Part shown: positions 1 to 38,631 of the stretch, in pieces
Layout of the letters: every line of letters begins with the position of its first letter
Position numbering within the stretch: position 1 is the stretch's first letter
Source: Lachnospiraceae bacterium
GTDB lineage: Bacteria > Bacillota > Clostridia > Lachnospirales > Lachnospiraceae
Length of the DNA stretch: 38,631 nt
Reading direction: 5' to 3'
NCBI GenBank assembly: GCA_030540075.1
Contig: JAUNWX010000006.1
Span: forward strand, 13,564-52,194
The notes under the pieces: model-generated
Told to the model about the DNA's origin: nothing
The model's input: the letters and a program-made list of their open reading frames with translations, nothing else
Databases searched by the model: none
Translations under genes and position numbers: made by a program

Positions 1-259
1 CGCGCTTGCAGTAGCCGAACTGCTCCTTGCCGGAGATCACATACTGGATGTCGAAAAACCTGTCGTGAGTCTCGAAGAAGCCCTCGTTTGCAGGGAAGCT
101 GGTGTACTCCTGTACGTTTGCCGTCACACCCTCGCATACCGGATAGCTGCCGACCGGCGTGTTGTCGAGGTCGGTCTCTGCGAGCCACTTATAGGCAGCC
201 TGGAACTTCTCATCGAGATAGTTATACTTGGTCGAAAGATTTAATGGTGAAAAAAACAT
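1..259 (-). CDS. YhcH/YjgK/YiaL family protein (DUF386), N-terminal part
   Basis: Partial gene running off the left edge; 86 residues are visible, beginning MFFSPLNLSTKYNYLDEKF. The segment with 'HDRFFDIQYVISGKEQFGY' matches the beta-strand core of the YhcH/YiaL/TabA family, cupin-like proteins that usually accompany sugar-acid or amino-sugar catabolic genes. The ATG is supported by a GAAGGAG ribosome site 7 nt upstream. It lies directly downstream of the DlgD/YiaK-like dehydrogenase on the same strand, the same pairing as yiaK-yiaL in E. coli. A second paralogue sits at 3476-3958. The C-terminal half is outside the window, so completeness cannot be judged. Confidence 0.8.
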   Translation of the reverse strand, partial: MFFSPLNLSTKYNYLDEKFQAAYKWLAETDLDNTPVGSYPVCEGVTANVQEYTSFPANEGFFETHDRFFDIQYVISGKEQFGYCKR

Positions 260-446
260 AGTGTACTCCTTCTCAGATTCAAACTTTATAGTATGAGCCT
301 GCGACCGTCCGCAGGCCCGGTATACGCTTCATATGCTGACCAGAATCGAGTCCCGGCATCCATTCACATCTCCATTTGAGAGCACGATGCCATGAAAGGC
401 AAAGAATAGATTTTTCCGGATCTGACCTTCGTCCGAACAGAAGTAA
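260..446. other. Intergenic spacer with a GC hairpin
   Basis: No gene seen. A 7-bp stem (GCCTGCG/CGCAGGC, about 297-317) lies in the leader of the DUF386 gene. It has no T-run, so it is not a standard terminator. A short palindrome AGAAGTAATTACTTCT overlaps the stop of the dehydrogenase gene. Confidence 0.4.
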
Positions 447-1532
447 TTACTTCTTCTCCTCGTCCTGCATGTTATCGAGTACGCAGGCTGCGGAGATGTC
501 CTTCGTCTCCATCTTGCCGGCGGCGAGATCGAGGCACTGCTGCCAGATCTGCTCATCGACTACGACACCCTCACGGAGATTACGCTCACGGGTCGCAGCG
601 GTACGCTCACCAGGGCAGGTTACGTGACCACCCTCGTGATCCGGCTCGGTCGCATCTGCAGCGGCTACACGATCATCGAACTTCGCCTGGATCTCCTCCT
701 CATCGCCGAAGAGGTATGGATCATACGCGATGAAGATCTGGCAGCAGCCGGTGCAGCTTCCACGACCCTCACGGTCCATATCCGCACCCGTCTTACCATT
801 CGCCATCGCAGCGGCTGCGAGGTCGAGGGCAATCGCCATACCGGTACCCTTCCAGTAACCGGTCGGAAGGATACGTCCGCTGGCCTCGATCGCTGCCGGA
901 TCACTGGTCAGGTTACCATCCTTATCGAAGCCTCCCGGATACGGAAGCTGCTTACCGGCGAGACGATATACGCCGAGCTTACCGTAAGCATACTGGCTCA
1001 TCGCCATATCGAGGACGATCGGGCCGCTCTTACGCGGAATCGCGATACAGAACGGGTTGTTACCGACACCAGGCTTCTTCGAGCCCCACATCGGCATGCA
1101 GCTCTCAGTGTTGGTCCAGCTGATACCGATGAAGCCGGCCTGTGCTGCCTGCCATGCATAGGAACCACCACGCATCCAGTGGGTCGTGTTCTTCAGTGCG
1201 ACGCAGCCGATACCATGTACCTTTGCGAGCTCTACCGCACGATCCATGCAGAAGGTGGCATTCAGTGTACCGATGCCGAGGTGACCATCGTAGTTCTCGA
1301 CGGCACCCTTCGCACCAACCAGCTCCGGCTTCGCCTTGATATCGACCCAGCCCTTCTGTACATACTGTGCAAAACGAGGTACACGGTTGAGACCGTGGCT
1401 CTCGATACCCTCCAGGCTGCTCTCGGTGTGGATCTCTGCACACTGCTCTGCCTGCTCCTCTGTTAAACCAAGGTTCAGAAATGCCTGCTTGACAGTTGCC
1501 TTCACAGTTTCTACCGGTACACGAATGCTCAT
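447..1532 (-). CDS. Ldh_2 family NAD(P)H-dependent dehydrogenase, DlgD/YiaK (2,3-diketo-L-gulonate reductase)-like
   Basis: A 361-residue protein of the malate/L-sulfolactate/ureidoglycolate dehydrogenase fold (Ldh_2). It keeps DlgD-type blocks: 'ESHGLNRVPRF' near residue 45, 'KNTTHWMRGGSYAWQAA' near 115, 'WTNTESCMPMWGSK' near 140, 'NNPFCIAIP', and 'ILPTGYWKGTGMAIALDL' near 220. The His of the SHG block and of THWMRGG are the catalytic-type residues of the family. Family members reduce 2-keto or diketo acids, and E. coli DlgD acts on 2,3-diketo-L-gulonate; the exact substrate here is inference. An odd Gly/Cys-rich stretch (GRGSCTGCCQIF) near residue 260 precedes the usual QIFIA strand. Start ATG has AAAGGAG upstream. 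The gene is divergent from the GntR regulator at 1771 and followed by a DUF386 gene. Confidence 0.88.
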   Translation of the reverse strand: MSIRVPVETVKATVKQAFLNLGLTEEQAEQCAEIHTESSLEGIESHGLNRVPRFAQYVQKGWVDIKAKPELVGAKGAVENYDGHLGIGTLNATFCMDRAVELAKVHGIGCVALKNTTHWMRGGSYAWQAAQAGFIGISWTNTESCMPMWGSKKPGVGNNPFCIAIPRKSGPIVLDMAMSQYAYGKLGVYRLAGKQLPYPGGFDKDGNLTSDPAAIEASGRILPTGYWKGTGMAIALDLAAAAMANGKTGADMDREGRGSCTGCCQIFIAYDPYLFGDEEEIQAKFDDRVAAADATEPDHEGGHVTCPGERTAATRERNLREGVVVDEQIWQQCLDLAAGKMETKDISAACVLDNMQDEEKK

Positions 1533-1595
1533 AATAAAACTCTCCTTTAAATGTAAATCCTATCTGCTACCTAATGATATATCAGTTGTTTTTCA

Positions 1596-1633
1596 CTAGC
1601 GCTAGCATAGCACAGTTCACAGATGCATTTCAA
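1596..1633 (-). promoter_or_regulatory. Promoter of the DlgD-like gene with overlapping palindromic operator
   Basis: Read on the minus strand, TTGAAA (1628-1633) and TATGCT (1604-1609) are separated by 18 nt. A perfect 10-bp palindrome CTAGCGCTAG (1596-1605) overlaps the downstream edge of the -10 box, where a repressor such as the divergent GntR protein would block transcription. A separate TTGTATACA box at 1694-1702 resembles the motif repeated upstream of the third GntR gene. Functional roles are inferred. Confidence 0.5.
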
Positions 1634-1770
1634 GCCGTATTTGACTGATTTTTCTATATTTTTCTTCTTATTTGTTCATATTTTATGCGATTTTTGTATA
1701 CATTCGCTTGAAAAGCAAGCGTTGAACTGATATATTAGCTATAGTGAGTTTCTCGAAAGGAGTCTTTCAC

Positions 1771-2484
1771 ATGAACCTGATCATCCCAGCGCCACATAAA
1801 GACGAAAACAACCGCGCGTACGCCTGCCGCGTACTGCGTTCGAATATCATGACCCTCCGGCTGAAGCCGGGCGAGCCGCTTAACGAGGTCGAGCTCGCGC
1901 GTGCCCTCGGGATGAGCCGTACACCTGTGCACGAAGCATTGACCACCCTGCAGAGTGAGTGGCTGGTCGATATTTTCCCGCAGCGCGGAACCCGGGTCAG
2001 CCGCATCGACCCGACGCTCGTCAAGGAGGGCCACTCGACCCGTCTTCTGCTCGAGAGTGCACTGCTCCGGGACGTGGCCGGAAAGATCGGCCGCAGTCAA
2101 ATCCAGGAACTGATGGAGTGCATGCGGAAGCAGGATGCCCTCCTCGACCACGTCGAGGACTCGGTGGACGAGATCATCCAGCTCGACGACGAGTTCCACC
2201 GCATGATGTACTACTTCGGCGGCCGCTCCCACACCTGGCTCGCGATGCGCGGCCTCGTCTCCCACTATGACCGCCTCCGCTACCTCGATGTCTTCGAGGG
2301 TAACTGCGACTTCACCCGCGTCAACCGTCAGCACCGCGAGTTCTGCGACTATCTCCTGCTCGGCCTCCCGGACGACGTCCGCGCCGAAACGAAGATCAGC
2401 GAGCACCTCACCAGCTTCCGTGGTAACCTCATGGATAAAATCGAGCGGCATCCGGACTACTTCACCGTCAGTGAAACATCATAA
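1771..2484 (+). CDS. GntR family transcriptional regulator (FCD/FadR type)
   Basis: A 237-residue regulator and the only plus-strand gene in the window. The N-terminal winged helix spans about residues 15-75, with GntR signatures 'LRLKPGEPLNEVELARALGMSRTPVHEAL' (helix-turn-helix) and 'QRGTRVSRI' (wing). The rest is a helical FCD ligand-binding domain with candidate metal/ligand residues in 'LDDEFHRMMYYFGG' and 'NRQHREFCDYLL'. FCD regulators usually bind small carboxylic acids and repress adjacent catabolic genes. ATG at 1771 is preferred over GTG at 1744 because AAAGGAG lies 9 nt upstream of it. It is divergent from the DlgD-like gene, which it probably controls. Confidence 0.9.
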   Translation: MNLIIPAPHKDENNRAYACRVLRSNIMTLRLKPGEPLNEVELARALGMSRTPVHEALTTLQSEWLVDIFPQRGTRVSRIDPTLVKEGHSTRLLLESALLRDVAGKIGRSQIQELMECMRKQDALLDHVEDSVDEIIQLDDEFHRMMYYFGGRSHTWLAMRGLVSHYDRLRYLDVFEGNCDFTRVNRQHREFCDYLLLGLPDDVRAETKISEHLTSFRGNLMDKIERHPDYFTVSETS

Positions 2485-2490
2485 TTATAT

Positions 2491-2527
2491 AAAAAAAGCG
2501 TCGCCGGTATCCCGGAGACGCTTTTTA
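2491..2527. terminator. Bidirectional rho-independent terminator
   Basis: Inverted repeat AAAAAGCGTC ... GACGCTTTTT around a 14-nt loop, between the convergent GntR gene (ends 2484) and peptidase gene (ends 2530). The A/T tracts on both sides allow it to work in both directions. Confidence 0.85.
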
Positions 2528-2529
2528 AA

Positions 2530-3351
2530 TCAGAAAAATCCAAATCTCTTCTTCGCCGGCGCCGGATGCGTCGCGCAGTCCAGCAGGTACTCGAAGACCT
2601 GCTGCATCGCTTCCGGCTGCACATACTGCAGCGCATCGCGGTAGCCGCCGTGCATCGTGGACGCGACTTCCATCTCGCCGACCATCATCTGGAACTCCGG
2701 CGTGCGCCCAAGGAGTCCGCTCCCCTGCGCCGCCATCGCCGTCAGGTACTTCGTATCCCACTTCGGCATGATGGCGATGCTCAGCACCGGCTGCCGGCGC
2801 GTCGTGAAGCACACATCATCGCCCTCCGGCAGATAACGCACGAGCTCTGCGCCATGCGCCGCGAGCCGCTCCTTCAGACAGAACGCCCGCGCACCCTCGC
2901 GCTTCTCGCTGCCACGCGCATACACCGTGATCGTATCACCATAGCCACACATATCTAGATTCACGATACAGCTGTACTCCCGCGTCTGCTCCTCGAGAAA
3001 CAGCTTCGCACCACTGTGTCCGCTCTCCTCGCCATCGAAAAAGGCAAACTCCGCCGGCACACCCTGCGCACGCAGCGCAGCCGCCAGGGCCAGTGTAATG
3101 CATACACCCGCGGCATTATCATTGGCCCCCTCACTGCCCGGATGCGCATCGTAGTGCGCGCAGAACAGCGGACAGGCCTCGGCGCTTTCGCTCCGTATCA
3201 GATAGTTGCGCGCCGCCCGGTGCTTTTCATCCGCCGCGGTCTCCTGGATCTCCGGCGTGAAGCCCTCCGCCGCGAGCGCCGCCTCCAGCGCTGCCCGCCG
3301 CGCCGCCGGCTCTCCCTTCGCAATCTCCGCTAAATATCGATTCACTTCCAC
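2530..3351 (-). CDS. M28 family zinc peptidase (aminopeptidase-like)
   Basis: About 273 residues with the M28 co-catalytic zinc pattern in order: 'CAHYDAHPGSEGANDNAAG' (His-x-Asp and bridging Asp), 'FFDGEESGHSGAKLF' (catalytic Glu pair), 'NLDMCGYGD' (Asp) and the terminal 'STMHGGYRD' (His). No signal peptide is seen, so it should be cytoplasmic. The start is ambiguous. GTG at 3360 opens the frame but has no ribosome site, whereas GTG at 3351 is preceded by GAGGTG at 6-nt spacing, so 3351 is chosen. It sits downstream of the DUF386 gene in the catabolic island. M28 enzymes remove N-terminal residues or cleave small amide conjugates; the substrate is unknown. Confidence 0.85.
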   Translation of the reverse strand: MEVNRYLAEIAKGEPAARRAALEAALAAEGFTPEIQETAADEKHRAARNYLIRSESAEACPLFCAHYDAHPGSEGANDNAAGVCITLALAAALRAQGVPAEFAFFDGEESGHSGAKLFLEEQTREYSCIVNLDMCGYGDTITVYARGSEKREGARAFCLKERLAAHGAELVRYLPEGDDVCFTTRRQPVLSIAIMPKWDTKYLTAMAAQGSGLLGRTPEFQMMVGEMEVASTMHGGYRDALQYVQPEAMQQVFEYLLDCATHPAPAKKRFGFF

Positions 3352-3368
3352 GATGTTCACCTCGACTT

Positions 3369-3440
3369 AATGGGGTCTGCCCCCATAAACTTCTGTTTAG
3401 ATTCTGTTTAGAAAAATTTAGTGGGGTCAGACCCCTGCAC
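3369..3440. repeat. Two small GGGGTC/GACCCC palindromes
   Basis: Two short inverted repeats, ATGGGGTCTGCCCCCAT (about 3369-3385) and TGGGGTCAGACCCCTG (about 3421-3437), lie within 70 bp between the DUF386 and peptidase genes. They look like one small palindromic motif present twice. No T-run follows, so they are not typical terminators. Confidence 0.5.
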
Positions 3441-3475
3441 GAAGCACCTTCACACCGTCTCGCAGCACTCTCTGC

Positions 3476-3958
3476 TCAGAGGCAGGTATCGAACGCTACC
3501 TTGATGACGATCTTCCGGATGTGAGCCGGTGCGTCGACCTGGATGGCCGGTACGTGCACATCCCACGGGAAGAACATCGCGTAACTGCCCGGCTGCATCT
3601 CAATGATGCCCTCACGGGCGTTTGCGTTGTTCTTATAGAAGCAGATGTCACGCGGGGTATCAAGCAGGTTCTCGTCGATCTCGTTGTCGCCGAGGTCCGG
3701 ATACCAGCCGATGCGCTCCGGACCACCGGCCGCGAGGAACTGTACATCGACGTACTTACGGTGACACTCCGGACGCAGCTGCTCGCGCGGAGCGGTGTCC
3801 TGGTCGATGACCTGGAGGATCATCTTATCACCGTCGAGCTCGAACTTCCCCGGCTCGTGCGCCGCGAGATTGTTCTCCTTCAGAAACTGCACGGCACGCT
3901 GCAACGCCGCCGGCAGGAAACTCAGATTTTCATTTTCGTGGATATTTCCAGATATCAT
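3476..3958 (-). CDS. YhcH/YjgK/YiaL family protein (DUF386)
   Basis: A complete 160-residue member of the DUF386/TabA family. Recognisable elements are 'KFELDGDKMILQVIDQDT', 'RPECHRKYVDVQFLAAGGPERIGWY' (putative metal-binding His) and 'PGSYAMFFPWDVHVPAIQ' near residue 125, followed by 'RKIVIKVAF', the usual C-terminal strand with conserved Lys. The family forms small beta-barrels and is linked with sugar-acid or anomer/isomer handling; no reaction can be assigned here. Start ATG has AGAAGGAG upstream. It is downstream of the SDR gene, separated by palindromic element P-A. It is a diverged paralogue of the protein at the left edge. Confidence 0.88.
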   Translation of the reverse strand: MISGNIHENENLSFLPAALQRAVQFLKENNLAAHEPGKFELDGDKMILQVIDQDTAPREQLRPECHRKYVDVQFLAAGGPERIGWYPDLGDNEIDENLLDTPRDICFYKNNANAREGIIEMQPGSYAMFFPWDVHVPAIQVDAPAHIRKIVIKVAFDTCL

Positions 3959-3984
3959 GATTTTCTCCTTCTCTTAAAATCACG

Positions 3985-4084
3985 TAACAGTTCAGGCAGC
4001 GGAGTCCCCGGCTTAGATTGAACCGGTCTCGGAGTACTGTGCCTCCGTTGCCGCCCCGCCGGGTCCCCACTGCCTGCACTGTTA
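3985..4084. mobile_element. Palindromic element P-A (100 bp, MITE-like)
   Basis: The element begins TAACAGTTCAGGCAG and ends CTGCCTGCACTGTTA, so its ends are imperfect inverted repeats of about 15 bp. Inside is the family motif CTCGGAGTACTGTG with CGGAG/CTCCG and CGG/CCG helices. The 9-bp sequence TAAAATCAC flanks it at 3975-3983 and again at 4085-4093, the right copy overlapping the SDR stop codon; this looks like a target-site duplication. The interior matches one arm of elements P-C and P-D. Inference: a non-autonomous mobile element inserted between two co-transcribed genes. Confidence 0.65.
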
Positions 4085-4089
4085 TAAAA

Positions 4090-4872
4090 TCACTGCATCG
4101 AGGTCACACCGCCGTCCACCTTCAGGGTCACGCCGGTGATGAACTCCGCGCCCTCGGAGCAGAGGAACAGCGCCGCAGCGGCCATATCCTTCCCGGTGCC
4201 GAGACGCCCCATCGGGATGCGACGCACCAGTGCGTTATAGAAGTCCGGATCCGCGAGGCGGTCGGCATTGATCGGCGTCACGACGAAGGTCGGGGCGATG
4301 GCATTGACCGAAATACCGAACTTCGCCCACTCACAGCCGAGCTGGGCGGTGTACATGTTGATGGCACCCTTACTTGCGCAGTACGCGGTGTAGTCACGAT
4401 CGGTACCGAGGAACGCCTTCGCGGACGACAGGTTCACGATACGGCCCTTGTGCGCCGGGATCATCCAGCGCTTCGCACAGAGCTTGCTGACGATATGCGT
4501 ACCGGTGACGTTCAGATTCATGACCCGGTTGAAACTCGCCGCATCATAGTCCTCGGCATGCTTCAGGATGTTCATACCGGCACTGTTGACGAGCATCGTC
4601 ACGCCGCCGAACTCCTTCTCGAGGATGTCGCCCATCGCCTCGACACTCGCCTCATCCGTGATGTCGCAGTAGATCGGCAGATAGCGCCGACCCTCGGCCT
4701 TCGCAAGCTCCGCGAGATCCTCCGCACTCTCCGGATGACGACTGCAGACCGCAACATCGACCCCGTTCTGCAGAAAGGCCTCCGCGATGGCATGACCGAG
4801 ACCACTGGTTCCACCCGTCACGAGCGCCGTCGTCCCGATAAAATCGAAGAGATGCTTCATATTTCCTTCCAT
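4090..4872 (-). CDS. SDR family oxidoreductase (gluconate 5-dehydrogenase/KduD-like)
   Basis: A 260-residue classical short-chain dehydrogenase. It has the cofactor motif 'TGGTSGLG' at about residues 19-26, 'NSAG' near 94, catalytic Ser in 'IVNLSSAK' near 145 and the 'YCASK' Tyr/Lys pair near 163. The C-terminal 'GVTLKVDGG' is complete. Overall layout resembles 3-oxo/5-keto sugar-acid dehydrogenases such as IdnO, Gno and KduD, but substrate is not determined. The start has AAAAGGAG upstream; an in-frame ATG four codons later is also possible. The upstream gene is the cyclase-family hydrolase, from which it is separated by a terminator. Confidence 0.88.
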   Translation of the reverse strand: MEGNMKHLFDFIGTTALVTGGTSGLGHAIAEAFLQNGVDVAVCSRHPESAEDLAELAKAEGRRYLPIYCDITDEASVEAMGDILEKEFGGVTMLVNSAGMNILKHAEDYDAASFNRVMNLNVTGTHIVSKLCAKRWMIPAHKGRIVNLSSAKAFLGTDRDYTAYCASKGAINMYTAQLGCEWAKFGISVNAIAPTFVVTPINADRLADPDFYNALVRRIPMGRLGTGKDMAAAALFLCSEGAEFITGVTLKVDGGVTSMQ

Positions 4873-4910
4873 AGGAACTCTCCTTTTTGATGAATATAAG
4901 CTTTTTCAGA

Positions 4911-4939
4911 AAAAGGCCTCCCGGAAGGGGAAGCCTTTT
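4911..4939 (-). terminator. Rho-independent terminator of the cyclase-family gene
   Basis: On the minus strand, AAAAGGCTTCCC and GGGAGGCCTTTT pair over 12 bp (one G-T) around a 5-nt loop and run into TTTTTC. It lies 40 nt after the cyclase-family gene and just before the SDR ribosome site, so SDR expression may depend on read-through or its own promoter. Confidence 0.8.
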
Positions 4940-4978
4940 CGATCACCTTAGATTGTGATGCCTCATCACACCCGCTGA

Positions 4979-5734
4979 TCAGCGAGTGAAGCCCGGCATA
5001 CCCTCGATCGCGTATACACGTGTCGGGCAGGAGTCGAGGCCGATGATGTTCATCGGAGCATAGCTGATGAAGAAAGTATCGGTCTTCAGAAGCTCCAGGT
5101 TGCACAGAACCTCGAGGAAGGTTACATTCTGCGCCATCAGAATATCATGGAACGGCTTTACGTTACGAACATCGCCCTCGATGGCTACACCATCACCGAA
5201 GCCCACGCACTGTACCTTGTGATCTGCGAGCCACTGCGCCATGTCTGCACCAACCTGAAGACGATGGTCGGTCGGGCCGCCGGTCAGCTTCGTGAATGGC
5301 GGGATCTTGTGCGGGCTGTCGAGGATGACGGTATCGCCCTCCTGGATCCAGCCGCCGAGTGCCTTCTCGAGATCCTCAGCGGTGATCTGGTGATCCTCCG
5401 GAAGATCCAGTGTGCAGTAGATACCACGACCCATGAACTGATCAAGCGGAAGCTCTGCAACGCTCGGCCAGTTGCTGTCATGGTGGTACGGACACTCACA
5501 GTGTGTACCGAGGTGGCTTCCGATATCTACGTTGGTATGGAAATCAGGTACGACACCACCGGTGTTGAAACGCCATAAGTTGCAGCGACGGCTCTCGGTG
5601 CTCGGATCGATGCACTTGCTGAGGTCGACGATGTGAAGTCCACCCTTGGTATACTCCTTTGGTGGAAGCTGATCTGCAGCGACGGTCTTCGGCTTTCCAG
5701 CCTCCCAGTCATAGGTTACGAACTCTTCGGACAT
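4979..5734 (-). CDS. Cyclase family metal-dependent hydrolase (kynurenine formamidase-like fold)
   Basis: A 251-residue protein of the cyclase family (Pfam Cyclase). The metal-binding signature appears as 'DIGSHLGTHCECPYHHD' near residue 72, a variant of HxGTHxDxPxH in which Cys-Glu replaces the usual Ile/Val-Asp. A later 'GFGDGVAIEGD' carries additional acidic residues. Family members hydrolyse amides, lactones or formamides (kynurenine formamidase, isatin hydrolase). Start ATG has TAAGGAGG upstream. No signal peptide is visible. In this island it could open a lactone or lactam before the dehydrogenase steps; this is inference from context. Confidence 0.85.
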   Translation of the reverse strand: MSEEFVTYDWEAGKPKTVAADQLPPKEYTKGGLHIVDLSKCIDPSTESRRCNLWRFNTGGVVPDFHTNVDIGSHLGTHCECPYHHDSNWPSVAELPLDQFMGRGIYCTLDLPEDHQITAEDLEKALGGWIQEGDTVILDSPHKIPPFTKLTGGPTDHRLQVGADMAQWLADHKVQCVGFGDGVAIEGDVRNVKPFHDILMAQNVTFLEVLCNLELLKTDTFFISYAPMNIIGLDSCPTRVYAIEGMPGFTR

Positions 5735-5957
5735 AAGAATATCCTCCTTAAATTGATGTGTGTTCCGGCACTCTCCCCGCTTCCTCGAAACACGAAACGC
5801 GCCGGACAGATACTTGATTTATCTCACGATGCACCCAAGGTGCATGATGATTCATATGCTTGCACACCCTCACTTTCCATGCGGGCAATGTCTACACTCC
5901 GGTGCCACCCGCCATCCATTTCCATGAGGGCAATGCTTCCACTCGGCACCCGCCCGC
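5735..5957. repeat. Intergenic region with hairpin and 40-bp tandem imperfect repeat
   Basis: No gene seen. A hairpin ATGCACC-CAA-GGTGCAT lies at 5829-5845. Two consecutive copies of a roughly 41-bp unit follow (about 5871-5913 and 5914-5955), sharing TTTCCATG, GGGCAATG, CACTC and CACCCGCC blocks. The second copy ends at the panE-like stop codon. Confidence 0.55.
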
Positions 5958-6875
5958 TTATGCTCTCGGACGGTTCTCCATCGCGTGGATGAGACCCACC
6001 AGGAAGCTGTGGCTCGGGGTCGGTACGCCGGCCTTTACACCCGCACGGACGATGCTGCCGCTGATAGTATCCACCTCACTGCGACGACCATCGCGAAGAT
6101 CGGCATAGATGCTGGTGAGACCATTCGGACTCTTATCGCATACCGCCTTGACCTCGGCGACCTTTTCATCATAATCGAAGTCCATGCCGAGCGCCGCTGC
6201 GACATCCACCGCCTCGCGGATCAGCTGACAGCAGAGCTTCCAGGCATTCTCATCGGCAGAAATGTAGCCGAGCGGAACCTGCAGTGCACCCGTCAGTGCA
6301 CTGGCCGAGACATTGGTAAACATCTTGTTCCATATCATCTTCTGCACGCCGTCAGATACATCCGCATCGAGACCGCACGCCGTGAACGCATCGGCGAACT
6401 TCTGAAGACGGTTTACATCGCCGGTCACACAGCCCATATGGGTCATGCCGCTGCCACCGTGCTTCGTCACACCGAAGCCGGCGACGCTTGCGTTATGCTG
6501 GGTCGTACCGATGATGATGTGCTCCTGCGGTACGAACTTACCGAGCATATCCTCGTGGCCACTGCCGTTCTGCAGCGTCATGAGATAGGTCTCCGGACCG
6601 ATGATGCTACGGTTGTTATTCAGCGCACTCTCACTGAACATCGCCTTCACGAACACGACGATCAGATCAACCGGCTCCATCCCCTCGGTAGACAGCACCG
6701 CATGCGGATGATAAACCGCGGACGCACCATCCGGCTCCTGCACCTCGAGGCCGTCTGCATTGATCTTCTCCACGACCTGTGCGTTGACGTCGATGACCGT
6801 CACCTCGTTGTGCCGGCTCAGGTACGCACTGTACAGACCACCCATGGCACCTGCACCTAAAACTGCAATTTTCAT
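5958..6875 (-). CDS. Ketopantoate reductase family protein (PanE/ApbA-like)
   Basis: A 305-residue NAD(P)H-dependent 2-keto-acid reductase. The Rossmann motif 'VLGAGAMGGLYSAYLS' begins at residue 4. 'VVFVKAMFSE' corresponds to the cofactor-binding loop. 'QKMIWNKMFTNVSASALTG' near residue 190 carries the catalytic Lys and conserved Asn of the family, and the C-terminal 'RRSEVDTISGSIVRAG' holds the substrate-binding Glu/Ser region. Location behind a GntR regulator (ATGA overlap, 6872-6875) in a catabolic island suggests it reduces an island-specific 2-oxo compound rather than making pantoate. AAAGGAG precedes the start inside the GntR 3' end. Confidence 0.85.
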   Translation of the reverse strand: MKIAVLGAGAMGGLYSAYLSRHNEVTVIDVNAQVVEKINADGLEVQEPDGASAVYHPHAVLSTEGMEPVDLIVVFVKAMFSESALNNNRSIIGPETYLMTLQNGSGHEDMLGKFVPQEHIIIGTTQHNASVAGFGVTKHGGSGMTHMGCVTGDVNRLQKFADAFTACGLDADVSDGVQKMIWNKMFTNVSASALTGALQVPLGYISADENAWKLCCQLIREAVDVAAALGMDFDYDEKVAEVKAVCDKSPNGLTSIYADLRDGRRSEVDTISGSIVRAGVKAGVPTPSHSFLVGLIHAMENRPRA

Positions 6876-7573
6876 ATCTTCTCTACTCCTTTCGGATTTT
6901 CAAAATACTTTGGATACTGCTGCTGACACAGCGTGAGGATCGGCTCATAGAGATTGAAGCCCGTTTCCATCGCTTCGATGCTGTCCTCATAATGATGCTT
7001 CGCGAGCGCGTGCACCATATCCTCATGCGTCTCCATCAGCTCCGCCCATCGCTGCCGGTCCTCCAGCAGCCCGAGCAGACGGCACATATCGAAGCTTGTC
7101 CGCTGCATCGCCTCGATCACGAGCTCCCGACGCGCCAGCCGGAACATCTCCCGGTAGAAATCATAGTACAGACGGATCATCTCGCTCTGATCCTCGTTCT
7201 GCAGCGCTTCCTGTTCCTTCACGATGTGCTTCTTCATCAGGATCAGCGAACCAAAATGATGATTATACAGCTCGCCCAGAACCGCACGACACATCGTCCG
7301 AAACATCCAGACATTGAGGCGGATGCTCTCCGCGCGAAGCCGGGGTACCAGTGCACCACGCGGCACATTGACCAGCATTTTCTCACGCTCGAGCCGGGCA
7401 AACGCATCATGCACCGGCGTACGGCTGAGCTCCAGTCGCGCTGCGATCTCACTCTCCACTATTTTTTCACCGGGTCGCAGAACCATCTCATAAATCATGA
7501 GCGACAGCGCACGATACGCATAATCCCGCGCAGACTCCTCCGGCCGCTTCTCGATGCGGACATTTGTTTGCAT
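6872..7573 (-). CDS. GntR family transcriptional regulator
   Basis: A 233-residue regulator with N-terminal winged helix: 'MVLRPGEKIVESEIAARLELSRTPVHDAF' around residues 30-60 and a wing 'VPRGALVPRL'. The C-terminal half is helical, FCD-like, but poor in the canonical His/Asp metal residues. Start ATG has AAAGGAAAT upstream, and a TATAAT-like -10 lies at 7605-7610 on the minus strand. It overlaps the reductase gene by 4 nt, so regulator and enzyme are translationally coupled. It probably responds to a metabolite of this island. Confidence 0.88.
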   Translation of the reverse strand: MQTNVRIEKRPEESARDYAYRALSLMIYEMVLRPGEKIVESEIAARLELSRTPVHDAFARLEREKMLVNVPRGALVPRLRAESIRLNVWMFRTMCRAVLGELYNHHFGSLILMKKHIVKEQEALQNEDQSEMIRLYYDFYREMFRLARRELVIEAMQRTSFDMCRLLGLLEDRQRWAELMETHEDMVHALAKHHYEDSIEAMETGFNLYEPILTLCQQQYPKYFENPKGVEKI

Positions 7574-7640
7574 TGCTTATTTCCTTTCAGATACAGTCTC
7601 TTCCATTATAAGCGAAAATGCATCCAAACTCCACCGCAGA

Positions 7641-8423
7641 TTATGCTTCCGGAAGCCGCGGCGTGCGCCCCGACTTCTCCATCATCTCCTCATAGAGACC
7701 GCTGGCCGCCTCCGGCGAGTACCCGTACACGAGGAAGGCATCCAGCACATACGGCGAAAACCTAATCCCGGTCAGCGCCTTCGCGAACGCCATCGCCGCG
7801 ATCTCACCGAGCACCATCACCGTCGAGGTATTCTTCACCGGACCGACATTCCAGAGCCGGATCCGGTAGGTCCGCGTCCAGATCTCCTTCCGGTACTTCT
7901 CCTCAACGAAGTGAAAGATCTCATGCCCGAGCAGCAGCTTCGCGAGCGCGAAGCCCTCACCCATGAAAGCGTTTACACCATGCTGTGTAAAAAGCTCCTC
8001 GCCCTTCCGCACACCATCCATGAAGATATGGATCGTCTTCGGCTCGCGGAACTCTGCAAACAGTACACGCGAAGCGTTCTGTGGCATCTCCGGATAGTCC
8101 ACATCCAGCCCGAGATACGCGGCCAATGTCTCCGGGTCGCGACTTCCGCACTCCGCGGCCAGCTTTTCTGCGTATGTACGGCCACAGGCGATCGCCTGCT
8201 TCGTCAGCTCCAGACGCTCCGCATCACTGAACTTCCCGTTCAGCGGCTCACGCGAGAACGCATAGTATGCCCACTCCTCCTCCGGAATCGCACACAGATC
8301 CTCGACGATCATCTCCACCGGTCGCACCGTATAGTGCGGCATCTGACCATAGCTCGTACGCTGCTTTCCGAATAAGCCATCGGCGATCGGCTGCATGGCT
8401 TTCTTTAACTCTTCCTTCGTCAT
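7641..8423 (-). CDS. Uncharacterised HExxH putative metalloprotein
   Basis: A 260-residue protein not assigned to a named family. A gluzincin-like motif 'LLLGHEIFHFVEEKY' lies near residue 170 and a candidate third ligand in 'MVLGEIAAMAF' about 37 residues later, an arrangement seen in zincin-type metallopeptidases. The N-terminal half contains acidic helices and no signal peptide or membrane segment. Start ATG is preceded by AAAAGGAG, immediately after the terminator of the hydantoinase-like gene. Given neighbours acting on ring amides and lactones, a hydrolase or peptidase role is possible but unproven. Confidence 0.7.
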   Translation of the reverse strand: MTKEELKKAMQPIADGLFGKQRTSYGQMPHYTVRPVEMIVEDLCAIPEEEWAYYAFSREPLNGKFSDAERLELTKQAIACGRTYAEKLAAECGSRDPETLAAYLGLDVDYPEMPQNASRVLFAEFREPKTIHIFMDGVRKGEELFTQHGVNAFMGEGFALAKLLLGHEIFHFVEEKYRKEIWTRTYRIRLWNVGPVKNTSTVMVLGEIAAMAFAKALTGIRFSPYVLDAFLVYGYSPEAASGLYEEMMEKSGRTPRLPEA

Positions 8424-8437
8424 CGGCCTCTCCTTTT

Positions 8438-8463
8438 AAAACGGCCCCGCACAGGGCGGGGCC
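8438..8463 (-). terminator. Rho-independent terminator after the hydantoinase-like gene
   Basis: On the minus strand GGCCCCGC and GCGGGGCC form a perfect 8-bp stem followed by GTTTT. It abuts the ribosome site of the HExxH gene, so the downstream gene either relies on read-through or on a promoter within the region. Confidence 0.8.
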
Positions 8464-8579
8464 ATCTGTTTCTGAGTCCATGCCCGTGGCCCTCCATCTG
8501 CAGGGTCACGGATATGTGTACCGTTCATGTCGTCATCTCAGATGACGATCACGAAACTCTGAAATTTTATATGCTCAGT
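8464..8579. other. Spacer with two imperfect hairpins
   Basis: No gene seen. There is an imperfect stem CGTGGCCCT/AGGGTCACG near 8483-8512 and a palindrome GTCATCTCAGATGAC near 8532-8546, just after the stop of the hydantoinase-like gene. Confidence 0.35.
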
Positions 8580-10721
8580 TTATCTTACATCGTTGATGGA
8601 ACCGACGATGAGGATATCCTCATCCGGCTCACGATCCATGATATCGAGATCCATGAGGAGCATCACCTGATCGAGGTCTACCGCAGAGTAGTCGCATACA
8701 CGCGGACCTACACATACGAAGTAGTCCGGACGAAGGACGGTATCGGTCTTGAATACTGCAAGATCCTTCCACATCTCTTCTACCGCTTCCTTATACGCAC
8801 CGGCCTTTACCTTAACCGCAACGGCGTCGGAGCACTGTACCTTGATGAAGCCCTTCTTATCGACGATACGGATCGGATGACGATCACCCATCTCACCGGT
8901 GTAAACGTAGAACTTGTCACTCTTCTCTGCGAGGTGAACATTGCTTACCTTCTCACCGAAGTCTTCCTTCGCGAGGGTCTCGGCCTCGGCCTCATCACAC
9001 TCCTTCAGAAGGTCCGTGGTCTTTACCTCGGTGGAACCGGTTGCGATCGCGGTTACCTTACCGGTCTGGCTGTCGATCTCGATATGTACCTCGACGGTAT
9101 CAGGGGAAGCACCGGAACCGATCGCTGCATCGGTCGCCTCCTTCTTGAGCTCCTTGATATCCTCCTGGGTCGGGTTCGGAATCACTCGCTCGACAACGTC
9201 ACGTACCATCGAAAGAGCGACACCGATGGAGGAGATAACCTCTGCGTTCTCCGGGATGGAGTACTGAAGACCCATCTTCTTCGCGCAGTATGGAACGAGG
9301 GAAGCTGCACCACCGCCGCAGCCGACGAGCTTCATCGCGTCGTGGTCGAGCTGGTACTTATCGGCGAGTGCATTGATGCAGGCATTGACCTTCTCGAAGT
9401 CCTTATCGAGGATCTGGGTTGCGAGTTCCTCGACGGTGATGCCGAGCTTATCCGCTACCGGCTGCATGCACTTACGTGCGGCACTTGCATTACCATGTGC
9501 GAAGTACTTCTCATCGATGAGACCGAGTACGTTCGCTGCATCGGTGTTGGTGAAGCAGATACGCTTGCCGCTTGCAAGCTTCACTGCGACGTAATCGGAA
9601 GGATCGCCTGGCTTCGGGCTGAGCATCTCGATGGTCAGTGGGCCTGCATCGATCTCCTCCTCCGGTGTGAAGCACGCGTACTCACAGCCTGCGATATGTG
9701 CGGAACGAGGTCCGACATCCTCTACGCCGTGGTCGTTGATACGAACCATGGAGCCACCGGCACAGCCGAGGATACGTACGTCAAGGGAGTTGATATAGGT
9801 GTCGTGTCCACCGATCTGTGCGTAGTCAACACCCGGACGACCATTCTTGATGACGCCGATGTTGGTCGTGGTGCCACCTACCTCGAAGTAGATTGCATTG
9901 GACGCACGAAGGTACATGAGAGAACCCATAACGGAGGCTGCCGGGCCGGACAGTGCCGTCAGGATCGGACGCTTACGCATCTCGCTGATCTCCATAACAC
10001 CACCATCACCACGCATGATCATGAGCGGAACGGTGACACCGGCATTCCGAACGGAGGACTCGGTTGCGTTTGCGGTCGCCATCATCTTCGGAAGGATGGA
10101 AGCATTGATCGCTGCCGTACGTGTACGACGGGTCAGACCATAGAGCTTCGTGATATCGGACGCCATGGAAACCGGAAGGCCCTGTGCCTCTGCGAGGTCG
10201 TGGATCTTCACCTCTTCGTCCATGTTATCTACACCGAAGGCCATGGAAGCGACGATAACCTGGGAACCCTCACCACAGAGCTCCTTGATCGCGGTGTTGA
10301 TCTTCTCGTCGGACAGCTCCTTCTTCTTCAGGAAGCGGTTGTGTACCGGAATCTTACGGCCGACCTTCTCGTCGAGTACGATGTCCTTCAGGTTCAGCTG
10401 ACGCTTCGCGAGGAAGCCCTCGATTCCGCCACCTGCGACGCCAATGACACCGACGGAAGCGACATCACCCTCGATGAAGGCATTGGTCGCCTGTGTGGTC
10501 GAGTGCGCTACGAAAACGACGTCCTCCGGGGAGATGTTGTTCTCCTCCATACAGTTCTTAAAGGACTGAACGACACCGGCTGCTACACCGTCCTTATCGT
10601 CATGTGTGGTTTTTACCTCGTTCTTACCGATGATTTCGTGGGTAAGGTTATCCATAGCGACACACTTGGTGTAGGTTCCACCTACGTCGATACCCATACG
10701 AACAGCACGATGCTCTGACAT
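8580..10721 (-). CDS. Hydantoinase/oxoprolinase family protein (HyuA-type ASKHA ATPase), stand-alone
   Basis: A 713-residue HyuA-type protein. The N-terminal ATPase begins 'MGIDVGGTYTKCVAMD', followed by 'VAHSTTQATNAFIEGDV' near residue 80, 'LSGPAASVMGS' near 260, the second phosphate loop 'FEVGGTTTNIGVIKNG' near 280 and 'KLVGCGGGAASL' near 460. A C-terminal extension of roughly 190 residues carries predicted alternating strands. Characterised relatives couple ATP hydrolysis to opening of hydantoin or 5-oxoproline rings or to carboxylation, normally with a HyuB partner. No HyuB is encoded in the window. Start ATG at 10721 has GGAGGAG upstream; the frame extends further but without a ribosome site. 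Confidence 0.85.
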   Translation of the reverse strand: MSEHRAVRMGIDVGGTYTKCVAMDNLTHEIIGKNEVKTTHDDKDGVAAGVVQSFKNCMEENNISPEDVVFVAHSTTQATNAFIEGDVASVGVIGVAGGGIEGFLAKRQLNLKDIVLDEKVGRKIPVHNRFLKKKELSDEKINTAIKELCGEGSQVIVASMAFGVDNMDEEVKIHDLAEAQGLPVSMASDITKLYGLTRRTRTAAINASILPKMMATANATESSVRNAGVTVPLMIMRGDGGVMEISEMRKRPILTALSGPAASVMGSLMYLRASNAIYFEVGGTTTNIGVIKNGRPGVDYAQIGGHDTYINSLDVRILGCAGGSMVRINDHGVEDVGPRSAHIAGCEYACFTPEEEIDAGPLTIEMLSPKPGDPSDYVAVKLASGKRICFTNTDAANVLGLIDEKYFAHGNASAARKCMQPVADKLGITVEELATQILDKDFEKVNACINALADKYQLDHDAMKLVGCGGGAASLVPYCAKKMGLQYSIPENAEVISSIGVALSMVRDVVERVIPNPTQEDIKELKKEATDAAIGSGASPDTVEVHIEIDSQTGKVTAIATGSTEVKTTDLLKECDEAEAETLAKEDFGEKVSNVHLAEKSDKFYVYTGEMGDRHPIRIVDKKGFIKVQCSDAVAVKVKAGAYKEAVEEMWKDLAVFKTDTVLRPDYFVCVGPRVCDYSAVDLDQVMLLMDLDIMDREPDEDILIVGSINDVR

Positions 10722-10898
10722 GTTTTCTCCTCCTGAAATGTTTAAAGATAGATGATGATATGACTTTGAAACCGAATCCGCCCTGGCGGATCGTGAAATA
10801 TGCGGCAGTGTGATGAGCACCGGACGCACAGAGGTATAATCTCGCGGATTATCCTTATTTGAGGGATGTTGAAAATGTGCCTGATGGAACACTTTCAG
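10722..10898. other. Leader region of the hydantoinase-like gene
   Basis: No gene supported; the frame is open but lacks a start signal before 10721. A short stem TCCGCC-AGG-GGCGGA occurs near 10778-10793. A convincing promoter could not be chosen. Confidence 0.35.
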
Positions 10899-10931
10899 AA
10901 AAAGTGCCGCCGCCTCTGACAGCGGCGGCAC
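10899..10931 (-). terminator. Rho-independent terminator of the permease gene
   Basis: Minus-strand stem GTGCCGCCGC/GCGGCGGCAC (10 bp, 8-nt loop) followed by TTTTT. It separates the permease transcript from the hydantoinase-like gene. Confidence 0.88.
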
Positions 10932-10966
10932 CGCTTATGATTTAGATTTGTTTCAGCTGATCAGCA

Positions 10967-12349
10967 TCAGATGAACCACTCTGCACCGAGACCACCAACA
11001 CAAACGAAGGTCAGGATGTAGAGGATGATACCTGTGATGTAAGCAAACGGAATCGAGAGCTTCAGGTAATCCTTCGAATCAACCTTGGTGTACGCAAGAC
11101 CCCATGCAACCCAGGACTGCGTGATGCAGGATCCGATGTTTACAGTGATGGTCGGAATTGCGAATACACAGTACAGGAACGGGATGGAGAAGGAAGCCAC
11201 ACCACGAAGTACGCCGAGGGTAGCTGCACCACAGCCTACGAGGGTCATCGGTCCACGGAAGAGGCCGAGGCCGAGCAGAACTGCGAAGAGGATACATACG
11301 ACGAGCTCGCTCTTCGGCATCACCGGTCCGAGGATGACCTTGAAGAACGGAGATGCATAGCTTGCAACCTGGTTGAACATCGGAAGCGTTAACAGGAAGC
11401 CTACGAGCGGAGCGGTATCAACGACACCATCATAGTACAGCTTGTTGACGAGCTGGCAGTTCTCCTTGAAGGTACCCTTCATCTTGCCGCAGAGGAAAAG
11501 TGCTGCGAAGCCGGCGATGACGAAACCACCGATCACGGAGAAGTCAAGCCAGATCTTCAGTACGACCGGAACGATCGGAAGAAGCAGTGTGTAGATCGGA
11601 GCATCCTTCTGCTCTGCACCACGGGTCTGCGCTGCCCATGCGTGGCTGGTCTTGCTCTTCTTAAGGAAGATTGCAGAAAGAACCGTTGCAAGAACGACAG
11701 AAATGACGACTGCTGCATAACCCCAACGGCCTGCATACCAGCCGAGAGTGAAGTCCGGCATCTCATCGACACCGATGAAGAATGCACGATACTGTGCGAA
11801 GTTAACCGGGTTCAGATAGATACCAGCGGCTACCGACTCCATGAAGGAGAACATCGCGATGGCCTTCGGAACACCGAGGGACATCATGATCGGAAGTACG
11901 ATGACACCGATCGCGATAACAGGACCTGCACCGGTCATCGCAGTGAAGATGATCGCGGTTACGATGTTGAGAAGCGCGATGGTAATGATCGGCTTATCAC
12001 CGCCGAGCTCTACGGTCTTACGAATAAGTGTAGAAGCGATACCGGTCTCCATGAGTACGCGACCGAACCAGGCACCCCAGCATACGTTTACGAGGGTGGT
12101 ACCCCAGCCTTCCGGTGCGGACTGGAAGATCTTGTTGAGGATCACCATGATCTTCACCGGCTCACCGTTGCTGTAGAATGCGGTGGTGGAGAGGAACTCA
12201 GGTGTTGCAAAGTTTGCACCAAGCAGGGACAGAACCGTCCATGCGATCGTGATCAGCAGGAAGCCGATCATCAGGTTGTGGCCCTTAACGCAGTAATATG
12301 CGAGACCGAAGAATGAGAGAAGCAGTAAAATACCAACTACAAACTCCAT
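10967..12349 (-). CDS. Carboxylate-type permease (ion transporter superfamily, GntP/CitM/Dcu-like)
   Basis: A 460-residue polytopic membrane protein with about 11-12 hydrophobic segments, starting 'MEFVVGILLLLSFFGLAYYCVKG'. Two similarly organised halves each contain small-residue-rich re-entrant-like segments: 'IFTAMTGAGPVIAIGVIVLP' in the first half, and 'LGLFRGPMTLVGCGAATLG' with 'PTITVNIGSCITQSWVAWG' in the second. This is the architecture of GntP, CitMHS and Dcu carriers for gluconate, citrate and dicarboxylates. The precise family and substrate are uncertain. It lies between a GntR regulator and the hydantoinase-like gene and probably imports the island's substrate. The start has AAAGGGG upstream. 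Confidence 0.75.
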   Translation of the reverse strand: MEFVVGILLLLSFFGLAYYCVKGHNLMIGFLLITIAWTVLSLLGANFATPEFLSTTAFYSNGEPVKIMVILNKIFQSAPEGWGTTLVNVCWGAWFGRVLMETGIASTLIRKTVELGGDKPIITIALLNIVTAIIFTAMTGAGPVIAIGVIVLPIMMSLGVPKAIAMFSFMESVAAGIYLNPVNFAQYRAFFIGVDEMPDFTLGWYAGRWGYAAVVISVVLATVLSAIFLKKSKTSHAWAAQTRGAEQKDAPIYTLLLPIVPVVLKIWLDFSVIGGFVIAGFAALFLCGKMKGTFKENCQLVNKLYYDGVVDTAPLVGFLLTLPMFNQVASYASPFFKVILGPVMPKSELVVCILFAVLLGLGLFRGPMTLVGCGAATLGVLRGVASFSIPFLYCVFAIPTITVNIGSCITQSWVAWGLAYTKVDSKDYLKLSIPFAYITGIILYILTFVCVGGLGAEWFI

Positions 12350-12538
12350 AGGAATACCCCTTTCTTATTACCTTTGAAATATTTGATCAATGGTTGTGAT
12401 TTGATGTTTTCCCATACTCATCATGGGAAGCATCGGATTTAAAAACGCTCCTCCTCTCTTCTTATAAAATTCTTTTTATATGGATCCCAGGTTCAGACTG
12501 TGATCCATGGAAAGTCTCGCCGATACGAAGGCAAGGCT

Positions 12539-13279
12539 CTAAAAAGCTAAGTACTCGTTCGGCTCACTCGCCTCGAAATATTGCGGGTAGATACGACGGA
12601 GATAATCGCCGTCCCGTGCGATGAAGCCGAGATGCTGCCGGTTGAGCACGGAAAGTGCATCGGCATCTCTCCTGCGCAGTGAATCCAGCATCATGCGGTG
12701 CTCGGTCAGGTGATTTTCCCAGCTGCCGACGGAAATCATGTGGGTTTCGTAGCTGTAGGTCATGATCTGCAGCTGTCGGATCCGAAGCATGTCGCAGTTG
12801 ATGAAGGAATAGGTATCCCAGGTCTCTTCCCGACCCAGGAAGCCATACATGAGCTTATGCATGTTCGTGTCTTCGTCGAGCAGGCGTTCAGTCTCGTGTG
12901 CTTCACAGTACTTCCGCTGCAGCCGGAGGCTCTCCTCGAGTGCTGCCATCTGCTCATCCGTGATACCCTGCTGGCAGAGCGTCCGAAGTACATCCTCTTC
13001 CAGTACGGTACGCATGAACACGATCTGATTCACCCGTGGAATCGAGATCAGACTGACCTGGGTGCCGCGCTGCGGATAAACCTCCACGCACTGCTCTTCC
13101 ACCAGTCGTGCGATCGCTTCCCGGATCGGTGCCCGGCTCGTGTTCATCTGTGCGGCCAGCGAGTTCTCACTGAGGGCCTCGCCCGGCTGCAGGGTGAAGT
13201 TGATGATATCGTGTCGAAGCTGTCGATATACACTTTCGGAAGCCGTCAGGGTTTCCTCTGCTTCTGTCACCGGTGCCAT
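12539..13279 (-). CDS. GntR family transcriptional regulator (FCD type)
   Basis: A 246-residue regulator. Winged helix: 'FTLQPGEALSENSLAAQMNTSRAPIREAIARL' around residues 28-60 and wing 'YPQRGTQVSLI'. FCD domain follows with candidate metal ligands in 'DEDTNMHKLMYGFLG' and 'NHLTEHRMMLDSL'. ATG at 13279 is chosen over an in-frame GTG two codons earlier because AGGAGG lies 5 nt before it. It directly precedes the permease gene on the same strand. Its own upstream region carries repeated ATCTGCATACAAG boxes that are candidate operators. Confidence 0.9.
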   Translation of the reverse strand: MAPVTEAEETLTASESVYRQLRHDIINFTLQPGEALSENSLAAQMNTSRAPIREAIARLVEEQCVEVYPQRGTQVSLISIPRVNQIVFMRTVLEEDVLRTLCQQGITDEQMAALEESLRLQRKYCEAHETERLLDEDTNMHKLMYGFLGREETWDTYSFINCDMLRIRQLQIMTYSYETHMISVGSWENHLTEHRMMLDSLRRRDADALSVLNRQHLGFIARDGDYLRRIYPQYFEASEPNEYLAF

Positions 13280-13346
13280 ACACACACCTCCTGTATCTCA
13301 TCCGGGGCACACCCGCGCAGGCGGGCGTGTCGTCGGTCTATCCTTT

Positions 13347-13618
13347 ATCTGTATACAAGCAGCGCATACAAGCTCGTGCCCTGCTTCTCAGGATTTCGCA
13401 TCTGCATACAGATTATCGCCTCTATTCCGTGCTTTTCTATCTGCATACAAGTTTTTCATACAAGGCGTTGCTATCTGCAACGTTCGTATGACAAGAAAAT
13501 ATCACAATCGTTGTATTTATGCAAGTACATTTCAACGCATTTCCATATATTTGACAAATTATTCCATCGCTTTTTGTGCAATCTGTACATGTATTTTACA
13601 AATCTATCTGCATACAAG
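13347..13618. promoter_or_regulatory. Cluster of ATCTGCATACAAG boxes upstream of the GntR gene
   Basis: Near-identical 12-13-bp boxes occur at 13347-13359 (ATCTGTATACAAG), 13400-13411, 13439-13451 and 13606-13618. Shorter CATACAAG versions occur at 13365-13372 and 13457-13464. The core TTGTATACA/TTGTATGCA on the complement fits the GT...AC operator pattern of FadR-type GntR proteins. The region is AT-rich and otherwise gene-free. Inferred as autoregulatory operators; binding is untested. Confidence 0.5.
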
Positions 13619-13633
13619 TTGAATGGCCGTTTT

Positions 13634-13688
13634 TTTTAAAAATGGAGGGGAGGCAACGGAAGCACTGTGCTTTCGTTGTCTCCCCTCC
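13634..13688 (-). terminator. Terminator of the exporter operon, derived from a P-type palindrome (P-F)
   Basis: Minus-strand arms of about 21 nt (13668-13688 and 13644-13664) pair around a 3-nt loop and run into ATTTTTAAAAAAAA, a strong terminator 18 nt after the exporter gene. The sequence includes GCTTCCGTTGCC next to an AGTGC loop, resembling the P-family arm GCCTCCGTTGCC next to AGTACTGTG. It may be a P element reshaped into a terminator. Confidence 0.75.
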
Positions 13689-13705
13689 GGGGTTTCTTAT
13701 CAGAA

Positions 13706-14167
13706 TCAGCGGTGTTTCTTTCTGGCGTATGCTTTCCGAAGATTCGTCAGAAAGCCCGCCACGTAGGCTGCGATGATGATGCCGAGGGCGATGGCGCCGG
13801 CTTCGGCCAGCACGAGCTTCAAAGTCTCACCGAAATGCGCCGTATCCCCTTCGATCAGACTGTACATCGCATAGTACAGACCGCCGCCCGGGAATTCCGG
13901 GATCAGCATCGGGCCCAGCATGACGACCACCGGGGTCTTGATGATCCGTGCCAGAATCTCACTCCACGCGGCGATCGTCAGACCGGAGGCCAGCATACCG
14001 AAGGTTTTTCCGTAGCCGGCGTGCTGACATACGATATAGGCTGCCCAGCCGATCGCACTGCCGACCACGATGGAGATCAGTGCTTTTCTGTTTCGTACAC
14101 CAAATAAAATCGCAAAGGCGAGGGAACTGATCGCTCCCATCAGTGTCTGTATGATATCTGCCTGCAT
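13706..14167 (-). CDS. Threonine/serine exporter family, C-terminal-type subunit (ThrE_2, YjjB-like)
   Basis: A 153-residue membrane protein with about four to five hydrophobic helices. It has the 'AFAILFGVRNRKAL' start and the conserved 'PMLIPEFPGGGLYYAMYSLIEGD' region typical of the short half of split ThrE exporters (DUF3815). The final residues 'RKAYARKKHR' are basic. It lies 2 nt downstream of the gene for the larger half, indicating a two-component exporter encoded in one operon. ThrE-type systems export threonine/serine, and YjjP/YjjB homologues have been linked to succinate; substrate is undetermined. Confidence 0.88.
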   Translation of the reverse strand: MQADIIQTLMGAISSLAFAILFGVRNRKALISIVVGSAIGWAAYIVCQHAGYGKTFGMLASGLTIAAWSEILARIIKTPVVVMLGPMLIPEFPGGGLYYAMYSLIEGDTAHFGETLKLVLAEAGAIALGIIIAAYVAGFLTNLRKAYARKKHR

Positions 14168-14169
14168 CC

Positions 14170-14946
14170 TTAACCTCCTGCCAAAAGCACAATGGCAAAT
14201 CCGAGGGCCACCGATACGGCCTTCAGAATCGCTTCACTCAGATTCAGTACGCCACTGACGGTGTCTCCGTTGATCATGTCACGAAGAGAGTTCGTCAGCT
14301 GCATCCCCGGAATCACCAGCATGATGTTTCCGATCATGATTTTATCCGGATGCACGCCGATGCCGAGACGAACGAGGAGCAGAACTGCGATTGCCGTGAC
14401 AGCACTGCAGATGGAGGTCTGGATCAGGCTGTTCATCTGCAGATGTGCACTCATACAGATCATCCCATACAGGACCATGCCGGAAAGAGCGGATGCGATG
14501 CCATCTGGAAAGGTTCCGCCGAGAAAAATCGAAAGAGAAAACGAAATGACCATATACATCAGAAGATCCAGCCACCACGGAGCGGTCTTTTCCAGCCGTA
14601 CACGCCTGAGTTCGTCGCGGAACTCCTCCATGGATATCTCGCCATGACAGAAGTGCCGGGACAGTGCATTGACCTCCTCGACCTTTCCGAGACCGGTGAC
14701 ACGGGCTTTTATACGACGACTTTCGGTCATCGTCGTCCCGTCCGGAAGAAACGCCGTGGCAGCGATATACGATGTGATCGTAAACACATCCACCCGATCA
14801 AATCCACATGCCCGTCCGATACGCTGGACAGTATCTTCTACACGGCTGACCTCTGCGCCATAGGTCAGCAGCAGCTCACCCGCATTCATCGCACTGCTGA
14901 GACCGATGCTGAGCTGCGTCTTCTGAACATTTACCTGTTCTTCCAT
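14170..14946 (-). CDS. Threonine/serine exporter family, N-terminal-type subunit (ThrE, DUF1212, YjjP-like)
   Basis: 258 residues. The soluble N-terminal domain shows DUF1212 signatures: 'AGELLLTYGAEVSRVEDTVQRI' followed by 'VDVFTITSYIAATAF'. Five hydrophobic helices then follow, including 'MYMVISFSLSIFLGG' and 'IMLVIPGMQLTNSLRDMINGD', the conserved ThrE motif. ATG at 14946 is chosen over an upstream in-frame ATG (15015) because GGAG lies 9 nt before it and because the longer form would begin inside the rpoA terminator. Confidence 0.88.
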   Translation of the reverse strand: MEEQVNVQKTQLSIGLSSAMNAGELLLTYGAEVSRVEDTVQRIGRACGFDRVDVFTITSYIAATAFLPDGTTMTESRRIKARVTGLGKVEEVNALSRHFCHGEISMEEFRDELRRVRLEKTAPWWLDLLMYMVISFSLSIFLGGTFPDGIASALSGMVLYGMICMSAHLQMNSLIQTSICSAVTAIAVLLLVRLGIGVHPDKIMIGNIMLVIPGMQLTNSLRDMINGDTVSGVLNLSEAILKAVSVALGFAIVLLAGG

Positions 14947-14979
14947 GCTGATTTTCTCCACATTTCGTTTTTTTATAAC

Positions 14980-15009
14980 AAAAATGGCTGCTTCCCGGAG
15001 GAAGCAACC
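14980..15009 (-). terminator. Rho-independent terminator of rpoA
   Basis: Minus-strand stem GGTTGCTTCC/GGAAGCAGCC (10 bp with one G-T, 4-nt loop) followed by ATTTTTG, about 50 nt after the rpoA stop. No rplQ follows, so rpoA is a single-gene unit. Confidence 0.9.
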
Positions 15010-15062
15010 ATACACTATGCTATTACTATATCGGTCTAACTTTTCAGCTCAAAATCAGGCGA

Positions 15063-16019
15063 TTACTCTGCCTCTCTCGTCGCAAGGGAAATTCCCAGAG
15101 AATCCATCTTTGCGAGGATCTCATCAATCGACTTGCGGCCCATGTTACGAACCTTGCTGAGGTCCTCCATGGTCTTCGCACGGAGATCACCGACGGTGTT
15201 GATACCGGCTCTCTTTAAGCAGTTGTACGAACGAACGCTGAGCTCGAGCTCGTCGATGCTCATGTTATCGATATCACCTGCATCGGTCTCGGCCTCACTG
15301 CCACCTTCAGTATCAGTGCTGGTCGGCTGTGCGGAATCCATGTTTGCAAACAGCTGAAGGTGAGACTCGAAGATACGTGCGGAAAGGGATACTGCATCCT
15401 CCGGTGACATCGCACCGTTGGTCGTTACGTCGAGGGTCAGCTTCTCCTCCTGACCGTCCTCCAGCGGATCGATCATGAGGTTAACCTTCGTCACCGGGCA
15501 GAAAATGGAGTCTACAGCGATAACGCCGATCGGCAGATCGCTGCGATCACGTGTATTGGCACCGTCATAGCCACGGCCCTTTACGATCTTGATCTCCATG
15601 TAGAGTCTGGTTTCCTTACCGGAAAGGGTAGCGATTACCTGATCCGGGTTGATGATCTCGACCTCGGAGCTTACCTTGATATCCGAACCACGTACGATAC
15701 CCTCGCCGGCATAATCGATGTATGCCATAACCGGATCATCGCTCGTTGCGGTGTTTCTGATCGCAAGCTTCTTTAAATTAAGGATGATATCGCCGACATC
15801 CTCCTTCACACCAGGGATGGATGAGAACTCATGATAAACGCCGTCGATTTTCACCTCGCTGACTGCAGCACCCGGCATGGATGAAAGAAGAATACGTCTT
15901 AAAGAGTTACCGATGACGGTACCCTCACCCTTCGCAAGTGGTGCACATACGAAACGGCCAAACTTCTTATCATCTGAGAGCTGCTCGACTTCGAGAACCG
16001 GTTTGATATCTACTGCCAT
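15063..16019 (-). CDS. rpoA: DNA-directed RNA polymerase alpha subunit
   Basis: A full-length 318-residue alpha subunit. The N-terminal dimerisation domain has 'GRFVCAPLAKGEGTVIGNSLRRILLSSMPGAAVSEVKIDG' features (positions about 21-60) and 'EFSSIPGVKEDVGDIILNLKKL'. An acidic linker (about 230-250) leads to a complete C-terminal domain with the helix-hairpin-helix segments 'LELSVRSYNCLKRAGINTVG' and 'KVRNMGRKSIDEI' that contact UP elements and activators. It has its own promoter and terminator, between a ThrE-type exporter and a plasmid rep gene. This is unlike the usual place in the rpsK-rpsD-rpoA-rplQ operon, so it is probably a second copy; that depends on the rest of the genome. The start has AAAGAGGT upstream. 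Confidence 0.95.
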   Translation of the reverse strand: MAVDIKPVLEVEQLSDDKKFGRFVCAPLAKGEGTVIGNSLRRILLSSMPGAAVSEVKIDGVYHEFSSIPGVKEDVGDIILNLKKLAIRNTATSDDPVMAYIDYAGEGIVRGSDIKVSSEVEIINPDQVIATLSGKETRLYMEIKIVKGRGYDGANTRDRSDLPIGVIAVDSIFCPVTKVNLMIDPLEDGQEEKLTLDVTTNGAMSPEDAVSLSARIFESHLQLFANMDSAQPTSTDTEGGSEAETDAGDIDNMSIDELELSVRSYNCLKRAGINTVGDLRAKTMEDLSKVRNMGRKSIDEILAKMDSLGISLATREAE

Positions 16020-16131
16020 TACCCTACCTCTTTATATAAATCTATGAACGAATTGACAACAGCAGATCCTAGAAGCATCCCTGCACATATCAAAGCACAT
16101 AGTGATGCTATTTTTAGAATCAAGCTATTCT

Positions 16132-16159
16132 ATTATAGCGTTAATTTTTTTCTTGTCCA
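16132..16159 (-). promoter_or_regulatory. Promoter of rpoA
   Basis: Minus strand TGGACA (16154-16159) and perfect TATAAT (16132-16137) with a 16-nt AT-rich spacer. The predicted leader is about 105 nt. Confidence 0.7.
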
Positions 16160-16207
16160 GCTTTTTCGCTGAATTCGCTGAAAAATATTCGAAAAAATAT
16201 TCGAGAT

Positions 16208-16292
16208 ATTCGAAAGCCCGGGACCCGGAGGGGCGGCAACGGAGGCACCGTACTCCGAGACCGGTTCAATCTAAGCCGTGGATCCCGAATAA
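16208..16292. repeat. Palindromic element P-B (single-arm copy)
   Basis: Contains the P-family arm in reverse orientation: GGCGGCAACGGAGGCAC, then TACTCCGAGACCGG, then TTCAATCTAAGCC, nearly identical to the arm in P-A and P-C. It lies after the rep terminator and upstream of the rpoA promoter. No clear target-site duplication is seen. An AT-rich run with ATATTCGA repeats (16187-16213) precedes it. Confidence 0.7.
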
Positions 16293-16297
16293 TTATC

Positions 16298-16327
16298 AAA
16301 AAAGCGTGATTCCGGGTGGAATCACGC
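16298..16327 (-). terminator. Terminator overlapping the rep stop codon
   Basis: Minus-strand stem GCGTGATTCC/GGAATCACGC (10 bp, 4-nt loop) followed by TTTTTT. The rep TGA stop lies within the 5' arm. Confidence 0.88.
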
Positions 16328-17173
16328 GATATCTACCAGTGTGCCGCTGCTGTCGAAGTTCAGGCTCAGCTGGCCGCGGAACTGCTGATTCCGCTTTTCG
16401 ATCTTTCCGACCGTCTTGTTATAGGTCGCGAAGCGATCGAGGGTATCCTTGTTTTCGATGTATAAACGTATATATGTTATACGTTTGCCCTGCAGGCGGC
16501 CCTTGACGAGCTCGCCCTTATCGGTGATGCAGTCGTAGGAGACGGTGATATCGGTGTATTCATTGATCTCCTTGATGGCCGGAGCGAGCACGCGCTGCTT
16601 GAAGTTTCCGAAAGCAGTATAGACATCTGCCATCAGGTTCTCGCGGAGGGCATCAACCGAGATGTCGACCCAGCCCTTGTAGGCATAGGACTTCGCAAGC
16701 TCATACAGGCGCGGGGAGTACTTACTGGTCATCGCGAGGATGTTATACAGCTCGTATTCCGTAAAGTTGTTCTGGATACCGAGGAGATAGGTCTTGATTC
16801 GGCTGTCAAGAATCAGGCTGATCGTGCCCTTGCGCTCGTTGTATTCCGGCTCGTTGAACCAGCGGAGCTTGATGACACGGTTATCGATGTTTACCCAGAA
16901 GGCCTTTTCGTCGATGGAGTCGATCATGTTCCGGAAATCACGGTATACGTTCTTCGGATCGATGCCACAGAGACGTGCGAAATCGAGTGCGCGGATCTCG
17001 TATTTTTTAAACTCCTCTTCGCCCGGCTTGATCATCGTGATCACGTAGTTCACGAGCTTCTGCTCGTTGGCGGTGAGATTATACTTCGCCTTCTGGATCA
17101 GTGCGTTATCCTTTACGACCAGATAGCTGCGCTGATCGTCCATCTTCTCTTTCTGTGTTTTAAATGCTGCCAT
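16322..17173 (-). CDS. Replication initiator protein, Rep_3/RepB superfamily
   Basis: A 283-residue initiator. The N-terminal winged helix shows the hallmark 'SYLVVKDNALIQKAKYNLTANEQKLVNYVITMI' layout (residues about 16-48). 'YEIRALDFARLCGI' and 'YNILAMTSKYSPRLYELAKSY' follow (about 150-170), and a second winged-helix region holds 'LRENLMADVYTAFGNFKQRVLAPAIKEINEYTDI', as in RepE/RepA/Pi-type proteins that bind iterons. Start ATG has GAGGAAT upstream. The 1-kb region before the gene contains iterons, a DnaA box and an AT-rich stretch, which matches an iteron-controlled origin. Such proteins usually repress their own gene; the proximal iterons at 17331 and 17378 are placed for that. Confidence 0.92.
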   Translation of the reverse strand: MAAFKTQKEKMDDQRSYLVVKDNALIQKAKYNLTANEQKLVNYVITMIKPGEEEFKKYEIRALDFARLCGIDPKNVYRDFRNMIDSIDEKAFWVNIDNRVIKLRWFNEPEYNERKGTISLILDSRIKTYLLGIQNNFTEYELYNILAMTSKYSPRLYELAKSYAYKGWVDISVDALRENLMADVYTAFGNFKQRVLAPAIKEINEYTDITVSYDCITDKGELVKGRLQGKRITYIRLYIENKDTLDRFATYNKTVGKIEKRNQQFRGQLSLNFDSSGTLVDIA

Positions 17174-17330
17174 ATTCCTCGTCTCCGCGCACGATTCCCA
17201 CGATAAGTACCGGCGTTATATGCCTGTGCGTGAAATTCAGCGCACAATAGCATAACTACACGATTCTTACCCCTGCGAACGGTGCAATGATATGTCAATA
17301 TAGTAAAACGAGGAGGGGCAAAAATCAATG

Positions 17331-17393
17331 ACCGTAATTTTGTTATAATTCATCCCTCTGTTTTCCCGTCGTCTATGACCGTAAATATGTTAT
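17331..17393 (+). repeat. Two iterons upstream of rep
   Basis: ACCGTAATTTTGTTAT at 17331-17346 and ACCGTAAATATGTTAT at 17378-17393. They match the complement of the iteron consensus ATAACAAAATTACGGT (or ATAACAGATTTACGGT) and are inverted relative to the main array, as expected for sites used in initiator autoregulation. Confidence 0.85.
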
Positions 17394-17451
17394 ATCTCTT
17401 GCGGGTGGCGCTTCTGAACCTGCGATTCCCACCCACGCGCGCGCCTTGGTA

Positions 17452-17512
17452 TTTGATTTTCGTTTAATTTTTTATTTTGCTTATTTAATATTTAATATAT
17501 TTATATATATAC
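17452..17512. other. AT-rich stretch, probable DNA unwinding element
   Basis: About 60 bp almost entirely A/T (TTTAATATTTAATATATTTA type) immediately beside the DnaA box and iteron array. This is the expected position of the duplex-opening region of an iteron origin; function inferred from layout. Confidence 0.75.
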
Positions 17513-17543
17513 AAAGGGTGAAAGTACAGAATTGCGTCGTTTT

Positions 17544-17552
17544 TTATCCACA
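17544..17552 (+). other. DnaA box
   Basis: Perfect TTATCCACA, 4 bp before the first iteron of the phased array. A weaker TTATCCATT lies at 17688-17696. Confidence 0.8.
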
Positions 17553-17555
17553 AAG

Positions 17556-17634
17556 ATAACAGATTGATGGTAAGGCATAACGGATTTACGGTGAGCTGTA
17601 ACAGAAAGACGGCAGCTTCTAACAGATTTACGGT
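17556..17634 (+). repeat. Origin iteron array, four copies at exact 21-bp spacing (oriV)
   Basis: Starts at 17556 (ATAACAGATTGATGGT), 17577 (ATAACGGATTTACGGT), 17598 (GTAACAGAAAGACGGC) and 17619 (CTAACAGATTTACGGT). Each is 16 bp with 5-bp spacers, giving two helical turns per unit so that initiator molecules bind on one face. With the AT-rich stretch and DnaA box, this defines the probable origin of replication. Confidence 0.9.
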
Positions 17635-17830
17635 ATGCCCTGGTCGTCGTGCGAGGGCGGTTTTTCGACCGAATCCAGGTGTTGTGTTATCCATTTTTCA
17701 CGCGGAACGCCGGTCTGAAAAGCGAAATTTCCGCTGCAGCTTCGCCTTTTTCTGTTTCTTTTCGGACATTTCCCGGTGAAAAATCAGCAGTTTCACGATT
17801 TTCACGCGATTCTTTTGGCGTTTTTACCGT
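17635..17830. other. Spacer between the iteron clusters
   Basis: About 200 bp with no convincing gene or iteron. It includes a weak DnaA-like box (17688-17696) and TTTCACG-type short repeats around 17790-17815. Confidence 0.4.
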
Positions 17831-18146
17831 ATAACAAAATTACGGTCCACGCCTCGCTTATAACGCGATGACGGTCGAAATGTAAGAAATTCGTAAGCTT
17901 TTGCTGTCGTCATTACCGTCATTCTGTTATAAAGTCTGGCGTTGCCCGGTGACGAGATCTGTTTCGGGACAGCTTTCAGGCTGACGTTGATTTGAAAGAT
18001 AACAGATTTACGGTAGATACGCGCGGTCTTGTGGAGGCACATATTTACCGTAATTTTGTTATAAACGATGAACAGATAACAAAAAGACGGTATGGCTTGT
18101 CTTCATACCGTCTTTTTGTTATGTTTTATGACCGTAATTTTGTTAT
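17831..18146. repeat. Second iteron cluster, both orientations
   Basis: Eight 16-bp boxes. In ATAAC...CGGT orientation they start at 17831, 17860, 17999 and 18076; in ACCG...GTTAT orientation at 17915, 18047, 18107 and 18131. Spacing is irregular, unlike the origin array. The arrangement resembles the inc/copy-control loci of iteron plasmids, where extra sites titrate and handcuff the initiator. Role inferred. Confidence 0.8.
18076..18122. terminator. Inverted iteron pair forming a terminator hairpin
   Basis: Two iterons facing each other (18076-18091 and 18107-18122) extend into a perfect 19-bp stem with a 9-nt loop. On the minus strand GACGGTATG/CATACCGTC is followed by TTTTTGTTAT, so it can terminate transcription from the HEAT-like gene (stop 18203) before it enters the origin; it is symmetrical and so could also work in the other direction. 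Confidence 0.75.
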
Positions 18147-18202
18147 CTTTTCAGATCTGCTTGATTTTGTCTCAGAATTTTCGATATGCATCAGCACTTT
18201 CA

Positions 18203-19702
18203 TCAGTATTTCAGCGCTTCAAGCTGCGCTCTGATGTCGTCGCATGGCTCAGCTGCGAGGAGCTCCTGCAGTGCGGCGCGCATCGCGTCTCCCGGCTCGT
18301 AGCCGTCCTTACACCAGCTTTCGAGGACGTTCAGGGCCATCTGGCGGTTGGCATTGACCGGGCAGCGGAGGGAGCTGATGATGAGGTCCTCGCCCTCTCC
18401 TGTGCTGTCTGCGAGGTTCTGCACGAGGTAACTCAGCTGATGGTACGGGCGGTAGGCTTCGCCGATGCCCAGCTGGTCACGCGGGCCGGAGGCCATCATC
18501 GCGAGCGGCAGGTGGCGGCGGTAGATGTCGAGGAGCTTCTTCAGCGTATCACTGTCCTTCGGGAGGACATCGACGAGATCGGCGTAGACATTGAACGCGG
18601 TGTCCATCGCGTGCAGCATCTCATCGGTGCACTGGATACCCATGCGGCAGGCGGTACGGAAGCCCTGGCCCTTTGCGATGAGATCCTGTACGAAGCTGCG
18701 GATCTCGTCGGTATGGAGGATCTCCTCGGCGCGCTCGTGGAGCTTCCCGCTGCCCTGGAAGATGTTCTGGTCGAGGTAATCGCGCACGCTCAGCACGGTG
18801 TTCAGCGTCTGCTCGCTCATGCGGCAACGTCTCGCCTGGTGAAGATAGCCATCGAGGAGCTGCGTGCGGTCCGGCATCGCAGTGATGCCCTGCATGCTCG
18901 ATTCATCGAGGAGACCGTCCAGGATGGCGCTGGCAAGCACGAAATCGTCGTCATTAAAGGCCGGATTCGTGAGGACGGTCGCGAGGCGGATCTTATCGGC
19001 CACGGTGCGCGCGGAATAGGCGGCGCCGATCGTGTTGTGGACGCCCTCATGGAAGAGCCAGTTCTTCACGCGGCCGCTCTTCGCCTCCAGATGCTCGACG
19101 GCGTGGATGCGGCCCCAGCCGTGCAGCTGCTGTCCGAAGCGGAGGATCTCCTCTTCGGCGTCCTGCCAGCTTTCCGCGACATGGATCGCGAAGAGCGTGA
19201 ACTCGTCGGAGAGCGCCAGCGTGCGGACCGCGTCCTTCACCGCGTCGTTGTCGTCGGTGTCGAGCATCGAGAACAGCACGAGGGCGAGCTTGACACACTC
19301 GCAGCTTTCCGTCGTCACGAGCAGATTTGCAGCCAATGCAAACAGCCCGTCTGCATTGACCTCATCCGTATGGTCGTTCGTCCACTGAAGAAGTGGGGCT
19401 TCGAGCGGAAGCATGCGGTGGCCCGTGGACGGCGCGAAATACGCTTCGATGGCCGCCTGGATGCTCTCGGTGTCGCCCATGGAGGTCGAGCTCAGCAGAT
19501 CGGCGAGCGGCGTACAGTCGGCCTCCTCGGACGGTCCGTGGAACAGCGCGATGCCGTCCAGCGCACCATCGACGAGCTGCATATCGGAGAGTGCGCTGCG
19601 GGAGCTGCTCGCCTCCGCCGGTGTGCGGCCCGGCAGCCTGAAATCCGCCGGCAACGTGCCGGACGGTGTCAGATGATCACAGATATATTCGTAGATAGAC
19701 AT
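18203..19702 (-). CDS. Uncharacterised HEAT/ARM-like helical protein
   Basis: A 499-residue acidic, almost entirely helical protein with no membrane segment or signal peptide. I do not recognise a named family. Repeated helix pairs such as 'DAVKDAVRTLALSDEFTLFAIHVAESWQD', 'KIRLATVLTNPAFNDDDFVLASAILDGLL' and 'NANRQMALNVLESW' suggest a HEAT/ARM-like solenoid, a protein-interaction scaffold. ATG at 19702 is chosen for its AAAGGAA ribosome site; the frame stays open upstream only because it crosses structured repeat L-1. It ends next to the iteron hairpin terminator. Confidence 0.7.
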   Translation of the reverse strand: MSIYEYICDHLTPSGTLPADFRLPGRTPAEASSSRSALSDMQLVDGALDGIALFHGPSEEADCTPLADLLSSTSMGDTESIQAAIEAYFAPSTGHRMLPLEAPLLQWTNDHTDEVNADGLFALAANLLVTTESCECVKLALVLFSMLDTDDNDAVKDAVRTLALSDEFTLFAIHVAESWQDAEEEILRFGQQLHGWGRIHAVEHLEAKSGRVKNWLFHEGVHNTIGAAYSARTVADKIRLATVLTNPAFNDDDFVLASAILDGLLDESSMQGITAMPDRTQLLDGYLHQARRCRMSEQTLNTVLSVRDYLDQNIFQGSGKLHERAEEILHTDEIRSFVQDLIAKGQGFRTACRMGIQCTDEMLHAMDTAFNVYADLVDVLPKDSDTLKKLLDIYRRHLPLAMMASGPRDQLGIGEAYRPYHQLSYLVQNLADSTGEGEDLIISSLRCPVNANRQMALNVLESWCKDGYEPGDAMRAALQELLAAEPCDDIRAQLEALKY

Positions 19703-19745
19703 AATTTCCTTTCTTTCAGCTACTAGCGACAAAACGGGCATAGAT

Positions 19746-19885
19746 GCTTTGCCTGCGGCAAAGCTTTGAATACGCTCGCCGCTAAGGCCTCCCAAGGGAA
19801 ATCAAAGATATTCCCTTGGGAGCTGTATCTCGCCGCCCGGGGGCATCCACGAGCCTCTCCGCGCTACGCGCGGCCCTCTCATGGA
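19746..19885 (-). ncRNA. Structured repeat L-1 (candidate leader RNA)
   Basis: A 140-bp element about 75% identical by eye to L-2 at 30475. It folds as a series of stems on the minus strand: ATCCATGAG/CTCGTGGAT enclosing CCGCGC-GTA-GCGCGG, a CTCCCAAGGGAA/TTCCCTTGGGAG stem, an ATAC/GTAT helix and a GCTTTGCC/GGCAAAGC hairpin. Conserved single-stranded segments include two GCGGCGAG boxes. It starts directly after the stop of the small basic protein and ends about 44 nt before the HEAT-like start codon, so it is placed as an intercistronic or leader RNA. Whether it is an RNA regulator or a mobile repeat is open. Confidence 0.55.
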
Positions 19886-20278
19886 TCAGTACCCAAAGTG
19901 CTCGCGCTGTGTGTCGGCGTCGAAAACCTTATGGTAGGCTTCGCTGCCCTGGTAGAGGATGCGGACGAGCGTCCACTCGACGGCCTTGATGGTGACGGTG
20001 TCGCCGACCTTTTTCTTACAGAACGGGTGACTCGCGAGGTTCACGCGGGTCGTGATCTCCTGCTTTCCGTCGGAGATGATGACGTAGTCGCCCGGCTGCG
20101 CACCGGTGCGGCCCTGGAGCTTCGTCTGGTAATATGGCTTCGCGGTCGCTGCGCCACTGCTCTTCCGCGGGCTGCTGAAGCCGTTTGCGGAGGCCGGTCT
20201 GCCGCTCTTTCCCTGGCCGCGCTTCGCGGCTGCGCCGGACTTTTTCGGCTGACCGGAGCGTTTTCTGAAATCGTTCAT
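19886..20278 (-). CDS. Small protein with basic disordered N-terminus
   Basis: 130 residues. The first 50 are rich in Lys, Arg, Gly, Ser and Ala ('RKRSGQPKKSGAAAKRGQGK'), likely disordered and nucleic-acid binding. The C-terminal 75 form a compact beta-rich domain ('GDYVIISDGKQEITTRVNL', 'KKKVGDTVTIKAVEWTLVRIL'). The KKVGDTV segment recalls the C-terminal FKBP-like domain of GreA/GreB elongation factors, but the match is short and I treat it as a hint only. ATG at 20278 has AAAGGA at 9-nt spacing. It is upstream of the HEAT-like gene, with L-1 between. Confidence 0.7.
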   Translation of the reverse strand: MNDFRKRSGQPKKSGAAAKRGQGKSGRPASANGFSSPRKSSGAATAKPYYQTKLQGRTGAQPGDYVIISDGKQEITTRVNLASHPFCKKKVGDTVTIKAVEWTLVRILYQGSEAYHKVFDADTQREHFGY

Positions 20279-20287
20279 AAATATCAT

Positions 20288-20426
20288 CCTTTCTGCTGTT
20301 GCAGGTACCAGATCGTCATTGCGGAGTCTTGTACCTGACAGCGAAGCTGTCTCTATCGTGCAATGGCGATGTACGACTGCATGCCGTGTTTGAAGCTGCC
20401 GTCGTTATGGCTTTATACATTTAGAT
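20288..20426. other. Leader of the small basic protein gene with nested inverted repeats
   Basis: No gene seen. Inverted repeats CAGGTAC/GTACCTG (about 20300-20338), ATCGTCATTGC/GCAATGGCGAT and ACAGC-GA-AGCTGT suggest a folded leader. Confidence 0.35.
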
Positions 20427-20442
20427 ACCGTAAATCTGTTAT
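20427..20442 (-). repeat. Isolated iteron-like box
   Basis: ACCGTAAATCTGTTAT, equivalent to ATAACAGATTTACGGT on the minus strand, an exact match to the iteron at 17999 although 2.3 kb from the origin clusters. It follows the terminator of the sigma-factor gene. Confidence 0.75.
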
Positions 20443-20471
20443 ATGTTGCGGGCTTTTGACCGCCTGGTGTG

Positions 20472-20510
20472 AAAAAACCGGGCTTTCTGCCATTATAACA
20501 GAAAGTCCGG
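20472..20510 (-). terminator. Terminator of the SigA-like gene
   Basis: Minus-strand stem CCGGACTTTCTG/CAGAAAGCCCGG (12 bp, one wobble, 9-nt loop) followed by TTTTTTC, starting 9 nt after the gene. Confidence 0.9.
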
Positions 20511-20518
20511 TTCGTGAA

Positions 20519-21661
20519 TCAGTTATTCTCCAGGAAGCCTTCCAGCTCGCGCTTGTACTTCGGATTCTGCAGCTTACGGAGTGCCTTGTTCTCGATCTGA
20601 CGGATACGCTCACGAGTGACGTGGTACATGGTACCGATCTCCTCGAGGGTACGCTCACGTCCATCGACGAGACCGTAACGCATCTCCAGGACCTCGCGCT
20701 CACGCTCCGAGAGGTTACAGAGGATCTTCTCGACCTGTTCCTTCATCATCACGTTCGTCACGTTCTGCTCCGGAGAGATGATCTTCTCGTCGGCGATGAA
20801 GGAGCCGAGATCGGAATCCTCGTCCTCACCGACCTTACTGTCGAGGGAAGCAGGACCTGCGTCGTAATTGACGACCTCCTGTACACGCTCCTCCGGGATG
20901 TTCAGGTACTCGGCGATATCCGCGGTCGTCGGCTCGTGACCGAGGGTCAGGGCCAGCTGACGGGAAGTCTTTTTGATCTTGTTGATGAGCTCAACCATGT
21001 GGACCGGCACACGGATGGTTCTCGACTGATCGGCGAGGGCACGTGCGATCGCCTGACGGATCCACCAGGTCGCGTAGGTGGAAAGCTTGAAGCCACGCTC
21101 CGGCTCGAACTTCTCGACACCACGCATGAGGCCCATGTTGCCCTCCTGGATGAGATCCAGGAAGCTCATGCCACGTCCGGTGAAGCGCTTCGCGATGGAA
21201 ACGACCAGACGGAGGTTGCACTCGATGAGGCGCTGACGCGCGTACATATCGCCGTTCTTGCAGCGATTCGCGAGGTCGAGCTCCTCCTCCGGCGTCAGCA
21301 GCGGATAGCTTCCGATTTCCTTCAGATAGATACGAACCGGATCATCGGCGGATACATTCTCGAGGTTGGCGAGTGCTTCCATATCGAGGGTTCGTGCTTC
21401 CCGATCCTCCTCGGACAGCTCCTCATCCTCGAGATCCTCATCGCTGGCATCATCGTCCTCGTCGACGGCCACCTGCGTAAGCTCCTCGGACAGCTCCAGC
21501 TCGCTCTCCATCTCAGCTTCGTTCTCGAGTTCGTCGCTGTATGCATCCTCCAGCATCTGCTCCGTCTCCTGCTTGATCACCGTACTGGAGCCATCGCGTC
21601 CATTGATTTTGATGATGAGATTCTTGTTACCTTTTGTGTTCTGTGTATTAATTTTAGCCAT
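20519..21661 (-). CDS. RNA polymerase sigma factor, RpoD/SigA type
   Basis: A 380-residue group 1/2 sigma-70 factor. Residues 1-105 are unusual: a basic start, then a strongly Asp/Glu-rich stretch (about 44-90), in place of a standard region 1.1. Then come region 1.2 ('[11 protein letters not shown]', 107), region 2 ('[21 protein letters not shown]' and '[16 protein letters not shown]', 149-207), region 3 ('[15 protein letters not shown]'), and region 4 with '[15 protein letters not shown]' and the HTH '[20 protein letters not shown]' (338-357). -10 and -35 recognition residues look intact, so it should read housekeeping-like promoters. It is not next to dnaG, so it may be a second rpoD. ATG 21661 has a weak CAGG ribosome site; a longer frame lacks one. 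Confidence 0.92.
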
Positions 21662-21765
21662 TGAATAACCTGAAACGATAAAGACGACCGGAGTCGTGTG
21701 AACTATATTGCTACAGATCATCTGCAGCGCAGATGAACATGCTGATATTTTTAGACAGCCTTGCT

Positions 21766-21794
21766 ATTTTATGAGGAAAGAGAAATCTTTACAA
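21766..21794 (-). promoter_or_regulatory. Promoter of the SigA-like gene
   Basis: Minus strand TTGTAA (21789-21794) and TAAAAT (21766-21771) with a 17-nt spacer, leaving a leader of about 100 nt. The leader has a CATCTGC-GCT-GCAGATG hairpin (about 21719-21735) and a small CGACTCCGGTCG stem. Confidence 0.6.
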
Positions 21795-21842
21795 GACAGT
21801 TTGGAATAAAGAACATAAAAATGATTTTATGTATAGGATAAG

Positions 21843-21909
21843 TTTTTTTATTGCTTTGATTTTCGAAGAAAATCAAAGCAATAAAAAAACCCGGGAAGCA
21901 ACCGGGTTT
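21843..21909 (-). terminator. Tandem terminator hairpins after the MBL hydrolase gene
   Basis: Two hairpins in a row on the minus strand. First AAACCCGG/CCGGGTTT (21887-21909) running into TTTTTTTATTG, then a perfect 22-bp inverted repeat with a 3-nt loop (21843-21889), flanked by T7 and A7 tracts so it can act in both directions. They insulate the sigma-factor promoter. Confidence 0.8.
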
Positions 21910-22128
21910 AATTATAAAGGATTTAGTTTTAAAAAAGGATTGTGCCTGATGTCTTTCTCAAGCATCTTTATCATAACGGAATCTGTTCCGGAGTGCTTGA
22001 AGAAAAGCGAAATGTCTCATTATGAAATTCTTAAGATGCTTCTTTACTCTTTTCTTAAGTGTTCTGAAAGACCTCGATCGTGGCTTTTCAGAGCTGCTTC
22101 GGCATAGCTTTTCATACAGGAATCAGGT
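21910..22128. other. Long 3' region of the MBL hydrolase transcript
   Basis: No gene supported; an open plus-strand frame begins inside the terminators and has no ribosome site. Inverted repeats AAGCATCTT/AAGATGCTT (about 21965 and 22033) and CTGAAA/TTTCAG near 22064-22092 suggest a folded 3' UTR. Confidence 0.4.
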
Positions 22129-22806
22129 TTATGCGTAGCGCTCCATACGGATCTCGACGTGCACCATCGGTGCGGATTTCGCGACGGCCTGGCGGAAAAC
22201 CTCCTCGTCCCCCGGCTCTCCGGCGACGGAGCCGTAGTGCGTCGGGATGACGAGCTGCGGGCGCAGGATGACGGCCAGGGTAGCCGCTTCATGTGCGTTC
22301 ATGGTATAAGTGCCGCCGATCGGAAGCAGTGCGACATCGCAGCGTACCGCCTCGGCTTCCGGCGTGATGTCGGTGTCGCCGGCGATATAGATACGGCGTG
22401 TGCCGTCGTCGAGCAGATAGCCGATCCACTGCTGCGCCGCCGGGTGGAAGCGCTTCTCCGGATTATAGGCCGGGATGGCGCTGATCTTTATGCCACGAAA
22501 ATCCAGGCTCTCGTTCCATGCGAGAAAATGCTCATGCGCATCGTCGATACCGGAATCTGCGGTCGCCCCGCGCATCGAGGCCGGATAGACCGCTTCGCTG
22601 CTGCTCTTCCGTACCTTCGCGATGTCCTCGACCGAATAGTGGTCATAGTGCGCATGCGTTACGAGGATGAGGTCGGCATCTGCTGTGGTTTCCACGAGGT
22701 GAAACGGGTCACAGTAGATCACGACATCCTTATGATGCTCGTCCTTCAGCACGAGCCGGATCGCGGCATGGGTTAAAACACGAATGTCTTCACGTAACTG
22801 CTTCAT
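22129..22806 (-). CDS. MBL-fold metal-dependent hydrolase (UlaG/UPF0173-like)
   Basis: A 225-residue metallo-beta-lactamase-fold protein. It has 'VTHAHYDHYSVEDI' (HxHxDH) near residue 60, 'IAGDTDITPE' (metal Asp) near 150 and 'VIPTHYGSVAGEPGD' (last His) near 195. This compact form without inserts resembles UPF0173 and L-ascorbate-6-phosphate lactonase (UlaG)-type hydrolases; substrate unknown. ATG at 22806 has AAGGAG 7 nt upstream, while a longer in-frame start at 22833 lacks one. Confidence 0.88.
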   Translation of the reverse strand: MKQLREDIRVLTHAAIRLVLKDEHHKDVVIYCDPFHLVETTADADLILVTHAHYDHYSVEDIAKVRKSSSEAVYPASMRGATADSGIDDAHEHFLAWNESLDFRGIKISAIPAYNPEKRFHPAAQQWIGYLLDDGTRRIYIAGDTDITPEAEAVRCDVALLPIGGTYTMNAHEAATLAVILRPQLVIPTHYGSVAGEPGDEEVFRQAVAKSAPMVHVEIRMERYA

Positions 22807-22897
22807 ACATACTCCTTCCCGGATGGTATACAACCATCCATCCTGGAACGCCCCTTTATATTCTGTTTTCTATCCCCTTTTGCTGCTTCCGTGAAGC

Positions 22898-23014
22898 GCC
22901 ATGAACAGAAGCAGACTCGATACGTGCCCGGCACGCATCTGATTAGCTTCTATTTTATGCGTTTTCGCGCAGTGCCGCAAGTAAAAGCAGGCTCGATACG
23001 TGTACCGCGCGGAT
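22898..23014. repeat. Duplicated 3' end of the HAD-like gene
   Basis: A segment of about 40 bp at the end of the HAD-like gene (about 22976-23014, containing AGGCTCGATACGTGTACC) recurs imperfectly just after the stop (about 22898-22938, containing AGACTCGATACGTGCCCGG). The second copy would encode a similar 'HVSSLLL' peptide but is in another frame, so it is a degenerate tail duplication. Confidence 0.5.
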
Positions 23015-23482
23015 ACCGGCGAGCTGCAGCTTATCGAGGACGCCCGCACTGTCATCGATGAAGAGATGCGGTGTAGCGAGTCCCTGATGGTTGTTTTCCA
23101 GCGCTTCCCGCACGGCCTCCGCCTTCACATCGCTCCGTGTAAACAGGATATGGTCCGCCGGGAACAGACCCGGATACCAGCGCCTGAGAAACGCGAGCTT
23201 CTGTTGGTCCTGCGCCTCGGTGCCGGACTGACTCACCACATAGTTCAGTGCCGGGGTCGTATACTTCTCGATGTATTCCTTTATAAAGGCAGGAGCAGCT
23301 GCGTACTGATAGAGGTCATGGGTCTCCATGAAGTCGTCAAACGCATCGTCCGGTACCGCATTGATACCATCCGCCCCATAGGCATACACCGACAGCACCC
23401 CATCGATATCGAAAAAACGGACCAGATCCCGCTGCTTCAGAAGCGCGGTATCGAGGCCCAGCTGATAATTCGGATCAAACAT
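22955..23482 (-). CDS. HAD-superfamily-like hydrolase
   Basis: 175 residues. Motif I is 'RFFDIDGVLSVYAYG' (DxD) near residue 22, a conserved Lys appears in 'SDVKAEAV' near 130, and the acidic motif IV is 'LFIDDSAGVLDKLQLAGIRAVHVSS' near 145. The layout fits a small haloacid-dehalogenase-type phosphatase; substrate not inferable. ATG at 23482 is supported by GGAG at about 9-nt spacing; the frame runs further upstream without a signal. It lies between the MBL hydrolase and an unknown 187-aa gene. Confidence 0.75.
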   Translation of the reverse strand: MFDPNYQLGLDTALLKQRDLVRFFDIDGVLSVYAYGADGINAVPDDAFDDFMETHDLYQYAAAPAFIKEYIEKYTTPALNYVVSQSGTEAQDQQKLAFLRRWYPGLFPADHILFTRSDVKAEAVREALENNHQGLATPHLFIDDSAGVLDKLQLAGIRAVHVSSLLLLAALRENA

Positions 23483-23544
23483 ACCTATCTCCGTTCTTAA
23501 CATTTCAGGCCCGGAATCATCGATTTCCCGGGCTTGATGTAAAT

Positions 23545-23560
23545 ACCGTTTTTTTGTTAT
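23545..23560 (-). repeat. Isolated iteron-like box
   Basis: ACCGTTTTTTTGTTAT, close to the origin box at 18107 (ACCGTCTTTTTGTTAT). It is located in the gap between the 187-aa gene (3' end) and the HAD-like gene. Confidence 0.65.
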
Positions 23561-23644
23561 ATGTCCGCAACGACGCATCCGGATCCAGCGCATCCTCGCA
23601 CCCAGGGCGCGGATAAACGACCAGCCAGACCATCGCCGGACAGA

Positions 23645-24208
23645 TCAGTCCTTCGGCTCTCGTGTAGCGTCGATCTCCGCCTCCGTCATATGGTCGAGCA
23701 TCGCATAATCCATATTAAAGGTCAGAAAATCGTCGTAGTCATACATATCCTCGAAGCTGGCGAGGCGGACATCCGGGTCCATCTCATCCTTCTCCTCGTC
23801 GGTGAGGTACTCGTTTTTCAGTACATTTATAACATATTGACGGGCTTCCTGCGGCATCGGACGTGCCGGGCTCAGGCCCTTATCCTCACAGTTATGGATG
23901 TAGCTGTGGATCGCCGCGTGGAGCGCATACTCCTCGTAGATGTTCGGGATGAACGGATCCTTCGACTTCACACCCTTCAGCAGGTTCAGAAATGCCGCCG
24001 CGCCATCCTTCCGATCGTAGTGATCCGGAAAGTAAAAATGGATATTCTCCTGGTATTCCTCATCGTCCGGCAGTACCTTAAGATAGCTCTGGCCCGCCGC
24101 CCACTCGATATCATTGATAAGAAGGGACGTCACCCGATCGTTGATAAACTCACGGATGTAGGCATCAGCCTGCGGATCCCTCGTAAATGCTGTATTGATC
24201 TGGAGCAT
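23645..24208 (-). CDS. Uncharacterised acidic 187-residue protein
   Basis: No family recognised. It is acidic and mostly helical, with 'EEYALHAAIHSYIHNCEDKGLSP' in the middle and an Asp/Glu/Tyr-rich C-terminal third ('DMYDYDDFLTFNMDYAMLD'). No signal peptide, membrane segment or catalytic motif is visible. Start ATG has AAGGAGGAG upstream, which makes it a convincing gene. It sits directly downstream of the UvrD-like helicase gene, separated by 76 bp holding an iteron-like box. Confidence 0.7.
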   Translation of the reverse strand: MLQINTAFTRDPQADAYIREFINDRVTSLLINDIEWAAGQSYLKVLPDDEEYQENIHFYFPDHYDRKDGAAAFLNLLKGVKSKDPFIPNIYEEYALHAAIHSYIHNCEDKGLSPARPMPQEARQYVINVLKNEYLTDEEKDEMDPDVRLASFEDMYDYDDFLTFNMDYAMLDHMTEAEIDATREPKD

Positions 24209-24266
24209 AAAATCTCCTCCTTCGTTAGAATAAGTTTTAGTATAACATATCTCGTTTTCAGAACTT

Positions 24267-24282
24267 ATAACAAATTTACGGC
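24267..24282 (+). repeat. Isolated iteron-like box
   Basis: ATAACAAATTTACGGC, 15 of 16 positions as in origin iterons (last base C for T), 2 bp after the stop of the helicase gene. Confidence 0.65.
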
Positions 24283-24284
24283 AC

Positions 24285-26444
24285 TCACGCCTCCACCTTC
24301 TCCATCTTCACGCGAAGGCTCAGCCGTCGCTCGGTCGGAAGATCGTCGAAGCGGATCGTGTAGGCCGACTGGTCGAGGTCCACATCCTGGATCGTGCCGA
24401 GTCCGAAGGCGCGGTGCCGTACGCGGTCGCCAATGTGAAAGACCGCGGCATCGTCACTTCGCCTGAAGTGGCTGTCGACCAGCTGGATATAGCTCTCCGC
24501 CTCTTTCAGAAGCCCCGCCTTCGGTGCCTCGGTGAAGTGCAGGAGGTCCCGGTCGATGTCCAGGATGAAGCGCGACGGATAGCGTGGCGAGCCATCGAAA
24601 TTCCGGCCGGCGGCCTCGGAAATATAGAGCCCCTTCTCGGCACGGGTGATCGCGACGAAGGCGAGCCGCCGCTCCTCTTCCATGCCCTCGAGGGTGTTCA
24701 CCTTCTTCGACGGGAAGATGCCCTCACTCATGCTGCAGAGAAAGACATATGGAAACTCCAGGCCCTTCGCCGTATGGACCGTCATGAGCTTCACCCGGTC
24801 GTGGCTATCCGCGATATCCATATTGCTCAGCATCGCGACACTCTTCAGATACGCCTCGAGATCCGTCTCCTCGCCGGCGCTCGTCTCGAAGGAGAACACC
24901 GCCTGTTTGAGCTCTGCGAGATTATCAAGCCGGTCCTGGGCTCCTTCCGTGCGCAGCAGCTTCTCATAACCGGACTCATGCAGGATGCTCGTCAGCACCT
25001 CGGAGATCGTCCGCTCCGCATAGCTCGACGCATATTTCTCGATGAGCGCGACGAATTCCCGTGCCTTCGTGCCCCGGAAGATCTCGTGCTCCAGGTTCTT
25101 CGCGAGGGCGTCATACAGTGTGTCTCCGTGCTGCTCCGTGTACTCCTCGAGGAACTTCATGCGGCGCACACCGAGATTCCGCTTCGGGACATTCGCGATG
25201 CGCCGGAAGCTGAGATCATCCTTATAGACGATCATCCGAAGATAGCACAGCGCATCCTTGATCTCCATGCGCCCGAAGAACTGGACGCCCGAGTAGATCG
25301 TGTACGGAATCTTCGAGCGGAGAAGCACCTCCTCGATCGTCCGCGTAACATAGTGCGCCCGGTACATGACCGTCATTTCGTTATAAGCGACGCCCATCTG
25401 ATGCAGGGTCTCGATGTTTTTCACCATCCACTCGGCTTCCTTCGTGCTGTCCTCCGCAAGATGACAGACGACCGGTACGCCATCGGGCAGCATCGGGATC
25501 AGATCCTTCTCGATCCGCTGCCTGTTCTTCCGGATCAGAGCATTGGCCACCCGGAGGATCTGCGGCGTCGAACGGTAATTTTCCATCATCATGATCGTCT
25601 GCGTGCCCGGATGATGCTGGTCGAAGTCCAGCAGGTACTTCACGTTCGCACCGCGCCAGGTATAGATGGTCTGGTCTGGATCGCCCACGATGAAGAGGTT
25701 ATGGTGGTAGGCGCACAGCACCTCCATGAGCCGGTACTGCAGCGGGTCGATGTCCTGGAACTCATCGATCTGGATGTACATGAGCCGCTTCTGCCACTTC
25801 TCCGCGATGTCCGGATGCTCCTGGAAGATGTAGAGACTCAGGATGATGAGATCGTTATAATCAACCGCAAAGGTCTTCCGCTCCTGGTAGAGATAGCCGT
25901 AAAAGAGGATGTCGTTCACCTCGGTCGCCTGGAGATACTTCTGGTGCAGCTCGTCGATCGGCAGTGCGATCATGTCGAGGAAGTAGCCCGGCTCCGTGAG
26001 ACACTTCCGCATCTCGAACATATCCCGCGCGCTTGCAAAGGTCTTATCCCGGAGCGTCAACCCCCGCTCCTCATAGATGATCTTCAGCATCTCGTCGATG
26101 TCACTGTTGTCGAGCACCATGAAGCTCTTCGGATAGCCGATCGCATGACTGTCCTCCTGCAGGATGTTCACACAGAAGCCATGGAAGGTGCTGATATAGC
26201 CCGTATCGTTATCGCCCGTCAGCTGATGAATCCGCTGCCGCATCTCGTTCGCCGCCTTATTCGTGAAGGTCACACAAAGGATGTTCCCCGGCAGCACCCC
26301 GAGCTCCGTCACGAGATACGCGAAACGATGTGTCAGCGCCCGCGTCTTCCCGGACCCCGCCCCCGCGATCACCCGCACGAAGCCCTCCGTCGACGTCACC
26401 GCCGTGAGCTGCGCCTTATTCAGTCCTTCCAGAATTTCGTCCAT
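24285..26444 (-). CDS. UvrD/PcrA-family ATP-dependent DNA helicase
   Basis: A 719-residue SF1A helicase. Motifs in order: Q motif 'LNKAQLTAV' (8), Walker A 'GAGSGKTRALTHR' (27), Ia 'VTFTNKAANEMRQRI', II 'IDEFQDIDPLQ' (about 226), III 'VGDPDQTIYTWRGA' (about 255), IV 'NYRSTPQIL', V 'MTVHTAKGLEFPYVF' (about 555) and VI 'EERRLAFVAITRAEKGLYI' (about 585). The C-terminal Tudor-like 'GDRVRHRAFGLGTIQDVD' region is the RNA-polymerase/DNA-binding tail of PcrA-type proteins. PcrA homologues unwind DNA for repair and for rolling-circle plasmids. Start ATG has only weak GGGGT upstream. Confidence 0.93.
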   Translation of the reverse strand: MDEILEGLNKAQLTAVTSTEGFVRVIAGAGSGKTRALTHRFAYLVTELGVLPGNILCVTFTNKAANEMRQRIHQLTGDNDTGYISTFHGFCVNILQEDSHAIGYPKSFMVLDNSDIDEMLKIIYEERGLTLRDKTFASARDMFEMRKCLTEPGYFLDMIALPIDELHQKYLQATEVNDILFYGYLYQERKTFAVDYNDLIILSLYIFQEHPDIAEKWQKRLMYIQIDEFQDIDPLQYRLMEVLCAYHHNLFIVGDPDQTIYTWRGANVKYLLDFDQHHPGTQTIMMMENYRSTPQILRVANALIRKNRQRIEKDLIPMLPDGVPVVCHLAEDSTKEAEWMVKNIETLHQMGVAYNEMTVMYRAHYVTRTIEEVLLRSKIPYTIYSGVQFFGRMEIKDALCYLRMIVYKDDLSFRRIANVPKRNLGVRRMKFLEEYTEQHGDTLYDALAKNLEHEIFRGTKAREFVALIEKYASSYAERTISEVLTSILHESGYEKLLRTEGAQDRLDNLAELKQAVFSFETSAGEETDLEAYLKSVAMLSNMDIADSHDRVKLMTVHTAKGLEFPYVFLCSMSEGIFPSKKVNTLEGMEEERRLAFVAITRAEKGLYISEAAGRNFDGSPRYPSRFILDIDRDLLHFTEAPKAGLLKEAESYIQLVDSHFRRSDDAAVFHIGDRVRHRAFGLGTIQDVDLDQSAYTIRFDDLPTERRLSLRVKMEKVEA

Positions 26445-26488
26445 TTCGTTACCCCATTTAACTCAGCCGTACATTCGTAATTGATGAT

Positions 26489-26517
26489 ATTATAGCACAT
26501 ATGTTCGCATTGTACAA
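26489..26517 (-). promoter_or_regulatory. Promoter of the UvrD-like gene
   Basis: Minus strand TTGTAC (26512-26517), 17-nt spacer, perfect TATAAT (26489-26494), 45 nt before the start codon. Confidence 0.75.
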
Positions 26518-26520
26518 TAT

Positions 26521-26834
26521 GCCGGAGGGGGCACCATCGAAAACCATACTCGCTGCAACTGTTCAGTCAGGACCCGAAGGACCGGCAGCTGAAGCCATAC
26601 GAAGAGATCGTGAATAAATCCAAATCGGGCCCTTAGAACCAGTTGGAGCAATTTTTCCTTAGCACTCTCTGCAACACTGAGTTTTCATAAAGAAAACTCA
26701 GTCGTTTGCAGAGAGCCTACTGGTTCTTAGGGCCCGATTTGTGATTTTTCCGATCTCGTAGTACTGTGCTTCAGCTGCCGGCCCTTCGGGTCCGTCACTG
26801 AATTATACTGCGTTTTCGATGGCTCCCCTCCGGC
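26521..26834. mobile_element. Large palindromic element P-D (about 315 bp)
   Basis: An imperfect palindrome whose arms run from GCCGGAGGGG (26521) to CCCCTCCGGC (26825-26834). Nested layers are CCATCGAAAAC/GTTTTCGATGG; GGCAGCTGAAGC (26584-26595) with GCTTCAGCTGCC (26768-26779); AAATCGGGCCC/GGGCCCGATTT; AGAACCAGT/ACTGGTTCT; and CTCTCTGCAA with TTGCAGAGAG around a GAGTTTTC/GAAAACTC hairpin with loop ATAAA. The motif TAGTACTGTG lies in the right arm. It fills the gap between HelD and the UvrD promoter. The outermost layer reaches the HelD stop codon. Confidence 0.75.
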
Positions 26835-26836
26835 GA

Positions 26837-28873
26837 TTATACACGAACCAGCGGCGACAGCTCCCCATCCGCCAGGATGATGAGATTCTCCGTCGCGCGC
26901 GACTCCGCCGTATACAGACGGTGCCGGTACAGCTCCCGGTCCGGATAATCCCACACCGACACATCCGGCAGGATGACGGTATCAAACTCCAGCCCCTTCG
27001 CGAGCTTCAGCTCCATCATCACCACACCACTCTTCGGCAGTGCCTCATAGGAGCGGATGATGTGCGGCGTATCGTCCCCGAGCGTCCGGCGCATCATATT
27101 GATGCCCGTCCAGTCGCAGCACACGATGGCCGTGAGCCCCTCCGTGCGATCGTTTTCCCGAATCACACGACGCAGCTCCTCCACGTAGGTCTCGTGGTCG
27201 GCGCAGGCCAGCACCGTCGGCTCCACACCCTCCCGCTGTACGGAATTCGTCTGGACCCGGATCTCCTGCGGCAGCAGGTTCGTAAAGAGCTTCGTGATTT
27301 CCGGGGAGGAACGATAGCTCGTCATCAGCGAGAGCTCCGTCACCTCCTTGCCCTGCTCCGTAAACATCCGGCGGATGTCCGCGAAGCTTGCCGTACCACT
27401 GTGGATCGACTGGAACTCATCGCCGAGGAACATGAAGTGCGCGTTTCGGAAATAGCGTGCGAGCAGCATCAGCTGCGCCTCCGTATAATCCTGCACCTCA
27501 TCGACGATCACATAACGGGTGTTGCGATCGGAGGTACCGGTCAGCGTCATCTTGAGGTAGCTGAACTCCGCCGGCGTCAGATCATCCTTTCCGAGGATCG
27601 ACTTACCGATGGCCTCCATATCGAGCCAGTCGAGGTTCCGGATCTTCTCATAGACACCACCCATCTGGCTCTCATCCGGCTCCTCATCATAGAGATCATC
27701 GAGGCCCTGATCGTGCTTCTTCTTTTCCTGCTTCTGCGCGTTGCTGCGTGCGAGCTCCTCGAGCTCCTCCACCGCGGTCTGGATCAGCCAGGTCGTGGAC
27801 GAGGTGCCCTTATGGCGGCGCAGCACGCCGAGAATCTGCTGCTTATCGAGCACGCGTGCCCGCTTCAGATTGATGTTGTGGAGGTGCTTCGCTTCGATGC
27901 AGAAGCCCACCAGTCCCTCATCGATCTGGTGCAGCGCATCCGCTTCGGTGATATCCGCCTCGCCGAGACTCTTCACCCCGAGATCATCGAGGAAGTCGGA
28001 CCAGGTCATGGTCACCGGATTCGCCTCGCCCATCTCCGGCAGCACGTGATCGATGTACTGCTGGAAGACCGGATTCAGCGTGATGAGCGCCACCTGGTTC
28101 GGTCGCAGACTGTGCCGGCGGCGGTAGAACAGATACGCGATACGCTGCAGCAGCACAGAGGTCTTACCGGAGCCCGCGATGCCCTGCACGAGCAGCACCG
28201 GCACGTCCGGATAGCGGATGATGAGGTTCTGCTCCTTCTGAATCGTTTCGGTGATGGACTGCATCTTATCACTCCGCTTCTTCGTGAGCGAGTGGATCAG
28301 CAGCGGATCCTCCAGCGCAATCTTCGTGTCGAAATACGCCTTCAGCACATCGCGCTCCAGGTCGAACTGCCGGCGAAGCTTCAGGTCCACCGGGATCTTA
28401 CGGTCATCGACCATATAGGAAGTCTCGCCCAGCGCCTGATTGTAGTACACCTCCGCGATCGGGCTTCGCCAGTCGATGATCTCCGGCTCATGATGCTCGT
28501 TTGACACCGAGGACGAGCCGATGTAAAAGCTCTCCTCCTCCGTCTCCTCCGGGAACTGCACCGTGATGCGCGCGAAGTACGGACGCGGCAGCAGGCGGTT
28601 GACGCGCTGCAGCCCCATCGATACGGTCCGGCTCGAGATATTGAGCTCCTCGACCGCACGGCTCATGGTCTCGAACTCGATCAGCGTCTCCTGCGACTCC
28701 TCGATACCGACGAAATCGTACTGGAGGTCATCCGCGACCGTGTTCTTCTCCTCCTGCGCCTGTCGCTGGAGATCGACGAGCTCGGCCTCCATCTGCTCCT
28801 TCATCCGCGCGAGCTTTCCGTACTGCTCCGTCAGATGCGCCTGTTCTTCTCTGAAAATTCTATCTTCGTTCAT
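26837..28873 (-). CDS. helD: HelD-like RNA polymerase recycling motor ATPase
   Basis: A 678-residue UvrD-like protein with HelD architecture. An N-terminal coiled coil (about 1-95) is of the type that reaches into RNA polymerase. 'FYIGSSSVSNEHHEPEIIDW' then 'RSPIAEVYY' is the HelD-specific domain. Walker A 'GIAGSGKTSVLLQRIAYL' lies near 230, 'VIVDEVQDYTEAQ' near 470, 'FLGDEFQSIH', 'SYRSSPEI', and final 'ELKLAKGLEFDTVILPD' plus 'RLYTAESRATENLIIL'. HelD releases stalled polymerase from nucleic acid using ATP. It lies 19 nt downstream of the C69 dipeptidase gene, an apparent operon. Its presence with rpoA and two sigma factors is notable. Confidence 0.9.
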   Translation of the reverse strand: MNEDRIFREEQAHLTEQYGKLARMKEQMEAELVDLQRQAQEEKNTVADDLQYDFVGIEESQETLIEFETMSRAVEELNISSRTVSMGLQRVNRLLPRPYFARITVQFPEETEEESFYIGSSSVSNEHHEPEIIDWRSPIAEVYYNQALGETSYMVDDRKIPVDLKLRRQFDLERDVLKAYFDTKIALEDPLLIHSLTKKRSDKMQSITETIQKEQNLIIRYPDVPVLLVQGIAGSGKTSVLLQRIAYLFYRRRHSLRPNQVALITLNPVFQQYIDHVLPEMGEANPVTMTWSDFLDDLGVKSLGEADITEADALHQIDEGLVGFCIEAKHLHNINLKRARVLDKQQILGVLRRHKGTSSTTWLIQTAVEELEELARSNAQKQEKKKHDQGLDDLYDEEPDESQMGGVYEKIRNLDWLDMEAIGKSILGKDDLTPAEFSYLKMTLTGTSDRNTRYVIVDEVQDYTEAQLMLLARYFRNAHFMFLGDEFQSIHSGTASFADIRRMFTEQGKEVTELSLMTSYRSSPEITKLFTNLLPQEIRVQTNSVQREGVEPTVLACADHETYVEELRRVIRENDRTEGLTAIVCCDWTGINMMRRTLGDDTPHIIRSYEALPKSGVVMMELKLAKGLEFDTVILPDVSVWDYPDRELYRHRLYTAESRATENLIILADGELSPLVRV

Positions 28874-28892
28874 TCCTTACCTATTAAAAAAA

Positions 28893-30362
28893 TTATGCGT
28901 CCGAGCGCGAGAATGCGTTCTTCATGTGCATGCTGGCTTCATACAGTACCTTGTCCAGCACGTCGTCCGTCTCTTTCCGAAGCATCTCGGCGATGGCCTC
29001 ATTGGCCTCCTCGAGCGTTGTGTCCTTCGCGTCCATGAAGCGCTGGTCATACTCCCGGATCAGGCGGTGACCGGCGATGGCTACCTTATTCTGGTAGCGC
29101 TCGATGTGGGAGGAGGTGAAGCTGTAGGCAGCGTCCGACAGGGCCGCGATCATCCGGCTCGCCCAGTAGAAGCTGTCGGTGGACACCTGTGCGGTGGTGC
29201 TGTTCATATACGCCGGGGTTCCGTCAACATTGGCATAAAATGGTACAAACGCGTTAAATGCGTTGGAGCCGTAGCAGATCCACTCGATCGCCTGAAGCTC
29301 GGCCGGTACGTATGGGCGGAGCTGGAGGCAGGCCATGAAGCTCGTGCGGTTGATGCCGATCGTCCGGTAGGTGCCGCAGAGCGACTTGTCCCCGTGCTTC
29401 CGATACGGATCATACGGGGTGCCCTGATAGTGGTTTGAAAGCGCCCACTTCACCTCTTCCACCGTGATCTTATGCTCCGGCACGAGGGACCATGGGAGGT
29501 CGTCGCTCACCGGAGTGAAGTCTGCCTCCGGGCCATCCCAACGGTACGTGCGCGGGTTGAAGTAACGGAACAGCGCCCAGGCACGCGGGGTGTTGTAGGT
29601 GTGGTCAGAATCATCGTGGCTACCGAAGGCGAGGCGTGGATTGAAGGCGTCGCCCTGATTCAGATTCAGATGATTCTTCTCCACGAACGCACGGAGATCC
29701 GCGGAGCACATGAACTCCTTCTGCGCACCGAGGGCATCCTCGAAATCGAAGTGATCGATGCCAAGCTGGTTCGGCATGATGACATACTGGTCATCCGGTA
29801 CGCGACGTGCCATCCAGTGGTGTCCGCCGATGGTCTCGAGCCACCAGATCTCATTCACATCCTGGAAGCCGATGCCGTTCATCTCATAGGTGCCGTACTG
29901 CGCGAGCAGGCTGCCGAGACGCTCGACGCCCTCGCGAGCAGAATGGATATACGGAAGGACCAGGAGGACGATATCCTCCTCGCCGATCCCGCCGGCCTTC
30001 TCCGGTGTATGCTCATCGCCCGGCTCGAAGGTGACGAGCGGATCGGCACCGAGTACACGTGCGTTCGAGGTGATGGTCTCAGTGGCGGTCATCGCGACGT
30101 TCTCACTGTTCACGCCGGCAGCCGCCCAGATGCCCTCACCCTTCACGGCGTTCGGCATCGCAGTATAGCGGAGCGGATTCTCCGGCAGCGGAATCTCCAC
30201 ATGGCTCAGCACCGAGCGGTATACCCGCGGCTGCTGGGACGGCTCCACCACAACCCACTTCTTCGCTGTGAACTTTCCTGCACCGGAATCATCGTTCCGG
30301 GCGATCATCGTCGAGCCATCATAGCTCGCGTTTTTACCTACTAAAATCGTCGTACAAGCCAT
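28893..30362 (-). CDS. C69 family dipeptidase (PepD-like)
   Basis: A 489-residue N-terminal-nucleophile hydrolase. It starts 'MACTTILVGKNASYDGSTMIARNDD', where Cys3 is the catalytic nucleophile of C69 dipeptidases, exposed after processing. 'MTATETITSNARVLGADPLV', 'EIWWLETIGGHHWMARRVPDD' and 'GTYRTIGINRTSFMACLQLRP' are further family blocks. No secretion signal, so it is a cytoplasmic dipeptidase for nutrient peptides. ATG at 30362 has GGGAGGAA upstream. It is transcribed behind a long leader containing repeat L-2 and precedes helD by 19 nt. Confidence 0.92.
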   Translation of the reverse strand: MACTTILVGKNASYDGSTMIARNDDSGAGKFTAKKWVVVEPSQQPRVYRSVLSHVEIPLPENPLRYTAMPNAVKGEGIWAAAGVNSENVAMTATETITSNARVLGADPLVTFEPGDEHTPEKAGGIGEEDIVLLVLPYIHSAREGVERLGSLLAQYGTYEMNGIGFQDVNEIWWLETIGGHHWMARRVPDDQYVIMPNQLGIDHFDFEDALGAQKEFMCSADLRAFVEKNHLNLNQGDAFNPRLAFGSHDDSDHTYNTPRAWALFRYFNPRTYRWDGPEADFTPVSDDLPWSLVPEHKITVEEVKWALSNHYQGTPYDPYRKHGDKSLCGTYRTIGINRTSFMACLQLRPYVPAELQAIEWICYGSNAFNAFVPFYANVDGTPAYMNSTTAQVSTDSFYWASRMIAALSDAAYSFTSSHIERYQNKVAIAGHRLIREYDQRFMDAKDTTLEEANEAIAEMLRKETDDVLDKVLYEASMHMKNAFSRSDA

Positions 30363-30393
30363 CGTACGTTCCTCCCTCACATAGATATACAAT

Positions 30394-30461
30394 GAGACGA
30401 TGCAATGGAATGTGCCTGCGGCACAAGCATCGTCGTTTGATTTTGCCACCCCAGGTGGCAA
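30394..30461 (-). other. Two further hairpins in the C69 leader
   Basis: GACGATGC ... GCATCGTC enclosing TGCC-TGC-GGCA (30394-30433), and TTGCCACC-CCA-GGTGGCAA (about 30443-30461). They lie between L-2 and the start codon; neither is followed by a T-run. Confidence 0.5.
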
Positions 30462-30474
30462 AACGGGTAATGCA

Positions 30475-30602
30475 GCTTTGCTAAAGCAAAGCTCTGAACA
30501 CGCTCGCCGCTAAGGCCTCCTAAGGAAACCTTAGGAGCTGTGTCTCGCCGCCCGGGGGCATCCATGCGCCTCTCCGCGCTACGCGCGGCCCTCTCATGGA
30601 TA
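30475..30602 (-). ncRNA. Structured repeat L-2 (candidate leader RNA)
   Basis: Second copy of family L, in the same orientation relative to its downstream gene. Helices are preserved with changed bases: CTCCTAAGG (30517-30525) with CCTTAGGAG (30529-30537), and ACAC (30498-30501) with GTGT (30540-30543), where L-1 has ATAC with GTAT. The CCGCGC-GTA-GCGCGG hairpin and both GCGGCGAG boxes are identical. A promoter at 30621-30648 would place it at the 5' end of the C69-helD transcript. Confidence 0.6.
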
Positions 30603-30612
30603 TTAAAAAAAG

Positions 30613-30648
30613 TACTAACTATTTTAACATAGTTCGTACTTTCCTCAA
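30613..30648 (-). promoter_or_regulatory. Promoter of the C69-helD operon with palindromic operator
   Basis: Minus strand TTGAGG (30643-30648) and TAAAAT (30621-30626) with a 16-nt spacer. The inverted repeat GTACTAACTAT ... ATAGTTCGTAC (30612-30639) covers the -10 box and spacer, a plausible repressor site. The transcript would enter L-2 almost at once. Confidence 0.6.
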
Positions 30649-30672
30649 ATAGTCAGTTTACAGCTTTCGGTA

Positions 30673-31728
30673 TCAGACGGTGACGGCACCTGGGAAGTAG
30701 CCGGCGACGATGTCCTTCCGGAGGGCTTCTCCGATGACGATGATGACGTCCTCTGTCGGCACAGAAAGTGGGCGGAAATGCCGCTCGTCCTTCGTGACAT
30801 TCAGCTCGAGGCCGCTGGAGAAGCCCTTGATGCGGAGGACGTGGCCGGCGGCGGGATCCTCGAGGAGCTTCAGCACGCGCACCTGCAGGTCCTCCGGCGT
30901 GGTTTCATAATGCATATAGAAAAGCGACTGGTACGCATCCTCCTCGGCGACGGCCTTCTTCAGGAAGCTGACATGCCGGTAACCGGCAGCCTCCAGCATC
31001 TGGAAATCAGTATCCTCGAGCTGATCCCATGGCTTCGCGAGCACATCGGCGGGATATGCGAAGCGACGCGCACACTGCACCTCTTCCATCGCCTGGTTCA
31101 GGACAGCAAGCGTCTGCCCGATTACATCGTTCTGCGCACGCACCGGGTGCTGGTCAATGTTGTCGACCGCTACGGTCATCGCGCTCTGTGGGTTGGCATC
31201 TGGGCAACCTGCGTCGTTACCCGCAGCGCTGTCTTCCGCTGCCGACGCCGTAACGGGTAGCTTACTGAGGATGATTTTTCCAGCATTGGCGGCCTCCGTG
31301 GCGAGCAGATAACGGGACGCAGGCGAGAGGTCCGGGTCGAGCTGGGCGTCGACGATGGCGAGCACCGAGCCGAGCTCATACCAGCGGTCGAGAGGCTCCT
31401 CATAGAGCGTGTCGAAGAACTCGTCGACATCATAGATGCCGCTTGGTTCCACGAGGACGCGGGTATAGCCGAGCATCGCCATGCTGATCAGCTTCGTGCG
31501 GAAGCGACGCTGATGCGCCTTTGCCCCATCGCCGCCGACCACCATCTCGAGCTCGCAGTTCGGCCCGAGGAGGTCCTGCAGTAGCACACGGTCGATGTTG
31601 ATCGCCCCGTAGTCATTCTCGAGGATGCAGACACGCTCGCCCTTCGCGACGAGCCAGCGCGCGTATTTCTCGATGAAGGTGGTTTTACCGGAACCCAGAA
31701 ACCCGGTGATGAGATCGATCGTGATCAT
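30673..31728 (-). CDS. CobW/YjiA-like G3E GTPase, degenerate motifs
   Basis: A 351-residue protein with the G3E Walker A 'ITGFLGSGKTTFIEKYARWL' at residues 7-26 and 'RVLVEPSGIYDVDEF' (switch/Walker B-like) near 107. Two usual hallmarks differ. The CxCC metal-binding motif of CobW metallochaperones is absent (the position reads 'VVGGDGAKAHQRRF'), and the guanine-specifying NKxD reads 'LSKLP'. A low-complexity insert 'ASAAEDSAAGNDAGCPDANP' follows. The C-terminal CobW_C-like part is short. The metal role is therefore doubtful. ATG at 31728 has AGGAGG upstream. Confidence 0.8.
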   Translation of the reverse strand: MITIDLITGFLGSGKTTFIEKYARWLVAKGERVCILENDYGAINIDRVLLQDLLGPNCELEMVVGGDGAKAHQRRFRTKLISMAMLGYTRVLVEPSGIYDVDEFFDTLYEEPLDRWYELGSVLAIVDAQLDPDLSPASRYLLATEAANAGKIILSKLPVTASAAEDSAAGNDAGCPDANPQSAMTVAVDNIDQHPVRAQNDVIGQTLAVLNQAMEEVQCARRFAYPADVLAKPWDQLEDTDFQMLEAAGYRHVSFLKKAVAEEDAYQSLFYMHYETTPEDLQVRVLKLLEDPAAGHVLRIKGFSSGLELNVTKDERHFRPLSVPTEDVIIVIGEALRKDIVAGYFPGAVTV

Positions 31729-31765
31729 AAATTCCTCCTGCTGCACTATTCACGTATTCTGAATC

Positions 31766-31794
31766 ATATTAGCGCCTTACCTCAGCAGCGTCAA
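31766..31794 (-). promoter_or_regulatory. Promoter of the CobW-like gene
   Basis: Minus strand TTGACG (31789-31794), 17-nt spacer, TAATAT (31766-31771), 37 nt before the start codon. Confidence 0.75.
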
Positions 31795-31804
31795 ATCATC
31801 TGAG

Positions 31805-31866
31805 CTGTACAGGCAGGGCCTCGGAGTACTGTGCTTCCGCTGCCTGTCCTCCGAGCGTCCCTGACC
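31805..31866. repeat. Palindromic element P-E (short copy)
   Basis: Carries the P motif CTCGGAGTACTGTG with GCTTCCGCTGCC, between CAGGCAG/CTGCCTG arms; CTCGGAG can alternatively pair with CTCCGAG. It fills the space between the HlyD gene stop and the CobW promoter. Confidence 0.65.
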
Positions 31867-31879
31867 CTACTGCAGGAAT

Positions 31880-33214
31880 TTATCCTCTGACCTTCGCGCC
31901 GTCAAACAGATCCTCGACATCGACGACGGCGACGACCGTATCCCCCTCTGCGAGGCCGTCCGTGATGACGGCCTCGGTGGAGGTCGTGTAATCGACCGTA
32001 ACCTTCGTTTTCACCGCGCGACCGCCCTCGATGCGGTAGACATAGTGCGCATCGTCGCTTTCGAACACAGCGCCCGCCGGCACGGTGAGGGCATCCTCGT
32101 TCTCATAGAGAAGAAACTCGACATCGACCCCATAGCCGTCTTTCGAGGCGATATCCACCGCATCCGCTGCATCGCGATCGTCCAGGACGGCACGCACATG
32201 CACCCGGTATTCCTTCAGCCCCAGGGCGGAGCTGCCCTCCGTGGCGAAGTCATTGACCTCCTCGACGGTACCGTATTCCGTTTCGTTCCGGCCCCGCAGC
32301 TTGAGGACCGTCTTCACCTTCGTGCCGGCGTGGATATACGGCGCGACGTCGGTGAGTACGTCGGCTTCCACCCTGCGATCTCCACTTCCACTGAGCTCGG
32401 CGACCGTCTGACCGGCGCTGACCATACTGGCGTTTTTCGCCGCGAGTGAGGTGATGATGCCGTCGCGGTCCGCGGTGATGGTGCAGTCGTCGATCTGATC
32501 CTGGAGGCGGCGGAGCTCGATCTCCGCGGAGTCGATCTGCGCCTTCAGGCTGGTCGTTTCGCTCTGGTAGAAAGCATCGTTCAGGCTGCGCTCGTCCATG
32601 CCCTGCTTCTTCAGCTCCGCGAGGTACTTCCGGCTCTCGTTGAGACGCGCCGCACTCTGCGATGCCTGTGCCTTCGCGGCATTATAGGCGGCCCGGGCGG
32701 ACTCGTACTCGCTGGTCGACACATCGCCACTTGCGTAGAGGGACTGCGCCGCCGTAAAATCCGTCGTCGCCTTCTGGAGCGCTGCATTGGCCGCGTCGGC
32801 TTCCGAGGCGATGCCGTCGAGGTATTCCTGCGGCGTCGTGGTCATCACGCGACTGACATCGGACTGTGAGAGCTCCGCCTGCAGCATCTCGATGTTTTTT
32901 TCCGTCTGCTCCTTACTGTACTCGTACGCCCGGCTGTCGATGCGCAGCAGGACATCGCCCTTCTGCACCACACTGTTTTCCGATACCAGAACCTCGCGGA
33001 CATCCCCGTTCACCTTCGACACGATCTCGACGCTGTCGCCGGAGCGGATGGTGCCGCTCTCCGTGTACCAGTCCGTCACCGCGTCCCGGCTCACCCGGGT
33101 ACTCTCTACCTTCAGGCGGCTGCCGATGAGCAGCTGGTAGCTGGCAGCTGCGATGACGAGCAGTGCGATGAGTCCGCCGATCCAGATTCTGTACTTTACT
33201 AGAAACGCTTTCAT
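31880..33214 (-). CDS. HlyD/MacA-like periplasmic-adaptor-type subunit of an ABC efflux system
   Basis: 444 residues with one N-terminal membrane anchor ('IWIGGLIALLVIAAASYQLLIG', about 10-31), then a biotinyl-lipoyl half ('SGDSVEIVSKVNGDVREVLV'). A long coiled-coil hairpin (about 100-240) precedes the second lipoyl half ('DDCTITADRDGIITSLAAKNASMVSAGQ') and beta-barrel/membrane-proximal domains. In Gram-positives such adaptors partner MacB-type FtsX permeases in export of peptides or antimicrobials. Last gene of the ATPase-permease-adaptor operon. The start has AAGGGAG upstream. Confidence 0.88.
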   Translation of the reverse strand: MKAFLVKYRIWIGGLIALLVIAAASYQLLIGSRLKVESTRVSRDAVTDWYTESGTIRSGDSVEIVSKVNGDVREVLVSENSVVQKGDVLLRIDSRAYEYSKEQTEKNIEMLQAELSQSDVSRVMTTTPQEYLDGIASEADAANAALQKATTDFTAAQSLYASGDVSTSEYESARAAYNAAKAQASQSAARLNESRKYLAELKKQGMDERSLNDAFYQSETTSLKAQIDSAEIELRRLQDQIDDCTITADRDGIITSLAAKNASMVSAGQTVAELSGSGDRRVEADVLTDVAPYIHAGTKVKTVLKLRGRNETEYGTVEEVNDFATEGSSALGLKEYRVHVRAVLDDRDAADAVDIASKDGYGVDVEFLLYENEDALTVPAGAVFESDDAHYVYRIEGGRAVKTKVTVDYTTSTEAVITDGLAEGDTVVAVVDVEDLFDGAKVRG

Positions 33215-33352
33215 ACTTCTCCCTTTCTGTTTCCTGCAGCGCGTCTCGATTTATCCTGTCGATGCACGAGCGGTGGTCTGCAGCGTTTTATCGCACACAG
33301 CCGCTGTCTGCCTTCGGCTCTGTAGCGGCTTCCCGTGCCTTCTCGTACCGGA
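33215..33352. other. Spacer within the efflux operon
   Basis: No gene seen. A stem AGCCGCT ... AGCGGCT (33299-33330) without T-run lies between the permease and adaptor genes. Confidence 0.35.
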
Positions 33353-35833
33353 TCACTCCCGCTCCTTCAGCACCTCGGTCAGGGAGATACGGCGTACGGC
33401 ACGCATTTCCATCCACACGGTCAGCATCGCCATCAGGAGGCAGATGAGGAAGGTGATGAGGTAGGCCGGCTTGGTCACATGCATGTCGATTTTATAGGAA
33501 TCCGACACAAGCACGTGCTCGAGCAGGTATTTGATGCCCCGGCTTCCCGGCAGTCCGAGCAGAAGCCCCGCGAGAAAATAGATGCTCATCTCACAGCGCA
33601 GCATATCCCGGATCTCCGCGTCACCCGCACCGAGCACCTGCAACGTGCCGAGCTCGGTCAGCCGTTCACGGAGGTTGATCATCGAGATGTTGTAGATGAG
33701 GATGCCGCCGGTCACGATCGACATCAGCGCGAACATATAGATCATGGCCTTCATGCTCTTCATCATATCGAGGTAGGCCTGCAGCGTCTTCTGTGCATCG
33801 GCGACCCAGGTCACATGCGCGGCCTCCGACAGTGCGTCTTTGACGGACTGCATGCTGCCCGGGCGGATGCTGGCGATGATGGTATTCACCGGCGTCACGC
33901 TCGCAAACATCCGCTGTATGCTTTCGATATCCGTGTAGGCGGCCCCGCCGACGTTTTCGTAGATTACCTTCGTAACCGGCACCCGGATGTACTGTTCGGA
34001 CAATGTCGGGCAGCTGAGCTCGATGGTGTCGCCGCTACGTACTCTCAGCTTGTCGGCAGTGCGCCAGTTGAGAATCAGCCCGCCCGTCGGCGGCACATAG
34101 CGCTGACCGTACATATCGCTGATATGCCAGAGCCGGGAATCCTTTTCGATGCCGTACAGCAGGGTGTATTCCGTCCGGTTGTCCGCGCGCAGTGCGGCGG
34201 TCAGGATGCTGAGCGGTTCGGCATAGGTGATGTCGTCGATCGCCTCGGCGGCCTCCGCCGCCTGATGCGGATCCGTATAGTGGTCGAGGCTGATCTCGAG
34301 GTCATAGAGCTTAATTTTTTCGAACTGATCCGTATACATGCTGTCCGCGACGGTGTCAAAGGACAGCAGCACGGTGGACATCGAAAACGGAAAGGCGATG
34401 GAGAGGATGATGAGGAAGCCCCGCATCGGGTTTCGGAATACCGCGCGCAGGCCCAGTCTCCGGAGCGCCGACATTGGCTGACGTGCTGTGAAGTCGGCCA
34501 CGCGCCGACCGAGACGGCCACTCGCATGTGCTGGTGCCGCACTTCGCATCGCCTGGGCCGGGTCGATCTTCAGGATGGCGCGTACACCGACGTAGACCGC
34601 TGCGATGCCGGTGAGGACTGCAATCAGTCCGCCGGTGAGGCGCGTTGAGAGATAGTCGTGGTAGCGCGGGTCCGGGAGGTTGAAGAAGTCGACGTACATC
34701 TCGAACATGAAGCGGCCGAAGGCCCCCGCCGTGAGGTCACCGAGCAGCGCGCCGACGAAGCCGGCGATCGCGCCCTCTGCGAGGTAGGCCTGCATCAGCT
34801 CACGGTCGGTCATGCCCATCGCCTTCAGCGTGCCGATCAGCGGTCGGCTCTGGTCGATCATTTTTCGGAGCACGACGTAGAGCATGAAGACGGAGATGCT
34901 CATGAAGATCAGCGGCAGCAGGACGCACATGGACATGAGCTCATGCAGCTCGCCGTCCACCATGTCGTAGCTTGTCTGGTCCGCCCGCTTCGTGAGGGAC
35001 TGGAGGCCGTAGCGCTCGAGCTCCGCGCGCAGGGCATAGCGGACATCCTCGTAGCGGTAGCCGGGCTTCAGTCGGAAGCCGAGCTCGTTTCGCACGTCGC
35101 CCATCCCCATCAGGTCCTTCATGTCACGTAGGTCAATGCAGGCGATATCATAAACTTCACCATCCGGGATCATCGCGCCGCCGGGCGGAATCGAGTAGAT
35201 GTAGTCCGGTGCGGAGCAGCGACCCGCGTAGGAAAGGTGTTTCACCTTGCCATCGTACACTATCCGGAGCTCCGTGCCCTCCGGATAGTCATAGACTTCG
35301 GCCATGCGGCTCCCGAGATAGAGAGCGTCGGTGCCCGCCTGTGACAGTGCGCTGCTGTTGATGTCTGTCCCGGATCTGGAAGCAAGCGTGACGTCCGCCC
35401 TGTCCTCGGTTTCATTCCGCTTCGTACGCTTTTCGCCTGTCGATTCAGCTGCTGTCGTCGGGCGCAGCAGCTGTATGCGCAGGCGGTTCAGGGTATCGTC
35501 CGGATCGTAGGACATGAGATGCACGGTGACGAGCTCCTCCTGGTCCGGACCCAGCATCCGGAGATCAGCGGACAGCTTTCCGGAGACGGCCTCGATGCCG
35601 GGGATCTCACAGAGGCGCGCGAGATCACTCGCCGGGATGGCCTCCACCGTCGCGAAGATATCCGCGAGCCCGTAGTCGTCGTAATAGGTATCGACCTGGG
35701 TTTCCAGGTTTTTCATGGTGTCACTGACGCCCACATAGCAGAAAATGCCGATGCCGATGATCAGGACCGCACCGATGAAGGAGGCACGGCTTTTCAGCGC
35801 GAGGCGCAGTATGTTTTTCGAAAACTGCTTCAA
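33353..35833 (-). CDS. ABC transporter permease, FtsX/MacB-like, two FtsX domains
   Basis: An 826-residue permease. N-terminal helix 'FIGAVLIIGIGIFCYVGV' (about 18-35) is followed by a large extracytoplasmic domain (about 40-300) and the first FtsX block ('LPLIFMSISVFMLYVVLRKMI', 'TLKAMGMTDRELMQAYLAEGA'). A second helix ('GFLIILSIAFPFSMSTVLLSF', about 470), another extracytoplasmic domain and the C-terminal FtsX block ('MFALMSIVTGGILIYNISMINL', 'LGTLQVLGAGDAEIRDML') complete it. Duplicated FtsX domains are typical of Gram-positive lipoprotein/peptide-type exporters. It overlaps the ATPase gene by 4 nt. Confidence 0.9.
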   Translation of the reverse strand: MKQFSKNILRLALKSRASFIGAVLIIGIGIFCYVGVSDTMKNLETQVDTYYDDYGLADIFATVEAIPASDLARLCEIPGIEAVSGKLSADLRMLGPDQEELVTVHLMSYDPDDTLNRLRIQLLRPTTAAESTGEKRTKRNETEDRADVTLASRSGTDINSSALSQAGTDALYLGSRMAEVYDYPEGTELRIVYDGKVKHLSYAGRCSAPDYIYSIPPGGAMIPDGEVYDIACIDLRDMKDLMGMGDVRNELGFRLKPGYRYEDVRYALRAELERYGLQSLTKRADQTSYDMVDGELHELMSMCVLLPLIFMSISVFMLYVVLRKMIDQSRPLIGTLKAMGMTDRELMQAYLAEGAIAGFVGALLGDLTAGAFGRFMFEMYVDFFNLPDPRYHDYLSTRLTGGLIAVLTGIAAVYVGVRAILKIDPAQAMRSAAPAHASGRLGRRVADFTARQPMSALRRLGLRAVFRNPMRGFLIILSIAFPFSMSTVLLSFDTVADSMYTDQFEKIKLYDLEISLDHYTDPHQAAEAAEAIDDITYAEPLSILTAALRADNRTEYTLLYGIEKDSRLWHISDMYGQRYVPPTGGLILNWRTADKLRVRSGDTIELSCPTLSEQYIRVPVTKVIYENVGGAAYTDIESIQRMFASVTPVNTIIASIRPGSMQSVKDALSEAAHVTWVADAQKTLQAYLDMMKSMKAMIYMFALMSIVTGGILIYNISMINLRERLTELGTLQVLGAGDAEIRDMLRCEMSIYFLAGLLLGLPGSRGIKYLLEHVLVSDSYKIDMHVTKPAYLITFLICLLMAMLTVWMEMRAVRRISLTEVLKERE

Positions 35834-36543
35834 AAGAAACGCTCCCTCGCCGCGGCGACGTCGGCGTTTTCGGCGATGCGTTCGAGGCAGCCATCCTTGA
35901 AATAGAAGATGCGGTCAGCGATACAGGCGATATCCCGGTTATGGGTGATCAGAATCACGGTTTTCTTATATGCACGATTAAAGTCACAGAGGAGCCGGAG
36001 GATTTCGTTACCGGTCGTGGAGTCCAGGGCGCCCGTCGGTTCGTCGCACAGGAGGAGGTCCGGATTTTTCGCGAGGGCCCGGGCGATCGCCACGCGCTGC
36101 TGCTGTCCACCCGACATCTCGCTCGGAAAGTGGTCTGCCCGATCAGCGAGGCCGACCTGCGCGATCAGGGTCTTCGCATCGAGCGGATCGGCGCTGAGCT
36201 CGGCGGCCAGCTCGACATTTTCGCAGGCACTGAGGCCCGGCATCAGATTGTAGAACTGAAAGACGAAGCCCACGTGCTTTCGCCGGTAGGTACAGAGCCC
36301 GGTGCTGTTCATCGCACTCAAGGCCTGTCCGTCGTACTCCACCGTACCGGCGCTCGGGCTTTCGATCCCGCCGATGATGTTCAGCATCGTCGATTTACCG
36401 GAGCCGGAGGGCCCCAGCACCACGATGAATTCGCCCGGATAAATCTCGAAGCTTACATCCCGCAGCGCATGGACGACACTATCCCCGGAGGCGAAATCCT
36501 TACAGAGCCCGTCGGCTCGTAAAAGAGCATGTTCGCTACGCAT
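35830..36543 (-). CDS. ABC transporter ATP-binding protein (LolD/MacB type)
   Basis: A 237-residue ATPase with all motifs intact: Walker A 'GPSGSGKST' (about 43-51), Q-loop 'GFVFQFYNLMPGLSACENVE', signature 'MSGGQQQRVAIARAL' (about 142), Walker B 'LLLCDEPTGALD' and switch 'ILITHNRDIA'. First gene of the efflux operon; a conventional partner of the FtsX permease. GGGGGAT precedes the start. Confidence 0.93.
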   Translation of the reverse strand: MRSEHALLRADGLCKDFASGDSVVHALRDVSFEIYPGEFIVVLGPSGSGKSTMLNIIGGIESPSAGTVEYDGQALSAMNSTGLCTYRRKHVGFVFQFYNLMPGLSACENVELAAELSADPLDAKTLIAQVGLADRADHFPSEMSGGQQQRVAIARALAKNPDLLLCDEPTGALDSTTGNEILRLLCDFNRAYKKTVILITHNRDIACIADRIFYFKDGCLERIAENADVAAARERFF

Positions 36544-36560
36544 AAATCCCCCTCTCTAAG

Positions 36561-36613
36561 GTTAGACAGAACTAACTTTGCGACGATTATAGCACACAAA
36601 AAGCGCCTGTAAA
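36561..36613 (-). promoter_or_regulatory. Promoter and TetR-like operator of the efflux operon
   Basis: Minus strand TTTACA (36608-36613), 16-nt spacer, TATAAT (36586-36591). Just downstream is GTTAGTTCTGTCTAAC (36561-36576), a GTTAG/CTAAC inverted repeat typical of TetR/MarR-type operators. The -35 lies inside the arm of the preceding terminator. No TetR gene is adjacent. Confidence 0.65.
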
Positions 36614-36643
36614 ATGAAATCCGTCATTTTACAGGCGCTTTTT
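36598..36643. terminator. Terminator of the second sigma-factor gene
   Basis: Perfect 20-bp inverted repeat (36598-36617 and 36624-36643), loop of 6 nt, ending in TTTTT on both strands. The distal arm includes the -35 of the efflux promoter. Confidence 0.9.
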
Positions 36644-36657
36644 CAGTATTTCGTATT

Positions 36658-37587
36658 TCACTGCTCTCCGTTCATCGTGTTTCGGATCGTTTTGATCGCG
36701 TGCTGCTCCCGCTGCCGGATCGCCTCCGGGCTCACGTGGTAGAGCTCGGCGATCTCCCGCAGTGTGTGGCGCTTTCCGTTGAAGAGGCCGTAACGAAGCA
36801 CGAGGGTGTTCCGCTCCTCCTCGCTGAGCTGATCCAGTGAATCATAGAGCTCCTGAATCTGCTGCTCATCGAGCACCTGGTCCTCGACATTATCCGGCGA
36901 TACGGCGATATCGCCGAGCTCCGTCGCGTCTCCATCCTCACTGCCGACCTTCGTGTTGAGCGAGGTCTGGCGCAGCACCTCCTGATCGAGCTGCAGACAG
37001 CGCTCCACCTCCTCGCGGCTGAAGCCGGAATCACGCACGATGGCGTCGATCATGGCATCTCCCTCGAGATGCTCGAGATCATAGCGCTTCTTGATCGCCT
37101 GCACCTTCATGATCCGCTCAAACTGATGATTCGAGACCCGGATGTTGAAGCCGGTGTTGTAAATCTCCTTCAGGATACTGTCGCGGATCCAGTAGGTCGC
37201 GTAGGTCGAAAACTTCGCGCCCTTCGTCGGGTCGTAGCTTCGGGCGGCCGTCATGAGGCCAATGCTTCCGGAATTTACGAGATCATCGAGCCCGAGGGTG
37301 TGGTTGAAGAGCTTTTCGTACTTCTGTGCGGCGTGAATCACGAGTCCGCGGTTCTGCTCGAAGAGCTCCGTCTCCTCGACTTCGGCGGACTGTCCTGCTG
37401 TGGCCTTCGCCTGGATCGCGGACACGAGGCGCAGATTCTGCTGCTCCTGCGCGTCATCTGCTGCGCTTTTTTCCGGGTGCCCGACCGTCGGCGAAGTGTA
37501 TGTCTCCGCCTGTGTGTCATCTGCCGGTATGGTTGTTTCTTCGATGATCGCTGTGTTCTTTTTCTTTGTTGCTGATAATTCGGTCAA
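36658..37587 (-). CDS. Sigma-70 family RNA polymerase sigma factor, divergent
   Basis: 309 residues. An 85-residue Ala/Thr/Glu/Lys-rich leader precedes region 2 ('NRGLVIHAAQKY', 'LDDLVNSGSIGLMTAARSYDPT', 'AKFSTYATYWIRDSI'), a diverged region 3 ('IRVSNHQFERIMKVQAIKK') and region 4 ('LSEEERNTLVLRYGLFNGKRHTL' then HTH 'REIAELYHVSPEAIRQREQHA'). Region 2.4 'TYATYWIRDSI' departs from the housekeeping '[11 protein letters not shown]', suggesting altered promoter preference. The start codon is TTG at 37587 with AAGGGA 5 nt before it; no upstream ATG is in frame. Downstream of the histidine phosphatase gene, possibly co-transcribed. Confidence 0.88.
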   Translation of the reverse strand: MTELSATKKKNTAIIEETTIPADDTQAETYTSPTVGHPEKSAADDAQEQQNLRLVSAIQAKATAGQSAEVEETELFEQNRGLVIHAAQKYEKLFNHTLGLDDLVNSGSIGLMTAARSYDPTKGAKFSTYATYWIRDSILKEIYNTGFNIRVSNHQFERIMKVQAIKKRYDLEHLEGDAMIDAIVRDSGFSREEVERCLQLDQEVLRQTSLNTKVGSEDGDATELGDIAVSPDNVEDQVLDEQQIQELYDSLDQLSEEERNTLVLRYGLFNGKRHTLREIAELYHVSPEAIRQREQHAIKTIRNTMNGEQ

Positions 37588-37679
37588 TGGAATCCCTTCT
37601 ATATAAGTCCATGTGCATGGCTTCTTTCAAGTAGCCCACATGGTGCATCGCACTTCATGTCCGCAGGTGCTGTCGCGTA

Positions 37680-38228
37680 TTATGGCATGACGAAGATCTG
37701 CTCTTCAGCATTGCCCTGTGCGAAGGTTTCGAAGCCTTCGTTGGACATCGGCTGGAAATAGCTTGTGATCATACGGCAGATCCCGTTGTGGGTCACGAGG
37801 AGGATGGTTTCGCCATCGTGTTCGCGGCGCAGCTTTCGGAGAAACGGGTAGATGCGGGCGGCGATGTCGAGGAAGGATTCCCCCTCCGGATAGCGTGCGA
37901 AGTAGCGATGCTTTTCGGTCCGGTACGCCTCGGAATCCCGAAGCAGTCCCTCGCAGGTACCGAAGTTCATCTCGATGAGCTCGGCGGCCTCCACCGGCGC
38001 CGGTGTGCCTGTGCCCTTCTGCGCGGCGACGATCTGCGCCGCTGTCTCCTTCGCCCGGCTGAGCGGTGAGCAGTAGACATAATCGAAGTGCACGTCGGCG
38101 AGCTTCGCACCGAGCGCCTGTGCCTGCGCGATACCGCGCTCGTTCAGCGGGATGTCCGTCCGGCCCAGGACCTTATTTTCCTGATTCCACAGCGTTTCGC
38201 CATGGCGTACGAGATAGAGTTTCAGCAT
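37680..38228 (-). CDS. Histidine phosphatase family protein (phosphoglycerate mutase-like)
   Basis: 182 residues with the RHG motif 'YLVRHGETLWN' at residues 5-15, 'VYCSPLSRAKETAAQI' (second Arg) near 52, catalytic Glu in 'LIEMNFGTCEG' near 82 and terminal 'LLVTHNGICRMI' (second His) near 148. Short histidine phosphatases of this kind act on small phosphorylated metabolites (GpmB/CobC-like). ATG at 38228 has GAGGAGG upstream; the longer open frame reads into element P-C and is rejected. Confidence 0.9.
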   Translation of the reverse strand: MLKLYLVRHGETLWNQENKVLGRTDIPLNERGIAQAQALGAKLADVHFDYVYCSPLSRAKETAAQIVAAQKGTGTPAPVEAAELIEMNFGTCEGLLRDSEAYRTEKHRYFARYPEGESFLDIAARIYPFLRKLRREHDGETILLVTHNGICRMITSYFQPMSNEGFETFAQGNAEEQIFVMP

Positions 38229-38285
38229 CGTGGCCTCCTCTTCTGCAGCACTTTTCTGCATGTCGTTCAATCGTTCACTTATCTG

Positions 38286-38542
38286 TAACAGTTCAGTGTC
38301 GAGGAACTGAAGGGTCGGCAACGGAGGCACAAAACTCCGAGACCGGTTCAATCTAAGCCGGGGCCCCTAAGCGGCACTAGGCCCTCTGCAATCGTCGAGT
38401 TTTCTTTATGAAAACTCGGCGTTGCAGAGGGTGCTAAGGAAAAATTACTCCAAGTGCTGCTAAGGGAACCCGGCTTGATTTCACACGGTCTCTCCGTATG
38501 GCCTCCGTTGCCGACCCTCCTGGTCCTCATCCTGAACTGCTA
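38286..38542. mobile_element. Large palindromic element P-C (about 257 bp)
   Basis: Begins TAACAGTTCAG and ends CTGAACTGCTA. Arms pair as GGTCGGCAACGGAGGC (38313-38328) with GCCTCCGTTGCCGACC (38501-38516), AGACCG/CGGTCT and AGCCGGG/CCCGGCT. At the tip is CCCTCTGCAA/TTGCAGAGGG with CGAGTTTTC-TTTAT-GAAAACTCG (38381-38430). On the minus strand, the asymmetric bulge containing GGAG, AATTTTTCCTTAGCAC is the same as in P-D. It lies upstream of the phosphatase gene. Confidence 0.75.
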
Positions 38543-38550
38543 AACTTAAC

Positions 38551-38631
38551 TTAGGCCTTCGCACCCGTGCCCTGCGCCGGGTTCGGGTTCTTCTGGCGCT
38601 CGATCACCATCGCCTGTCCCTGCGGGTTGAT
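38551..38631 (-). CDS. C-terminal end of an unidentified protein
   Basis: The last 26 codons of a minus-strand frame that continues past the right edge, ending 'RQKNPNPAQGTGAKA' and TAA at 38551. Codon use fits neighbouring genes and no stop interrupts it, but too little is visible to name a family. Confidence 0.5.
   Translation of the reverse strand: MNPQGQAMVIERQKNPNPAQGTGAKA

Follow-up and report, generated by a model that had tools for sequence, protein, structure and literature searches.

We describe a family of imperfect palindromes of about 220 nt that recurs throughout several Oribacterium genomes. Judged from its sequence, it appears to be a dispersed, non-autonomous, MITE-like family whose foldback looks descended from small transposons, and, apart from one weak hit, our searches find it in Oribacterium alone. 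The paired changes between the two arms resemble those of an RNA gene, but copying between the two halves at the DNA level fits them better. The reading we favor, with moderate confidence, is that these are MITE-derived hairpins whose arms are probably kept complementary by DNA template switching or conversion, with some unpaired bases under selection.

Palindromes in the window and across the genus

The window (the whole stretch of DNA analyzed, 38,631 nt) contains two giant imperfect palindromes. P-C (26570..26793, plus strand; arms 26570-26595/26768-26793 and 26612-26646/26716-26750) is family member L001. It defines the reference orientation, with CCATACG on the 5' side and the bulge TTTTTCCTTAGC on the 5' arm. 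P-D (38301..38528, minus strand; arms 38301-38328/38501-38528), member L017, lies in the opposite orientation. Folded with RNA parameters, P-C (26515-26835) reaches -200.6 kcal/mol (z -21.4; 0/100 shuffles as good) and P-D (38270-38560, minus strand) -163.3 kcal/mol (z -12.8; 0/200 shuffles as good). On their common structure, 48 pairs are the same, 18 differ by two-sided changes (14 from one Watson-Crick pair to another), and 8 differ on one side only. Letters are identical in 59 of the 71 unpaired columns compared. The initial annotation had reported paired arm changes between these two copies. They are real: the pairs it quoted are present in the sequence, and covariation across 72 copies beats 500 shuffles.

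P-C appears to be nested in an older, shorter palindrome, visible in the sequence and in the outer pairing of the fold. The left arm of this older palindrome (GCCGGAGGGG..CCATCGAAAACC) lies at 26521..26545, and its right arm, at 26810..26834, ends beside the stop of a minus-strand UvrD-type helicase gene (26837-28873). Thus, the outermost arms at this site would belong to a different copy. The window also holds a deletion derivative (3984..4085) that has both terminal inverted repeats (TIRs) and the right hairpin arm and lacks the left arm and core. It is flanked by AAAATCAC at 3976-3983 and 4086-4093, an 8/8 duplication read by eye. Further traces are a short palindrome with outer-arm-like sequence only (GGAGGGGAGGCAACGGAAGCAC/GTGCTTTCGTTGTCTCCCCTCC; 13644..13688), a left-half hairpin remnant that is 87% like the left part of P-D (16221..16281), and a right-arm hairpin remnant (31817..31853).

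The palindrome occurs in at least 40 places in its own 2.31-Mb Oribacterium genome, a count that rests on 41 long rows, one of them an antisense self-match, with 40 of 79 candidates scored. A covariance-model search, proposed in the initial annotation as a check, recovers relatives in 10 of 17 Oribacterium genomes, own one included. Among 250 family genomes, nothing matched beyond the own genome except for one weak hit, and the core pattern had 0 exact matches in viral contigs. The element had not been recognized as a known family, which agrees with our finding no Rfam match at gathering score for the palindromes; the search covered the window and 16 loci, and the one match it gave was a tRNA in L208. 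In the open-licence literature, we found no paper naming this element, nor one on inverted repeats in Oribacterium.

The set of copies compared below derives from 102 BLAST places, reduced to 85 after removal of identical centers and to 72 after 13 split, truncated, or false rows were dropped. The dropped rows include L041, at a contig edge, and copies with an accessory module. In the four copies read, this module is a set of three small hairpins at a single position on the stem, as judged by eye. Copy orientation was assigned by score against two reference cores, and several added sequences align only partially (e.g., L262, L264, L279, L282, and L301-L304).

Covariation, pairing chemistry, and concerted arm change

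Covariation is usually held to be the best evidence of a functional RNA. When the 72 distinct copies are compared, double changes appear in 65 of the 74 pairs. Of all cells, 95.1% are paired, against 74.2% in shuffles. The statistical test that had been suggested gives a covariation score of 0.518, higher than in any of 500 shuffles (mean 0.148) or any slid register (≤0.088). The outer helix is 93.7% paired across all 72 copies. Pairing drops to about 0.3 some 7 nt beyond the hairpin base in the own genome, and stays at 0.3-0.5 until about 20 nt beyond it in other species. Flank pairing is gone in most copies while the arms are retained; 13 of 72 flanks exceed the 95th percentile of controls.

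Of two features that mark a structured RNA, covariation is present in the hairpins, and a tolerance of G-U far above A-C is not. Their pair cells comprise 4950 Watson-Crick, 99 G.T, and 79 A.C combinations. RNase P from the same genus (15 sequences) has 1183, 156, and 6, respectively (Fisher P = 5e-20 versus hairpins), and the view that the paired changes are the signature of a structured RNA finds no support in this comparison. When each copy is oriented by its adjoining gene, G.T and A.C are about equal (49 versus 51; 39 copies where gene sense is defined). Among standard-pair cells, two-sided changes number 1017 versus 71 one-sided in the hairpins, and 127 versus 26 in RNase P. The overall G.T excess over A.C is slight (P = 0.15); it is larger in other species (56 versus 37), and likewise where close orthologues differ on one side only (14 versus 6). 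These slight excesses make weak RNA-side selection possible. Covariation in 65/74 pairs without a strong G-U over A-C preference thus supplies a natural counter-example to the usual reading of covariation.

Same-site copies, identified by flank similarity, persist in several species with their arms switched in concert. In 13 close orthologous pairs, used from 29 flank-matched pairs (12 matched on both flanks and L255/L268 on a single one), there are 56 double switches from one Watson-Crick pair to another. Because most of these (37) are of transversion type, a G-U intermediate offers no explanation. The deep orthologous pair L023/L260 has 30 such switches, and each of its two copies forms 73 of the 74 pairs. 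Between L005 and L007, there are 0 differences in 100 inner paired columns, and the outer pairs show 11 two-sided changes (9 Watson-Crick to Watson-Crick) and 1 one-sided. The correlation between outer and middle segments is weak but significant (r = 0.31), and in the core orthologous copies show only a marginal gain in similarity (P = 0.06; 48 loci, 10/14 orthologous pairs kept).

Template switching has been described as copying one side of a stem onto the other, with multi-base concerted changes on both stem sides (PMC8794818), a pattern like the one seen here. Where that work makes its argument about RNA genes, our comparison sets a high-copy repeat family against a same-genus RNA control. 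The Oribacterium palindromes could thus serve as a test set that separates RNA selection from DNA template switching, and the orthologous ones allow concerted arm evolution to be measured.

Some unpaired bases are fixed. A T.T mismatch at columns 79/177 is found in 72/72 copies and another at columns 89/167 in 71/72, and bulge columns 98-107 are 81-100% conserved. Conservation does not extend to the unpaired columns as a class (mean top frequency 0.81 versus 0.77 for paired columns). Between close own-genome copies, the difference is 0.093 in unpaired versus 0.029 in inner paired columns, a comparison whose closest pairs come almost all from the own genome. The initial annotation held that loops and bulges are conserved where the arms change. 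This stands for the T.T mismatches and part of the bulge; it does not hold for CCATACG, the loop adjoining the outer arm, which is near-constant in the own genome only, other species having another common sequence. Arm-to-arm conversion without conserved loops, named there as a refutation, is not what we see, since specific unpaired bases are conserved. Among the 72 copies, none has an apical loop that reads as the inverse of the common one. Template switching alone should repair the T.T mismatches, and thus selection has to be added.

Terminal repeats and target-site duplications

The TIR GTAACAGTTCAGNC has 48 own-genome sites at ≤1 mismatch, versus 1 for a reversed control. Four copy-rich genomes have 61, 32, 23, and 20 exact sites, and the control has 0 in all 17. 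TIR pairs bound many elements. Of the 102 hairpin places, only 6, including one duplicate, carry both ends at ≤2 mismatches; the copies examined for TIRs have 259-283 nt between ends. In 20 TIR-bounded elements without hairpin sequence, a hand-chosen subset of TIR pairs, an 8-bp target-site duplication (TSD) is matched at 8/8 positions in 10 and at 7/8 in 3. On hairpins, the TSD is found in L035 (8/8) and P-D (7/8), and it is absent from L057, L079, and L083 despite good TIRs. The family thus has the terminal inverted repeats and the fixed-length 8-bp duplication expected of MITEs, supporting a hairpin DNA element, the second option offered in the initial annotation.

P-D is bounded by a left TIR (GTAACAGTTCAGTG; 38285..38298, plus strand) and a right TIR with 3 mismatches (TTAGCAGTTCAGGA; 38530..38543, minus strand), outside which lie the two TSD copies, ACTTATCT (38277..38284) and ACTTAACT (38544..38551). 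P-C has a possible decayed left TIR, GCAACTGTTCAGTC (26555..26568, plus strand), with 2 mismatches to GTAACAGTTCAGNC. This is weak on its own, because window matches at ≤3 mismatches number 8 against 5.8 expected. No clear right TIR or TSD was found at the flanks of P-C.

IS66 elements (DDE_Tnp_IS66) are described as having 8-bp direct repeats and ends GTAAGCG (PMC11946415). The 8 bp agrees with the palindrome family, as do the first four bases (GTAA) of its TIR; GCG does not. The family is thus possibly of IS66 type, as far as its ends suggest. Unlike IS66, the hairpins encode no transposase, and no complete autonomous element with the same ends was found in the Oribacterium genomes. In genome G004, a 57-aa transposase-like C-terminus stands beside the TIR at contig edges in three copies. 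It has no Pfam hit and shares ~30% identity with IS66-type proteins of genome G013. IS66 proteins occur in the genus, and one set in genome G014 has ends GTTACTGTTCACA resembling GTAACAGTTCAG. When 20 IS66 loci, many of them cut by contig ends, were scanned for GTAACAGTTCAG at ≤2 mismatches, 5 had a hit and 0 had a convincing end pair; the genus yielded no whole IS66 element whose ends match the palindrome TIR exactly. Among enzymes other than the Y1 type, we saw nothing to suggest a transposase that acts on hairpins, and the ends are ordinary-looking TIRs with 8-bp duplications.

Gene ends, competing explanations, and related systems

The hairpins lie close to gene ends. A stop codon is ≤60 nt away in 53 of 72 copies, and 3' gene ends are a median of 22 nt from hairpins (87 ends) versus 71 nt (17 ends) from elements that share the TIR but carry other cargo (Mann-Whitney P = 0.006). 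Gene ends were called by longest ORF; these calls are noisy and sometimes antisense, and the automatic call at P-C disagrees with the Pfam-supported genes. There is no orientation bias relative to the adjoining gene (28 same, 39 opposite, P = 0.22) and no clear U-tract past the hairpin, where 12 nt hold 4.4 T on average and ≥6 T in 12/53. Neither test shows a terminator signature.

We propose that an IS66-type DDE transposase would have moved the copies. After insertion, TIRs would have been lost from most copies and the ~220-nt hairpin kept. A change in one arm would then be transferred to its partner as DNA, by template switching within the hairpin during replication and by conversion from one copy to another, with no stepwise RNA compensation through G-U. 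It is because of such copying that the arms could vary freely yet remain Watson-Crick complementary. Selection acting on the folded form would keep part of the bulge and the two T.T mismatches constant. That form is most likely DNA, as a hairpin or a cruciform, located at gene 3' ends; this is the weakest step of the scheme.

Selection might be superfluous if the hairpins were neutral relics, functionless dead MITEs whose arms are paired only through template-switch self-correction. This idea fits double switches that are concerted, rich in transversions, and free of a G-U preference, as well as the loss of flank pairing in most copies, the unpaired columns that are unconserved as a class, and the several derivatives in the window. 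We regard it as rather doubtful, given the invariant T.T mismatches and bulge positions, the lack of inverted apical loops in all 72 copies, and the persistence of orthologous sites across species. The hairpins might instead be a structured noncoding RNA of ~220-240 nt, or a 3'-UTR hairpin that stabilizes or terminates mRNAs, with RNA-level compensation and incidental mobility. This is unlikely: very strong covariation, conserved bulge positions, the location just 3' of stops, the accessory three-hairpin module, and the slight G.T excess in other species speak for it, but no clear G.T excess is seen overall, in contrast to RNase P, or in gene sense, nor is there any orientation bias, clear U-tract, or Rfam match.

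A tentative variant, which we think improbable if a shade less so than an RNA, treats the hairpins as domesticated DNA at gene 3' ends, where a putative host protein would read the fixed T.T mismatches and CCTTAG bulge in cruciform or single-stranded form. The arms would be free, in an attC-like logic combined with MITE spread, and would evolve by concerted DNA copying, so that the strongest RNA covariation signal would be mimicked. Least probable is that stop-proximal hairpins already in place (terminators or REP-like repeats) were targets, the core inserting or recombining at the apex, such that the outer arms would be the host's and the core alone mobile. (Near-)identical inner stems do occur with different, mostly self-complementary outer arms (L005/L007, L001/L002), outer and apical segments are uncorrelated (Mantel r = -0.09), and the outer-arm-only hairpin at 13644-13688 and the stop-proximal position suit this account. 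Against it, outer arms are recognizably homologous between loci, and in L035 and P-D the TIR and TSD lie outside them. The pattern search gave only that one "empty" short hairpin, and insertion into pre-existing hairpins thus remains a mere rival to our MITE-derived reading.

In integron attC sites, the complementary arms are free in sequence, and fixed unpaired bases are read in the folded DNA strand. The Oribacterium hairpins are like them in logic only. REP and REPIN repeats are tied to TnpA-REP, of the Y1 type. They resemble our family as many-copy palindromic repeats, REP palindromes being given as 20-40 bp (PMC3733652, PMC3116915, PMC8266576); unlike them, the Oribacterium hairpins have TIRs and 8-bp duplications that indicate a DDE-type enzyme. 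The closer likeness is to bacterial MITEs with long stem-loops, such as Correia/NEMIS, ERIC, RUP, and RPE, described as small (~100-200 bp), non-autonomous, and dispersed in many copies, with TIR and TSD in some families (PMC2229807). Unlike those MITEs as described there, the Oribacterium family, found here only in that genus but for the one weak hit, has a hairpin of ~220 nt, arm turnover with pairing kept, and invariant T.T mismatches.

A hairpin family nearly confined to one genus in the genomes searched

The giant imperfect palindrome P-C (26570-26793) and its counterpart in opposite orientation, P-D (38301-38528), lie where the initial annotation placed them, and their folds are far more stable than those of shuffled sequence. 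The paired arm changes reported between them are also present: compared on a common structure, 18 pairs differ on both sides, 8 differ on one and 48 are shared.

Both belong to a family of hairpins of about 220 nt. The 2.31-Mb Oribacterium genome that holds the window has at least 40 such places by BLAST with P-C (41 long rows, one an antisense self-match). A covariance model built on the 134 inner positions matches it 101 times, antisense self-matches counted. This model matched 10 of 17 genomes of the genus, including this one. Across 250 genomes of the bacterial family, scoring 13 candidates in each genome listed, the only responses were from the same genome and a single weak hit (E 2.9e-4). 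BLAST matched eight of 61 relatives, every one inside the genus. An exact core pattern recovered 33 stretches from GTDB contigs, 32 in Oribacterium records and one in a Lachnospiraceae MAG; some have the same centres as loci of the genus genomes, and the name Oribacterium for the genus rests on this identity. The hairpin family is real and striking, and is limited in these searches almost wholly to one genus.

Covariation and the level of pairing

We aligned 72 distinct copies, 38 from the window's own genome and 34 from others. Covariation of the arms is borne out, with double changes at 65 of 74 pairs (RNAalifold). Of all cells, 95.1% are paired; shuffles give 74.2% and slid registers no more than 49.4%. 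The covariation score is 0.518, compared with 0.148 for shuffles and a maximum of 0.088 for slid registers. Kinship among copies inflates the shuffle comparison and leaves the slid-register comparison unaffected.

The initial annotation read this pattern as the signature of a structured RNA or of a hairpin DNA element. If RNA stability had kept the arms paired, G.T should far exceed A.C, because G.T is a G-U pair in RNA. RNase P RNA, taken as a control from 15 Oribacterium genomes, shows this excess (G.T 156, A.C 6), but the hairpins have 99 G.T and 79 A.C across the 72 copies, and 43 and 42 within the own genome. Since copies occur in both orientations, we recounted in the sense of the gene with the adjoining stop, leaving out 14 convergent and 19 other copies; the remaining 39, each with a single adjoining stop, have 49 G.T and 51 A.C. 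Two counts point towards RNA: other-species hairpins (56 versus 37) and one-sided differences in close orthologues (14 versus 6). Among standard-pair cells, 1017 changed on both sides and 71 on one in the hairpins, compared with 127 and 26 in RNase P. The structured-RNA reading is not supported; the family is best read as giant hairpins derived from MITEs, which are non-autonomous elements, with a covariation that imitates a structured RNA.

Concerted change and inheritance

Flank matches identified same-site copies across species, 18 pairs by both flanks and 11 by one. Thirteen close orthologous pairs contain 56 double switches from one Watson-Crick pair to another (37 transversion-type, 19 transition-type) and 31 one-sided changes. 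The arms remain paired in deep orthologues too: L023 of the own genome and L260 of genome G013 each form 73 of 74 pairs, with 30 Watson-Crick double switches between them, and L016 and L319 form 71 and 61 pairs, with 23. Differing pairs in the outer arm average 0.10 between orthologues and 0.30 between non-orthologues; the core difference is less clear (0.11 versus 0.18, P = 0.06). Orthologues are thus more alike than non-orthologues, and copies have therefore been inherited at their sites.

Inner and outer parts can also diverge separately. L005 and L007, both from the own genome, are identical across 100 inner paired columns, yet of their 24 outer pairs 11 have changed on both sides (9 of them being Watson-Crick in each copy) and one has changed on a single side. 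Between P-C and L002, the differences amount to 2 inner columns and 9 outer pairs, of which 7 are Watson-Crick in each copy. Segment correlations are absent between outer and apical parts (r = -0.09), weak between outer and middle (0.31) and strong between middle and inner (0.66). Concerted arm-to-arm copying, together with exchange between copies, could account for both sets of results. Replication template switching is a route already described (PMC8794818).

If copying between arms were blind, mismatches would be expected to disappear and loops to become inverted as well. Two T.T mismatches within the arms persist, one in all 72 copies and the other in 71; alignment columns 98-107, in the bulge, are 81-100% conserved; and the inverse of the common apical loop occurs in none of the 72 apical loops. 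Conservation of loops, as proposed initially, holds for these mismatches and this bulge. It does not extend to unpaired columns as a class, whose conservation barely exceeds that of paired columns (0.81 versus 0.77) and which differ more between close copies than inner stems do (0.093 versus 0.029), or to the loop beside the outer arm, which is near-constant within the own genome and different in other species.

Inverted repeats, genes and replicon

A few hairpins terminate in GTAACAGTTCAG-like terminal inverted repeats (TIRs). This motif has 48 sites in the own genome, versus one for the reversed control, and is abundant in genomes G004, G013 and G011; G016, where it is not abundant, has 44 covariance-model matches but two exact TIRs. 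Many further elements, 47-1231 bp long, lie between pairs of these TIRs; the eight long ones read for frame length have no reading frame above 167 codons. Of 20 TIR-bounded elements with wide flanks and without hairpin sequence, 10 have perfect 8-bp duplications and three match at 7/8. Among hairpins, L035 has 8/8 and P-D 7/8; no target duplication was found at L057, L079 or L083. A transposase-like C-terminus, not recognized by Pfam, adjoins the TIR at G004 contig edges and distantly resembles IS66-type proteins of G013, and G014 has IS66 elements with ends GTTACTGTTCACA. IS66 is described as having 8-bp repeats and ends starting GTAAGCG (PMC11946415). An IS66-type transposase is thus a plausible candidate.

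Pairing beyond the hairpin base drops to about 0.3 some 7 nt out in the own genome and declines more slowly in other species; in 13 of 72 copies the flanks pair better than 95% of controls do (about 4 expected). If all copies once had TIRs, as we infer, these ends have since decayed and only the hairpin has been retained.

The 72 hairpins lie a median of 22 nt from neighbouring gene 3' ends (62 of 87 ends within 40 nt) and 102 nt from 5' ends (8 of 55 within 40 nt), and 53 of them have a stop codon within 60 nt. There is no orientation bias relative to the adjoining gene (28 versus 39). The distance to 3' ends is greater for same-TIR elements that carry other cargo (median 71 nt, 17 ends, P = 0.006). 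The closeness of the hairpins may reflect use at 3' ends, or erosion of DNA around old copies. A hairpin adjoins the RNase P RNA gene in G016 (G016:C33:3663-4296), and a TIR-like site neighbours that gene at G009:C114:4320-4756 and G000:C15:15342-15758.

One TIR carries several non-coding cargoes (L112-L119, L170-L180; about 220-1231 bp). By eye, these elements contain short inverted units, imperfect and arranged in arrays (CCATTA.., GGATAT.., GATGCTGTATCAAAAC..), with a GGGGTGGG-bearing hairpin close to the element ends. The 101-bp L172/L210 (G004:C5:163205-163305) is almost a perfect palindrome; it has the same TIRs and is flanked by an exact 8-bp duplication, AAGGGCAC. L211 is a similar 100-bp palindrome. 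Hairpins L060, L074, L087 and L091, and we suspect L077 and L089, contain an accessory insert some 80 nt long, by eye three small hairpins (CTGCCCAAGATTTG..TTTCTTT), located at the same apical-stem place in different genomes. At L122 (G000:C56:92447 onward), the start of a same-TIR element precedes a putative AbiE-type toxin-antitoxin pair, and contig ends near same-TIR elements at L123 and L126 resemble group II intron sequence (GTGTGAGAGGACGG-like).

Elsewhere in the window, the region 15063-18153 holds a Rep_3 plasmid initiator gene (16322-17173; Pfam Rep3_N/Rep3_C) with iteron-like repeats (17378-18153). An adjoining rpoA has 54% identity to the genome's second rpoA at contig C36, and a sigma-70 gene lies nearby. 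The contig is thus a possible chromid or integrated plasmid that encodes a polymerase alpha subunit of its own. A second non-coding repeat has two long copies (19758-19886 and 30486-30601; 84% identity), parts of which match 13 genome places, itself included.
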